A DNA stretch of 64,000 nucleotides, from NCBI GenBank assembly GCA_964036295.1, contig OZ038473.1, positions 5,239,501 through 5,303,500 on the forward strand, written 5' to 3'. The translations under genes were made by a program, and so were the position numbers. Each line of letters starts with the position of its first letter. Position 1 is the stretch's first letter. Source of the stretch: Plumapathes pennacea (lineage: Eukaryota > Cnidaria > Anthozoa > Antipatharia > Myriopathidae). Below the pieces are notes generated by a model that saw only the letters and a program-made list of their open reading frames with translations, searched no databases and was not told the origin of the DNA. Shown here one piece after another: positions 1-64,000 of this stretch.

Positions 1-3000
1 ATTAGTGTTTCTAAGTATTGTTACCCTGTATGTAAATATGTATCATAAAAAAATGTATATTTTCAAGGTTTCAGAATGAAGGATTCACTTTGCCCCTTGA
101 ACTAAAAGTACATTGGAGAATGAAGTCTTCTATTCCAGAAACAATTTATGTGCAGAGTTACATGTTACGGACATTATAGGACGGCTGTAGATACCTGTGA
201 CAAAACGAAGCTCACATGAAAACACTGTAACATTTTCCTTTGTAATTCTGTTTCTCATATTGCTGTGTTTCTTATGCCATCGGCATGTTTGTTTGTTTGT
301 TTGTTTTATTTTGATGGTCTTGTATACTTAGGCAAATGAACTTGGAATCAATTCTGCTAATATGGAACTCTCCGGAGCTTTGAATTATTCAGTTGACCAC
401 AGAAAAAGCAGAAAGTGGGGGAAATTGCCCTCAAACCAAGTAAATAACCCAAGGGTGTCTATACATTTTGTATGTTGTATAAATCAAAATGTTCATTTAC
501 ACAATATTGTTGTTTTGGTATCTTTGTTTACAGGTGAGAGAATAAAATAATAATATAAATTATGCTGACAAAATGCATCTTCTTACAGTTCTGAACTACA
601 TATACAAGTATAAAGACGCATACACACACACTCACTAAAAGCTCTGCGAAAAATGTTCCAGTATCATGAAAAATGTCACAAGTTTTCAGTTGCCTATTTA
701 ACTGACAGAAACCTGAAAGAAAAAACAAGCTTTGTGAGATTTAAGGAGCTGAGTCCTGTACTGTTGTCTGGTGAACTCAAATTTAAAGGATGGAGAGGGA
801 ACATCGGGACAAATCAAATAAATTCATGAATATTACAAAAATAAGTGATATGATCAAATCACCACCAGTGCGCCTGGGAACACAAAAAGAGCTTCTCAAA
901 AACGTGCAAAATTTCCCAAAAACAGGGATGGGGGAAGGGAGTCATTACATCATATTTAAACAATGCACTCAGCATACCAGAGGAGTAAACAGTTCACCAA
1001 ACATACAAACTGTTTTATCCCACAGGAATATAAAGAGACCTACAAATGCGCTGCTCACTTGGACCACTAAAAGAACATTATAATAATAGTATAAATGATT
1101 TTGATTTTCTAATTCCTGCTGACATTTACTGTGTAGTCTTAGGTTGATTTCTGCAACTTTCGTGTATAACTGAGAGCCCACTTTCTGCTTTTCCTCTGCT
1201 ATGATTTTGATCCTCATCAGTGTATATATATGAGTATCCCACTCAGATTTTACAGTTATACACTGACGAGGCTTTCTGAGGTGCTCTATATAATGTCTTG
1301 ATGTCCATTCTACATCTATGTCGGTGCTGCGATCAAGAAACAACACAAGCGACCTCAAGCGATGTTCTGAACTTCTGAATTAGAATCGAAAGTTTAAATA
1401 AGCAATTTAAATTTATATCGGTTTCGTGAACTACAGCGTCTCCAATACCGGGATCTTACGGAGGCGCAGGTAGGTTCCCGTTGGATTTCTGTGGCCGTTG
1501 GCAGAGGATCGAAATCATCGCAATGGGGAAATATCCCCCAGAGTTGACACCAGAACTCCCCCTATGGGTCTGTTGTTCGTCTTTGCTAGTTTGAAGGCTG
1601 GAATTCGAGTCTAAAACCATTTTTTGCCATAAACGCCGAGTGTTTACATGTGTTTCCTTGCAGTTGCGTTGAGTAGATGACGTGACGATGCTATCCCGCT
1701 GACCGTTTGCGGGCGCTAACAAAGTAATGGCGGACCGATTTTTGCTGCCAAAGAATGGGTCCTTGCGAGCAAAGTTTTCGTCGAAAACTTTCTCTATGTC
1801 AGTTTTTTGCAACTTTCTTATCAACAGGTATCCGAAATAAGCTTAAAATTAGACAACTTTTTTGATTGTACTACCACTTTAAAGTACACAAATCTTGCCT
1901 GACAAGCCTTAGCGCCGCTTTAATCCAGAGAAATTTCGAGCGGCTTTTTAACCGTTATAAAAGTACAAGACACTTGAAAATTGCCATAGCAGAAATTCTC
2001 GCGAAATACAACACGTTGTTCGAAATAAGATTATACTTCGAAAATCACCTGGACGAAAGTTTAATAGTTGCAGAACATTGGAAATTCAATCATTCCAATT
2101 TCGGTTAATGCTTCTGCGTGTTTACGTGTGACAGTCGTCTTGCTTTCACTGAAGAGTTGACGAACAATGGCACAAACTCTGTCGGTCTGTTGGCATTGCT
2201 TTAAATTTCTTCTGTTGAGGCCAGCAAGTTATCCATTAAGGACTTCTCAGTGTCTTCATGTCTTAAAACGAAGGCACTGAAGGTAAATACGCGTGTTCTC
2301 TCCGATTTTGAGACTTAAAGGAAGCTTCCGAAGCACAGTCTCGATGGGAAATGAAGACCGACTTCGCACAGTACACTCTTGATTTGTCCTCATTCAGATT
2401 TACCGCGCTCAATAGAGAAACGGAGATATACTCATCGCCGCCATATTCCGCCACTTGTTTAATTCATGCATAATGTAAATTAATTAGTGTGTGACGTCAT
2501 GGAACGGCATTTGCGCGCTCAGATTTCTCTCGCACGGGGCTTGGGTTGAGCGACGAGGAGACGACTGACATTTCAGGCTGGACATTCAAATAAAAACTGC
2601 GACCGCGACAATGGGAAGAAACTGGACTATAAGCGCAGAACCTGTCGCTAAAATGGCGGACAGATTCTTGCATTAAAATGAAGGCTTTTACAAATGTTTT
2701 TGCTCTGCTGGAAGCAAATAGTCTATTTTAATCTTTTACTGTCGAAGAAGCGAAACGCCACATCGCAAGGACCGCCATATTTATTTTGTAAATGTCGCAA
2801 AGTTCACGTTGACAACTAACTTCACAACACAGCAAATAACGCGACGAAAACAGGCAACAGGAATTCACACACAAGTGCAAGGAGCGGCACGGACGCTGCT
2901 GGGGGTATAAACAAGAAATATGGCCCTGGTGTGGGTGTTCTTCAGTTGCAACACATGCTATGGCGTGTGATTCTTCCATAAATGTTTGCTTATTGCAATG

Positions 3001-3409
3001 TTGCTGGCGTTAATGGAAGTGTGTTGATATGCAGTATCAACAAATGCTTGCACTTTTCATCAAATGTCGACTATTCAATGTACACGATGTTTTGTTTCCC
3101 ACGTTTCCAGATCTTTTTTGATGTTTTGCACGAATGTAAGTTTTGATCGGCACTATGGCCAGATTAGCTCGGGCAAATACATCAAAGACGCCGTTGTCCT
3201 GCCTCGGGGCCGGGCAAATTTTTGCCCGCCTTACTTTCTTTTGTGTTTGTTTGCCTCGTGATTGTTTGCCTCGTGATACTGACCTCCTGTAATCGAACTA
3301 CGGTGGTCACTAGTTATAAAATAGACAAGTTAAAAATAGATTTCAAGGATTAAAACTTTGGGTTCCCATTTTATTTAAACCCGAATCCGAACAACTGGGA
3401 TCAGTATGG
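1..3409. other. Non-coding stretch, no supported gene
   Basis: I find no ORF with an ATG start, family motif and splice sites here. The longest open frame, minus 1456-1824, begins at TTG and resembles no family I know. A TTTG/TGTT simple repeat lies near 290-306. A TGACGTCA palindrome (CRE-like) at 2492-2499 lies next to CG-rich sequence, and ATGGCGGAC-like stretches occur near 1727 and 2651, so an unannotated promoter or first exon is possible but not shown. Confidence 0.4.
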
Positions 3410-3527
3410 AGTTGGACCCTGGGTGCCAGAGGTTTCTCGCTCTCGGAAGGGCTGAGGACGAAACCCCGGGCGGAGGAGGACTGGGGGCGAGGCGAGAGAA
3501 CCTTTGGGCGCGCGCGGTACGAATATC
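3410..3527 (+). repeat. Interspersed repeat, copy 1
   Basis: A GC-rich segment beginning near CCTGGGTGCCAGAGG and ending near GCGCGGTACG. A diverged copy lies in inverted orientation at 11740-11880, sharing the TTTCTCGCTCTCGGAAG core and the GAGAGAACCT block. It may be a SINE. No tRNA-like A/B boxes were confirmed. The two copies flank the 4.4-11.2 kb tandem array but are not part of it. Confidence 0.6.
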
Positions 3528-3730
3528 ACTCCTTAGTATATACCGCACAAGTGAATAGTGCTTTTCGCGCGCTCTGATTGGCTCCTCAATCTCGGAATAT
3601 CAAGTACTATTCACCTCCCGGTGGCTTCCGGTAAAACAAAATGGCGCACGAACCCACTTTTGGCCCAATTTTGTGGGAAATAAAATAACTATTTCGGAGT
3701 TGGCTATTAAACTTGTGTGGCATATACTAA

Positions 3731-3837
3731 AACAATTATTCGCCTCAGTGTCGGTGAATAGCAGTGGATATTTACCTCGCCGAAACGGCTCGGTAAATAT
3801 CCACCGCTATTCACCTCCACTTCGGCGAATAATTGTT
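3731..3837. repeat. Foldback MITE (hairpin)
   Basis: The two halves are near-perfect inverted repeats. The left arm begins AACAATTATTCGCC and contains GGTGAATAGCAGTGGATA. The right arm ends GGCGAATAATTGTT and contains the complementary TATCCACCGCTATTCACC. Arms are about 50 bp with a few mismatches and almost no loop. This is typical of a small non-autonomous element; the superfamily is not determined. Confidence 0.75.
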
Positions 3838-3985
3838 AAATGTTTTATTGATTGACACCTATTGTAATTGAAAAATTGTGAAACCAGTTTTTGCACGTGG
3901 GTTCGGAAGTGTCAAATAAAGCAACTTTTTAATCTCACGTGGGCTAGGAACTGTCAAATTTGTTTGTTTCTGCTTTGTTTATAAT

Positions 3986-4276
3986 GCTTTCGAGAATGCA
4001 GCCCAGCAACATTTGGTAGAAGAAAGTTCAGCAAAAAAATTCACTGAAGAAGAGATCGCGGAGCGACTTGCGAAAGTGTTGGACGTGCCGGTGTTAAAAA
4101 TCGGTGGGGTTTCTTCAGTAATATGCTACAAATGCAAATGAGAATTCGAAAAGTATGAGAATTGTGTTTTATTTTCTTCAAGTCGACCTGTCAGATTTCC
4201 AAGAGATACAAACAATCCGTGGCTGAGCAAGCCGAAAGCGGTTCCTTTTCGTGAGGAAAGGTACATTGAGACTTAA
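3986..4276 (+). pseudogene. Gene fragment with Cys-pair motif and one in-frame stop
   Basis: One reading frame runs from about 3986 to a TAA at 4274-4276 with a single internal stop (TGA at 4139-4141). The product looks protein-like: a Glu/Lys-rich helical stretch (FTEEEIAERLAKVL), then ICYKCK with two cysteines two residues apart, the stop, and a second charged stretch followed by a proline-rich tail. The TGA could be a mutated CGA. The Cys pair hints at a zinc-binding domain, but no family is recognised. It lies just before the microsatellite and the tandem array. Confidence 0.4.
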
Positions 4277-4287
4277 AAAAAGAAAGT

Positions 4288-4342
4288 GATTTATTTATTT
4301 ATTTATTTAATTAATTAATTAATTAATTAATTAATTAATTTT
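4288..4342. repeat. Microsatellite (ATTT)n then (AATT)n
   Basis: A run of TTTA tetramers followed by about nine TTAA tetramers, read directly. Confidence 0.95.
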
Positions 4343-4440
4343 AGATATATGCACTTTCAAGTATTAATTCAATTTTAAGATATTACTGTCAGAATATAAA
4401 CATCGATAGTTAGTTAGATATCCAACTGGCAATGTAACTA

Positions 4441-4702
4441 CAATCAAATGCAAAAGTAGTTGAGACACTGTGCATATTTTGAGCAATTTATCGGCTTTTA
4501 AGTTTTGTTTATTTCTGCGCCCCCTCCCCCCGTCTCAATGTTGTTCGGGCCTGAAATCTCACTGTACGATATTGGATACTCAACATTGAAACGGGGGAGG
4601 GGGGGAAAGATGATGTCAAACGCAATCCAGATAAGAGAGACGGAACAGAAGCGAAAATTGGGTCTTTTTTTGCGAGTGTCTCAACCATTTTGCATTTGAT
4701 TG
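4441..4702. mobile_element. Foldback MITE, array copy 1
   Basis: 262 bp. The left end CAATCAAATGCAAAA...GTTGAGACACT is the inverse of the right end AGTGTCTCAAC..TTTTGCATTTGATTG. A second inverted pair lies inside: CCCCCTCCCCCCGT..CAATGTTG against CAACATTGAAACGGGGGAGG. The arms are imperfect across their length. The left outer flank ends in TA. TA target sites are typical of Tc1/mariner-like elements, but the family is not proven. It has no coding capacity of note. Confidence 0.85.
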
Positions 4703-5179
4703 TCTGAAGCGGTTAATGTGCTATTTCTCTGTGAATATTTGAGGTATCTGCATAGAATTTGCAGAACGTACGCATGGTCCGACTACCGTTTGCAAAACAG
4801 TTAGGAATGTGTTACAACGGCAGTTTTCGAGATTTGGCAAGGAATTTCCTTTGTAAATTGAACGTTTTTAAACGCACATAATTGTCACAGCTGGGTATCC
4901 GTCTTATTAAACCTTACTTTACTCACTGTCTATTGATGTGAAAGTTCAGTGATGTACGTCATGTCATTTTCTGGTTTTCAGTAACCATTCTGGAACAGCT
5001 GATGTAGTCTTTACGTGTTCGGCCCTCACTTTAGGCCTAAAATGGGCTGTGAGGTATACGTGCGTAAGAGCAGGCGTGACTCTGTTTACGCGCGATAGCG
5101 TGTTAACGCCTAAACAATTTTAGGGAAAGAAGTCACACTCAGTACTAATGCACCTTTTTTACCTATAATTTGTGTGTGC

Positions 5180-5187
5180 TATATAAA
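5180..5187 (+). promoter_or_regulatory. TATA box, cassette 1
   Basis: TATATAAA lies 103 bp upstream of the ATG of the 41-codon ORF, in a stretch that looks like a core promoter (GCTATATAAACCTGG then a pyrimidine-rich CACCTGC). Identical copies at 6815, 8450 and 10085. Transcription is not shown. Confidence 0.5.
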
Positions 5188-5289
5188 CCTGGGGTTTTCA
5201 CCTGCTTTCAAACATTCTCGCTGAGTTTATACATTGTTTAGGCAGTTCAATCGTTATCTGAGTGCATCAGAATATTACAGAAACGAGAC

Positions 5290-5415
5290 ATGGAAGACAT
5301 TCAACCGTATTTATCAGAACTAGACGGTTGGGATGACGGTCAAAATTTCCCATCTGAACCAAGCACAACATTGCCCATTGGACAGGCACCTGAAGTGAAT
5401 GAGACACATAAATAA
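5290..5415 (+). CDS. 41-codon acidic ORF, cassette 1
   Basis: ATG at 5290 and TAA at 5413-5415. The product starts MEDIQPYLSELDGWDDG, is acidic and Pro/Thr rich near the middle, and ends NETHK. It sits downstream of a TATA box and an untranslated leader of plausible length. It may be the truncated N-terminus of a former transposon protein, since shifted frames downstream still look partly protein-like (IPAEEQKDIPPYPKC), or a genuine short peptide. No family is recognised. Confidence 0.35.
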   Translation: MEDIQPYLSELDGWDDGQNFPSEPSTTLPIGQAPEVNETHK

Positions 5416-5604
5416 TGTGATTGACGAGCGAGAAACTGTGATACTGTCTGTGCGATGACGAGTATTCAATTTTAGCTATCGGATTCCCGCAGAGGAGCAG
5501 AAAGACATTCCACCGTACCCGAAATGCTTCTCTAAGCTTATTCTCGGCCGAAATTGAGTGAACGATCATCACAATGTCCAGCAGATTCATTTCCGTGAAG
5601 ATTT

Positions 5605-5710
5605 CAACGGTCTACCACGGTCTACCACGGTCTACCATGTAAACAAAAGATTATTTACATAATTCCTTTTGTTCTGATGGTAGACCGTGGTAGACCGTGG
5701 TAGACCGTTG
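5605..5710. repeat. Palindrome of 10-bp motifs, cassette 1
   Basis: Two 34-bp arms are perfect inverted repeats. Each arm holds three head-to-tail copies of ACGGTCTACC, a 10-bp period of about one helical turn. The stem continues inward with AACAAAAG pairing CTTTTGTT, leaving a short A/T loop. It could be a protein-binding array or a hairpin. Identical copies at 7240, 8875 and 10510. Confidence 0.9.
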
Positions 5711-5910
5711 GATTTCTGTCAAAACAGGTTTTTGTTTTCGCCAATTAGCTTTAAAATAGTGAGAGTTCATTGAACAAAACGTAACATGCACGAAATAGCC
5801 TCCATAGTGTTTATTTCAGGCCGTATTTGTGGCAAACATACCATCAATTAATAACACACCGGAAGTAATATTGTACTAGTCTTATCCCGTCATTTCCGGA
5901 AATTTCAAAT

Positions 5911-6117
5911 TTGATACAATTTGGAACATTAAAAGCTAATCGCCCCACCTCCAAAGAACCTTGGGACTTAGTTTTCCTAATAGAAGATAACACAGTGATG
6001 AATCATACCAAAAATCGCCTTTCAAAATTGAAAAAAGACGCTCTGAGCCAGCATTTTCGACACATGACTTTCAGACAATCAAATGCAAAAGTAGTTGAGA
6101 CACTGTGCATATTTTGA
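5911..6117 (+). other. Open frame across the cassette/MITE junction, cassette 1
   Basis: A 68-codon open frame beginning at TTG, not ATG, that crosses into MITE copy 2. It recurs at 7546, 9181 and 10816 only because the array repeats. Lys/Arg rich with no recognisable domain. Not regarded as a gene. Confidence 0.2.
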
Positions 6118-6337
6118 GCAATTTATCGGCTTTTAAGTTTTGTTTATTTCTGCGCCCCCTCCCCCCGTCTCAATGTTGTTCGGGCCTGAAATCTCACTGT
6201 ACGATATTGGATACTCAACATTGAAACGGGGGAGGGGGGGAAAGATGATGTCAAACGCAATCCAGATAAGAGAGACGGAACAGAAGCGAAAATTGGGTCT
6301 TTTTTTGCGAGTGTCTCAACCATTTTGCATTTGATTG
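6076..6337. mobile_element. Foldback MITE, array copy 2
   Basis: Identical to the copy at 4441-4702. Here the left neighbour is TTTCAGA and the right neighbour TCTGAAG, so the inverted symmetry extends a further six to seven bases beyond the element. This differs from the TA flanks at the array ends. Confidence 0.85.
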
Positions 6338-6814
6338 TCTGAAGCGGTTAATGTGCTATTTCTCTGTGAATATTTGAGGTATCTGCATAGAATTTGCAGA
6401 ACGTACGCATGGTCCGACTACCGTTTGCAAAACAGTTAGGAATGTGTTACAACGGCAGTTTTCGAGATTTGGCAAGGAATTTCCTTTGTAAATTGAACGT
6501 TTTTAAACGCACATAATTGTCACAGCTGGGTATCCGTCTTATTAAACCTTACTTTACTCACTGTCTATTGATGTGAAAGTTCAGTGATGTACGTCATGTC
6601 ATTTTCTGGTTTTCAGTAACCATTCTGGAACAGCTGATGTAGTCTTTACGTGTTCGGCCCTCACTTTAGGCCTAAAATGGGCTGTGAGGTATACGTGCGT
6701 AAGAGCAGGCGTGACTCTGTTTACGCGCGATAGCGTGTTAACGCCTAAACAATTTTAGGGAAAGAAGTCACACTCAGTACTAATGCACCTTTTTTACCTA
6801 TAATTTGTGTGTGC

Positions 6815-6822
6815 TATATAAA
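6815..6822 (+). promoter_or_regulatory. TATA box, cassette 2
   Basis: Identical repeat of the 5180 TATATAAA, upstream of the ORF at 6925. Confidence 0.45.
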
Positions 6823-6924
6823 CCTGGGGTTTTCACCTGCTTTCAAACATTCTCGCTGAGTTTATACATTGTTTAGGCAGTTCAATCGTTATCTGAGTGC
6901 ATCAGAATATTACAGAAACGAGAC

Positions 6925-7050
6925 ATGGAAGACATTCAACCGTATTTATCAGAACTAGACGGTTGGGATGACGGTCAAAATTTCCCATCTGAACCAAGCA
7001 CAACATTGCCCATTGGACAGGCACCTGAAGTGAATGAGACACATAAATAA
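6925..7050 (+). CDS. 41-codon acidic ORF, cassette 2
   Basis: Exact duplicate of the ORF at 5290-5415 with the same TATA spacing. Confidence 0.3.
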   Translation: MEDIQPYLSELDGWDDGQNFPSEPSTTLPIGQAPEVNETHK

Positions 7051-7239
7051 TGTGATTGACGAGCGAGAAACTGTGATACTGTCTGTGCGATGACGAGTAT
7101 TCAATTTTAGCTATCGGATTCCCGCAGAGGAGCAGAAAGACATTCCACCGTACCCGAAATGCTTCTCTAAGCTTATTCTCGGCCGAAATTGAGTGAACGA
7201 TCATCACAATGTCCAGCAGATTCATTTCCGTGAAGATTT

Positions 7240-7345
7240 CAACGGTCTACCACGGTCTACCACGGTCTACCATGTAAACAAAAGATTATTTACATAATTC
7301 CTTTTGTTCTGATGGTAGACCGTGGTAGACCGTGGTAGACCGTTG
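7240..7345. repeat. Palindrome of 10-bp motifs, cassette 2
   Basis: Exact duplicate of 5605-5710. Confidence 0.9.
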
Positions 7346-7710
7346 GATTTCTGTCAAAACAGGTTTTTGTTTTCGCCAATTAGCTTTAAAATAGTGAGAG
7401 TTCATTGAACAAAACGTAACATGCACGAAATAGCCTCCATAGTGTTTATTTCAGGCCGTATTTGTGGCAAACATACCATCAATTAATAACACACCGGAAG
7501 TAATATTGTACTAGTCTTATCCCGTCATTTCCGGAAATTTCAAATTTGATACAATTTGGAACATTAAAAGCTAATCGCCCCACCTCCAAAGAACCTTGGG
7601 ACTTAGTTTTCCTAATAGAAGATAACACAGTGATGAATCATACCAAAAATCGCCTTTCAAAATTGAAAAAAGACGCTCTGAGCCAGCATTTTCGACACAT
7701 GACTTTCAGA

Positions 7711-7972
7711 CAATCAAATGCAAAAGTAGTTGAGACACTGTGCATATTTTGAGCAATTTATCGGCTTTTAAGTTTTGTTTATTTCTGCGCCCCCTCCCCC
7801 CGTCTCAATGTTGTTCGGGCCTGAAATCTCACTGTACGATATTGGATACTCAACATTGAAACGGGGGAGGGGGGGAAAGATGATGTCAAACGCAATCCAG
7901 ATAAGAGAGACGGAACAGAAGCGAAAATTGGGTCTTTTTTTGCGAGTGTCTCAACCATTTTGCATTTGATTG
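7711..7972. mobile_element. Foldback MITE, array copy 3
   Basis: Identical to 6076-6337, including flanks. Confidence 0.85.
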
Positions 7973-8449
7973 TCTGAAGCGGTTAATGTGCTATTTCTCT
8001 GTGAATATTTGAGGTATCTGCATAGAATTTGCAGAACGTACGCATGGTCCGACTACCGTTTGCAAAACAGTTAGGAATGTGTTACAACGGCAGTTTTCGA
8101 GATTTGGCAAGGAATTTCCTTTGTAAATTGAACGTTTTTAAACGCACATAATTGTCACAGCTGGGTATCCGTCTTATTAAACCTTACTTTACTCACTGTC
8201 TATTGATGTGAAAGTTCAGTGATGTACGTCATGTCATTTTCTGGTTTTCAGTAACCATTCTGGAACAGCTGATGTAGTCTTTACGTGTTCGGCCCTCACT
8301 TTAGGCCTAAAATGGGCTGTGAGGTATACGTGCGTAAGAGCAGGCGTGACTCTGTTTACGCGCGATAGCGTGTTAACGCCTAAACAATTTTAGGGAAAGA
8401 AGTCACACTCAGTACTAATGCACCTTTTTTACCTATAATTTGTGTGTGC

Positions 8450-8457
8450 TATATAAA
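8450..8457 (+). promoter_or_regulatory. TATA box, cassette 3
   Basis: Identical repeat of the 5180 TATATAAA. Confidence 0.45.
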
Positions 8458-8559
8458 CCTGGGGTTTTCACCTGCTTTCAAACATTCTCGCTGAGTTTAT
8501 ACATTGTTTAGGCAGTTCAATCGTTATCTGAGTGCATCAGAATATTACAGAAACGAGAC

Positions 8560-8685
8560 ATGGAAGACATTCAACCGTATTTATCAGAACTAGACGGTTG
8601 GGATGACGGTCAAAATTTCCCATCTGAACCAAGCACAACATTGCCCATTGGACAGGCACCTGAAGTGAATGAGACACATAAATAA
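8560..8685 (+). CDS. 41-codon acidic ORF, cassette 3
   Basis: Exact duplicate of the ORF at 5290-5415. Confidence 0.3.
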   Translation: MEDIQPYLSELDGWDDGQNFPSEPSTTLPIGQAPEVNETHK

Positions 8686-8874
8686 TGTGATTGACGAGCG
8701 AGAAACTGTGATACTGTCTGTGCGATGACGAGTATTCAATTTTAGCTATCGGATTCCCGCAGAGGAGCAGAAAGACATTCCACCGTACCCGAAATGCTTC
8801 TCTAAGCTTATTCTCGGCCGAAATTGAGTGAACGATCATCACAATGTCCAGCAGATTCATTTCCGTGAAGATTT

Positions 8875-8980
8875 CAACGGTCTACCACGGTCTACCACGG
8901 TCTACCATGTAAACAAAAGATTATTTACATAATTCCTTTTGTTCTGATGGTAGACCGTGGTAGACCGTGGTAGACCGTTG
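8875..8980. repeat. Palindrome of 10-bp motifs, cassette 3
   Basis: Exact duplicate of 5605-5710. Confidence 0.9.
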
Positions 8981-9345
8981 GATTTCTGTCAAAACAGGTT
9001 TTTGTTTTCGCCAATTAGCTTTAAAATAGTGAGAGTTCATTGAACAAAACGTAACATGCACGAAATAGCCTCCATAGTGTTTATTTCAGGCCGTATTTGT
9101 GGCAAACATACCATCAATTAATAACACACCGGAAGTAATATTGTACTAGTCTTATCCCGTCATTTCCGGAAATTTCAAATTTGATACAATTTGGAACATT
9201 AAAAGCTAATCGCCCCACCTCCAAAGAACCTTGGGACTTAGTTTTCCTAATAGAAGATAACACAGTGATGAATCATACCAAAAATCGCCTTTCAAAATTG
9301 AAAAAAGACGCTCTGAGCCAGCATTTTCGACACATGACTTTCAGA

Positions 9346-9607
9346 CAATCAAATGCAAAAGTAGTTGAGACACTGTGCATATTTTGAGCAATTTATCGGC
9401 TTTTAAGTTTTGTTTATTTCTGCGCCCCCTCCCCCCGTCTCAATGTTGTTCGGGCCTGAAATCTCACTGTACGATATTGGATACTCAACATTGAAACGGG
9501 GGAGGGGGGGAAAGATGATGTCAAACGCAATCCAGATAAGAGAGACGGAACAGAAGCGAAAATTGGGTCTTTTTTTGCGAGTGTCTCAACCATTTTGCAT
9601 TTGATTG
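9346..9607. mobile_element. Foldback MITE, array copy 4
   Basis: Identical to 6076-6337, including flanks. Confidence 0.85.
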
Positions 9608-10084
9608 TCTGAAGCGGTTAATGTGCTATTTCTCTGTGAATATTTGAGGTATCTGCATAGAATTTGCAGAACGTACGCATGGTCCGACTACCGTTTGCAA
9701 AACAGTTAGGAATGTGTTACAACGGCAGTTTTCGAGATTTGGCAAGGAATTTCCTTTGTAAATTGAACGTTTTTAAACGCACATAATTGTCACAGCTGGG
9801 TATCCGTCTTATTAAACCTTACTTTACTCACTGTCTATTGATGTGAAAGTTCAGTGATGTACGTCATGTCATTTTCTGGTTTTCAGTAACCATTCTGGAA
9901 CAGCTGATGTAGTCTTTACGTGTTCGGCCCTCACTTTAGGCCTAAAATGGGCTGTGAGGTATACGTGCGTAAGAGCAGGCGTGACTCTGTTTACGCGCGA
10001 TAGCGTGTTAACGCCTAAACAATTTTAGGGAAAGAAGTCACACTCAGTACTAATGCACCTTTTTTACCTATAATTTGTGTGTGC

Positions 10085-10092
10085 TATATAAA
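10085..10092 (+). promoter_or_regulatory. TATA box, cassette 4
   Basis: Identical repeat of the 5180 TATATAAA. Confidence 0.45.
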
Positions 10093-10194
10093 CCTGGGGT
10101 TTTCACCTGCTTTCAAACATTCTCGCTGAGTTTATACATTGTTTAGGCAGTTCAATCGTTATCTGAGTGCATCAGAATATTACAGAAACGAGAC

Positions 10195-10320
10195 ATGGAA
10201 GACATTCAACCGTATTTATCAGAACTAGACGGTTGGGATGACGGTCAAAATTTCCCATCTGAACCAAGCACAACATTGCCCATTGGACAGGCACCTGAAG
10301 TGAATGAGACACATAAATAA
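10195..10320 (+). CDS. 41-codon acidic ORF, cassette 4
   Basis: Exact duplicate of the ORF at 5290-5415. Confidence 0.3.
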   Translation: MEDIQPYLSELDGWDDGQNFPSEPSTTLPIGQAPEVNETHK

Positions 10321-10509
10321 TGTGATTGACGAGCGAGAAACTGTGATACTGTCTGTGCGATGACGAGTATTCAATTTTAGCTATCGGATTCCCGCAGAGG
10401 AGCAGAAAGACATTCCACCGTACCCGAAATGCTTCTCTAAGCTTATTCTCGGCCGAAATTGAGTGAACGATCATCACAATGTCCAGCAGATTCATTTCCG
10501 TGAAGATTT

Positions 10510-10615
10510 CAACGGTCTACCACGGTCTACCACGGTCTACCATGTAAACAAAAGATTATTTACATAATTCCTTTTGTTCTGATGGTAGACCGTGGTAGAC
10601 CGTGGTAGACCGTTG
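10510..10615. repeat. Palindrome of 10-bp motifs, cassette 4
   Basis: Exact duplicate of 5605-5710. Confidence 0.9.
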
Positions 10616-10980
10616 GATTTCTGTCAAAACAGGTTTTTGTTTTCGCCAATTAGCTTTAAAATAGTGAGAGTTCATTGAACAAAACGTAACATGCACGAAA
10701 TAGCCTCCATAGTGTTTATTTCAGGCCGTATTTGTGGCAAACATACCATCAATTAATAACACACCGGAAGTAATATTGTACTAGTCTTATCCCGTCATTT
10801 CCGGAAATTTCAAATTTGATACAATTTGGAACATTAAAAGCTAATCGCCCCACCTCCAAAGAACCTTGGGACTTAGTTTTCCTAATAGAAGATAACACAG
10901 TGATGAATCATACCAAAAATCGCCTTTCAAAATTGAAAAAAGACGCTCTGAGCCAGCATTTTCGACACATGACTTTCAGA

Positions 10981-11242
10981 CAATCAAATGCAAAAGTAGT
11001 TGAGACACTGTGCATATTTTGAGCAATTTATCGGCTTTTAAGTTTTGTTTATTTCTGCGCCCCCTCCCCCCGTCTCAATGTTGTTCGGGCCTGAAATCTC
11101 ACTGTACGATATTGGATACTCAACATTGAAACGGGGGAGGGGGGGAAAGATGATGTCAAACGCAATCCAGATAAGAGAGACGGAACAGAAGCGAAAATTG
11201 GGTCTTTTTTTGCGAGTGTCTCAACCATTTTGCATTTGATTG
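10981..11242. mobile_element. Foldback MITE, array copy 5 (right border)
   Basis: Last copy. It is followed by TAGCTAGC, not TCTGAAG, and so marks the right border of the array. With the TA before copy 1 this gives matching TA dinucleotides around the whole array. Confidence 0.85.
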
Positions 11243-11739
11243 TAGCTAGCTTAAGTCCAATTTTTAATTCCTAATTTATAGATTTTATCAACACGGCCAC
11301 ATCAGTTCTAATGCTGCAGTCGCCTAACACCGTATATAAATAAATGACATTATATGTGAATTGAAAAGGGAAACCAAGCAATATTGGTTTCAAAAGGTAC
11401 TTCAAATCACGAGCGGACAAACGGGCACAGACATCGGGAACCACTTAGAAAATTAGCGACTTTCCCAAGCCAGTCGGCAGCACCGTGAGCACATCTTTCC
11501 TCAGGATGTACTGCACAATTGTCTTTCGTTGTTCTGGCTTCAAACTTGTGATTTCGGGAAACTTAGAACGAATTGTTTCGGCAATTGGTAAAGACACTTC
11601 GAGAAACAATACTTTCCATGTTGGATTTCACGCTTTGACCTTGAACCGGTTTGACAAGTTTCAGACTATCCAATCAGAAAGATTTTGACTCGGAAACCTC
11701 ATGACGGCTTTTGATTGAGTCAGCACGTTCAAAGAACGT
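11243..11739. other. Non-coding stretch
   Basis: No supported gene. A CACGAGCGGACAA word near 11410 recurs in inverse orientation near 14672 and might belong to the ends of the decayed Harbinger between them, but no convincing terminal inverted repeat was found. Confidence 0.35.
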
Positions 11740-11880
11740 ACCGCGTGCGCCCAGAGGTTCTCTCACCTCGGCTCCGCCTAGCCCCCAGTTCCCATCCGTC
11801 CATGGGTTCGTCCCCAGCACTACGCGGCCACCCTGCTCAGAGCTTCCGAGAGCGAGAAACCTCTGGCACCCAGGTTAGGA
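11740..11880 (-). repeat. Interspersed repeat, copy 2
   Basis: Inverse, diverged copy of the repeat at 3410-3527. It has an extra GGGGACGAACCCATGG-type segment in the middle. Confidence 0.6.
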
Positions 11881-11994
11881 GCCAGTACAACAGCGTTCAG
11901 AGTGTTTTACGACTCGTACGAGAGAGCTAATGCACAAGATGTTACAGATGAATCGCAAGCATCTACTGGAAAGGGAAAATCCACCTACGAAAAA

Positions 11995-12661
11995 ATGGGC
12001 GAAAACAGAAAAAGGTTGCTAATAGAACTCTGGGTCAAACATGCTGACATGTTGGAGAGCAAGGAGTCTAGGAAGACATGGTGTTTGATCGTCGAATGCA
12101 ACAAGACGGTTAAAAAGTGTATGCGGAAAAATAAATACATTGTAAACAAATATAAAGAGGCCAAAGGATGGAATGGTAAGCAAACCAGAGGCAATGTCAA
12201 GAAATCCATTTATTATGATAAGATCGATTCAGTCGTTCAGGTGTCTTCATTAATTTGGTATCGTAAGCGATTAGTGCCAAGCTTTTATCAGAATTTTAGA
12301 TTTTGAGAATTTGAGACTTATTTTATTTGTATTAGACTTTCTTTATAGAATTTATTGTAGCCTTTCGTTAAGAGAGTAGATTTAAAATGGGAGTTGAGTT
12401 TTCCCCTACTACTATCCCTCCTTTCAATAAGTTATATCATTTATATTAAGTTTTTTATTTGTTACTTTGTATTTGATTGGAGAATTGATATTAAACATTA
12501 AACAATAAACATCAGTCCATGGATATAGGGATGTTGTTACGCTGAAGCATGTTGTTAATTCAGGACCTTCGACGACTTCATCTGAATACAGTCCAGCAAC
12601 ACTAAGCACAAGTAGCGACACTGGCGACTGCGAAGAAAGAACTCTATGTCTTGATGTCTGA
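11995..12661 (+). pseudogene. Myb/SANT-like DNA-binding protein of Harbinger 1
   Basis: PIF/Harbinger elements carry, beside the transposase, a Myb/SANT-like protein that binds the ends and helps bring the transposase into the nucleus. From ATG 11995 the frame reads RLLIELWVKHADML, then KTW, then NKYKEAKGWNGKQTRG and YYDKIDSV, the usual order of the domain in invertebrate Harbingers. The frame ends at 12304-12306. A second segment at 12529-12661, after an AG at 12527-12528, reads DVVTLKHVV followed by a Ser/Thr/Asp-rich acidic tail and TGA, matching the usual C-terminus. No clean donor joins the two, so the gene is probably broken. It converges with the transposase remnant on the minus strand. 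Confidence 0.7.
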
Positions 12662-13029
12662 ATTAATGGGGAAAATGTCCGATGCATCCAAGACCGGGAA
12701 TTTGTTTCTGTTGCAATGGCTACGCTGAGGCTGTCAAATAAATATTCTATACACAAGGTAGAGCAAAAACATTGAACTCTATATTTCTCTGTTGAGTTTT
12801 AATGCTCTATTATTTCAATCATATTTTCTGACTACTGATTAAGCAAAATTGTCCATGCTCTGTATTTTATTACAAGATGATTAGTGCAATTAGTTTTGTA
12901 ATAACAACTCATATCTGTAACATGTTCCAATTTTCATAATAATAGTACATTAATATAAGTTCATAGCGTACTATTAAAAAAACCTATGGGTCTGACGGAC
13001 TTAATTTGTAAGTTCTAGCTCGGTACTGA
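12662..13029. other. A/T-rich spacer between convergent Harbinger genes
   Basis: No coding signal seen. It contains AATAAA near 12738, which could serve as a polyadenylation signal for the Myb-like gene. Confidence 0.4.
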
Positions 13030-14132
13030 TCACAAATTCGAAAGATATTGTTTTAAGAAATCTCTGATGTCTTCTCCATCTCCAGTCAAATCGTTACAAT
13101 CATCTTGTCCATGATCGTCTACATCGTTAGCGCCGTTATCTCTAACTTTAGGCAGAAGTTATGAAGCACTGCACACGCACCAGATGCACATTTGATTGAG
13201 AATCTGAGACCAGATACGCCATCAACATGTGAGGCTTCCAAAGCGCATTCGATTACAACACGGGCATTTGATAATTGATTATTAAATCTCACTTCATCCG
13301 CTACCCTTGTAGCCTCTGGAAAGGGTTTCTGCGGCCAAGGGGCAATAAAATAAGCACTGTCGCCCACTAGATACGGGCAATGTCAGAGTTACCGATTCGG
13401 ATGATAGGGTGCTGCCCTGACAAATATATTGGAATTTCTCAGAACTCGGGCATCATGCATACACCCAGGATATACTGCTGCAAAGTCTAGGAAAAGTTCC
13501 ACACCATCAGCTATGGCCTGAATAGCAAAGTCATGTTGTTGGTACCTGCTGAAGTAATCAACGGTACTGTCCTTAGGAGCTTTTGTGTGTATGTGAACCT
13601 TCCATCAATAGCGCCAACGACATTGAGAAGATCTGATTTCCTCGCAAATGTGTCGATAACGGCTTGAATTTCAGCAGGCGTTACTGGACACTATGTATTT
13701 ATCTTTAGGTCCAATAAAGCTTCTACGACGTCTTGCACGCACTCAAGAACTGTGGATCTCCCAATATTTAACACAAGTTCAATGCTTTCATATGAATTGC
13801 CATGTGCAAGCCGGTACAGACCACGTGTCAAAAACTTTTCCGGTGAAATACAATTCCGCAGGATTGTATTTTGTCTCATAAGTCAAGGTTGTAGAACACG
13901 CAGCAATGCATCAAAACTATCCCTGTGCATAATAGCTTTCGGAAAAATCCGCCAGGGATAGTACGGTCGTAGTAGTGGGTTTCAAACCACGACTCTCGCG
14001 GACGAGGCAATGTCCAAACATGGGAGCAAGTCGCCGCCGCCTCGCTCGTCGACGCAGTCTTCGTCGAAGAATTACCGCCATAACAACTTGGTTATCAAGT
14101 AGTATGCCGTGTCGTTTACAAAAGTGACGCAC
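13030..14132 (-). pseudogene. PIF/Harbinger transposase, decayed (Harbinger 1)
   Basis: DDE-type (DDE_Tnp_4, HARBI1-like) transposase remnant. In order on the minus strand: an N-terminal part near 14132-13919 (ADFSESYYAQG); a helical domain at 13879-13691 (RGLYRLAHGNSYESIELVL, then STVLECVQDVVEAL); VVGAIDG holding the first aspartate; then, in another frame, TKAPKDS, YFSRYQQHDF and YPGCMHDARVLRNS; then GDSAYFIAPWPQKPFP with the second aspartate; then FNNQLSNARVVIECA with the glutamate; and LHNFCLK. The frame changes at least three times and stops occur near 13880, 13690 and 13386, so no full-length product can be made. The C-terminal DLTGDGEDIRDFL tail ends at TGA 13032-13030. Length and order match the family (about 350-400 residues). 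Confidence 0.85.
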
Positions 14133-15498
14133 ATGATGTGATGCAGATTATTGCTGCTATGTACTCTTTTTAGGGATGATTTATCTGCTGGAAGTCAGAA
14201 ATTTGAACCATGAGCAGTAGTAAATCCAGGCAAAGTTTTCGTTTCGCTCATCTAATTTGAAAAATTGCATGCTGTCGAGTTTAAAGTGCAAGTAAGTTTG
14301 GCGATTATTAGCTGGATTGTGTCTACTTTTGCTGCTTGAAGTTCAAAGACCAAGAAACAACCAAGGTTACTTTGTTGCTTCTTGAATTCAAGCGACAGCA
14401 GGTAGATAGCATCTGAAGCGATGAATAAGTCGGCGTTCTTTAGATGTTTCGATGCCATGAACTATTGTTAGGAAAATCAGTCAAAGGACGGTTCCTTTGT
14501 GTTATATATTTTCTTGGATAAACAAACTTCGATTAAAGTTACTTCCAGAGTAAAGCCGAGAAGCATTTCCTGTAGATAACTGTCTTAAAAAAAAAACAAA
14601 CAAAAACAAACAAACAAAAAACGCCTGTTTGAAATTTCACGGATAATTAATAGGAGTTCCATAATGGTAAGTGAAATGCTGCTTGTCCGCTCGTGCTAGA
14701 TTTTTGCATTGACAGCACCGAGTTGCTGTATTTTCAATACTTTGTCCAATAACATTTTGCTCTAGCGGCTTCGGCCACCCACTATATGTGCTGAGCATCA
14801 ATGTAACGTTGGTTGCGCATGTGCACGTCTGCTTTTAATTGGCTATCAGTTGTCACATGGCGTGAATATCCCGACCAACAGAGGTAGCCAGTCAGTTTCG
14901 CCAAGTCGTTTCGGTCCCCAAATCAAAGTCAATTTGCGCCCAACCAGGAGCGATTGGCCCTCCAGTTGATTCCCTGAAATAGTGTCTTAGTTAATACTTC
15001 AGTAAAATGTCTGTTCGCCCTGTCGTCGAGAAAACGTGCTTCGGAACAAACGTTTCGGCCGATCATCTCAAATGTGGAACCCGAAGAAGTGAGAAAATGC
15101 TTTGTATGACTTGCTGAACGGGCAAACGCTTTTTATGACTTGCTTTGTTTAATTATGAACGCAAGCACACGGTTCGTCGAGACACCCAGCAATCAGGGTC
15201 ACAGAGCGATCACTAGTGTTGCTGTCCCCCTTTTTTGGCAGCAATTATCAATAATGTTTCATGGTTTTTGCACAAGTCATGTTTAACGAGGAAAATGGCT
15301 TATTTTATCGTTTTGATATTTTGGGTTCGTTACAGGCCGGTTTTAATAAAATGTTTTGCTAAAGTTGAATGTGCGAGGAATCAATAAACAGCTCTTGGAA
15401 AGTTTAAATTAATATACCTTCCCTTTTAATTTTGTTTTAGTGTCCCTATCATGACATTTGAACTTTGGATACTTACATATGTTCTCATTGCCCAACAG
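14133..15498. other. Non-coding stretch upstream of LRR exon A
   Basis: No supported exon. An A-rich AAACAAAC simple repeat lies at about 14588-14622. The last 60 bases are pyrimidine rich and end in CCCAACAG, the 3' splice site of exon A. Confidence 0.4.
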
Positions 15499-15570
15499 TA
15501 AACTCGAAGATATTGGAATTGAAGCATTAAAACCAGGCATCTTCCAAAACATGTGTGGCCTAAAAGTGTT
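15499..15570 (+). CDS. LRR exon A (72 bp)
   Basis: A 72-bp exon with acceptor TTGCCCAACAG and donor GTGAGT. It starts with the last base of a split codon and ends with the first two of the next, so introns are phase 2 on both sides. It encodes one 24-residue leucine-rich repeat: KLEDIGIEALKPGIFQN then MCGLKVL, fitting xLxxIxxxxFxxLxxL. One-repeat-per-exon phase-2 architecture is typical of the ectodomains of glycoprotein-hormone, LGR and relaxin-type receptors and some other extracellular LRR proteins. Which of these it is cannot be told without the rest of the gene. Its TT end joins exon B's first G to make leucine. Confidence 0.8.
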
Positions 15571-15621
15571 GTGAGTACTTTTTCCATCGGATCCTTATGC
15601 ACTAATGCCACAACAGCCATG

Positions 15622-15761
15622 TATAGAGGGTTTGCACGGCGGATATGTTGGATGACAGGAAAAATAGAATTCAATTCCTCTGGAAAGGAAATGCTATTGT
15701 TATGGAAAAATATTTCATTGTTCCTGCCATCCAACATCATCGCCGTGCAAATCCTCTATTG
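15622..15761. repeat. Foldback MITE inside LRR intron A-B
   Basis: Arms TATAGAGGGTTTGCACGGCG / GTTGGATGACAGGA and the inverse TTCCTGCCATCCAAC / CGCCGTGCAAATCCTCTA, about 45 bp each, around an A/T-rich centre. This palindrome creates open frames on both strands that are not genes. Confidence 0.75.
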
Positions 15762-16000
15762 CTTTTTCTTATTTTATTTTTCATGCCTTGTTTACAATAT
15801 TAGTAAACTTTCCCTCCTCTTATGTGGGCAAGACAAACATTTAATTTTGCTGCAGCTTGCCGAGGCTACCGGTGATATGCAGGTGAATACCGTTTCTATG
15901 CTGTCCAAGATATAACAATCCAGTCCTTAAATTTAAAACCAAAGTATTTCCGTCCACAAATTGTATATATGTACCTGTTTCTCAACACATAACTCACCAG

Positions 16001-16072
16001 GAATCTCCGGAAAAACAAGATCACCATGCTACCGAGTGACGAATTTAAAGGCCTCGAGCATCTGGAGAAGCT
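16001..16072 (+). CDS. LRR exon B (72 bp)
   Basis: Acceptor CTCACCAG and donor GTGAGT; 72 bp, phase 2 on both sides. Encodes NLRKNKITMLPSDEFKGL then EHLEKL, a canonical 24-residue leucine-rich repeat in frame with exon A across a 430-bp intron. The following intron sequence (for example TTTTGCAGTACAAAC, then a GGCATGA-containing stretch) is clearly related to the intron after exon D at 48422, so A-B and C-D are duplicated exon pairs. Confidence 0.85.
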
Positions 16073-17164
16073 GTGAGTGGAAGCGTTTTACACGTACAAT
16101 TTTTGCAGTACAAACGAAATGGCAAAGTGGCATGATATAACATCTTGTATTGGCGACTAGTAAACCGCACTTGATTATGTAACTAGTACTATGCATTTAT
16201 GCATGGCTTAGCGTGGAATAGAATTAAGTCAAAATATATTTGGATGCTAGCCAGAATAAATGGTGCATTTTCGGTCCGATAAGAACCCGACTCGATTATT
16301 TAAACTGTGCCTAATCACCTAATCACTCAAGCGCAACGTGCAAACTAATTATAAAATTGTAATGAACACAAATATTGACAACATCTTTTCCTAGAAAGTT
16401 TATTTATTATTGAAATCTTCCTACCAAGATGTCGTCCTATTCACAGAGAAACAAAATATACAAAGGATACTACGTCGCCCCGTGGAGATACGAATTTTAT
16501 CTTTGAGTGTTAATAATATCTCCCAAAAGAGCGCAGCGAACGAGTGAGAGATGCAATCACAACACGAGAAGATAGCATTTGTACCTCCAAGCGGCCATGT
16601 AATGTTCTGCTAATCGATGTCGATGAAATAACAAGAAAAAAGGCATAGTTATCTCACAGTTTTTATTTCCTTTCAGAACATCCAAATATTGTTTTTATGC
16701 TGGGCCTGAGGGCTAAAATATTTTGGAGTTTGATTGACGTGCAAACAAAAAAACTGTAATTTGATTGGGTAATGTTCACGTGCAAGCGGTGTGGAAACTT
16801 TTCTTTTTTGGCTGAGTTCCAAGTATGCAATGTGAGATTTGTGTTGACATGTGCAATTAATATTCACTTTCGCATTCTTCTTCCAGTTGTGTACAGTTTT
16901 TATTGTTGGTAAAAACTAAGCTAAGCAAAGCAAACATAATCAAACGATACTAGCATTTTGACAAGCTGAAGTCGCTTCCGTTTGTCAAGGGTTCCTCAAC
17001 TTTAACATACGCTTGTCAGACAACGGGGAATGCACCAAAACCGCGGTGATAATAGCTCTAAAATGCAACAGACCGACATAGAAGAAGAAAAACAGGTGAA
17101 AAATAAAGCGCAGGCTGGATTGATTGTGGCCTGTGATTAGAAATAAGTATTTGAAGTCAAGATG
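16073..17164. other. Intronic sequence after LRR exon B
   Basis: The first 150 bases resemble the intron after exon D. No exon is supported in the rest. A segment at about 17106-17164 (GGCTGGATTGATTGTGGCC, then AGAAATAAG) belongs to the same repeat family as 61300-61390 and the inverse of 40860-40940, and is the left half of the target of the foldback element that follows. Confidence 0.5.
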
Positions 17165-20100
17165 TTAAGAGCGAATTCTCCTAAACACCGAGTGAAATGA
17201 GAAAAATGTGGCACATCAGTCGAAAATCGGGGTTCTTCATATTTTGTCCAGAGATAGCCTATGGTGTGCCAATTACTCTCGTATATTTATTTTGTTCAAA
17301 CATTTTTGGAATTTCAAGAAAAAACTTAAAACCACTACGCCTCAAAATGACTAAAATGAAAGGAATTAATAGGACCACAAAAGCCTTCGCACGCGACCGC
17401 GCAACAGAGTTCTGTTCTTAAATGTTTTCAACTATTGATTAAGAAGACATCCACGAGCAATTTGAGCCTATAAATAGAATTATAGGTCAAATATTGAATA
17501 TCTGGTGTCGGGGCAAAGACAGCCCAAATTTCAATGCTCGCAAATCTCAGTTCAGAGCACTTTTTCAAAAAATCATTTCTATGTCCGGTATTACTCAGAT
17601 TTGCACAAATATTCGGTTGTTATATCTAGAAGTGTTGTTTTTATTAAGAATATAAAAATTAGTTTGGTACTTTTCATTACTCGAAAGAACTAACGCGGCT
17701 AATTTTGCCAAAATCACAACGTCGACTTGTAAACAACGCGCAACGATCAATTCACACTTTCGAATAAACTCGAACAAAAACTTCGCCCTCTACCTCAAAC
17801 TTGGCACAAAACTCTGTAGGAGACCTTATAATAAGTTTAGCTTTCGAAACCACCGGTTAACGATTGATTTATGTGGTTTTTTCCTATCAAAATGCCTCTT
17901 CGACTCAGAGGTCGACAAGCGCTAACTGATCGCTTCACTTTCTTTGCCAATTTACGCCTCATTTCGCTTTATTCTGCTACAATATAGCACAAATATGTTT
18001 CCAAGGATGTCCCTGCCGCTTTAAGAGCTCTTTCTTGTAAAAAATAAAATAGTCATGCAGTCAAAACATACGCGCCGACGTCGCCGTGGTTCGTTATTGG
18101 TGTCACGCAATCTTGAAACTCAGCGAGATATGTTTATTCTATTTAGTTATACTGACCCAAAAATATATTAACTTTGTTTTGCCATTATCGCTAACAGGAA
18201 TGAAAATGCGACATAAAACTTTATTATTTAGGTATCAAAGTGGCCAAATAATGAACCAGGACAACAGGAACCATAAACTAGAGTGGTTATGGCCTGAGTA
18301 ATCAAAACAGCACGAAGGCAAAAGTAACTCTTCTGACTTGACATTGTACCGTACACGTTATTAGAAGCTGCAAGACAACTTTATAGAAAATATCCCCAAA
18401 ACGTTTCCCCCCCTCCCCCCATACATCGCCAGAAATTTCAGACATCCGGTTGCGCCATCTCGGAAGAGGCATCAGGTTTCACGCTGACAGCCGCTCAAGA
18501 AATAACAAAGAAATGTATGGGATCTGATAATAAATTGTGCTTTTCGCTTAACTGAAGCACGTTCGTAAAAATGTCTGTACAGCATTCGGAAGAGGAAAGC
18601 TTCCTAAACACAACAGTACAAAAAATATTTATCTCCGGTAAAATTCGATGTGTACTTTTTTGAATTTAAAATTTCGGCCGACGTAAGAAGGGATTGATAG
18701 CAGAATACGCTCAAAACCGGCTACTGTCACTTTTTAAGCTGCATTTAATACAAGAACCTTGGGTAAAACGCAAAATGTCTACCCCGTACCTGATTGTCGA
18801 AGGATTGAACATCTCCTGTGAAGCCTCAGTCAGTCCAGTGGAGCAAATTCGATGTGTACTTTTTGTGTTTGAATTTGCAGTTCACAGCCAGCCATGGCGA
18901 ATACCTCCCGTGAAATACGCTGACTTCGGATGTTGATATTTTGGGCTGGGAAGCTCCAAATCGCATGAAAATTGTACCAAACGAAAGCTAATTTCAACTA
19001 GGTCGTTCAGCGGCACGTCTCCTAAACGTAGCAGTCTCTTTTTGAACCGGAGAAACCCATCCCTCCCCCACCCCACTGAGGCAAAGTACGTAACAATGTT
19101 GAATGTGTGAATGGCGCATGCTCATACCGCACGCCGCTGGGAAAGACCGGAAGCAATCGTGGACGCAAAATGTCCGGAATTTCTGGCGATGCCCAGAAAC
19201 GGATTATTATATATTTTGGTCTCCCCCCCTCTCTCTCTCTCTCTCTGGCAATTTCAATTTCCTCCAATACATTATTTATACTTTACAACTTTGAGACTCC
19301 ACTCCGTCCCATACAATTGTGTCATAAACTGGCTTGGGGAGAAAAGTGCCCTTCCATTAAATCAAAAATCAAAAATCAAAAATCAAAAATCAAAAATTCC
19401 AAAAGCGGCAACTTTTAAGTTAAAAGTCCTGTCCTGTATATATGGCCCGGGGACGCTAGCCTGGGCGCGCCAACTATTCGCACATTTTTTTATTATAAAT
19501 CGAAGCGAGCGTGTACAAAGTGATATAAGTTACAGTAGTCTACTTGAAATAGTTTTAGTATGTACCGTAATGCACTGCAGATAATCTTAAAGTTATATTT
19601 TCCGTTGTTCTTTTTTTTTAATTGTACCAAAGAGAAGATATGAAGCCAGATTTGGAAACGAATTTCCTATCAGAGCAGATAACAAATTATAAAAAAAGAC
19701 TTGACGCACGTACTGAACCAGCCGGCGAAGGATTGCCCTAGAGAGCGCTTTGTTGATCCCGCGATCAGCCTTGCGCGATTTCCCTTTCTCACCATGTCTG
19801 CATAGGCCCGCTGGAACTCGGCAACGCTGCGATCTTTTGCGCCAACCAATTCGCAAAGAATAGCGGTGTGAAGCGCAAATCGTCAATTTTGATATATCAG
19901 ACGGCGGAGTAAATATTGACGCCCGTGCTAATATCAATTCAACTTCGGTCTCAACATCGCTTATCCCATCGCCTTTTTGTGCCCCGAAATATCCTTATTA
20001 CAGGAAAAAAGAACTTATCTCCATTACAGACTCGCCTCCGCTTCTCAATTTGCCAAATCTGTTTTGAAAAACTAAAACCTTTATGTCATTGTTGCTATCT

Positions 20101-21537
20101 TTTCCTAACATCTAACGGCAGCTGCTCCTACAACCAATATAGGTATTCATTTTGGTGTGTTGGGAAAAAGTAAAACGGAAGTTGCCCCGCCCGACCCCGC
20201 CTTTACGAGTCCTTTCATTTTCTTTTTTTCCCCTCGGCACTGAGTAACAAAACAAGACGGCCACTGAATAGAAAGAAAAATACGGTAAATAAACTAAAAT
20301 ATTAATCTCTGTTATTGATGTAAATTTGAGAAGAGGTCTTATTAGAGCCGAGAAAAAAAAATTCACACACACACAACAACAACAACATGAGGGTGTCTGA
20401 ATGGGTGAATAAATGCAATATTTTTATAAGTCATGCGCTTCACTAACAGATAAAACTCTCGAGAGACAGTCACATAAATAAAGATTTCTTGCCAGTTAGG
20501 CCAGTAATAAAATGTAGATATTACTTCTTTGTCAGTTTCTCATTAGATCTGTGTGCAGTTCATTAAGCCGGATCCGGTAAAATAATTCGTTTTGGTAAAT
20601 AAATTAAAGTCATCTCAGTTTAAAATCCAGGAGCCACTAAAAGCTACTGATCTTATCATGTTTTATTTGTGTATAAATAGTATAAATATATATATACAGG
20701 GACATCCTTGGAAACATATTTGGGCTATATTGTAGCAGAATAAAGCGAAATGAGGCGTAAATTGGCAAAGAAAGTGAAGCGATCAGTTAGCGCTTGTCGA
20801 CCTCTGAGTTGAAGAGGCATTTTGATAGAAAAAAAACACATAAATCAATCGTTAACCGGTGGTTTTGAAAGCTAAACTTATTATAAGGTCTCCACAGAGT
20901 TTTGTGCCAAGTTTGAGATAGTAGGCGAAGATTTATTCGAGTTTATTCGAAAGTGTGAATTGATCGTTGCGCGTTGTTTACAAGTCGATGTTGTGATTTT
21001 GGCAAAATTAGCCGCGTTAGTTTTTTCAAGCAATGAAAAGTACCAAACTAATTTTTATATTCTTGATAAAAACAACACTTCTAGATATAACAACCGAATT
21101 TTTGTGCAAATCTGAGTAATACCGGACATAGAAATGATTTTTTGAAAAAGTGCTCTGAACTGAGATTTGCGAGCATTGAAATTTGGGCTGTCTTTGCCCC
21201 GACACCAGATATTCAATATTTGACCTATAATTCTATTTATAGGCTCAAATTGCTCGTGGGTGTCTTCTTAATCAATAGATGAAGACATTTATGTGTAGAG
21301 TTTTGTTGTGCGGTCGCGTGCAAAGGTTTTTGTGCTCCACCAAATCCTTTCATTTTAACCATTTCGATTGGTATGGCGATTTTTCAAAAATTTCACGAAA
21401 TGAAAAAGTTTCCAGACAAACTAAATATACCAGAGTAATTGGCAAACCTTAGGTTATCTATTGAAAAAATAAAAAGAACCCCGAATTTTGACTGATGTGC
21501 CACTCCTCACCCGGTCAGAAAAAAAAGTCGCTCTTAA
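17165..21537. mobile_element. 4.4-kb foldback element bounded by TTAA
   Basis: Long inverted arms of about 850 bp at 17169-18018 and 20694-21533 surround a 2.7-kb core. The arms are nearly identical from TCTATTTATAG through to AGGATGTCCCTG and more diverged toward the outside. Each outer end reads TTAA then GAGCGA, so a TTAA target duplication is likely. TTAA targets are typical of piggyBac and Kolobok superfamilies. No transposase ORF was found in the core, so it is non-autonomous or internally deleted. It lies in a copy of the repeat also found at 40.9 and 61.3 kb. Confidence 0.75.
18019..20693. other. Core of the TTAA foldback element
   Basis: No recognisable coding region. It contains a pyrimidine C-run near 18407-18420, a (CT)n tract at 19229-19246, an (AAAATC)n repeat at about 19360-19397 and a (CA)n/(CAA)n tract near 20364-20388. 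TTCGATGTGTACTTTTTG-like words recur near 18645 and 18848, hinting at a short internal duplication. Confidence 0.5.
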
Positions 21538-21638
21538 AATCAATTGTGTATGAAAATGGGATAAGTCACGCATTACTCTTTTCTTTGCTGGCCGACCTTT
21601 TCACTCTCAAGCTCAAAATGTAGATTCTATCAACCTTT
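21538..21638. repeat. Right half of the split target repeat
   Basis: AATCAATTGTGTATG then GTCACGCATTACTC matches the continuation of the repeat at 61365-61395 and, inverted, 40856-40885. It is the other half of the target split by the TTAA element. Confidence 0.6.
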
Positions 21639-22525
21639 TCCCCGAGCTCCGCTAGGGTAATAATCACGACGCCAATGCTGTAGTATCGCGCTATTTGGAG
21701 ACTCCAAGCGGTTCCCCATCTCGAAAGTAAATGTTCGTGTGTCTGTCTGGCGTACGACCTCCAGGCGCGGTTACTCAGCATAAACAACAACAAAGGATCG
21801 GTCAGGCATTGCCGACAGAAAAAACAGCAATTTGAACGAAGCAGCAATATTGTACTGCATTCACGAAAATGAATTTGAAAACTGGAAAACTGGAAAACCG
21901 GAAACACAACAGTCTCGCGAAGCTGGTCTTCAAAGGAGAAGGAAACAGGCACGGGCAATCGTGAAACGATCAAACAGTCAACTCCGACTCAAAAAAAGAT
22001 GACAATCATGTTATGATCGACAGCATCGTGAACAGAATCGTGCCGAAGAAACGACTTCACAAAGAGAACAGCGCATGAATGCCATTCAAAAGCGACATAA
22101 ACAGAGCACCGCTTGAAAGAGAATTGGTAACTTCGAGAGAAAAAGCGGGCTGGAGAACAGACTCCGCAAAAGAGGCCCGAAAGAAAGAGCGCATGAAAGC
22201 GGATCGGGAGTATCGAAAGCGGATCTAGCAGACGACTTCTGTGAGGCATCTGAGCACAACAAAGTACGATCGCGACGCCGTTTTATGTTAAACAAAACAT
22301 ATACTTATTCAAAAAGGACAAGCTACAAAGGTCAGTGGAAATCGAAAAATCACCGTGACAAATTGCAAGTACGTTTATATTCTATCCCCTTATTTTGTGA
22401 CTCGATCACTTCAAGAAATATTAAAATCTGCATGCTGATAATTTTATCTCGAAGTATTGTTTTAATACGCTTCAGTCGCCAGTTTCGGCTAACGTGCTCA
22501 CTCAGAGCAATCGGAACTTGGGGTT
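21639..22525 (+). mobile_element. Helitron-type element fragment, copy 1
   Basis: Starts TCCCCGAGC, followed by a leader shared with the copies at 30995, 39902 and 59704 (ATAATCACGACGC, GGAGACTCCAAGCG, CATCTCGAAA). Then come frameshifted pieces of the Lys/Arg/Gln-rich ORF (for example GAAACACAACAGTCTCGCGA and CAAAGAGAACAGCGCATGAA). The 3' part, from ACGCCGTTTTATGTTAAAC to CAATCGGAACTTGG, matches 31470-31700. The coding region is short and broken, so this is a non-autonomous remnant. Assignment rests on the ORF type and the 5'-TC start, not on a seen replicase or helicase. Confidence 0.55.
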
Positions 22526-22779
22526 TTAAGGCTATTTCGCCTGCGGATCGCCTCTTTTACATCGCCAGTTATGAAGGGTTTGGGCTTGTGTCTTACCCTA
22601 ACGGGCTTGACAGGAGCATGGCTGTCCAAACAAGTCAAAAAGAGATCATTAAATGCTTCAAGCTCTTTCATCCACTGATTGTAACAGGTCCACAGCATCC
22701 CAAAGGACGAGTGATATATCACTAGCGAACTCCTCAGCAGTATAATTCTGAAAACTGCGGGTAGTGATGGAGGCCTTTG

Positions 22780-23040
22780 CCGGGGGGGGGGCACTCCCAT
22801 ATACGTATGTGTATGCCATGTAGGTATGTGCCGCCCCAAAGGGTATCATTTTCAGCATTTTAATCTGAAATAGGGTATCGATTTTAGCATTTTAGTCTGA
22901 AATAGGGTCGGAGATTTTGATATTTGGTCTGAAATAGGGTCAAAAATTGCACATTTTGGTCTGAAATAGGGTCGAAAATCGCAAATTTTGGTCTGAAATA
23001 GGGTAAAAGTTTTCAGTCCCGGGCCCCACACTCCCACCAA
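22780..23040 (-). repeat. CCCTATTTCAGAC repeat, copy 1
   Basis: Five variants of TCTGAAATAGGGT spaced 25-45 bp apart, bounded by a G-run with TATGTGCCGCCCCAAAGGGT on one side and CCCGGGCCCCACACTCCCA on the other. The whole block recurs on the plus strand at 26895-27260 and 50283-50640, so it is a dispersed element with an internal minisatellite. Confidence 0.8.
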
Positions 23041-23689
23041 AAAGTTTGAAGAGTACCCCTCGGGAGTCTTTGGCAGTTTAGGGACTTTTAAATCTAAGAT
23101 AGCATAGACCAGGTATTGATCACTGATTGTTAACTGATGAACATCGCTTGACTTGACAAGGTGTTGATTCGAAACCAAAATAAGTCAGTGATTTCGTTGT
23201 CTTGGTCATTTAGTAGTTTTTTCAATGAGCTGAGTAGCGTTCAAGTCGGCAGAAAAAGATAACAGGGCTTTGCCCTCTTTACTGTGGTTTTCAGGAAGCA
23301 TGTCACAGTTTAAGTCGCCTGTCAGAACAATGGCCTTGTCCAGTTATAATGCCTGGGTGTAGGTAGGCATAAGTTCATTCTCTAGAAATTTAATCAAGAC
23401 ATCCGCGGGCCTTGAATGTTTTCTTTGAATTTCTGCGTGACGATAAAATGTATTCGAAAAAACTAGAATTACGTTCACTATTTTGAGCTGCAAAGCGCCA
23501 GTAATAGAGAGAATGCTGACTTTCACGTTTATCATGATCGTGACGGTTTACTGAGTGACGTGTCGCTGTGGATACGGCTTACACGTACGTAATCGTGTTC
23601 AACTCAAATCATACAGTAAATTAGCTTCTTCTTTCTTCTTTCTCTTTTTTCTCTTATTTCGAGTTTAGGAAATTGGAGAGCTACATCAC
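23041..23689. other. Non-coding stretch
   Basis: No supported gene. A pyrimidine-rich CTT/TTTC tract lies near 23627-23657. Confidence 0.4.
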
Positions 23690-23850
23690 TACGAATCAAT
23701 TTTTAAATAAATTTGTACTACACGGAGTCACACCGGCATCCAATAGAAATCAGAAATCAAGTCTGAAAAATATATATTTCAACGGTGGGCCAAGACAATT
23801 GTATGAATCAAATCTTACCTATTTATTGACGGCTTATGTACCAATCAATT
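23690..23850 (-). repeat. Exon-bearing repeat, partial copy C
   Basis: Inverse of part of the repeat at 52330-52771: the minus strand shares ATAGGTAAGATTTGATTCAT, CCGGTGTGACTCC and GTAGTACAAATTT. The ATG exon itself is missing here. Confidence 0.6.
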
Positions 23851-24216
23851 CGAAAGTCGTACATCCCCCTTCTCCCGGGCAACCCCCCAGGCATTTAAAC
23901 TTTTCAATTTTCCGATGGTCAAATTCTGCACCCTCGGGCCAAAGCGAATGTTGAAATGCCCGTTTCAAGACTTAATGTAGTGATCAAGTGCCCCATCTCG
24001 GAGCAAATTAAAATAGGGCCCTGAAAAACAGACAAACGTCTGACAAATTGACTTGTTTTTGTGAAAGTCGCGCCGCGTGCGAGCTCGATAGCGGTGACTT
24101 GCTTGTTCATAGTGTTTCTTTAGCGACTTGCACTGTATCTGATGGTTTAGGAGGAAATAAATACGAGTGATTTGCAATACTGAAGCAGATTTACAAACTA
24201 TATGCATTAATACTGG
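23851..24216. other. Non-coding stretch
   Basis: No supported gene or repeat recognised before the target duplication of the Penelope-like insertion. Confidence 0.35.
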
Positions 24217-24403
24217 ACAAAAGGAAAAAACAGTAGGTTGGTTGTGATCGTCCGGGTTAGAGTAGTCTCCAGAAAGACTGTTGTTGGTGACTGACGTTTC
24301 GACTACCTGAGCGGAAGTCATCTTCAGAGTCAAGTGAAAAGTATTCGTCAAATGGCGGAATATATGTCTCTGGTTGTAGAAGTGATTGGTCCGTTATGTC
24401 GGT

Positions 24404-24695
24404 CTATGGTTGGTCGAGTCGGTTTGGTTGTGTTTCGTTATTGGTCAGTTGATGTTCTTTTGTCCTGTTGATTAGTCTATTGTTCGTTCGGTTGCGTTTG
24501 ATGTCATCTATCAGTCGTTTGTAAGGTGCCGGTAGTTGTTGACATCTATTGAGTGGTTTCCGTTCTAAGTTTGTGTACCAGCTTTCCAGTGTAAGTCGTT
24601 GGTAGTAGTTGGTACTGTGGCTGATGCATTCAGCAGAGTCCCAGTTGATGTCGTGTTTAGTCTGTCGGTGGTGTTCAGAAATGTGATTTCTGATG
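24404..24695 (-). pseudogene. Inverted copy of the Penelope C-terminal tail
   Basis: The minus strand reads the same tail as the plus ORF: RNHISEHHRQTKHDINW, ECISHSTNYYQRLTLESW, RLIDDIKRNRTNNR. It is part of the left palindrome arm and lacks the GIY-YIG start. Confidence 0.8.
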
Positions 24696-25330
24696 CGTTT
24701 GACAACACTCACAAGAACACCGCACCCAACGAGACTACCGACAACGAAACCACTAACGACACAACTCCATTGACCTTGGCCACACTACCGTATATCAGAG
24801 GCACCTCTGAGACGATAGCACGTATTCTACGACCCTACAACATCCGGGTAGCCCACAAACCCATCACGACTCTACGCGACTTACTGACCAACGTAAAGGA
24901 CAAAGACGAACCCATCAACAGACAGGGAACAGTATACAGAATATCTTGTACTGACTGCAAAGCCACCTACATCGGTGAAACTGGCAGAAACCTGAACACG
25001 AGACTTACTGAACACAAACGAGCTACCAGAAACGGCGACATCAGAAATCACATTTCTGAACACCACCGACAGACTAAACACGACATCAACTGGGACTCTG
25101 CTGAATGCATCAGCCACAGTACCAACTACTACCAACGACTTACACTGGAAAGCTGGTACACAAGCTTAGAACGGAAACCACTCAACAGATGTCAACAACT
25201 ACCGGCACCTTACAAACGACTGATAGATGACATCAAACGCAACCGAACGAACAATAGACTAATCAACAGGACAAAAGAACATCAACTGACCAATAACGAA
25301 ACACAACCAAACCGACTCGACCAACCATAG
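24696..25330 (+). CDS. GIY-YIG endonuclease, C-terminal part of a Penelope-like Pol
   Basis: Open frame to TAA at 25328-25330. It begins within the coding region; there is no ATG and no reverse transcriptase. In order: a Thr/Asn-rich linker; LPYIRGTSETIARILRPYNI and KPITTLRDLL, which in Penelope-like proteins precede the nuclease; then GTVYRISCTDCKATYIGET, GRNLNTRLTEHKRA and IRNHISEHH. These are the GIY-YIG core with its CxxC pair, catalytic arginine region and downstream histidines. A basic tail follows. The nuclease cuts target DNA for insertion. The reading frame is intact but truncated at its 5' end by the palindrome junction. Confidence 0.85.
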
Positions 25331-25547
25331 ACCGACATAACGGACCAATCACTTCTACAACCAGAGACATATATTCCGCCATCTGACGAATACTTTTCAC
25401 TTGACTCTGAAGATGACTTCCGCTCAGGTAGTCGAAACGTCAGTCACCAACAACAGTCTTTCTGGAGACTACTCTAACCCGGACGATCACAACCAACCTA
25501 CTGTTCACACTCCTGGGTTCAAACCATTTGCCACAAAAGGAAAAAAC

Positions 25548-26234
25548 TTGACAGGGAATTGACGCGGAATTGTTGACCACAAACGCCGCGACTCGATCCG
25601 ACGCGCTGAGGATAAAGTCGCTAACGCTTTTCTTTAAACCGTACGGTCACAAAATGCATTTATTATATCAAATGATAAAGTTTCAAACCATACCTAGAGC
25701 GAAGCAACGCTTTATTGCAAGTTGTTTTTATCGTAATGGTGCAACATCGGAGATTAATCCTCGATGAATTTGAAGGTTGTAATTGAAACATGCACTAATA
25801 TGCCTCTCAATTTAGGGAAAACAAACACTTACACAAATCGTACGCACAGCTAAACCGCTTTCAAAAGTCGTTTTGTCCCCAGCCAGGCTCTATTTGCCCC
25901 CAATTTAATTCCTTAGTGTAAAAATCACGTTTTGTCAATTCACGTTTCACAAAAATAACATTTACCACCCTCTTATTACAGTTCCTGAGTATATTTGGGA
26001 CTTCGAAAGCCGTGAAGAAATAAATAGTAGCTGATCTCTTTAATATTCCTGCTTAAATTACAGTGAAAGCATCCAAGAATCCGGTTGGTGATAATTTGTA
26101 ATGAACACAAAAGCTAATGTCTTGCGAGTTTGTATTATAAATTTCTGATAAGAACTCACGTCGACAGTACATAAAGTGGACGAATGTGAAGCAATTTAGT
26201 TCTTAACAGGCAACAACGTGTCTGCTGTTGGCGC
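25548..26234. other. Non-coding stretch
   Basis: No supported gene. The segment near 25860-25905 (AAAGTCGTTTTGTCCCC, then TTTGCCCCC) resembles 14900-14955. Confidence 0.35.
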
Positions 26235-26254
26235 CACCATTTTAGGGTGTTACT

Positions 26255-26320
26255 AAAACGCGAAACAGCGAAACAACGAAACAGCGAAACAACGAAACAG
26301 CGAAACAGCGAAACAGCTAA
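26255..26320 (+). repeat. CGAAACAGC/CGAAACAAC subterminal array, left
   Basis: Seven to eight tandem 9-bp words (CGAAACAGC or CGAAACAAC) just inside the left end. Confidence 0.9.
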
Positions 26321-26894
26321 TTATTAACTAAAATTAACTGTAATAACTAATACCGAGATTATTACAGGGAAACAACTAAAATTTACTGCAATAGCTAATA
26401 CCTATATACGAAGGATGATTATTGACCTATTTCTCAAAATAAACAAGCCCGTTGTCATGTTGCGTCAAGTTGGCATCAATCTGTCTTTGAGCACCGGTAT
26501 TTCCGGAGTGTTGTAACGCGCTATTTTTTTTTTAAAGTAACAGCATCAAAGAACAGATTTCCAATCACACACACTGAATACTCTAATGGTAAAATAGCTT
26601 AAACTTTTGACGAACACTAGAATGAAGGGACTATATTTCCAAGTGAGATCATACCATCACGCCCCACAGTGACACTATCTGAAAAACAGAGTTTAACTAG
26701 AAATACGATATTCGCAGAGGTCCCACGCCCAAGTAATCGATTATGTATGACACTGCTTAGAGCTCTCATGTACTGTATGCTTTCACTACACATCTCAATA
26801 TTATATAATGTAATTAAAGTCGGATTACACTATATTAGCATTTACATGATAGTGGCATGTGTCCCATTCCGGAGAGTACTAATCATGATTTTGG

Positions 26895-27260
26895 GTGGGA
26901 GTGTGCCGCCTGGACCTGAAAACCCCTTACCCTATTTCAGACCAAAATATCTGACTTACTATACCCATTTTAGACCTGACTCTATAAATATATACCCTAT
27001 TTCAGACCTGTCTCCAAAATGTAATACCATATTTCAGACCTATTTTAGAGATTTATTTCTTTTGCATCAATTTCCGCCCTGTGTTTTTTTCCATTTGCTG
27101 TGCATTGTCCGCTGCGACACATTTCTATTAAAATCATACCCTATCCCAGGCCAAAAAGGCAAAATCTATACCCTATTTCAGACTAAAAATGTTTGAAAAC
27201 GATACCCTTTGGGGTGGCACATACCTATATGGCATAGTACTCCCCCCTCCCCTCCCCAGG
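26895..27260 (+). repeat. CCCTATTTCAGAC repeat, copy 2
   Basis: Inverse of 22780-23040. Begins GGGTGGGAGTGTGCCGCC and ends GATACCCTTTGGGGTGGCAC plus TATGGCATAGTACTCC. It has several CCCTATTTCAGAC variants. Confidence 0.8.
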
Positions 27261-27465
27261 ATCCCACTGCTGTTTGAAGAGTACAGTAATTTTACTATAT
27301 AATATGTAGGGTGGTCTTAAAAGAAGGAAGTTCTTATGATATTATTCATCATGCCATGTCCATTTCACAGTAATTTATTCTGTCTCATAAGAAAGTATAC
27401 AAGGTCAGTCTTTGCACTACATTCATTGGTGAAAGACTGTATATTACATACTTCTCAAGTACCTG

Positions 27466-28334
27466 TAGGTTACATTATACTTCTCAGAAGCAAATTGATA
27501 TGCATGTGTTGCCCAGTACATGTACAAACACACAAAATTCCATGCCAGAGAAATATAGCCCTAACCATACTCTCCTGTGAGTAAAAATGGAAAAATGATT
27601 TATAAATATTCAATAATTTTACAGAATATTAGACAAATGAGAGTCAGGTTTGCACATTATCCACAACTGTAAGATGCTGTGAGACATGAGAAGAGCATCA
27701 GTTTAGTACTGTATTGAAATTCTTATCTTAAAAAAGTCTCATTTCCCATGTCATGTGGGTATAAACTACCTCTTCCTAATCACAGAAAGATACTTTTTCC
27801 AGTTGGACTTGGTGAACTTCATGCTTGTCTTGATATTTAGGGACCTATGAAAAACAAAACAAGCATCAAAGTCTATAATTTAAAAAGTGTGTTCTGTGGC
27901 TTGAGATACTATGTGTTGGCGGGGTAACAGTTTAGACAATATCTCACCAGATGTCATGCAGGTGCATGGAAAAAAACTTGTTCAAAAGAAAACTTATTAA
28001 ACTATATCACTAATTCTATCTGTAGGAAAAGAAAGAAATTAATGCTAGTAAAGAGCTGGCTGAAGTGAAATGAAACTGTGGTAAATGCAAATGACTTGTT
28101 TGGCTTATAATTATGTATCTTTGCAAATGGATTTTTGACTTTCAGTCTACTGAAGGCATTGACTTGTCAGGGCATTATCTAATTGAACTTGTTTAGATCA
28201 TGGCAATTTTTTTCTGCCCACACCAGCTACTAACACAGTAAATCTCTTCTGAACATTACTTTATACACAGTAATGTATAAAGTACAGCTAAACTGCTAAT
28301 TCAAAAATGCAAAAGGAAATGCAAATTGACAAAA
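27466..28334 (+). repeat. Duplicated segment, copy 1
   Basis: About 870 bp at high similarity to 58020-58906, same orientation, from TAGGTTAC/TATACTTCTCAGAAG to AAATTGACAAAA. No coding capacity seen. Copy 2 is cut at its right end by the TIR element beginning CTAGACTGGCG. Confidence 0.85.
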
Positions 28335-29069
28335 TAATCATTCATAACAATTTCTAGTTTACTAAACATCATTTCTGTTTATTTATATATACATTTTATA
28401 TTAGTATATGTACTATGATTTATAGCAAAGGGAAGGGGGGCTTAGTAAGATAAAGAAGTAAACACAAACAAAGACTGTATATAGAAAGTAGTGGCCGGGT
28501 TTTGGAAAGTTTAGCCCAACATATAAAAAAGACAGTTCAAATAACATTTGACTTATAATACTTATACAGTGTTATACAGTACATGATAAAAACAGCTGAG
28601 CAGTTTAAAAACAAAAATTGCCTACTTAAACCAGAACTCACAAGTTTTTCCACTGTATAATTTCACAGAGGACAAATATTTTGATCTGTTTTTCTGATAA
28701 ACTGAAATCATGGTTTCTAGTGCTGCAATTTTAATAAACACAGTTCTCTCTAATCAAATGCACAGAAACGCCAACTTCTTCTGTGTGAGTGATATATATG
28801 TTGTGATTTTGTCTATAAAGCAAGTTACTTGTTAAGTGGCAAATTAACCTCTGCACTGTATGACACTGGAAGTTAATTTAACTGTCAAGACTCAAACGAT
28901 CAAAACAAGCTGTCGTGAAAATTTATAGCATCACAACAACAAAGCTTTATCACGGCCACAAAATTAATGTCCGATAAGCTCGAAGCAATGCATAACGGAC
29001 GAGTTGAGTGAAGAAAGTAAATAGACGTGTATTACCTGCCCCTTGGAGCTATCGGCTGTCCTTCAAGCA
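28335..29069. other. A/T-rich interior of the composite element
   Basis: No coding signal or known repeat recognised. Confidence 0.35.
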
Positions 29070-29575
29070 CTATTTTAACTTATTTTCTGTCCTCCTGCTG
29101 TCCGTGCAGAGCCGGGTTGTCAGGGTTAGCCCATCCACGGCTATGCAGATATTGTTGCCTCTGGAAGTTGCCTCATTTTGAGCCTGAAGCCTGCGGGCCT
29201 CTTGTGCAATCGTTTCATTGTGGCGTCGGGAAGCAGCTCGTTGTCGAGCGGCTTTCACGCGCTGTTCTTTTGCCTGAGTTGTTTCTTGGGCCAGCTTCTG
29301 CCTATGATGCTCCCGATCAGCTGCTCTCTTTCCTGGGTTGTCTCCTGAGCTCGTTTCTGCTGATAATGCTCTCGGTCATACCGTTGCTTCGCTTTTTTGG
29401 CAGCGACAGCACTGTCTGTTTGCCGTCTGCGCTCGAGACGGATACACCGCTCCTGCCTTGTCTTACGAATTCGTCTTAGTCTCGCTTGTTCTCTTCGTTT
29501 TTGAAGACAAACTTGTTTCTCCTCTTGAGAGTGTTCGGTTTGATTCTTCGCTTGATTCATACTTGCCTCCTATAC
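29070..29575 (-). pseudogene. Helitron-type Lys/Arg/Gln-rich ORF remnant
   Basis: Minus-strand frames read QKRREQARLRRIRKTRQER, YDREHYQQKRAQETTQEREQ and, in another frame, RQRAASRRHNETIAQEARRL then LQAQNEATSRG. These match the ORF at 60340-61155 (YDREHHQQKRAEETT, RRLQAQNEG). There is at least one frameshift, near 29257. The repeated 46-residue modules seen in the 60-kb copy are absent. Confidence 0.7.
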
Positions 29576-29584
29576 AGTGTCCGT

Positions 29585-29870
29585 TGCTTCGCAACGGACC
29601 AGCAGAACACCACGTGATCAACCCAGCAGACACCGCGGTGCGGGAAGGTCGCCCGTGAACGAAAAACATTAAAACACGAGATTTGAGGTCGCGAGAAGAA
29701 AGAGCCTGGGAACGAGGTTAGAGTGTTCTACCCAGCAAACCCCGCGCGTGATTCTGTTCCGAGTTTCTACCCAGCAGGCCCCGCTGCGCGGGGAAGTGAT
29801 TCTCTTCCGATGTTTTTCCCAGCAAACCCCGCTGCGCGGGGAGGTCGCCCGTGAACGAAAAACATTAAAA
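29585..29870. repeat. GC-rich short tandem motif block
   Basis: CCCAGCA followed by ACCCCGCTGCGCGGGG-type palindromic words recurs about four times. GGTCGCCCGTGAACGAAAAA occurs twice (29650 and 29844). AGAGCCTGGGAACGAGGTT at about 29701 recurs near 49196. Confidence 0.6.
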
Positions 29871-30299
29871 AACGACATGGTGTTCAGATTAGTACCCACG
29901 CAGGGCGTGGGAATTATCACCAACGGTTGCGGTTCCGTGGGCTAGGGGTTTCCGTACGCCGTGGCCAAGAATGTTCAAATCCCTTAGTTTCACGACAAGA
30001 TCCCAGATGGATTTGACTCATACAACAATACCTGGGGCTGGATTGAGTTTCTCTGGAGCCATTTTATCATTAGAGTATTCTGTTCTTTGATGCACTTTGA
30101 TACAACACTCCGGAAATACCGGAAATACCAGAGCTCAAAAACAGATGACAACGGGCTTGTTTATTTGACCAATAGGTTCAATAATCATCCTTCATATATA
30201 GGTATTTATAGTTATTGCAGTAAATTTTAGTTAAGAATTCGTTGTTCCCCGTAATAATCTCGGTATTAGTTATTACCCTTAATTTTAGTTAATAATTAG

Positions 30300-30372
30300 C
30301 TGTTTCGCTGTTTCGTTGTTTCGTTGTTTCGTTGTTTCGCTGTTTCGTTGTTTCGCTGTTTCGCGTTTTAGT
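30300..30372 (-). repeat. CGAAACAGC-type subterminal array, right
   Basis: Inverse counterpart of 26255-26320: tandem GCTGTTTCG / GTTGTTTCG words. Confidence 0.9.
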
Positions 30373-30389
30373 AATACCCCACCATTTTA

Positions 30390-30994
30390 CTTGTCCCATG
30401 CTCCGTAGCTGTGTTTATCGAGGATTTAAATGAATTGCAAGTTTTTATGACCCAATTATCTGAACAATCTGGTTGGCAGGAACTCCACAGTCCTGAAGCG
30501 TTTGATCAAGGGTTGTCAGTCCACTGTGGATTGTTTTGTCCGAGACCCCAGTGTCTTGATTCATTCTTTGTAACACTGTTTAACTTATTTACTCCAGTCG
30601 GTTGAGCTTTGAACCACCTTGCATATTTCGGCAACCCTTCAATTATTTGTGTTTTTAAGTAATTAACAGACAAGTAAAAATACGACATGGATGCTGACAT
30701 CGATGGCGGTCGTTTTGAACTTGTGAATGTGAAACATGAACGAGGTATAGCGGTTGCAGGGAAATTTCACCCGATCGGTTGGTTGATCCTGTTCATTTCT
30801 AACATGGTAACAATGAATTGTAAACTTACGTCTTTGTTAATTTCGCTGACCATTGCATAAGGGTTCCGCAAGCGACCACATGGTAAATAGAATCGTGACC
30901 TTTGCGACTAAGAATACTCGACCGCCGAAACAGAGCTGAGGACGTTAAGAATCTCAAAAGCTATGAACTGGTCTTTCATGTTTGTTGAACTTAA
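30390..30994. other. Non-coding stretch
   Basis: No gene or repeat recognised. Confidence 0.35.
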
Positions 30995-31706
30995 TCCCCG
31001 AGCGAGGCGAAGTGAGGGTAATAATCACGGCGCTAATGCAGCAAATTCGATTTGTGTGGAGACTCCAAGCGAGTCGCCATCTCGAAATTTAATGTTCGTC
31101 AGTCAGTCTGTCAGTCTGTCAGTCTGTCATAGGGCGACCTCTAAGGCAATGACGTAATAATAATTATCGATTAGCGTCAAAGCGAGGTCAAACAAAGGTT
31201 TGAACGAAGCAACAATTGTACGTAACTGCGTTCACGAAAATGAATTTGAAAACTGGACACAGCACGGTCTCGCGAAGCTCGTCTTCAAAAGAGAAGGGAA
31301 CTAGCACGGGCAAGGCGAAATCGTGAAACAATCGAACAGCGCCAAATGCGTCTAGAGAAAAGACGACAAACATTTGATAACCGACAGCATCATGAACGGA
31401 AGCGTGCCGAAGAAACGGCTCCGCAAAGGGAACAGCACTTGGAAGCAAATCGGGAGCTTCAGACGCCGTCTTGTGTTAAACTCGGATCCTTATTCAGAAA
31501 GGACAAGCAACAAAGGTTAGTCAGTGGAAAGCGAACAATCACCGTGACAAATATATTCTACCCGTATCTTGTAACTCGATCACTTCAAGAATGTATTAGA
31601 ATCTGTATGCTGATCATTTTCCCTCGATGTATTGTTTTAATACGCTACTGTCGCCAGTTTCGGCTACCGTATTGGCTCAGAGCAATCGGAACTTGGAGTC
31701 TTGAAT
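30995..31706 (+). mobile_element. Helitron-type element fragment, copy 2
   Basis: TCCCCGAGCGAGGCGAAGTG start after AA, then the shared leader with (GTCAGTCT)n and a short piece of the Lys/Arg/Gln-rich ORF (RLEKRRQTFDNRQHHERKRA, EETAPQREQHLEANREL) that stops near 31470. It is followed by the 3' segment shared with copy 1, to GAATGTATTAGAATCTG and CAATCGGAACTTGG. No target duplication recognised. Confidence 0.55.
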
Positions 31707-32404
31707 GATTTAGTCAGATGTCTTATTATTTCTTTCAAGACTAAAACTGTAACAAATGCCGTAATCTGACATGCGGTGATTGCAGGGAGAATCGTTCACA
31801 AGCCCTTATAAGTATGACTAGGTCTGAAGCCCGTGTATAATTTGAAGTAAACCGTTCAAGTTTTGTTTTGATTCTGGGAGAAATCATGTTGTTTTGAGCG
31901 CGTTCATGTACAAAACAATTCGAGCTCATTAAACATGCCTGCCTGAGTCTTGTGCTTGCAGTCCAGAGTAAAAACAAATTGCACAGGAAGCCTGTTTAAT
32001 TGTACTGCCTATAAATTCAAAATTGGAAAATCAGTGTTTCTTTTTCCCCGTACTACGACGGCCGACCAACTTCAAAATTTGAGTATTAGATTTTGAGAAC
32101 GTGCTTGGCAGACTGTATAAATTAATTTGTCGTGCCGACCGACCGTGGGAAATACGTACTTCGTCACGCAATCGATTCTTTTTTTCAACGCAAAAGTATA
32201 ACACACACCATTCTTTTTTTCCTTCCTTTGCGTGTAGCATTTGACTTTGAAGAAAAGATTGAGTCAACATTTCGGTAAAACAAAGGCTACTCTTCTCGGG
32301 AGTACCAAAGTAAAAGTCCCATCAATGGCAGAGCGAGGGGTATCTGCGATTATCGTATTTCTAGTACAAATATGGCGAACTTAAGTGACTCAAACGTCGA
32401 ACTT
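31707..32404. other. Non-coding stretch
   Basis: No supported gene. Open frames on the minus strand here lack domain features. Confidence 0.35.
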
Positions 32405-32975
32405 TAGTCGCACTTAAGGTATCACCCCCTAAAATGCTATTTAAATTTAGGTTTTAATTTTTTTACTTGACAAAAAAAACATTAAAACTGGCAAGCGATA
32501 TATCCAAATGTTTGTTGCAAATCAGCACATTGATTCTCGGTGGTGGTTGCCATTGTTATTGAACTTAGGGAAACCTATTGCGCAATCAGTGACGTCATAT
32601 ATTATATATATATTTTACTTAATCTCCCTCAATTTTTAACTAATCAGAAGGAAACCAACAGCATATGAAAGAGCTAATGGGGGTCTACAATAAATGTGTC
32701 TCAGAATTTTGAAATTTTGCTTCAAACTTTTTTTATGGACTTTTTAATGTAAACTGTGAAAATTTCTCACATCGATAAAATTTAAAAAAATCATAAAAAC
32801 GTTTTGAATCAAAATAAGAAAGTCTGAGACACATTTTTAGATCTCCATCTGCCCTTTCAAACGCCGTTAGTTTCGTTCCAAACAGTTAAAAAGTAAAGAA
32901 GATTAAGTCAAAAATATGAAAATCCTGTGACGTCAATGATTGCGCAATGACATTTGCCATATTTGGTCTTAACGA
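32405..32975. repeat. Imperfect foldback element
   Basis: Inverse blocks: ATTGCGCAATCAGTGACGTC near 32578 against GACGTCAATGATTGCGCAAT near 32930; CTTAATCTCC against AAGATTAAG; TGTGTCTCAGA near 32694 against TCTGAGACACA near 32824. Arms total about 280 bp with many mismatches, suggesting an old MITE. Confidence 0.6.
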
Positions 32976-33026
32976 CTGATATTATTAGAAGCAGCTAGAA
33001 AATTTAATAACAAACAGTTTGATATA

Positions 33027-33420
33027 TAGTAAAGAATTCACATTCGCGCAACAGCCACTATGTCATATGAATGATAAAGTGTGGGTGAAAAATCTTTGTA
33101 TAAGGGGTAGAGTGAGCTGAAGAGTAGGGGTTTGCCAGTGTCGCTGAAGGGGAGGTGGGTGGGGAAACTTGTAGAAGTGGTTGGTAGAGTAGACTTGCGA
33201 GAAAGACGTGATTTAAATGCGAAGGGTGTATAAAAAGGGGTCCTGAGAAACTCCCTGGAGACTTCTACGGCCAATGGGATGTAGGATACAGAAGCAGGAA
33301 GTTATCCAATCGGGTGTGAAAGCATGCCGCGGCTTTTACGCGAATGAGAATAGTAAATAATTTACATTCCCGCAACAGCCACTCTGTTGCCTTATGAATG
33401 ATAAGGTATGGGTGAAAAAG
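33027..33420. repeat. Nested direct repeats
   Basis: A 65-bp block (GCAACAGCCACT then ATGAATGATAAAG/GGT and GGGTGAAAAA) occurs at 33037-33095 and 33362-33420 in direct orientation. Between them, 33172-33345 is highly similar to 39556-39735. The direct pair may be the duplicated flank of an insertion, though it is long for a target duplication. Confidence 0.6.
33172..33345 (+). repeat. Dispersed 175-bp repeat, copy 1
   Basis: From CTTGTAGAAGTGGTTGG to GCGGCTTTTACGCGAATGAG, matching 39556-39735 at roughly 95 percent by eye. It holds a TATAAAA-like box. At copy 2 it ends in an A-rich tail, so it may be a SINE or the end of a retroelement. Confidence 0.65.
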
Positions 33421-33712
33421 TTTTTTCCGCGCCGGAGATGCTCAGATACAAAGATAGAAAACCAGTGGATGATAACAAGAGCGCTTTATTCACATGAATA
33501 TAGTATAATCCTCCCGAAACTTTGAAAAATCCTTCCTAATACGCATGCTGATAATGGATTCAATGGAAAGCTGGGCGGCAACCGTTAAGGTTGTTGTGCG
33601 AGCGGAAGATGCTGGCATAAGTGTGGACTTGGGAGCTTTGTCCTTGGACGCAGCTGTGCAAGTTGAGCAAGCAGGTCTGCCGGATTAGTGAGGACTGTAC
33701 AGTTCATCCCTT

Positions 33713-33961
33713 TTAGGATGTCCTTGCAGAAGACTCCCAAGCGGGGAGGTGCTTCTTGAGGTGTGCTGCGATAAAACGGTCTGGATCTCTGAAGGGGATT
33801 TGGGTTGGATTAGCGTAATGCTGTCCTGACGCGACAGATTCGATTGAGGGGAGTGGTCCGACCCAGCCGTGGAACTTTCCCTCCCAGTTGCACCAGACTG
33901 GAGACGGGCGGTGAATAGCGGCGTCACGAATCTGGTCTGCGAAATCCAAGTGCAGGGGAAT
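33713..33961 (-). CDS. Possible exon, unrecognised protein
   Basis: On the minus strand, an acceptor-like CATTCCCGTAG is followed by an 82-codon frame to a stop. It reads LDFADQIRDAAIHRPSPVW, then NWEGKFHGWVGPLPSIESV, FRDPDRFIAAHLKKHLPAW and ARTS. Composition is protein-like with Trp/Pro/His, unlike random frames nearby. No family recognised. It could be a piece of a transposon gene. Confidence 0.35.
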   Translation of the reverse strand: MPLHLDFADQIRDAAIHRPSPVWCNWEGKFHGWVGPLPSIESVASGQHYANPTQIPFRDPDRFIAAHLKKHLPAWESSARTS

Positions 33962-34300
33962 CTACGGGAATGAAGAGAATACGCGTAAGGGGGAGAGCTG
34001 GGAGGTAACCCCACAGCCGAGCCGAGCCAGGGAAACCGTACGAGGTCTGGTAAAGGGTTGTGTTTAGGAAATCCCCCTGGACACGACTCAAGTGTGGAGA
34101 AGGGCTAGGAGGGAGGCAAGGGGAAAACGTGGAAAACGAGTGAGATATTGGAGCGCGAATAAACAAGATACTTGTGCAAGGAACACGCATTTATTGGTTA
34201 GGACCTTATAATCAGGTAAAGGTAAACCGTGAAGTGCGCAGTACTAGAATGATTGGGAGAAACGCCCTCTTGGCTTGACAATTTTGTACTATGTGACCTC

Positions 34301-34540
34301 TTAGACCGTTTGTTTAAGGATGGCGTTGTATCTCGAAGCCTGTGCATCTGCATTTTCCCGTGCGGTATCGGTCAAATGCTCAAGGGCGGCCATAGCGGCG
34401 TGAACGTCAAACATTCCCGGGGGACGAGACAATAGCTGGCGGAGGTATTGAAGGGCCTGGGCGACGGTGTTCTGGGATAGTTTGTAATACTTTACTGCCT
34501 CTATCTCTTTCTTAACGTCCTCCATAACATCTGGGGCTGC
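34301..34540 (-). CDS. Possible terminal exon, unrecognised helical protein
   Basis: On the minus strand, a pyrimidine-rich tract ending CACCTCAG is followed by 79 codons and TAA. It reads AAPDVMEDVKKEIEAVKYY, NTVAQALQYLRQLLSRPPG and AAMAALEHLTDTARENADA, then ILKQTV. It looks alpha-helical and gene-like. No family recognised. It lies 340 bp upstream of the other candidate exon on the same strand, but both end in stops, so they are not simply consecutive exons. Confidence 0.4.
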   Translation of the reverse strand, partial: AAPDVMEDVKKEIEAVKYYKLSQNTVAQALQYLRQLLSRPPGMFDVHAAMAALEHLTDTARENADAQASRYNAILKQTV

Positions 34541-35415
34541 CTGAGGTGTACCGGGTGGGAAAGATAATTGTAAAAAGGTACATACTAAACAAAGCAGGGG
34601 CTGTGAAATAATTAGTTTGATTTGGAAAACAAAAAGGCTGGCTGTGCTAACCCCCAAAACGCCAACGTGCCAATTTTATAGTAAAAACAAAGTTGAAATT
34701 GCAACATCGGCGAAGCTCTGCATAGAGGGAAAAAGCAGGGAAAATATGCACGTGATGGCTACGGTATTAATACACTGAAAGAATGGAGAAAACCAGGAAT
34801 TTGCTAGCACGTTTGATTAAGCCAGGCATAGTTATAAAAGAAACCGACACACGCTCCCGCGGAAAACACGCCTGCCTGGTCAATTTTGCATGCCATTTGT
34901 TAAGGTGAAGGCGGGCATGCGAAACTTCAAAAGGAGCTGGAGCGCAGTTGAAAAAACACGCTAAGTACACTTGAACAATAGAGACTAACTGTAGTTATAA
35001 TTGGGCCCCCAAAAATTGTGCGGATACAAAAAACACGTGGATTTATGACGTCCGAAAACAATGCCCGTGATCTCCCGCCGCATTAGCATTATGATTTCGC
35101 ACAGCGAGTGCGTTGAGGTATGCATTTATTTAAAACAGCCAAGGTGGCTGATTGAGTTTTACACTTAGGTAGGACAGGTGTCCTAAGTTTAGGGAAAATG
35201 GCACTGAAAATGGAATTTACAACAGCTAGCACGGGAAAGAGAAAATAAAAATTAATGACTGCTGTGTTTCCTTACATTATAATAACAAAAGATACCATCC
35301 CTGAAGCGTGTCGCTAGGACAAGTGCAAATGTGACCACGGCCTTTTTGTTAACGTGAGAACTCCGAACGCTCTTCTTTTTTTTTTACGCCGACGTAGCTC
35401 TTTCGCTACCATTAC
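34541..35415. other. Non-coding stretch
   Basis: No supported gene. Ends in the flank of the Harbinger element at 35416. Confidence 0.35.
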
Positions 35416-35457
35416 GGACCTTACGATCCGACAACGGCGACGCCAACGGCAACGTGA
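35416..35457 (+). repeat. Harbinger 2 left terminal inverted repeat
   Basis: GGACCTTACGATCCGACAAC followed by GGCGACGCCAACGGCAACG; inverse of 38427-38468 with few mismatches. Confidence 0.9.
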
Positions 35458-35568
35458 GAGGACTGGGTCGAGATCTCGATCTCGCGTTGGCGTTCCCGCC
35501 AACATTTGACCTTACGAAGTGCAATTTTGCAACGCCAACTTCTACTTATTTCGGCTCGAGAAACGATA

Positions 35569-36646
35569 ATGCCCAAGGTTAGAGATACCATTCTTTCGGC
35601 TTATACTTTTGATTTAATTGATTTAGAATCGTTCGTCCTCCTCTACGACGCAAAAAAGCCAAAAAACCCAGATATTCCTTACCCCAGCTACGAAAATTTT
35701 GATTTAGATGCCATGATGGACGACGAATGCAAGACGGAGTTCAGGTTTTACAAGAATGACATTTACATTTTGACTGAAGTTTTAAACTTACCGAAACGGA
35801 TCGTATGCTACAACGGATTAAATGTGGACATCGTCGAAGCATTTTGTATTCTATTAAAACGGTTTGCTTACCCCTGTCGTTATGTTGACATGGTTTCCCG
35901 ATTTGCACGACCCGAACCACAGCTGATTATGATATCGAATCAAGTCATGAACTTAATTTACGATGCCTGGAGACATCTTCTGTCAGACCTGGATCAACCA
36001 TGGCTAAGCCGTGCTCATTTGCAAGAGTTTGCAGATGTTGTCCACAACAAAGGAGCAGCCCTCGAAAACTGCTGGGGTTTTATAGATGGGACTGTTAGAC
36101 GCATCTCTCGCCCTGGGAAAACCAGCGGGTCTTATATAATGGGCACAAGAAAGTTCATGCGACCAAATTTCAGTCCATTGCTGCACCAAATGGTCTGGTG
36201 GCCAATTTGTACGGACCAGTGGAAGGAAAAAGACATGACAGTGCAATGCTAGCCCAGTCCCAAGTTTTAAACCAAATGCGGCAACTATCCTTCAACCCAA
36301 ATGGTGACATCTTGTGTATTTACGGGGATCCAGCGTATCCTCTTCGCCCACAGCTTCAATGTCCTTTTCAAGGGGCTAGGCTGACTGACGTTGAAAAGGC
36401 ATGGAACAAATCTATGAGTGAGGTTAGAGTGAGTGTGGAATGGATTTTTGGGGACATCACTAATTATTTCAAGTTCCTAGATTTTAAGAAGAACTTGAAG
36501 ATATGCTTGAGTGCTGTGGGGAAAATGTATATTGCATGTGCTCTCTTGCATAATGCACGCACTTGTTTTTATGGTTCCACAACATCAGCATACTTTGGAA
36601 TGCCTCCCCCTTCAGTCCAGGAATACTTTCAGCAAGACCATGTGTG
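35569..36646 (+). pseudogene. Harbinger transposase, one frameshift
   Basis: A DDE transposase (DDE_Tnp_4, HARBI1-like) that cuts and joins the element ends. I start at ATG 35569 (MPKVRDTILSAYTF) because the open frame upstream has no ATG. In order: an N-terminal helical domain of about 170 residues; CWGFIDGTVRRISRPGK with the first catalytic Asp (codons near 36088); after the frameshift, GPVEGKRHDSAML; IYGDPAYPL with the second Asp (near 36322); SVEWIFGDITNYFKFLDF with the catalytic Glu (near 36438); and LLHNART. The frame moves by one base in the run GGGAAAACC near 36116-36125. All three catalytic residues are otherwise present, so this is a recent element or the shift is a sequencing error in a homopolymer. 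TGA stop at 36644-36646. Confidence 0.9.
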
Positions 36647-37007
36647 ATTTATTTAAGCCAAAGTATTTATTTCAGCACATCTGTGGTCTTACAAAACAGC
36701 TGTTTGAACCTCTGAAAGAATGTTCCCTTTCACTTACAGCAATGCCTTATACAACACAACAGACTATGAAATATGTAAATGCCTTCTTGTTAAACTATGA
36801 AAAATGTAAATGATGCCTTCCTGTCAGTCAATAATATTGAAATGTAGAAAATGTAAATAATGCTTTCGCATTATGCATGTGCTTGTCTGATGTACAACTT
36901 GTCATTTATAAATTTGTCAACATTATAAACATTTTTTTGTTACAACATAATGTTTCATAAAACGACAACAATAACTTGATAGTCCAAAGTATTAGCCTTC
37001 GCCTTTT
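36647..37007. other. 3' region between the convergent Harbinger genes
   Basis: A/T-rich, with short repeats of TATGAAAATGTAAATGATGC/AGAAAATGTAAATAATGC. No coding signal. Confidence 0.5.
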
Positions 37008-37582
37008 CTACTTCTGTGCAAGCTTTTGCAATACGCTAAGGATAGCCTGGGGTTGTTGCTGTTGCTGCTGTATCATTGCCATGGTCATAGCCTGGAATTG
37101 CTGCTGTGTCTGTGCCCTGTCTTCTTGCTCCCTTTTCCTTAATTTGAAATCTGCTTCTCTAGTTTACTTTTTACTCTCTAGTTTACATTTCCATCTCTTT
37201 CCTTCTCAGCTCCATCTCTTCCATCCTTTGTTTGGCCTCCATTTGCACTTTCTCTCTCAGTAAAGACATTGTGTCAGATCCACTCGCCCTTTTTTTTTCG
37301 GAGTTGGTGTTTGATCTTGGTTTCTCTTCATGCTTTCTTTGAATGTCTCCAAAGACACTGTTCGCATCTCTGCTGTCTGCAATGCCTCCTCTTCTATTTT
37401 TTAGTTTCTTCACATTATCAGCTTTGTGTCACACGGAATGAAGGGCCATTTGATTTTCCCAGGGAGGTTGCTACATTATCCCATATCTCTCCCCTCTCTG
37501 TAGTCCCTTTTTTATACTGCCAAGGCTGCATCAGGAGAAGTTCTCTTAGGAAATATATATCATGAGCTTCAGACCATTTCAT
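37008..37582 (-). pseudogene. Myb/SANT-like protein of Harbinger 2, broken
   Basis: From ATG 37582 the minus strand reads MKWSEAHDIYFLRELLL, PWQYKKGTTERGEIWDNVA and SFRVTQS, the conserved trihelix/Myb-like domain of invertebrate Harbinger accessory proteins. A stop follows (TGA near 37427), and the next frame continues with VKKLKNRRGG, a Lys/Glu/Met-rich coiled-coil segment (EAKQRMEEMELRRKE) and a stop near 37184. A third frame carries the Gln-rich tail (REQEDRAQTQQQFQAM, MIQQQQQQPQAILSVLQKLA) ending at TAG 37010-37008. Three frames are needed to read it, so it is a pseudogene unless introns explain the breaks. The role is inferred from the family: binding the ends and nuclear import of the transposase. 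Confidence 0.8.
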
Positions 37583-38426
37583 GGGTTGACTAAAAAGAGA
37601 TTAGAGGGTAGGTTTATTTGAGTACACATAAAAAACATAACTGGTGGAGTTATAAAAATCATGTCACACAAGACAAACTCGCACTCATTTATTTTATATA
37701 TAATTGGAGTTCACACCAAAACACTTTAGTCCTAGCACAGTCTTCAAAGGTAGAAAAGTAATTTTCAGGTCAAAGATTTCCAGCCTCAAAAGTGGGAATG
37801 GGCCGAAAGAATGAGAGCTTTGAGAAAAATGCCACGTAGAAGACACTCGCTCAGATTATCAAAGCGCGTGAGCTCAAGTATACCAGAAGTTCGCCGATCA
37901 AAACAAGGCAGCCGTGCAGTCTATTTTTCCCACGAAGTAATTGCATTTATATAAAGAAAGAATTAAACAATGATTTAGATAATTTGTCGGTTTGTTCTAC
38001 GCTTGTTACGAAAGGGACAAATAAACATTTGGCGGTTTCTGTACGTAGCTCAAATGATTTACTGCTCCTTTCAACTAAGCAACATCAAATCAGTGAGTAA
38101 AATATAAAATCAGATTTCTTTCTAATTCAGTAGCAAGAACTTCAAAGATGTACTCTTGCTCATTGGCTCCAGAAGTGTAGTTGAGTCGAAAATTTGAGCA
38201 GCACAGTATCGACAACAACAAATTCGAATTTTCATTGTTTTACGAGCCAAAACCACACAACAGCTAAACGGATGCTAATATGTATGACTTACCTTGTTTC
38301 CTTTGACATTTTGAAGCGAAATTTGGCCACGTTCTCTGACAACGTCAAAATGACTGTTTTCACGTTCGGCACGTGAAGGCACAACGTCAACTCCAGGGCA
38401 TGAGCGCAGTACTGACAAAGATGTTG
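37583..38426. other. Right subterminal region of Harbinger 2
   Basis: Non-coding, probably the promoter side of the Myb-like gene. No other structure seen. Confidence 0.5.
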
Positions 38427-38468
38427 TGACGTCGCCGTTGGCGTTGGCGTTGTCGGATCGTAAGGTCC
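38427..38468 (-). repeat. Harbinger 2 right terminal inverted repeat
   Basis: Inverse of 35416-35457. Confidence 0.9.
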
Positions 38469-38734
38469 CTATTTACGTTTCACAGACACCAAAAAACGCC
38501 AACGTAATCTCTTCTTGGCAAATGGTTTGAACCCAGGAGTGTGAACAGTAGGTTGGTTGTGATCGTCCGGGTTAGAGTAGTCTCCAGAAAGACTGTTGTT
38601 GGTGACTGACGTTTCGACTACCTGAGCGGAAGTCATCTTCAGAGTCAAGTGAAAGTATTCGTCAGATGGCGGTATATATGTCTCTGGTTGTTGAAGTGAT
38701 TGGTCCGTTATGTCGGCCTATGGTTGGTCGAGGA

Positions 38735-38858
38735 GTCAATGTCGTCTTTGTGTACAGCAGTAAACGTATCGTCAACGTATCGTAGCCAGATAGGCAGCGT
38801 TTGTTCGTAGGTTTCAAGGGCGCGTTCTTCGCTGTGTTGCATCACAATTTCTGCTCCG
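38735..38858 (-). pseudogene. Reverse transcriptase fragment with YVDD
   Basis: The minus strand reads EIVMQHSEERALETYEQTLP, then IWLRYVDDTFTAVHKDDIDS. YVDD is the catalytic motif of reverse transcriptase palm C, as in Penelope-like polymerases. Only about 40 residues remain. Confidence 0.75.
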
Positions 38859-38859
38859 C

Positions 38860-39110
38860 CAGACTAAACACGACATCAACTGGGACTCTGCTGAATGCAT
38901 CATCCACAGTACCAATTACTACCAATGACTTACACTGGAAAGCTGGCACACAAACTTAGAACGGAAACCACTCAACAGATGCCAACAATTACCGGCACCT
39001 TACAAACGACTGATAGATGACATCAAACGCAACCGAACGAACAATAGACTAATCAACAGGACAAAAGAACATCAACTGACCAATAACGAAACACAACCAA
39101 GCCGACTCTG
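38860..39110 (+). pseudogene. Penelope C-terminal tail fragment
   Basis: Reads RQTKHDINWDSAECI, a stop near 38926 after STNYYQ, then LTLESWHTNLERKPLNRCQQ and RLIDDIKRNRTNNR, matching the end of the ORF at 24696-25330. The GIY-YIG core is missing. Confidence 0.8.
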
Positions 39111-39375
39111 GAGACTACTCTAACCCGTACGATCACAACCAACCTACTGTAATCTCTTCTGCTGCACTTTACGCTGCACAGACGCTAAGTAGCGCCAATG
39201 TAATCAGCCTTCTCTACCACGTACGTTGCACAGACGCCATGTGGCGCCAAAGTAATCTCTTGCGCTACACTTTACGTTGCACAGACGCTAAGAAGTGCCA
39301 ACGTAATCAGCTCTTTACCATTCACGATGCACAGACCATGAGGCGCCGACGTAATCTATAGCTACACTATTAACG

Positions 39376-39901
39376 TAACACAGACAGAAAGGGGAAAGAA
39401 AAGGGAAAGGCGAAAGGTTTTGTTCAATAACTCAACGGGCGGAGCTGGTTCGAGTTCTGCATCCGCAGGCGGGGCGATAGCTGCTACTACTGCTGGATCT
39501 GGTTTGGCGGGATGAGCCATGTGCTTCAGCGACGGCTGGCAAAACTGGTAACACCAAACTTGTAGAAGTGGTTGGTAGAGTAGACTTGCGAGAAAGACGT
39601 GATTTAAATGCAAATGGCTTATAAAAGGGGTCCTGAGAAACTCCCTGGAGACCTCTACGGCCAATGGGGTGTAGGATACAGAAGTAGGAAGTTATCCGAT
39701 CGGGTGTGAAAGCATGCCGCGGCTTTTACGGGAATGAGAAAAAAAAAACAAAAACAAAAACAAAAAACATAAGTTTTCCGCATGTAAATAAACGTTAGAA
39801 ATTTGCACATTTACCGCGATCAGCAGTCCATATTAGTGATCCGAAACGTCGTCCTTCAGAGTGGTTTGTAGCTGAACACTAGCGTTTCGTTGAGGCAGTA
39901 A
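39376..39901. other. Non-coding stretch with a dispersed repeat
   Basis: Holds the 175-bp repeat copy 2 (separate entry) and an (AAAAC)n tract at about 39740-39768. No gene. Confidence 0.5.
39556..39735 (+). repeat. Dispersed 175-bp repeat, copy 2
   Basis: Matches 33172-33345. Followed at once by an A-rich (AAAAC)n tail, as expected of a retroposed end. Confidence 0.65.
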
Positions 39902-40345
39902 TCCCCGAGAGTAGGCTAAGGGTAATTATCACGACGCTAACGCCGTAGTGTTACCATATTTGGAGACTCCAAGCGGGTCACCATCTCGAAATTTAATAAT
40001 CGTCTGTCGGTCAATCTGTCAGGTACGACCTCCAGATGCGGTCACTCAGCAGCTCAACTGTTAACCGCCATTTTTTGGTGACAAGCGATTGAGTATGAAC
40101 GGAAGTGATTTTGTACAACAAGATGCAGATACAAGGCCAAGCAGTTCGACGGACGGCTGTAAACTGCCCGAATATTTTGCCATTGTATGGGAGGCAAACT
40201 TGCTAGCCGTGAAACGATTTCTTTAGGCATCGACTGGCCGACCTGAACACAATTCCAGACGCCAGTATTGTGTTAAAACGCAGACACTTTTTCAGAAAGG
40301 AATAGCAAAATGCAGTCAGTGGAAATCGAACAATCACCGTGGCAA
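39902..40345 (+). mobile_element. Helitron-type element fragment, copy 3
   Basis: TCCCCGAGAG start after TAA; the same leader with GGAGACTCCAAGCGGGTC and CATCTCGAAATTTAATAAT. The Lys/Arg/Gln-rich ORF is almost entirely deleted. The 3' part (TTGTGTTAAAACGC, TTTTTCAGAAAGG, CAATCACCGTGGCAAAT) matches copies 1 and 2. Confidence 0.55.
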
Positions 40346-40570
40346 ATTTCACCTTTTACGATAAATTAACAGGATTATAGCTTTGACAAGATGACGACGC
40401 CCAATACAATGGAAAGTGGAATTTTCGTACTGTAAGAGGACTGCTCTATACAGTGTATTTTGAAATCATTGAAGACGTAAACAATAGTGTTTTGGGTTTT
40501 GTTTCCTTTGCTGGAAAAGAGCTAAAGCTATGGCTTTCAGGAACCGGTGAGTTTTAAAAAATTACATAAA

Positions 40571-41507
40571 CTAGACTGGCGTTGCCAGTGAGCTCGCGGC
40601 GTGAGTTGCATCGAGACCCGAATATACTAAAATGGAAAGTAGGGACAAGAGCAGAACTCCCAAGAGAAACTTCCAGTTTCTCACCAGAAAAATATCACAC
40701 AGTATAAAGAACTTGGCTATTGATACCTTGCTCAAATGAAACCTGATTAAACTATAAATTATCATTACAACACTCATACACTTGCTTCTTGAAGGTTGAG
40801 CGACTCTGCACTTTGAGCTTAGGAGCGAAGGCGTCAGCCGGAAAGAAAAGCTGAGTAATGCGTGACATCATTTTATGCACAGTCGATTTTGGCACTTATT
40901 TCTAATCAGAGGCCACGATTAATACAGCCTTCGCTTCAATACTTAACTGTCTCTTTTATTAACTGAATGCGTTTCTTTTAGCAGGCTTTCGAGTATTCGT
41001 GCTCTGCAGCAAATATAAAATTGAAAACGAGGAATGTAACACGATACTTGTTTACAATATTATTGCGGTTTTGTTCACAGCGCGTTCAGTCCATTTGTGA
41101 CTGCAAACTCAATGCTCAGGACTATTTCGGTGTATTTTTCATTGCTAGTATACAATGACCACTGCGAAACAAAGGCTACATGATTGAATGGAAGAAACAT
41201 TTCACGGCAATGTGCGATAAACAGAAGCATTTTATGAGTCAACAGATGTCATGTACAGTGTAAATCATAAATTGCCATTGTTTTACGGCTAAAGCTCATC
41301 GTAGTTTTGGTTTCCGTTTTCGGCCTGTTATCTTCCCAGAAGTATTTCGTGTCGCCACAGAAAGTTTCGTCGGGACTAAATAATTAGCGGCGACAGAGGT
41401 ATTTGCAATCCCGTAGCAGTATCCATCAAATATCGAATCCACCAAATTTCCGCGGTGAACTTGGGAATTAACGCAAGCCAAAATCATTCCCTAAAATCCA
41501 GTTTATT
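40571..41507 (-). repeat. Minus copy of the CTAGACTGGCG TIR element
   Basis: Inverse of parts of 58907-61640: the end CTAGACTGGCGTTGCCAGTG, the CACGCATTACTC block, and the block around ACCGCAATAATATTGTAAAC. This copy is not interrupted by the Helitron-type fragment, so it preserves the empty site (near 41060-41082). Its other terminus is missing. Confidence 0.75.
41296..41487 (-). CDS. Small conserved ORF of the TIR element
   Basis: ATG at 41487 and TGA at 41296-41298; 63 codons. The C-terminal part (YGIANTSVAANYLVPTKL, SVATRNTSGKITGRKRKPKL) is conserved with 59277-59459, including the stop position, while bases between are diverged. That suggests past coding constraint. No family recognised. 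Confidence 0.35.
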   Translation of the reverse strand: MILACVNSQVHRGNLVDSIFDGYCYGIANTSVAANYLVPTKLSVATRNTSGKITGRKRKPKLR

Positions 41508-41919
41508 GATAATGAATAAATAAATAAAATAGATACACGTATGCGGTTAGGATACAGCGTTGGCTGGATCAATTGAGGTTTTTCGTAAAATTCATAAACA
41601 TTTCGGTTTCGACTCTACTGACTTTGCAAAAACTGATCGAATCACGATTCTAGTTCCCCTCTTATTGGCTTGCACTATGAGTATTCTGTAGTTGCGTGTA
41701 AAAGTTATCTCAACGAATTTTGGAGTTCAGCTAGTGTTCATAAAAATTGCAGACTGTGCACGTTGTCTGAACTAAACCAGACTGCCGTGCGAACAAATAT
41801 TTTTTTTAGCAGCCGACTTGTGACGTTGCTATACAACCGTGGTTTGTAAAAAAGATTTCAAAATAATCTCCTAGAGGAAAATAAACAAGCACCCCGCTTT
41901 CCGATAACCCACTACGGAG
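41508..41919. other. Non-coding stretch
   Basis: No gene or repeat recognised. Confidence 0.35.
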
Positions 41920-42495
41920 CGAGGGGATATCTGTGATTATAACATAGTCACGATATAAACCACGTTCTGATTGGTCGAAGAGCGTGCTCCATAACTTTAT
42001 TGTGCATGCCCGGCCATGCTCAATAATATGACGTGAGCAAATACCGCTTCCTTTCGACTTTTTCTAGCTTTCCTAGTTTAAAAATTAACAGGCGCTTTAC
42101 AACTCAAAATAAAATAGCTTTATTTTCCCGAAGAAGTTTGTGCTATGGAGTCACACCGGTAATCCAAAGGAAAAGATGCCTGAAAAATTCTGTATTTCAA
42201 CGGTCGGCACAGAAAATTGTATAAATCAAAACCTACCTATTTCTTGGCGGCTTAAGTCTCATGGAAGGTGAAATCCATCACAGCAAAGATAGATATCCAT
42301 CAAGCCTCCAACTGCTTTGAAATGAAACGGCGTTCATTCATTCTGAAAGCCACCATACTTGTAGTGTTTACAGTACAGTTTGCTGGCTGCTCGAACAACA
42401 AACAAGTCTGCTCGGCAAACATTTTTATCTCTTTCGTAGATGGTCGGACTGCTCACAATGGTCGACTGATTACTTTGCATTTCCAGACCCGCATT
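41920..42495 (-). repeat. Exon-bearing repeat, uninterrupted copy A
   Basis: Inverse of 52330-52771 joined to 55343-55465. The minus strand carries the counterpart of the ATG exon, here damaged (ATGGTGGCTTTCAGAATGAA, then changes and a stop), and a splice donor-like ATAGGTAGG. The site CCTTTCG at 42050-42056 is the empty target of the element inserted at 52772. Confidence 0.75.
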
Positions 42496-42496
42496 T

Positions 42497-43176
42497 TCTG
42501 GATCAGCCTTCTTGATCAGCACACGCATCGGTTCCTGTTTCGAGGAACATGGAGACGGAACGCGAACCGGACACTTATTCCATCATGTCCGTTTCCTTTG
42601 GTGATAGACCGGCTGGAACGATCGCCACGGCAGCACTGCGGAAGACTGCTAAGGAGGGACAAGATGGCTACCCCGCTGCAGCCGTCATAGTCCTCAATAA
42701 CACCTACATGGACGACGTACTGGACAGCTTCCATAGTGTAGAAAAGGCAGTACGCATCACTAGTAACATTGAGGAGTTGATCAAAAAAAGGAGCATTTCA
42801 GATCAAGCTGGGTTGGATCATATCCGGCGACCTGACTGACCGAAATGAAGGGAGCGTGCCAGAACAGTTGACTGTGGATGGCGAAAAGGTTCTTGGCGTG
42901 GGTTGGGACCCCCGAAGAGACTACTTCTTTTTCAAGGTAAAACTGAATTTCTCACCCAAGCGCAAGAAGATCAAAACTGGACCCGACTTGAAGATCGGTC
43001 AGATTCCAGCTGGTGTACCACTGGCACTAACAAAACGTATGATACTATCCCAAATGAATGGTATCTACGACCCCATGGGATTGGCCAGTCCGATCACAGT
43101 AAAAGCTAAGATACTGATTAGGCGATTATGAGCAAGGGAGATGAAGCTAGAGTGAGATGACCCGATACCCGAGGAA
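42497..43176 (+). pseudogene. BEL/Pao reverse transcriptase remnant
   Basis: Begins inside the palm domain: DQHTHRFLFR, then a frame change near 42546, then FGDRPAGTIATAALRKTA and TYMDDVLDS with the YMDD catalytic motif near 42709. A second frame change lies in the A-run at 42783-42789, after which GWIISGDLTDRN and VLGVGWDPRRDYFFFKVK continue the connection region. In-frame TGA stops lie at 43129 and 43153. Fingers and most of the palm are missing. Confidence 0.85.
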
Positions 43177-44010
43177 ATGAGAAACGAGTGGGTGGATTAC
43201 TCCAGAGAATTGTTCAGGATGGAAGAGATTGTGTTCACGCGCTGTCTCAAGCCAAATGATGCCATAGGAGACCCGATCCTGGTCATGTTTAGCGACGGCT
43301 CCAACGATGCGTATGAAACCTGCGCTTACACCAGATGGGCACTAGCCGACGGCGGATTTGCCTCCAAGCTCATAGCGTCTACGAGTCGACTCGCCCCATT
43401 GCGCAGGCTCACCATCGTTAGGATCGAACTCTGTGGCGCGGTCTTGTCCAAGAGATTGCGGAAGTTCATTGAGAAGGAATCAAGATACAACTTCGCGGCA
43501 CATTATCACATCGTAGACTCTGAGATCGTTAGGGCGATGATACAGAAAGAGTCCTATGGATTCAACACCTTCGCCGCCACGAGAATCGGCGAGATTCAGG
43601 AGGCAACTGAACCTTCAAGTTGGTACTGGGTGGAGGGTGCGCTCAATATAGCGGACTGGGCGACACGCGGGAAGAAGCCAAGTGACATTGGCATTGACAG
43701 TCCGTGGCAGTGTGGTCCGAACTTCCTTGGGCTACCAGTGGCAGAATGGCCTATCAAGCGTAGCTGCTTAGTGAAGGACTTGCCTGAGAGGAACAAAATC
43801 GTGTTGACAGCAGATGCCCAGGAAGTGGACTCACTAGCTGTCCGGATTGACATCACCCGATTCTCAAGCTACATGAAGCTGATTAAGGTGACAGCGAGAG
43901 TACTTGCTATGTACCAGCGGAAACCAACCCCATCCCTGAAAGCAGCGACACTTGTGCCAAACAATAATGGTATGGAGTCTGCGGAATTGTTTTGGATTCG
44001 CCAAGTTTAA
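43177..44010 (+). pseudogene. BEL/Pao RNase H region
   Basis: Same frame as the preceding segment. RNase H hallmarks are visible: VMFSDGSNDAYETCAY with Asp; RIELCGAVLSKRL with Glu; HIVDSEIVRAMI with Asp; and WVEGALNIADWATRG, the BEL/Pao form of the C-terminal motif. It ends at TAA 44008-44010, which lies in the continuing frame and so separates it from the integrase. Confidence 0.85.
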
Positions 44011-45347
44011 AGTCTCATCAAACAAGATGTGCACGGTGGAAAATACAGGCGTCTGTACCCCAAGACAAGAGAGGATGCCATTATAGTGGTTGGCGGCAGA
44101 GCTGAGAGATGGCTTGGGATGAGCTATAACAATAATGAAGTCGTCTTGCTTCCCTACAAGCACCACTTCTCCAGATTGTATGCGGAATACATACACAATC
44201 AAGGGCACCTCGGAGTTGCAGCAACAACTAGCAAGATTAGAAGAAGATTTTGGATCGTAAATCTACACAGATTATCGAGGTCCATCAAGTATAACTGCGT
44301 CACCTGCAGAAAGTTGGAGAAACAGCTGGCAGGGCAGATGATGGGCAAACTCCCCCAAGAAAGATTGAAGCCAGCGCCACCATGGTATTGCACTGCCGTA
44401 TACCTTTTTGGCCCATTTGTTACCAGAGGAGAAGTGCAGAAGAGAGTCCGGGGAAAAGCGTACGGCGTCCTGTTCAACTGCATGGGCACCAGGGCAGTGC
44501 ACGTAGATGTGGCTAACAACTACAGCACAGATGGATTCATGCGAGTTCTAAGGAGGTTTATCTCTCTCCGCGGTTGTCCAGCGAAACTACACTTGGACAG
44601 AGGATCTCAGTTAGTCGCTGCTAGCAAGGAGCTGAACACAATCTCAGAGGCCTGGGACTGGTACGAACTCAAGGCTTTCGGGGCGGAGAAGGGTACACAA
44701 TCGGACTTCACCTCACCAGATGCTCCATGGCAGAATGGTTGCAGCGAGGCACTCATCAAGTCAGTCAAGAAGGCTATCACCGTGGCAGTCGGAGATCAGG
44801 TGATGACACTAGCCGAGCTTCAAACTGTTTGTTTCGAGGCCGCCAACTTGGTGAACGAAAGGCCCATTGGGAGACATCCGCAGAACCCTGAAGAAGGAAC
44901 ATATCTCTGCCCTAACGACCTTCTGTTGGGGCAAGCTACCGCTCGAGTGCCAGGAGGACCATTCCTAAAGACCACAAATCCTACTCACCGCCATGAGTGT
45001 GTGCAAAGGATTGTGGACAGCTTTTGGAAAAAATGGAACAGGGATTACTTCCCAAGCTTGATAGTCCGTCAAAAATGGCACACCGAGAGGCGAAACCTGC
45101 AAGAGGGAGACGTAGTCCTCATTGAAGACTCTAACCTTGTCAGAGGCAACTGGAAGCTTGGCCTTGTATATCGAAGGTATTTCCTAGTCAAGACGGCAAA
45201 GTCAGAAAGGTGGAAGTGCGATACAAGAATCCGAGGCCAGGAGAGCCCACCGGTGAATACAGAGGAAACGACTTTGTCACAGTGCAACGAGCGGTGCAAC
45301 GACTGGTCGTGATTCTGCCTATCGATGACGAGGCTAAAGAAGGATAA
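44011..45347 (+). pseudogene. BEL/Pao integrase and DUF5641 tail
   Basis: In the same frame as the RNase H. A His-His-Cys-Cys zinc-binding part (HNQGHLGV, then FWIVNLHRL, CVTCRKL). The integrase core follows: the position of the first catalytic Asp reads VYLFGPF (Tyr in place of Asp, near 44399); the second Asp is in HLDRGSQLV; the Glu is in WQNGCSEALIKSVKKA. Then EGDVVLIEDSNLVRGNWKLG, typical of the DUF5641 C-terminus. The frame changes near 45170-45183, and the last part (KVRKVEVRYKNPRPGEPTGE, LPIDDEAKEG) ends at TAA 45345-45347. Loss of the first Asp alone would inactivate it. Confidence 0.9.
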
Positions 45348-45468
45348 GGTGGAGGACCGTTCGTCACTTAAGTTGGACAAACCTAGACTTGGAAATGACA
45401 TTGTTGGCATCACTGATAAACAGTTGGAATTATGTAATTTTGACTTAGAACGACTACTGGGGGAATAG

Positions 45469-45875
45469 TGTTATATTGGCCCATTCTTCTGGATCGTTCG
45501 CGTCAAAATGTTTTGGGTGTTAGTTGTTTCGTCGGCATTTGTTTTACTTACTCGTACTTCGGTACATTCTTTACATTTTTATTTTTATGCTAATTCTAGC
45601 TATTTAGTTCGTGGCGTGCTCTGTATACTTCAGTAGTGCGTAACTTTTGGTTTTGTTCGGGTCATCGCGACACATTTTATGGATTTATTTGGCTTCAGGG
45701 GACTCGCACAATGTAAGTTTCGTGTTTTGTGCTTCGTTTCTAGCGCTAGCTTCCTTCACTCGTGTTTCTTGTCTTTATTTTGTTCTTTCGTATTGCTAGG
45801 GTTCAAACAATTCACTTTCCAGGAATAAAGTAAAGTTGGAAAACTAGTGTAGTATGAAGCCTTATTGATCCACAA
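45469..45875 (+). repeat. BEL/Pao 3' LTR (approximate right end)
   Basis: Starts TGTTATATTGG just after a purine-rich ACTGGGGGAATAG (polypurine tract, 45456-45468). Contains an AATAAA near 45825. Ends near CCACA at about 45870-45875; the precise end is uncertain because no 5' LTR is present to compare. Confidence 0.55.
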
Positions 45876-47830
45876 TACAATATCGTATTTATGGTAAACC
45901 GATGCTTTACCTTTTAGGCAGGCACTGCTGTAAATTAATACCCTCGCCTGTAAAACTCTGCAAAGAATGCGTTACCTAGTTACTTAGATGGCGGTCACGC
46001 ACAAGACTGTTTACTCCACTAAATCTTTCTGAAAAAAGTCTCCTGTTTACTCTCAAAACAAATTTTAGTCTTTGAGAGTGAAGGAGGTATAGTGATATGA
46101 ATTAGACAAATGAGTTAATATCTCGATTTTCTGGGATTTTTTTTCCAACTATAAATTTTACTCCACCAGATGCAGTCAAAAAAGCGACGAATGCAGCTCC
46201 GTTTAGAGTTCAAACATTTATACCTCAAAGTTAAAGTAGTCAAAGCAGTGAACCTTTTACGCATCCCCTAATATCGATATCGCAAAATCCCTAACACGGC
46301 CAAACGAAGGTTTTAAATGGATTTCTCATGATCAAGTTCTGGCAAATGGCGTTCTGACTCCTGGTTAGAGTCGCTCATTAAACTCAACATTCTTTATAAA
46401 GAATAACTATGCTCTCCTTTCCATGTGTAGAAGGAGTGGGGTTGGTGTAGCATATTAGCATGCAGGCGATAATTAATTTTCGTACAAAAATCAGTTAAGT
46501 GGGAAATTGAGATGGAAAAGAGAAGAAATAGAAACAGGTCCCTTAGAGTTCCCTGACAGAATTGGTTTGCTCGAGATATATCGACAGGTAATATTGAAGC
46601 AGTGTGGCAATATATTGCATGTGAAACCATATGCATACGCACCATTATCATTCAAAGTTATCAGAACACATTAACGTTTGTTTACATGCGAAAAACTGAT
46701 ATTAGATCAGGGGCCAATTCAATAAAGCATTTACAAGTGTATTTTAGAAGGTGGACTTATTCCTCTGCACGGTAAAACTCACTTCAACCCAATAGCATGG
46801 CGAAATACTTGTACAGTTATGCATTTGAGACCAGTCTCTTTAATATTTTGCAGACTTTCTTTGCTTGATTAGAGTCTGTTTAGTTGTATTTGAATCAAAC
46901 TTGTATAATACACGTGTAAATGCTTATTAAATTGACCCCAGTTTTTTTTGTCAATATCGAAAAAAACAGAGTTTCAAGAAGTGTCACCGTTTTAAGAGAA
47001 AGTACCTCAAGAAATACATTTGCATTTTTCAATCCACGGGATGGCCGATTTTTGGGCGAGAGAAACGTCATTTGCGTGAAATGGAGCAATTTTGCTGACG
47101 TTTATAGAAGAAACTCTCACAAAACCCAAAACAGAAAGTCAATATAGTTTATAGGATTAACATTCAGACTAGCCACATCCAAGTTTCATAGTATTTGAAA
47201 TACCCGCACATGGTGCAAACTCGCTTCATTTTAGACGTAAATTACGAAAATTAAGTGCGACTGAAGTATGACCTCCGTTATTGATTTACCACTAGTTCAA
47301 AAATAAAGTTATTCATTGAACCATCTTCTCAGAAGAAAGCTTAAAACCTATTAACAAATAATAAAAAAAGCAGTACAGAGCCCTTGGTGCAATTGTTTTT
47401 GAGAATGAGAGTGATTTTCATGACCCTGGAGAATCGTTGTTTACCCTAAGAATCGGCCAAATTACGTTTTGCAAATTTTCTCTCAAACGAAGTGAAGTCT
47501 CGACAAACTAACTACATCACGTTATTGACCAAAGTATTAGCGATTTCGATTTTTTGAGTTTGGCCGCTCTTTGTTCGATTCTTACAGACATCTTCTCTTC
47601 AGTCCAGCGTAAACTTAAATGCCACATTTACCATCCAAGCACAATATTTTTCTTGAAAAGCATTTGCAAACAATACTTCGACGGGCATTCTGGTATGCGT
47701 CCGTGCTGCAGCTGTGTCTTTGGTATATTAAATATACTAAAAATCCTACAAGTCCTGCTGCAGATTTGCTTGCAGAGCAAGGTGCAATTCTGTTGCTGTG
47801 AAAACTATGCTTTTTTACCTTTTTTTCTAG
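45876..47830. other. Intronic sequence before LRR exon C
   Basis: No exon supported. The final 50 bases are T-rich and end TTTTTTTCTAG, the acceptor of exon C. An open frame at 47619-47801 (ATG at 47619) has no recognised domain. Confidence 0.4.
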
Positions 47831-47902
47831 AAATCTTGAAGAAAACAATCTCAAAGAAGTGAAACCAGGCGCATTCCAGAACATGAAGAGTTTAAAAGAA
47901 CT
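47831..47902 (+). CDS. LRR exon C (72 bp)
   Basis: Acceptor TTTTTTTCTAG and donor GTTAGT; 72 bp, phase 2 on both sides. Encodes NLEENNLKEVKPGAFQNM then KSLKEL, a canonical leucine-rich repeat. It shares KPGxFQNM with exon A, so A and C are paralogous within the duplicated pair. The first base completes a leucine codon, the same phase as exons A, B and D. Confidence 0.85.
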
Positions 47903-48349
47903 GTTAGTAATTTTGCTTTTCTTAATTCTTCTTAATTGCCGTGCCGATTTCCTATGTGCAATGATCTGCCTTTCCCTCAGCAGGAGTTGTTTTATATATT
48001 TAAGTTGAAAATACTACTGTATTAGAAACAGAAACTTTCCACATATCTTGTCCTCCTCGATAGTCAGAAGTAAAAGAAGTGTGAATATGTTTAACAAGGC
48101 TATAAAATAATACTAGTCAGTGTTTATATTACCTGTGAATTTCCTCTTTACTATGTTGGTAAGCAAAATATAAAAACATTGCTGTAAGAAGAGAAACTGA
48201 GGAATGTACTCAAAGAATTGAATGCTTTCTCGAGGATGGCTTGGATTTAATAACGCAATAGGTTTTCCAGTTCTCGAAATTAAAAAAAAAACATTAGTTC
48301 CCTTACAGTCGTGTTTTGGGTAACTATATCTCAACATATCCCTCACCAG
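47903..48349. other. LRR intron C-D
   Basis: 447 bp, close in length to intron A-B (430 bp). No inserted element recognised. Ends CCCTCACCAG. Confidence 0.7.
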
Positions 48350-48421
48350 GATTCTCAATAAAAACAAGATTGATATGCTACCAAATGACATTTTTGAAGG
48401 CCTCGACCGTCTTGAGAAGCT
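48350..48421 (+). CDS. LRR exon D (72 bp)
   Basis: Acceptor CCCTCACCAG and donor GTAAGT; 72 bp, phase 2 on both sides. Encodes ILNKNKIDMLPNDIFEGL then DRLEKL, closely similar to exon B. The downstream intron resembles that after exon B. A phase-compatible transcript could join A-B-C-D directly to give four consecutive repeats. No further exon of the gene was found to the right, so signal peptide, remaining repeats and any membrane or intracellular part lie outside the window or were missed. Confidence 0.85.
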
Positions 48422-49115
48422 GTAAGTAAAAGCGCTCCACATGCGAATTTTGCAGTACAAACAAAACAGCATACTAGCCACTTGGCATGAATTGAGATTT
48501 TATTTTGGCCACTGATAAGCTATACGTTATTACATGGCTAGAGCTATGTATGGCTTATCTTCAACTGCGATCAACTCAAAACAGATCTGCCTGCCAAAAT
48601 AGGAAAGTTTAAATACAATATTAGGACATATTCAAAAGAGGCACCATAAGAAAATAAAGAGAGAACTACCTGGAAATTAAGAATTGGTTCATGCTTTTAG
48701 CTGTGCTTTTATCGAGTTATGGATGCACTTAAATACATTTTGAATTTCGCGGTGCAATGCGACGCATGGTTGCCCACCAAGCATGTTTTTTTTACTTTGA
48801 AGATTATTCTTGGATTTTATTCAAATTGCACTCAAAATGAATGTTTATGTGATGGAAAATTGGTGAGGCAACATTATCTTGTTTTGCGTGGTATTCAAGT
48901 ACAAGGAAAACAAAATTTGGACATTTTTGGCTTTTTACTAATTAGGAGCTGTTGTCTCGGTCGCTGTTGATTGATTGGCTCTGCGCTTCCCTGGGAAGCG
49001 CCCTTTTATAGGAAGCTTGCCAAAAAGCGTGGCTGATTTGTGTCGTTTGTGCTAGCCTCGTTTTGATTTGACAAACGCAAAGCACGACAAATTTCTTCGA
49101 CAGGGGGACCCCTCC
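48422..49115. other. Intronic sequence after LRR exon D
   Basis: The first 130 bases resemble 16073-16200. No exon supported. Confidence 0.45.
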
Positions 49116-49215
49116 CAACGGATTATCTTTGTGAGCAAGGCACGTGACCAGCCTGAACCAGGGTCTTTCTTCGGGGGCGGGGGCCGGGAGATGAAAGAGC
49201 CTGGGAACGAGGTTG
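49116..49215 (+). repeat. SINE-like fragment
   Basis: GAGCAAGGCACGTGACCAGC, a G-rich stretch and AGAGCCTGGGAACGAGGTTG. The last word recurs at about 29701. Family not identified. Confidence 0.4.
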
Positions 49216-51103
49216 GGCTGTGTTTTACAAGTACCACTTTTGACCATTTTTATAATGGATTCAGCAAAAAGTGGGAAACTTTATTCCAAAGCAATGCAAA
49301 TCAAATTAAAGTTTAAGGTTCCATCTACAACTTTCCGCAATAAAACTTTTTGGCCTCAATCTCCTTCAGTGTGCGGTGTACTTCCGAATTTCACTCACTT
49401 CGCCGTTTTTGCCGTAAATTCGCCTGCTAGTAGAATGCCACAATTGGCGATTTTAATTGCTGTAAATTCTCCCAACCAAGCCTCATAATGTTTTAGGCAA
49501 CTGATAAGGCCAGTAGAGCGGATATTTGGTAGATTTGTGTGAGTTTTGAGCCATAAAACATCTGCGAGAGCCACCAGACTCACCCGACGTGCTAAAGGTC
49601 ACGCACCACACAATTTGCCAGTCGCCGCCAACGGCGAAATTTAATAAACAAACACTCACTTGGAGGATATACATCCGGAAATACATCATTAGTGATTTTT
49701 GCTGCACTCTTTTTCAAAGAAACACACTCTCATGACTGTGACACTTGTTATGAATAATTTCTGTGTTACTTGATTGACAAGTGAGTGTCAAACTCAATGA
49801 GTCATGTCTATTTTTAGATTGAAAGAAGTCAAACGTTTCTCCTACACTTGACCACTGCTCTCGGGGTATAAGTTTTTTTCTTGTGTAAAAAAATCCTGCA
49901 TATTTTGCGCTGAAGAAATCTTCTGTACTGGTACGCAGTCTGCTGATGAGAGAGCGTTTTTGGTATTCAGTTAATGTTTCTTAAAGTAAAAGTTTGGATG
50001 CTATGTATTATGCACTTTTCAAACAAAAGTGCGATCGCCGACTTTTGTGTTTGCATGTTTTCTGTTCTGGAACTCTTGGAAACATGAACATGCTGTAATA
50101 TCCTGTAATTTCCAATCAGGTCGGCTTTCCTGTCTCTTGACTTGAACGAAAATGAGATTTCACGCTCAAGCCTTTTAGCTTATTCGTGCGGTCATGGGCG
50201 CTTTATGGGGTGCTTGAGAGAGGTCATGAACAACTCTTTCCTAAATTTCCTGTTCAATCTCCATCTGTTCACTGGCCAAATCCCGGGACGGGGGGAGGGG
50301 TACTCATCTTAGTTTTGTGTGCCGCCCGGTCCCGAAAACCGTACCCTTACCATATTTCAGACCAAATATCTGATTTTCTATACCCTATTTTAGACCTGAC
50401 TCCAAAATGTATACTCTAATCTAGAGTTTTTTCTTTAGCATCGATTTCCGATTGTTGTTTCTTCCATTTGTTGTGCAATGTCCGCAGCGACACTGGTTTC
50501 TGTTCACTACTGACCATAGTCCCAGAACAAAAATACTAAATCTATACCCTATTTCAGACTAAAAATGTTTGAAAACGATACCCTTTGGGGCGCACATATA
50601 CCTATGGGCTTATGACCCCCCACCCTGGGGGGCCAAATCATCGTCGTTTGCATTTGTCGATTTCTTCATCATTTTCGATGATATAAGATGTGCTCCCACT
50701 TTGACACTCCGTTCAAGTCAAGAGACAGGAAGCAGGAATATAGGTAGGGAGGTTCCACTGACTATAAAACCCTGACTGTATTCAAGACACCGTGTAAATT
50801 AAGACAAAAGCTCTAATTTGTGACCCTGATCAAGACTGGACCAATAATTACCCTAGATAAGTTATATCGCGTGAAAATTATGGCCAGGGGGAGGAGGTGG
50901 AGGAGATAAATCATGGGAGGGGGGGGGGGGCGATCACGCTTTTGTTTGAAAAATACATAGTGCATACGCATCCAAACCTTTACTTTAAGATACATTAAAT
51001 GAATACCAAAAGACCTCTCTCATCAGCAGACTGCGTACCAGTACAGAAGATTTTTTCTGTGCAAAAATACGCCGGTTTTTTTTTTTGTTTTTTTGTTTTT
51101 GTT

Positions 51104-51135
<32 letters not shown>

Positions 51136-51907
51136 TACACAAGTATCATCTCTCGAAAGTGTAAATTGGAAAAACTATACCCTGCGAGCAGTGGTCAAGC
51201 GTAAGAGAAATCACTGCTCGCAGGGTAAAATAACTAATTGTTTCTTTGATGCAATTAACTTTAAGTTGCAAAGTTTGTGTGAGAGAGAAAAAGCCGTTTG
51301 ACTTCTTTCGATCTAAAATTAGACATGACTCATTGAGTTTGACACTCGCTTGTCAATCAAGTAACACAGAAATTATTCATAACAAGTATCACAGTCACGA
51401 GAGTGTGTTTCTTTGAAATAGAGTGCAGCAGAAATCACTAATGATGTATTTCCGGATGTATATCCTCCAAGTGAGTGTTTGTTTATTAAATTTCGCCGTT
51501 GGCGGCGACTTGCGTGGTGCGTGACCTTTAGCACGTCGGGTGAGTCGGGTGGCTCTCGCAGACGTTTTATGATTCAAAACTCACACAAATCTACCAAATA
51601 TCCGCTCTGCTGGCTTTATCAGTTGCTTAAAACATTATGAGGCTTGGTTGGGAGAATTTACAGCAATTAAAATCGCCAATTGTGGCATTCTACTAGCAGG
51701 CGAATTTACGGCAAAAACAGCGAAGTGAGTGAACTTCGGAAGCTCACCGCACACTGAAGGAGATTGAGGCCAAAAGGTTTTATTGCGGAAAGTTGTAGAT
51801 GGAACCTTAAACTTTAATTTGATGTGCATTGCTTTGGAATAAAATTTCCCACTTTTTGCTAAATTCATTATGAAAATGGCCAAAAGTGGTCCTCGTGAAA
51901 CACAGCC
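49216..51907. mobile_element. 2.7-kb foldback element
   Basis: Left arm 49216-50037 is the inverse of 50931-51907, starting GGCTGTGTTTTAC and ending in CACAGCC. Matching blocks include TGGCGATTTTAATTGC, CACTTGGAGGATATAC and TTTCAAACAAAAG. The right arm is about 150 bp longer because of a (TTTTG)n tract at 51070-51135 and a CCCTGCGAGCAGTG hairpin near 51180-51227. No transposase ORF. A second, inner inverse pair (CTGTCTCTTGACTTGAACG near 50130 against 50715) shows that the centre was once part of the foldback too. Confidence 0.75.
50283..50640 (+). repeat. CCCTATTTCAGAC repeat, copy 3
   Basis: Within the centre of the foldback. Same orientation and borders as 26895-27260 (GTGTGCCGCCCGGTCCCGAAA to GATACCCTTTGGGGCGCAC). 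Confidence 0.8.
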
Positions 51908-52329
51908 TTGGGTAGGTCGACCATTCGGTCTCGCATTTCGCGAATATTAAAGGAAAGGAGATTTTTAACTCTTCTGTATAAAGAAAAGACACAAAACTTC
52001 CATATAATTCAAAATTTAAAGTTCGGGATCTTATACTTTCGACGAAGCGATTCGTCGAACTTGCCTAATTTTCAGAATTTCAACAAGCGCTAAACGGCCT
52101 GCACGGGGTCAAGGTCATTTCGTTCAATTTCAGAACTCAGAGAAATAGTTCAGACGAAAGGGTTTCACTTTTATGAGTTGCATGACAATGGTGACTTGTA
52201 GGGAGAAAATTAGCGAAATCCATTTTTGAAAATCGGCTGGTGGTTTTTACAGAGACTGCCTCGTAAAAGTTTTGAACGGTACAATTGTTGAAGATGAACC
52301 CAGGACAACGTAAGATTTGCCTTGAACTA
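51908..52329. other. Non-coding stretch
   Basis: No gene recognised. It may include the outer part of the exon-bearing repeat. Confidence 0.35.
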
Positions 52330-52771
52330 TAGCAGACAATGCGGGTCTGGAAAAGCAAAGTGATCCTTCAAAGAATGTGAACAATCACCATGAACGAAAG
52401 AGAAATGTTTGCCGAGCGGACTTGTTTGTTATTCGAGCTGCCAGCAAACTGTACTGTACTGTAAACATTGCAAGTATGGCGGCTTTCGGAATGAATGAAC
52501 GCCGAGGCTTGAAGGATAATTATCTTTGTTGTGATGAATTTCACTGTCCACGAGAATTAAGCCGTCGAGAAATAGGTGAGTTTTGATTCATACAATTTTC
52601 TGTGCCGACTGTTGAAATACAGAAGATTTCAGACTTGATTACTGATTTCCTTTGGGCGCCGGTGTGACTCCATGTAGTACAAATTTCTTCAGAAAAATAA
52701 AGCTTTTCTTTCTCTAAGTTGTAAAGCGCTGGTTAATTTTTAAACGAGGAAAGCTAGAAAATGTCGAAAGG
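52330..52771 (+). repeat. Exon-bearing repeat, copy B, left half
   Basis: Same family as 41920-42495 (inverted) and 23690-23850. Interrupted after CGAAAGG (52765-52771) by the element at 52772-55342 and continued at 55343. Confidence 0.75.
52476..52575 (+). CDS. Possible first exon carried by a repeat
   Basis: ATG in a good context (CAAGTATGGC), then MAAFGMNERRGLKDNY, LCCDEFHCPRELSRREI, then donor ATAGGTGAGT at 52576. The reading frame is closed soon after if not spliced. The counterpart in copy A is damaged. This could be the first exon of a transposon gene or a captured host exon. The Cys/His content (CC, then HC) hints at zinc binding. No family recognised. Confidence 0.35.
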
Positions 52772-55342
52772 AGGAAGGCACTATTTAACACCCACCAAAA
52801 CCATGTGAGCCGAAATTGAAAATTTGCTGTCAGCGGTCATGCCGTCAAGTCTAACCAACATGGCGGCCGAGGCGAGCTTGTCACGATCTGCGGTACTTTG
52901 CGGTGAATGATACTCTTATAGTGTTAACGTAAGTAAAGTCAATCTTAAGACAATCTTCACGTTGTTGTCATTACTTAGAGTATATTTTTATCGGATTGTT
53001 CTCCGTTCCTGTACAACCATGAACATGGTTCTGAAGGTCGTTATCTATTTACGTAACTACAGTAAAAGTTAATAACATCCGCCAAAACAATGTGAGCTGA
53101 AAATTAAAAAACAAAAAGATGGCCTTCTGTTAATCTATGGAAGCACAAACTGAATTTTACCGATTCACCTTTTGGCTGGAAATTGGCATCATGACTACAA
53201 CTAGTTTATTTCCAGCGTAAGCTACTGTAAGTGGTTTCGGTGGATGTTATTTACTCTTTACTCTGGTGAATGGTGTAAATAACATCCGCCAAAACCATGT
53301 AGCGTGCGCTAAAAATAAGTTGTAATCATAATGCCGATTACTGGTCCATGTAAACTGGCAGTAAATAGTAGTACTAATGGGGTATTTTAGCAACTGGCCA
53401 TCAAACTTCATCATTGTTACTGAAAAATTTTAAACTTAAAGTCACTTTGCACTTTCTGTCACTGCCATTGACCGGCAAAAATACACATCTTGACCACCTA
53501 TTTAAAGCAAAAAGAACAGATTTTATAAATGGCATTGAGAACATTAATATCACAGATTTTGATGGCCATGTACTACATCATGACAAAACCTTCTATATGA
53601 ATTATATAATTCCCAGTTCCAATTCTGTTTCAATCAGATGAGAAATCAATATAGTTCTGACAAAGTTAACTAAACAGAAATGTTAATGTGTGTGCTCTGC
53701 TCACACATGAATGCATGCTTGATCCACTCTTGCCTTCCCCTCACTGACAAGTTCCATGATGATGTTTGCTCAGTGGATTGGGCTGTCATGCAGGTTCCAA
53801 TGCTGAATAGAGAGGGGAGGGGGTTTCAGTAAAGGTTGGTTTTGTATTAGATGCCAGTATTTCATTAAAATTTATTTTAAGTTGTACACTGACGGCTGGT
53901 ATTGTGTTACAAACAGCAAGATCCTGTTGGTCGTTCTTGACTTAAGTTGAAGTGCAGACTGCCTTTCTGTAAAGCCACATCAGAGATTCTTCTCTCTACT
54001 AGGTGGTTGGGGTTATGTTAGGTTTTTATGTATATCTTTGCTGGGCAATCATACTTCTTGGTGTCTTGCACCTGAAGAAGGCATGGTCACTTTGTTCATT
54101 TACCTGTTAGACATAATTTTAATGTTACACATCTCAATACCAGTTATAGTTATTTCTAAATAAGAAGATACCAGACTTCAGCAGTTCTAGACAATATGTG
54201 CTATGCAAGTTGTGTAGACATTTGAGGCATTTTGCTTTATGATTTTGACTACTTTTCACTCTGTTTAGAATACTGTATTTGATATTTGTTTTGATACTTT
54301 GTAAGGAATAAACACTGATGGTATGAAAGATAAGTGATGTTGCTTTAAAAAAATTGTCTAGTATAAAATCATATATGATTTTATTTTCTGCAACAATTTG
54401 CCTCTCTCTTTTGCCAGCTTTGCTTTTAAAATCTTGTTCCTATTTGGACCATGGTGGCACTCCAGGACTTTCTTCCCAATGATCATGAATGGGATCCCAT
54501 CAAACTCTATACCAGGGCCATCTGTACTGACTTCCTTCCATAGAATTTTGTGTTTTTTGCCACCTTAATGATTATACAATTGTTACAGTCAGAGACCGGA
54601 TCCTTAGGGACTGGTCATTATTTATGAAGGAAACAGGGGATTGGAGGGGGGTAGGGGTTGGTCATGTGCATATTTTTAGTCAGTATTATGCTGAGTAGTT
54701 AGTTATTGTTAAATTACACAGAGTGCAACTGTTATTGAAAATTAATAAACAAAGTGTGTGTGTGTGTGTGTGTGTGTGGGGGGGGGGGGGTCATTGCTTT
54801 TTAACATGGACTTTGAGAGGAAGTGGGGACTTTTGACTGATTAATTTTTCCACACCCGGCCTATTTCATAAATAAGGAATGGTCCTTTGCAATGTATAAA
54901 CTATTCCCCCGGCCTTTATCTATATGACAAAGAAACCTTTGAGCTTCCCAGTCAAAAGGTGAAACGGCAAAATCCAGTTTGTGCTCCATGAAAAACAGAA
55001 GGCAATTTTTTTAAATTTTCAGCTTACATGGTTTTGGCGGATGTTATTTACTTTTTACTGTAGTTACGTAAATAGATAACGACCTTCAGAACCATGTTCA
55101 TGGTTGTGCAGGAACGAAGAACAACCCGATAAAAATATACTCTAGGTAATGAAAATTGTCTTAAGACTCACTTTATTTACCTACACTACAAGACTATCAT
55201 TCACTGCAAAGCGCAGCAAGCAAGTTCGTGACATTGCTCGCCTTTGCCGCCATGTTGCTTAGACTTGACGTCATGACCGCTGACAGTAAATTATTTAATT
55301 TCGGCTCACATGGCTTTGGTGGGTGTTAAATAGTGCCTTCCT
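52772..55342. mobile_element. 2.57-kb TIR element with 7-bp target duplication
   Basis: Ends AGGAAGGCACTATTTAACAC and the inverse GTGTTAAATAGTGCCTTCCT. Inverse arms of about 335 bp at 52772-53110 and 55010-55342. CGAAAGG flanks it at 52765-52771 and 55343-55349, and the uninterrupted target is seen at 42050-42056 (inverse). An 8-bp reading (TCGAAAGG on the right) is also possible. The arms contain repeats of CATCCGCCAAAACCATGTG. A TSD of 7-8 bp would fit hAT or P-like elements, but no transposase was found. Confidence 0.85.
53111..55009. other. Core of the 2.57-kb element
   Basis: No recognisable transposase. A 75-codon open frame at 53414-53641 lacks an ATG start and domains. Contains a (GT)n plus G-run at about 54757-54791. 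An inverse pair of GGCGGATGTTATTTAC-type words occurs near 53240-53295. Confidence 0.5.
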
Positions 55343-55465
55343 CGAAAGGAAGCGGGATTTGCTCACGTCATGTTATTGAGCACGGCTGGGCGTGCACAAT
55401 AAAGTTATGGGGCACGCTCTTCGACCAATCAGAACTTGGCTTATATCGTGACTATGTTATAATAT
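55343..55465 (+). repeat. Exon-bearing repeat, copy B, right half
   Basis: Starts with the duplicated CGAAAGG, then AAGCGGGATTTGCTCACGTC, GTGCACAATAAAGTTATGG and ATATCGTGACTATGTTATA, matching the inverse of 41930-42056. Confidence 0.75.
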
Positions 55466-58019
55466 TGTTTTCATGACACTTATTCAGTAAAAATAAAATA
55501 GCATGCACAGTAACATGGCTGCCCAAATGATCTGAAAAGTGGAAAAATATCCTTGTCCAATACACTGCTGTTATAGACACCTGTCTCTGCTTACCAAGTA
55601 GCACAACCGGTGCCAGTCCCGGAAATGTGCCGACTGCCAAATTGGTAGTTTATGTGCAAGTAAAAACCAGGCATACACGGACTAAAACGGGAGCATAGCA
55701 AGAAAGAGTTGAAAGCTACGACACAGACAGAAAAACAGCGTGCAAAAGTTAATATATTTCAGATACAACTAAAATATCATGAACAATTCTATGAAGCCTT
55801 TATATACGGGATAAATCGACATTGGCATCACAGCTATAATTATGCTGAAACTGAAATATTTTTTTTCACTTCACCTTTTTCTTTGATGTTTTCAGCTTAA
55901 TAGCCTTTTATCTGGTTTCAATGAATAAAGTTAGTCTTTTTGGGTACTGAACGAATTGCTACTGTTATTATAATTGATTGAGTTTCCCGACATACGTTAT
56001 ACGTTTTGATGATGATAGACCCCCCTTAGGATTTTGTTGTTTATTATATTTTGAAGATATTCATTTTTAGTAGATAACCTGTTGCATTTTCTATAATATT
56101 CCATAATTGTGGGGGTTCTGGGCAATTAAGGGCTCCTCGTGGTGTCGATGAAATTATCCAAGACGGCGTTTCTAGTTTATTTTCAAAAAAGGTTTTATTT
56201 TCGAACAGAAGATATATATTTTCGTTTCACCATAACTTTACAAAGTAACCCTTAAACGCGGGCTCCACGGATATGCTTTATATTAAATGCAAAATGGCGG
56301 TATAAAGAAAGAAAACAAGAAGTTTCTTGCTTTTATCGGCACAAACAGAACTGTCAACTAAATAAACGGTTTTACACAGCAAAATTTACGTTTACAAGTC
56401 CCAATTGTGCATTTTCAGGTTATGTTTGTCAGCAATAGGCAGAGCAACAGACTAAGCGTGTCGGCCTATTTTTAAATCGCGTGCCAGATCCTCAGGCCCC
56501 ACGGGATATGTTTTACACTAAATGCAAAATGGTGGAATGAAGAAAGCAAGCAAGCAAGAAGAAATAATTTGACGGTTGAAGTCAGTGAACTAGTGTACTG
56601 ATCTTTAAGGACGTAATCCTTTCTTAATTACAATACTAGCATGCAGCCGGTGTTTTGTAACACAGGACTGTATTGGCACCGAGTCTGCCTTTGGCCACTG
56701 CCATATTGCTCCTGGCTTCAGATAAGGCTGAGCACACATGCTAATCAGCAATAAAATTCTCTTCCTCAGTCTGAGAGGAACTGGCCTCCATGGATGCATG
56801 CTTGAATCTCCTCTGCCGTACCTTGCTAAGACGGTTGACTGAACTAAGCACTTGGTACTCACCTGATTTCGTTGAGCAACTTTAATCTGCTCTACTTTTT
56901 CAGCCCGTTTGTGCCCCTGTTTGACGCATCAAATGCACTCACTGCGATAGGGCAATTCATGGCCCCATAGCCTCGTCCGTTGAACTTTTAGCCTTGGAGA
57001 GGTGCCGTGTCACTTGGCACTCTCCTAGCGTCGTGCTCTAATTTATTGGTTTGTACAGGCAAGAGGCTGCGCTCCCAGCTAAACATATGTTTACCGTGAA
57101 CTTCAAAAACTGATATTCAATCTTTTCTATCTGCTCCAGAGTCTCTGGTGCCTCTCACGAAGATGAAAAGTACGTTATTTAGGACTTAGTCTCTGGCTTT
57201 GATAACTCGAAATTTAGTCAGTGTCCACCCTCTGTTAGATCAAAATTTTTACCACTGCTATTTCTTGTCATGTTCGGCAACAGTGGCCTCCGATAGACGT
57301 GAGTGACACACAATTGCTCAGCTTTGTGGCCCATTTAGTTTTCTCCCATTTTAGAGTAGTGGCGAACCACTCGAAGCTCTGGAGCTACGTAAGCGTTGAG
57401 TTCATCCTTACCATAGACGAATGACGAGAGTTTAGGTGCCTTAACCCGTTTCTTGTTATTAGGTGCGTGCCTGGGAAGCAGAGGGCTGCTCTAGCTCCAT
57501 GTGTGCAAGCTGCAACTCATGCTCTAGTTTGGATGCTTCTATTCTCTTTTTCTGTCTGCGCAGTTCAGTTGTGTAGGCTCTCTCTCCTCGTGTGCTCTTC
57601 TGCGCCTCTATTCTTTGACTGTTATTTTAACCACAAACGCGAGGAGTTCTGCTTCTTTTAGACTATTGTTTTTTTCCTATGCGCAGAAGCTACTCCATAA
57701 TTCTAAATGTTTGAGACACACAGTCAAAGCTTCGTTTACGAGGAAAACACGGTACTTCGATTTCTCCCAAAATTATTTCTGTAAACTATACTTCTCGGCT
57801 TGTTTTGCAACTTCCCTGGATTCGCCAGTCCAGCAAACAAGTATTCTGCTCTTTCCCAGACTAGCGCTAACCTTACGGATTTTGTGCAATGGCAAGCATT
57901 TAATTATTTGCAAACACAACTCACATTATTTTAAGCGCAGTAGTCTTTAAAGCTTAGAGTATCTCGTGTCAAACAGACTATACACATGACTTAGTTGGAC
58001 ACACATCCACTTGGTAAAA
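55466..58019. other. Non-coding stretch
   Basis: No exon or repeat could be supported. ATGCAAAATGG-containing words recur near 56288 and 56522 with similar surroundings, hinting at a short local duplication. Confidence 0.35.
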
Positions 58020-58906
58020 TAGGTTACAATATACTTCTCAGAAGTTTTCAATATTGTTGCATTGTTGCCTAGTACATGTACAAAAGCAAAAAAATCCCAT
58101 GCCATAAAAATATAACCCTAACCCTATACTCTCCTCCTCCTCCCCCCCCCCCCCCCCGTGAGTGAAAATGGAAAAATACATTAGAAACATACAATAATTG
58201 TAAAGAATATTAGACAAAGGAGATTAAGATTCGCACATTATCCACCACTGGAAGATGCTGTGAGACATGAGAAGAGCATCAGTTTAGTTCTGTATTGACA
58301 TTCTTATCTTAAAAAAGTCTCATTTCCCATGTCATGTGGGTATAAACTAACTCTTCCTAATCACAGAAAGATACCTTTTCCAGTTGGACTTAGTGAACTT
58401 CATGTTTGTCTTCATATTAGGGACCTATGGAAAACAAAACAAGCATCAAAGTATATAATTTAGAATGTTGTCAAGTGTGCTGGAGATAGGTGGGTGGGGA
58501 ATAATATCTCACCAGAAACTTGTTCAAAAGAAAACTTATTAAACTAACATCACCAATTCTATCTAGGAAAAGGAAGAAATTAATGTAGTAAAGAGCTGGC
58601 TTAAGTAAAATGATACTAGGGTGAATGCAAATTGACTCGTTTGGCTTATAATTATGCATCTTTGCAAATTGATTGTTGACGTTCAGTCCACTGAAGGCAT
58701 TTACTTGTCAGTGTTATCTAATTTGAACTTGTTTAGATCATGGCAATTTTTTTCTACCCACACCAGCTACTAAATACAGTAAATATCTTCTGAGCATTAC
58801 TTTATATACAGTAATGCATATAGTACAGCTAAAGAGCTAATTCAAAAAAAGCAAAAAGAAATGTAGCAATAAATTACGTTCTTTTCCTGGTACCAAATTG
58901 ACAAAA
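58020..58906 (+). repeat. Duplicated segment, copy 2
   Basis: Same as 27466-28334 with small differences, including a C-run at about 58141-58157. Ends AAATTGACAAAA, where the TIR element is inserted. Confidence 0.85.
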
Positions 58907-59276
58907 CTAGACTGGCGTTGCCAGTGAGCTCGCAGCATGAGTTGGGTCGAGACCAGAATAAACTAAAATGCCAGCAAGAAGAACTGAGTAATGCGTGACT
59001 TATTGCTCACGGGGGCCTGGGGCCCAAGCGAGCTTAAAAACGCAAATTTTTATTTTTATTTATTTTTTCTTTTTGTCGGTCGAGAATCAGCACACGGTGA
59101 TTGGTTCATATTATCACGTGCTAAGCGATGACGTAATTGACTTCGCTAAACAATTCGAGATGTGGCCAGTGAATTGCTCGTTACTTGCGTGTAAAAGTTA
59201 ACTGCATCCCATCCAAACTCAACACTATTTGGCTCTGTGGAATAAGCACGGATAAACTGGATTTTCGGGAACGATT

Positions 59277-59459
59277 TTGGCTTGCGTTCACCGCGGAAGC
59301 TTTGAGAATAGCCGTAAACAAATATTTGATGGATACCGCTGGGGGATTGCTAATATCTCTGTCGCCGATAAATATTTAGTCCCGACGAAACTTTCTGTGG
59401 CGACACGAAATACTTTTGGGAAGATAACAGGGCGAAAACAGAAACCAAAGCTATGGTGA
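59277..59459 (+). CDS. Small conserved ORF of the TIR element, copy 2
   Basis: Counterpart of 41296-41487, reading FDGYRWGIANISVADKYL, then TKLSVATRNTFGKITGRK and QKPKLW before TGA. The open frame starts at TTG, so the ATG has been lost here. Unknown function. Confidence 0.3.
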   Translation: MACVHRGSFENSRKQIFDGYRWGIANISVADKYLVPTKLSVATRNTFGKITGRKQKPKLW

Positions 59460-59681
59460 GCTTTAGCCGTAAAACAATGACGCTTTATGCTTTACTCTGT
59501 GCATGACATCTGTTGCCTCCTAAAATTCTTCTGCGTATTCGTACATTGCCTGTTGAAGTGTTTCTTTCATTCAATCATGTAGCCTTTGTTTCGCAATGGT
59601 CATTGAATACCAGAAATGAAAAATACACCGAAATAATTCTGAGGATTGAGTTTGCAGTCACAAATGGACTGAACACACTGT

Positions 59682-61175
59682 GAACAAAACCGCAATAATA
59701 TTGTCCCCGAACGAAGTGAGGGAAATACTCACGACGCTAATGCAGTAGTATTATTGCCTTATCGGAGACTCCAAGCGGGTCGCCATCTCGAAATCTAATG
59801 TTCGTCTGTCAGTCTGTCAGTCTGTCGTGCGACCTCGTCCCCAGTTCCTATCGCGTCGCTGCAGAACCAATAACAAAGGCCCTGTAGTTTTATTCGCAAT
59901 AGAGTGGTAAAGTGATGACGTCATAAAAATATTTTTTCGGAAATAATGGACTTTGCGCAATTCTTCGGAATGGCCTATCTAAAAAAAGTTCACACAGAAA
60001 AAATTGGCTCTTTAGTGCATTAAACAGCTGAGATAATGGCTTTTGAAGTTCAAATTGCTTCATACTAAACCCTCTTATTTGGTGTTGGTTCCTTTGATTT
60101 GGAACCAACGCTAAATAAGAGAGTTTAGTTAAGACTATCTCGAACTTTAAACTTCTCTATCTTCGCTTTCAGTAGGGCTAGCGATTTGAAATTTTGCACA
60201 CGTTCTTTCAGCAGCTGTGTATATCGCATGATGTGATTTTGAGGTTTAAATGGAAAGGTTTGCAAAATGACGACGTCACACTTTACCACTCTATAAGAGA
60301 AATTAGATTGAACGAAGCAACTACAGTAATATCGTAGCTGTGTTCACGAAAACGGAAAACTTGAAAACCGGAAAACTTGAAACACAACAGTCTCGCGAAG
60401 CTCGTCTTCAAAAGAGAAGGGAACAGGCACGAGCAAGGCGGAATCGTGAAACGATCAAACAGCGCCAAATTCGTCTCGACAAAAGACGGTACTATGACCG
60501 AGAGCATCATCAACAGAAGCGTGCCGAAGAAACGACTCCGAAAAGAAAACAGCGCATGAATGCCGATCAAAAGCGACATGACGAGAAGCGGGTAACACAG
60601 ACAACTCCGCAAAGACAAGAGCGCTTGAAAGCGATTCGAGACCTTCAGGAGAAAATGCGGGCCGAAGAGAAGACTCCGCAAAGACAACAGCGCATGAATG
60701 CCGACCAAAAGCGACATGAACAGAAGCGGGTAACACAGACAACTCCGCAAAGAGAACAGCGCTTGAAAGCGAATTGTGACCTTCAGGAGAAAAAGCGGAC
60801 CGAAGAGAAGACTCCGCAAAGACAACAGCGCATGAATGCCGACCAAAAGCGACATCAACAGAAGCGGGCAACACAGACAACTCTGCAAAGAGAATCCAAT
60901 CGCCAGCGAGTAGCTTCCCGACATAGCAATGAATCATCTGAACAGAATACCCGCAGACTTCAAGCTCAAAATGAAGGCAACACTCGACGCCGACAACAGC
61001 GTGCTGCAGTTGTCGAAGAACGTCGCAGCCAAAAACAACAATATTTGCATAACCGTGGGTGGACAAATCCAGAAACTTCTCCATTCCACGAACAAGAGTG
61101 GGTACGGGAAGATCTCACTGCCTTTCACAGCTTTGAGGGAAATCTCCGACACTGAACAAAACCGCAATAATATTG
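59682..61175 (+). mobile_element. Helitron-type fragment, copy 4, flanked by a 22-bp duplication
   Basis: Inserted sequence 59704-61153. GAACAAAACCGCAATAATAT plus TG occurs at 59682-59703 and again at 61154-61175, while the copy at 41 kb has it once. The insert starts TCCCCGAACG and the leader shared by the family, and holds the longest ORF. Helitrons normally make no target duplication, so either the assignment is wrong or the piece was inserted by another route, such as repair of a staggered break. Confidence 0.6.
60340..61155 (+). CDS. Lys/Arg/Gln-rich repeat protein, Helitron-associated type
   Basis: A 271-codon open frame from GTG 60340; the first ATG in frame is at 60557 or nearby, so the true start is uncertain. 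It contains three tandem 46-residue modules (AEEKTPQRQQRMNADQKRH, then KRVTQTTPQREQRLKA and DLQEK), highly charged and probably a long helix. The end (WTNPETSPFHEQEW, then LTAFHSFEGNLRH) resembles the FH.FG.L segment that precedes a Cys-rich region in long Helitron and PIF1-helicase polyproteins of invertebrates. Here it stops at TGA 61153-61155, exactly at the insertion border. Replicase and helicase parts are missing, so function is unlikely. Confidence 0.55.
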   Translation: MFTKTENLKTGKLETQQSREARLQKRREQARARRNRETIKQRQIRLDKRRYYDREHHQQKRAEETTPKRKQRMNADQKRHDEKRVTQTTPQRQERLKAIRDLQEKMRAEEKTPQRQQRMNADQKRHEQKRVTQTTPQREQRLKANCDLQEKKRTEEKTPQRQQRMNADQKRHQQKRATQTTLQRESNRQRVASRHSNESSEQNTRRLQAQNEGNTRRRQQRAAVVEERRSQKQQYLHNRGWTNPETSPFHEQEWVREDLTAFHSFEGNLRH

Positions 61176-61640
61176 TAAACATCTCTCGTGTGACATTCCT
61201 CGCTTTCAATTTTATATTTGTTACAGAGCACGAATACTCGAAAGCCTGATACTCCAGAAGAAACGTATTGAGTTAATAAAAGAAAACACATAAGTAGTGA
61301 AGCGAAGGCTGGATTAATCGTGACCTCTGATTAAAAATAAGAGTCGAGGTCAAACTGTCATAATTGATTGTGCATAAAAAGATATGTCACGCATTCTCAA
61401 GATGCAGGGTCGCTCAACCTTTAAGAAGCAAGTGTATGAGTGTTGTAATAATAATTTTTAGTTTAATCAAGGTGTCAAAAGAGCAAGGTGTCAAAAGCCA
61501 AGTTCTCTATACTGTGTGATATTTTTATGGTGAGAAACTGGAAGTCTCTCTTGGGAGTTCGCTCTTGTCCCCTACTTTCCATTTTATATTCTGGTCTCGA
61601 CCCAACTCACGCCGCGAGCTCACTGGCAAGGCCAATCTAG

Positions 61641-62075
61641 TCTTTTTATGTAATCAGAATACACAATGTGCTGGTAGGCTGAAGCCACAGAATAGGGCTC
61701 AAAGGCCACGGTGGTAGCGGGCATTACCCCCTGATCTACCAAAAAAAAAAAAAAAAATTGTGAGCCCAAGTAATAGCAGCCATGGACAGCTTACGATTTA
61801 TCTTTTTATGTACAATCGATTTCGAACACTTACTTCTAATCATAAGTAAAACAACAACAGGCCACAGGTTCTTCGTTGCCATCTTAATTAATTATTTCAT
61901 TGCTGTCCCTCCCTGTGTTCTTCTTCTTCTTCTTCTTCTTCTTCTTCTTCTTCTTCTTGTTACGTTTCCGACAATTTTCTTTATCATCGGAACAAACACT
62001 GTCCGATTTGGACTGATTGGAATGAAGCGTCGGGAACACTGTGGTTCTTTTCAAAGAGGAACACAGTGATCCTGA
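61641..62075. other. Simple repeats and non-coding sequence
   Basis: Poly(A) at about 61741-61757 and (CTT)n at about 61918-61957. No gene. Confidence 0.7.
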
Positions 62076-62400
62076 CCAGTTTTCATATTTCGGAACACAT
62101 AGGACTAATGTGTCCCGATCCGTGTCCGATTTGTTCCAATTATGTGTTCCGATCCGAGCGAAACGGTCCCGATGATTTTCCATTTTTCGGAACATTGCAA
62201 TCCACCAACGATTTGTTCCGATTTGCATGTTCCGATCCAAGGACCGAAACGGTCCCGATTATTTTTCATGTTGCGCAACATTACGATCCAATAATGATTT
62301 GTTTCGATTGTGTGTTCCGATTCGAGGCCCGAAACAGTCCGACAAAGAGTTTCGGAACTAATTGTTCCATCGTCTCTGATGTGTCTCGGATAGAACTTCG
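62076..62400 (+). repeat. 86-bp degenerate tandem repeat
   Basis: AAACGGTCCC at 62161 and 62247 and AAACAGTCC at 62332 (spacing 86 and 85). The unit contains TTTTTCGGAACATT, GATTTGTTCCGATT and TGTTCCGATCC. Three to four copies. Confidence 0.8.
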
Positions 62401-62649
62401 GTAAGTCTGGGTAGTTCTTGTTGCTCGCACAGTAAAACTATTGCTTTACACTTGTAGATAGATACTTATAGATAGGCACAGAATTCAGAACGTTTAAACC
62501 TACTTTCACTGAAGCTGTGCGTCTAAAGTATAAATTGTCAGTGAAAGTGAATTAGAGCAGTGACTACAGCCTCTTAGAGTTTCATTGCTTTATCGATTAA
62601 GAGATGGTCACTACTTCGCTTCACTTTCTTAGGCTACATAGCGGTTAAG

Positions 62650-62982
62650 ATGGATAAGACGGATATAGCGGATATGGCTGCCTATGCGCCAATTATTTAT
62701 GGCCACATAGTCAACGTGTGGTCCTTCGTGAAATCCCTCAGTTGCGAAAACTCAGAGAAAGTCAACTTTATTGAACATCCGATTGATGAGTGTTATTATG
62801 CGCGGTTTCAGACAGTGTATGAAGTGCGTTTTGAAACTTTCTTGTCCAGACAAAATCACTCATGCCTGGTCACCTGGGATTCTTTAACACAAAGGCTTTG
62901 CTCACTTGTTCAGACTTGTTCAAAACTGACGTTTTTTACTGGTCAGTTTATAATTGAATCTATAGTGTCCGAGGCAGTGTAG
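62650..62982 (+). CDS. Hypothetical 110-codon ORF
   Basis: ATG at 62650 (TTAAGATGG) and TAG at 62980-62982. The product MDKTDIADMAAYAPIIYGH... has no recognised domain. Its 3' end overlaps the minus-strand gene by about 23 bases. It might be a real single-exon gene or chance. Confidence 0.2.
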   Translation: MDKTDIADMAAYAPIIYGHIVNVWSFVKSLSCENSEKVNFIEHPIDECYYARFQTVYEVRFETFLSRQNHSCLVTWDSLTQRLCSLVQTCSKLTFFTGQFIIESIVSEAV

Positions 62983-63832
62983 GTTCTTGTTCGGGCAACA
63001 ACAAGGCAAGATCACTCACACTGTGACCATCATCAAGGCTCGTGGTTTTGCTGGACGTGTTGGGGCACATTCCAGAGTCGTCGTCGACATTTTGGGCGAT
63101 GGTAGGCGGATAGTCGTCCAACCTTGCGATTAATGAAACTTCGTCGGGCGCAATGAGCTTCAGCTCCAACAGCATCTTTCTCTGGCACTCAACTGCATAC
63201 CGGACGTCGCGTGCGCTGTCCGTGGCCTCGTGGAACATTCGCAATTTGTTGATGTTGATTTCCATAAAATCCCTGCAGTTTTGCCCCTCGTTGGTCAGCG
63301 GTGGCAATATGGTCATCTCCCGATTCTGGTCAAATGTCTCCCGTTCTTTTGCTCGCAACCACCTTTTTTCGAAGACTGCTTCTACGCGTTTCTTGAGGGC
63401 GATGGTCTCCTCTTCCTTTTCTTTTTGATAGATCGCAAGCCTCCGTTTTACGGCGATCCTGTGGAGATGGGGTGGAATTCCTGGCACTGCTCTGAAGCTC
63501 GTCAAGTTCTTCTTCCTGCAGGAGACCCTCGGTGATGAGTGCCTGTTTTCTGTGTCCTTGCGCTCTCTCAGGAGTTGTTCTACTGCCTCAGTTTTTCCTT
63601 TGGACTCCTCCAGCAGCGTAGAGAGTTGCCAGTGCCTTAAACTGCCTGGTACGCTCTGCTTTAACTCGCGCTCCAGTTTCGTCTGTTCTTTGTGAGCCTC
63701 GTCGTCACTAGACTCCCCTTCAGAGCAGCGATCTTCAGTGTCTTCAGAATCACTTTCTGGTTCTGTGTCGGAGTCTGTTCGCGCCTCGGCCTCCCCCGCG
63801 TTTCCCTCTGGTTCCAGTGTGGCGGTACACAT
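62960..63832 (-). CDS. Hypothetical acidic/coiled protein
   Basis: An open frame of about 290 codons. I take ATG at 63832-63830 as the start; alternatively the sequence TTGTGTTGCAG ending at 63836 is a 3' splice site and the exon begins there. Residues about 5-50 are rich in Asp, Glu and Ser (DSDTEPESDSEDTED), typical of nuclear proteins. Residues about 60-92 (SLRHWQLSTLLEESKGKTEA, VEQLLRER) look like a SAP-type helix-turn-helix. A Lys/Glu-rich helical segment follows (QKEKEEETIALKKRVEAVF). The C-terminus has a short acidic Leu-rich motif (SVSDLALLLPEQEP). No family is recognised with confidence. Codon use is regular and the frame uninterrupted, so this is probably a real gene or a recent transposon gene. 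Confidence 0.6.
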   Translation of the reverse strand: MCTATLEPEGNAGEAEARTDSDTEPESDSEDTEDRCSEGESSDDEAHKEQTKLERELKQSVPGSLRHWQLSTLLEESKGKTEAVEQLLRERKDTENRHSSPRVSCRKKNLTSFRAVPGIPPHLHRIAVKRRLAIYQKEKEEETIALKKRVEAVFEKRWLRAKERETFDQNREMTILPPLTNEGQNCRDFMEININKLRMFHEATDSARDVRYAVECQRKMLLELKLIAPDEVSLIARLDDYPPTIAQNVDDDSGMCPNTSSKTTSLDDGHSVSDLALLLPEQEPTLPRTL

Positions 63833-64000
63833 TCTCTGCAACACAATACAAAACTATTATTTAAACACGATAATGTTTAAAGCTTGCGTCTTGTGGGGTG
63901 GTGTATAACAAAATAATGTAGGGCATAACTTGTAATATACTGAAATTTCCAAAAATATCTCAAGATATCCTGAAAGAGTTGTGTTAGTACCTAAAGATAT
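63833..64000. other. Upstream of the right-hand gene
   Basis: A/T-rich; upstream intron or promoter of the minus-strand gene. Nothing else seen. Confidence 0.4.

What the first reader, a model, noticed from the sequence alone, without database searches (positions are those of the whole stretch)
4441..11242. Exact 1635-bp tandem amplification of a MITE-plus-promoter cassette
Four identical 1635-bp units and a fifth terminal 262-bp element. Each unit joins a foldback MITE to a cassette with a TATA box, a short ORF and an unusual palindrome. Amplification of such a composite with no visible sequence drift is rare. It could be a young satellite in the making, a rolling-circle product or a tandem promoter array.
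Basis: seen in the sequence. Interest (0 to 1): 0.75.

Follow-up and report, generated by a model that had tools for sequence, protein, structure and literature searches.

The report
Tandem array of a composite-like transposon
Four identical copies of a crippled jumping gene sit head to tail at one insertion site; fuller relatives in the same genome carry both a cut-and-paste transposase gene and a virus-like replication gene, a pairing that may explain how such arrays grow.

Summary
It is one transposon insertion of the form (M-INT)4-M (M = 262-bp foldback repeat, INT = 1373 bp) between 2-bp TA target duplications. Empty copies of the same site exist elsewhere in the genome. The architecture recurs as monomers, dimers, a trimer, a hexamer and, in a related family, a 12-mer, and M also occurs alone. 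The INT is not a captured promoter cassette. It is a double internal deletion of ~4.2-kb parents that carry a Rep-like gene (HUH motifs plus an SF3-helicase-like part) and a convergent Tc1/mariner DD34E transposase gene. The 41-aa ORF is the Rep N-terminus, and 42 C-terminal Rep codons follow it. Five paralogous copies of one insertion hold 1, 2, 2, 2 and 3 units, so unit number changes in place, most simply by unequal recombination between M repeats. That Rep nicking at M drives this is inferred. The closest published system is KolobokP (LTDR-INT-LTDR), but transposase, accessory enzyme, target-duplication length and repeat length differ: a new variant of a known kind.

The parts
4439..4440 (.). 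left target-site duplication (TA, in a CTAG target)
   Evidence: single TA at the empty site L059
4441..4702 (+). M copy 1: left 262-bp terminal foldback repeat (CAATCAAATGC...GCATTTGATTG)
4703..6075 (+). INT copy 1 (1373 bp), double internal deletion of a Rep + transposase parent
5180..5189 (+). TATA-like motif upstream of the Rep N-terminal ORF (repeats every 1635 bp); recognised by eye
   Evidence: sequence
5290..5415 (+). 41-aa ORF = N-terminus of the Rep-like protein (repeated at +1635, +3270, +4905)
   Evidence: no internal stop in 18 of 18 aligned copies, though L023 has a 2-bp deletion near the end; continues into Rep in relatives
5404..5411 (+). junction of deletion 1 (most of the Rep gene missing)
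   Evidence: INT 1-702 and 709-1206 are about 1.2 kb apart in L066 and L067
5420..5545 (+). remnant of the C-terminal 42 codons of the Rep-like protein (one in-frame stop); also 7055-7180, 8690-8815, 10325-10450
   Evidence: tblastn of the L068 Rep, 54.8% over 42 aa, E=1.4e-10; stop seen
5605..5710 (.). iteron hairpin (three 10-bp repeats in each arm), between the places of the Rep and transposase genes in the parents
   Evidence: its two 50-bp bins are the least variable of INT
5899..5908 (+). junction of deletion 2 (transposase gene missing)
6076..6337 (+). M copy 2 (internal, shared by neighbouring units)
6338..7710 (+). INT copy 2
7711..7972 (+). M copy 3
7973..9345 (+). INT copy 3
9346..9607 (+). 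M copy 4
9608..10980 (+). INT copy 4
10981..11242 (+). M copy 5: right terminal 262-bp repeat
11243..11244 (.). right target-site duplication (TA)

Best explanation
The array is a tetramer, (M-INT)4-M, of a non-autonomous member of a composite-like DNA transposon lineage. Shown: the M repeats are long terminal direct repeats that each carry their own inverted ends; the whole thing sits between 2-bp target duplications, usually at a C(NN)G site; relatives with the same ends carry a convergent gene pair, a Rep-like protein with HUH and SF3-like motifs and a Tc1/mariner DD34E transposase; unit number varies between paralogous copies of one insertion. Inferred: the DDE transposase cuts at the outermost M ends and inserts M-INT-M (or M alone) at CTAG-like sites. 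Once inserted, the directly repeated 262-bp M copies recombine unequally, giving solo M or (M-INT)n-M, and later exchanges keep the units alike. Rep-like nicking at the M hairpin, supplied in trans, is the likely trigger that makes such exchange frequent.
For: Exact unit identity and borders. Matching 2-bp target duplications at 30 of 32 site entries, and at 3 more entries that one search had left out (L032 TA, L061 GG, L064 TT). Empty site: the joined window flanks with one TA align 335/339 to L059 without gaps, and 38 of the 42 rows span the junction. In-place copy-number change: L013, L015, L016, L017 and L019 share their flanks (5' flanks 93.4-99.6% over about 900 bp) and hold n = 3, 2, 2, 2, 1. 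Parents L066+L079 and L067+L080: M, INT 1-702, Rep, INT 709-1206, minus-strand transposase, INT 1197-1373, M, with TA/TA. Transposase: DDE_3 E=9.1e-13, above cut-off, DD34E. Rep remnant in the window. The same architecture in other families: L062 (M of 262 bp, TA), the C11 12-mer of 2005-bp units (M of 254 bp, TA), and L068/L070 (M of 158 bp, only the left end examined). L018 has INT-INT joins with M lost except 3 bp, as after excision.
Against: No reads, so the unit number is the assembly's. The Rep assignment rests on motifs and sub-threshold profiles (REP_ORF2-G2P 25.2 bits against a cut-off of 27.8; Gemini_AL1 E=0.018), and no solved structure matched significantly. Rep was not seen to act on M. 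In-place change was shown for one paralogous group, not for the window array. In the three fam1 parents that I read (L061, L066, L067) the Rep gene is broken; the transposase has one long open frame (L061). Rep-transposase linkage rests on four loci, three of them of one family. Left and right M are closer to each other than the left M is to the left M of any other tested locus in only 7 of 18 rows, so homogenisation between the ends is not general. The outer dinucleotides differ at 2 of 32 entries.
Confidence: 0.8

Rival explanations
1. Rolling-circle product: a Rep-like protein nicks M in a circular M-INT molecule or in the chromosome, strand displacement makes head-to-tail multimers, and the multimer is inserted (or made in place) as a unit.
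For: Parents encode HUH-like motifs and an SF3-like helicase part. The M hairpin core (CAATGTTG/CAACATTG with C-rich/G-rich arms) is kept in families whose Rep-like pieces are 35-54% identical where compared. The C11 12-mer is almost free of differences (1 of 4233 positions compared at its low end; 99.9% over 779 bases at its high end; the middle was not fetched).
Against: Copy number changed in place at one paralogous group. In family 4, 22 monomer-like places and two dimers stand beside one 12-mer, not a graded series; but only 39 of 646 candidates were scored. No circles or nick sites were observed.
Confidence: 0.2
2. Assembly artefact: the four identical units are an artificially multiplied single copy.
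For: Units are exactly identical and no reads could be examined.
Against: Other arrays of the same family in the same assembly have distinguishable units (L013 units differ pairwise by 3-10 substitutions plus 5-38 gap positions; in the C3 array one unit is 10 bp longer and two share a SNP) and are flanked by target duplications.
Confidence: 0.04
3. A member of KolobokP, the published LTDR transposon lineage.
For: Same LTDR-INT-LTDR, solo, multimer and INT-INT forms; similar parent length.
Against: Transposase is Tc1/mariner-type (DDE_3, DD34E), target duplication is 2 bp not 3-5, repeat is 262/254/158 bp not ~450/660, termini are CA..TG not RR..YY.
Confidence: 0.02
4. A functional tandem promoter array or emerging satellite kept for its own sake.
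For: TATA-like motif in the unit; the 41-aa ORF has no internal stop in 18 of 18 aligned copies; arrays up to 24 kb.
Against: The ORF is a remnant of the Rep gene, the unit exists mostly as dispersed transposon copies in what was fetched, and arrays are short.
Confidence: 0.03

Closest known systems
KolobokP (Kojima and Bao 2022, PMC9587614; parts 1-4 of 6 of the text read)
   Same: Composite-like LTDR-INT-LTDR; LTDR has its own short inverted ends; solo LTDRs; multimers (LTDR-INT)n-LTDR usually flanked by target duplications; abutted INT-INT after LTDR loss; two genes on opposite strands, a DDE transposase and an accessory nuclease; in the Pacific oyster, autonomous forms 4.0-4.7 kb and non-autonomous forms 1.7-3.3 kb.
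   Different: Kolobok transposase and His-Me finger homing nuclease there; Tc1/mariner DD34E transposase and HUH/SF3 Rep-like protein here. LTDR ~450 or ~660 bp against 262/254/158 bp. Target duplications 3-5 bp against 2 bp. Termini RR..YY against CA..TG.
Geminivirus-like transposon of Tuber melanosporum (Liu et al. 2011, PMC3198968; passages seen)
   Same: A Rep-like ORF and transposase ORFs inside one repetitive element with inverted ends.
   Different: 37-bp inverted ends and no obvious target duplication; the word 'tandem' does not occur in the main text, and no terminal direct repeats are mentioned in the passages seen.
Tc1/mariner (IS630) DNA transposons
   Same: DDE_3 domain, DD34E, HTH_Tnp_Tc3_2 (below its cut-off), mostly TA target duplication.
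   Different: Second gene (Rep-like), terminal direct repeats, multimers, and 2-bp duplications other than TA.
CMITE tandem arrays in corals (Wang et al. 2010, PMC2872659; part 1 of 4 and passages seen)
   Same: Small non-autonomous elements in tandem arrays, some with intervening sequence.
   Different: TTAA (piggyBac-type) duplications; no Rep-like gene or composite parent in what was seen.
IS26 translocatable-unit arrays in bacteria (search listing only; also mentioned in PMC9587614)
   Same: Directly repeated small elements alternate with a passenger unit in tandem arrays.
   Different: Bacterial; the transposase is inside the repeat itself (recalled); no Rep-like gene (recalled).
Replitrons and Helitrons (passage in PMC10741241; the original Replitron paper is not held)
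   Same: Encode an HUH-type protein.
   Different: Replitrons lack inverted ends and have 5-11 bp direct terminal repeats; Helitrons lack both inverted ends and target duplications.

Membership tests
KolobokP | LTDR-INT-LTDR with solo and multimer forms flanked by target duplications | tested here: met
KolobokP | Kolobok-type DDE transposase | tested here: not met
   transposase in L061/L066/L067 matches DDE_3 above cut-off, DD34E in L061; HTH_Tnp_Tc3_2 just below its cut-off
KolobokP | His-Me finger nuclease on the opposite strand | not tested
   the second gene found in L061/L066/L067 is Rep-like; no dedicated His-Me search was run
KolobokP | LTDR about 450 or 660 bp; 3-5 bp duplications; RR..YY termini | tested here: not met
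   262/254/158 bp, 2 bp, CA..TG
Tc1/mariner superfamily (mobilising transposase) | DDE_3 catalytic domain with DD34-type spacing (expected spacing recalled) | tested here: met
   E=9.1e-13, 48.7 bits against a cut-off of 28.6; 34 residues between D2 and E
Tc1/mariner superfamily (mobilising transposase) | TA target duplication | tested here: inconclusive
   30 of 32 entries have a matching 2-bp duplication: 21 TA (five are paralogs of one insertion) and 9 others; three further entries TA, GG, TT
Tc1/mariner superfamily (mobilising transposase) | the transposase acts on these ends | not testable with these tools
   inferred from its place inside M-bounded elements
HUH Rep (CRESS-type) proteins | HUH motif, Y-x-x-K motif and SF3 helicase (motif definitions recalled) | tested here: inconclusive
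   motifs HYHMAIKL, YVTKED, GPANCGKT, FLNDFRW seen; REP_ORF2-G2P in 3 of 8 members, best E=2.1e-5 but below its cut-off (25.2 against 27.8 bits); Gemini_AL1 3 of 8, best 0.018; PPV_E1_C 2 of 8, 0.016; Parvo_NS1 1 of 8, 0.014; one weak PHROG 'rolling circle DNA replication initiation' match, E=0.052; no significant PDB match
Helitron | no inverted ends and no target duplication | tested here: not met
   inverted CAATC..GATTG ends and 2-bp duplications; definition
Replitron | no inverted ends; 5-11 bp direct terminal repeats | tested here: not met
   inverted ends present, direct repeats 262 bp; definition
CACTA (the Tnp2 gene near L009) | the Tnp2 gene belongs to the M-bounded element | tested here: not met
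   PF02992 sits in a guest insertion in INT with its own ends and a 3-bp TAT duplication, read by eye from the frames (for the domain)
LTR retrotransposon / TRIM | direct terminal repeats without long inverted ends of their own | tested here: not met
   M has long inverted ends; genes identified in the parents are DDE transposase and Rep-like; no search for reverse transcriptase was run on them

The most novel reading that the evidence does not exclude
A lineage of eukaryotic DNA transposons that joined two replication strategies in one element: a Tc1/mariner transposase for insertion and a CRESS-like Rep that uses the M hairpin as an origin to copy M-INT units by rolling circle or nick-induced exchange, so that tandem arrays are a programmed product. 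It would be an independent invention of the KolobokP life style with different enzymes.
Probability: 0.35. Interest if true: 0.88.

Novelty: new variant of a known kind. Interest (0 to 1): 0.7.

Why it matters
KolobokP was described by its authors as unlike any other DNA transposon in having long terminal direct repeats. Here the same architecture appears with a different transposase superfamily and a different accessory enzyme. That suggests convergence: pairing a DDE transposase with a nicking or cutting enzyme, plus long direct ends, may be a general route to tandem amplification and new satellites. With several families, monomers to a 12-mer and paralogous sites of different copy number in one assembly, the link between accessory enzyme and array growth becomes testable. 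It also gives a worked case of a virus-like Rep gene riding in a eukaryotic transposon.

Tried and rejected
(1) First I took the 11.5-kb C4 locus (L009/L010), with its Tnp2 gene, as the autonomous parent. Rejected: the Tnp2 element is a guest in INT with its own ends and a 3-bp duplication. (2) Truncated matches (L039-L044) as autonomous copies: in those examined INT is interrupted or cut off by unrelated sequence, for example a DIRS-like element in L042 (name by eye). (3) A CACTA reading of the ends: dropped once the 2-bp duplication was clear. (4) M as an LTR-like repeat renewed at each insertion: mixed, 7 of 18 rows. (5) The open frame at the 3' end of INT as a captured exon: the frame I tested was not that one (it is full of stops), so the point is untested; no Pfam match for the open frame in L009. 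ORF1 shows a weak bias (11, 6, 15 variable sites at codon positions 1, 2, 3) that proves nothing alone. (6) Rfam miRNA matches of the hairpins: 22 of 22 rows below the gathering score, taken as generic hairpin hits. (7) Viral relatives of Rep: two scans of IMG/VR with single proteins, which reach close relatives only, found none. (8) PDB relatives: none significant. (9) A genome-wide survey of the transposase to test its linkage with Rep: the tool was busy nine times. Linkage therefore rests on four loci, L061, L066, L067 and L077; L062 has the transposase without Rep. (11) One search left out loci with one outer end only, and by oversight three with both (L032, L061, L064), added.
Full report
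WHAT WAS CLAIMED. Four identical 1635-bp units plus a fifth 262-bp terminal element at 4441-11242, read as a MITE-plus-promoter cassette amplified in tandem.

THE OBSERVATION. It holds to the base. The four units are identical, and 10981-11243 repeats the first 263 bases. The element proper begins CAATC at 4441 and ends GATTG at 11242. TA lies on each side, in a CTA...TAG context. I call the 262-bp repeat M and the 1373 bp between M copies INT. M folds on itself along its length. INT carries a TATA-like motif, a 41-aa ORF and a 106-bp iteron hairpin.

IT IS ONE TRANSPOSON INSERTION. The window is C12:5239501-5303500 of a 290-Mb assembly. Joining the window flanks with a single TA gives a sequence that matches another place, L059, at 335 of 339 bases without a gap, and L060 over 212 bases at 97%. 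In the genome search with the joined flanks, 38 of 42 rows run across the junction (a simple-repeat stretch was left out of the query; 40 of 58 candidates scored), so the array sits in a member of a repeat family whose other copies lack it. Of 32 site entries tested in this family, 30 have identical dinucleotides at both outer ends: 21 TA and 9 TT, CT, TG, TC or AA. The two that differ are L010/L009 and the solo L036. The base before is C in 31 of 32 and the base after is G in 28 of 32. Seven of the 32 entries belong to two paralogous groups (five on C4; L010/L009 with L018/L058). Loci with one outer end only were left out. Three with both ends that I had overlooked also match: L032 TA, L061 GG, L064 TT. 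Inside arrays the M copies printed are flanked by GA and TC instead, so internal M copies are not separate insertions.

IT IS A FAMILY WITH VARIABLE UNIT NUMBER. Genome-wide there are at least 222 right and 229 left M ends with up to 3 mismatches, and none for the reversed pattern. Among the loci I fetched, INT-bearing copies occur with n = 1 (for example L012, L020, L023, L025), 2 (L014), 4 (window) and 6 (C3:15963066-15972993), and M occurs alone with its own duplication (for example L035, L045-L047). In the C3 array one unit is 10 bp longer and two others share one SNP; the rest are identical. The best evidence on mechanism is on C4. L013, L015, L016, L017 and L019 share their flanks: 5' flanks 93.4-99.6% over about 900 bp; 3' flanks 97.8-98.9% over about 900 bp, except L015, which lacks a stretch and matches at 98-100% on either side of it. 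They therefore descend from one insertion, yet they hold 3, 2, 2, 2 and 1 units (one unit of L015 carries an insertion). Unit number changes in place.

WHAT THE INT IS. I first mistook a Tnp2 (CACTA) gene at C4 for the parent's gene. It lies in a guest element nested in INT with its own ends and a TAT duplication. Other truncated matches that I read are likewise interrupted by unrelated sequence. The real parents appeared when I looked at M pairs with unusual spacing. L061 carries, between INT-like ends, coding sequence with the motifs GGLHYHMAIKL, NYYSAWKYVTKED and GPANCRKTF (motif meaning recalled: HUH, motif III, Walker A). A 77-aa piece of it has 97 matches in the genome. Two of these lie in complete M-bounded elements: C12:7169589-7173765 (L066 and L079) and C10 (L067 and L080), about 4.18 kb each, TA on both sides. 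Their order is M, INT 1-702, Rep-like gene, INT 709-1206 with the hairpin, a gene on the opposite strand, INT 1197-1373, M. [quoted passage not shown] The window INT is therefore a parent with two internal deletions. The 41-aa ORF is the Rep N-terminus: in the relative L077 one frame reads MEDIMEYLSDQEGSDD... straight into Rep. The last 42 Rep codons remain at 5420-5545 with one stop (54.8% identity to L068 Rep, E=1.4e-10). In the three fam1 parents read (L061, L066, L067) Rep lies in broken frames. L061 has a 307-aa open transposase frame whose N-terminal part lies in another open piece.

HOW SURE THE REP ASSIGNMENT IS. Open frames of 488-489 aa exist in L068 and L070. Eight frames or pieces align with the motifs kept (identity to the first sequence 35-93%). 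Pfam REP_ORF2-G2P matches 3 of 8 members (best 2.1e-5, below its curated cut-off), Gemini_AL1 3 of 8 (0.018), and papillomavirus E1 and parvovirus NS1 helicases are weak. Member 1 alone has no Pfam match at E 0.1. Nothing in the PDB matched significantly, and two scans of viral contigs with single proteins found no relative. I regard 'HUH Rep with SF3-type helicase' as likely, not proven.

THE ARCHITECTURE IS SHARED BY OTHER FAMILIES. L062 holds a second family (M of 262 bp, INT of 1663 bp, TA duplication) with a related hairpin whose repeat differs (GGTCAACC instead of GGTCTACC) and with part of a Tc1-type transposase frame, but no Rep match. C11:15429963-15454278 is a 12-mer of a fourth family: 12 Rep hits at exact 2005-bp spacing, terminal M of 254 bp, TA duplication. 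One mismatch was found in 4233 positions compared at its low end, and 99.9% identity over 779 bases at its high end; the middle was not fetched. The same family occurs at 22 monomer-like places (pieces 95-100% identical) and as two dimers (39 of 646 candidates scored; the 12-mer itself was not among the rows). L068 and L070 begin with a 158-bp M, TA|CAATC...GATTG|TC. All four M types share the core CAATGTTG/CAACATTG with C-rich and G-rich arms. A transposase match lies next to Rep also in L077. The genome-wide linkage test could not be run (nine busy replies).

MECHANISM. Shown: insertion with a 2-bp duplication; in-place variation of n at one paralogous group; loss of M between INT copies in L018, which leaves the 3 bp CAG. 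Inferred: the DDE transposase acts on outer M ends; unequal exchange between M repeats makes n-mers and solo M and keeps units alike; Rep-like nicking at M raises the rate. Rolling-circle multimerisation remains a serious rival because the parents encode a Rep-like protein. Against simple homogenisation, the two outer M copies are the closest pair in only 7 of 18 rows (left M against left M of other loci).

COMPARISON. KolobokP (PMC9587614, parts 1-4 of 6 read) has the same LTDR-INT-LTDR, solo, multimer and INT-INT forms, and its authors propose unequal crossover induced by the encoded nuclease, or circles. The enzymes, duplication length, repeat length and termini differ here, so this works like KolobokP but is not a member. 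A truffle element with Rep-like and transposase ORFs is the nearest precedent for the gene pair (PMC3198968, passages). In the capped listings of the searches, I saw no paper whose title or abstract start announces a Tc1/mariner element with terminal direct repeats and a Rep-like gene. Repbase and Dfam were not available, so a database-only record is possible.

After the first attempt to file I recounted against the calls. I mended the 3' flank range, the C11 comparison length, the linkage count (four loci, not five), the His-Me row (not tested), the statement on joined flanks, and the claim about a second ORF, which the call did not test; I added three target-duplication entries.

VERDICT. 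A real feature: a tetramer of a non-autonomous composite-like transposon, new variant of a known kind, with an open and testable question about what drives its amplification.

Noticed in passing
window 24229-24695 and 25039-25505: Inverted arms of 467 nt, 99% complementary and only 343 nt apart: probably a young long foldback element.
   Followed up: no
window 49216-50001 and 50968-51907: Inverted arms in several blocks (404, 219 and 99 nt, 91-96%) with about 1 kb between the innermost, probably one long-TIR element. A similar one spans 17208-21503.
   Followed up: no
window 40563-42435 and 52392-61648: Many inverted matches (85-93%), so a large inverted duplication or copies of one large element.
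   Followed up: no
window 60508-60894: Tandem repeat of 69/138-bp units, 92% matches at the 138-bp period; a multiple of three, so possibly coding.
   Followed up: no
window 3418-3521 and 11737-11874: Short diverged inverted repeat outside the array (66.7%); the array may sit inside an older terminal-inverted-repeat element.
   Followed up: partly
L009/L010 and L018: A large guest element with a Tnp2 (CACTA-type) gene inserted in INT with a TAT duplication; its ends are rich in GGTACATTTT-like repeats (by eye).
   Followed up: partly
L069, C11:15429963-15454278: 12-unit, 24.3-kb array of a related family with nearly identical units where read, whose relatives form many near-identical monomers: probably a recently active family.
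   Followed up: partly
L063, L064: Other independent internal deletions of the same INT (INT 76/1121 and 677/1225) between M copies.
   Followed up: no
window 5605-5710 in 18 aligned copies: The number of 10-bp repeats in each arm of the hairpin varies (1-3) between copies, while the loop is almost unchanged.
   Followed up: partly
L061, C2:22707900-22711400: A Rep + transposase copy with most of its left M deleted still has matching outer dinucleotides GG/GG, so either the deleted form itself moved or the deletion came later.
   Followed up: no
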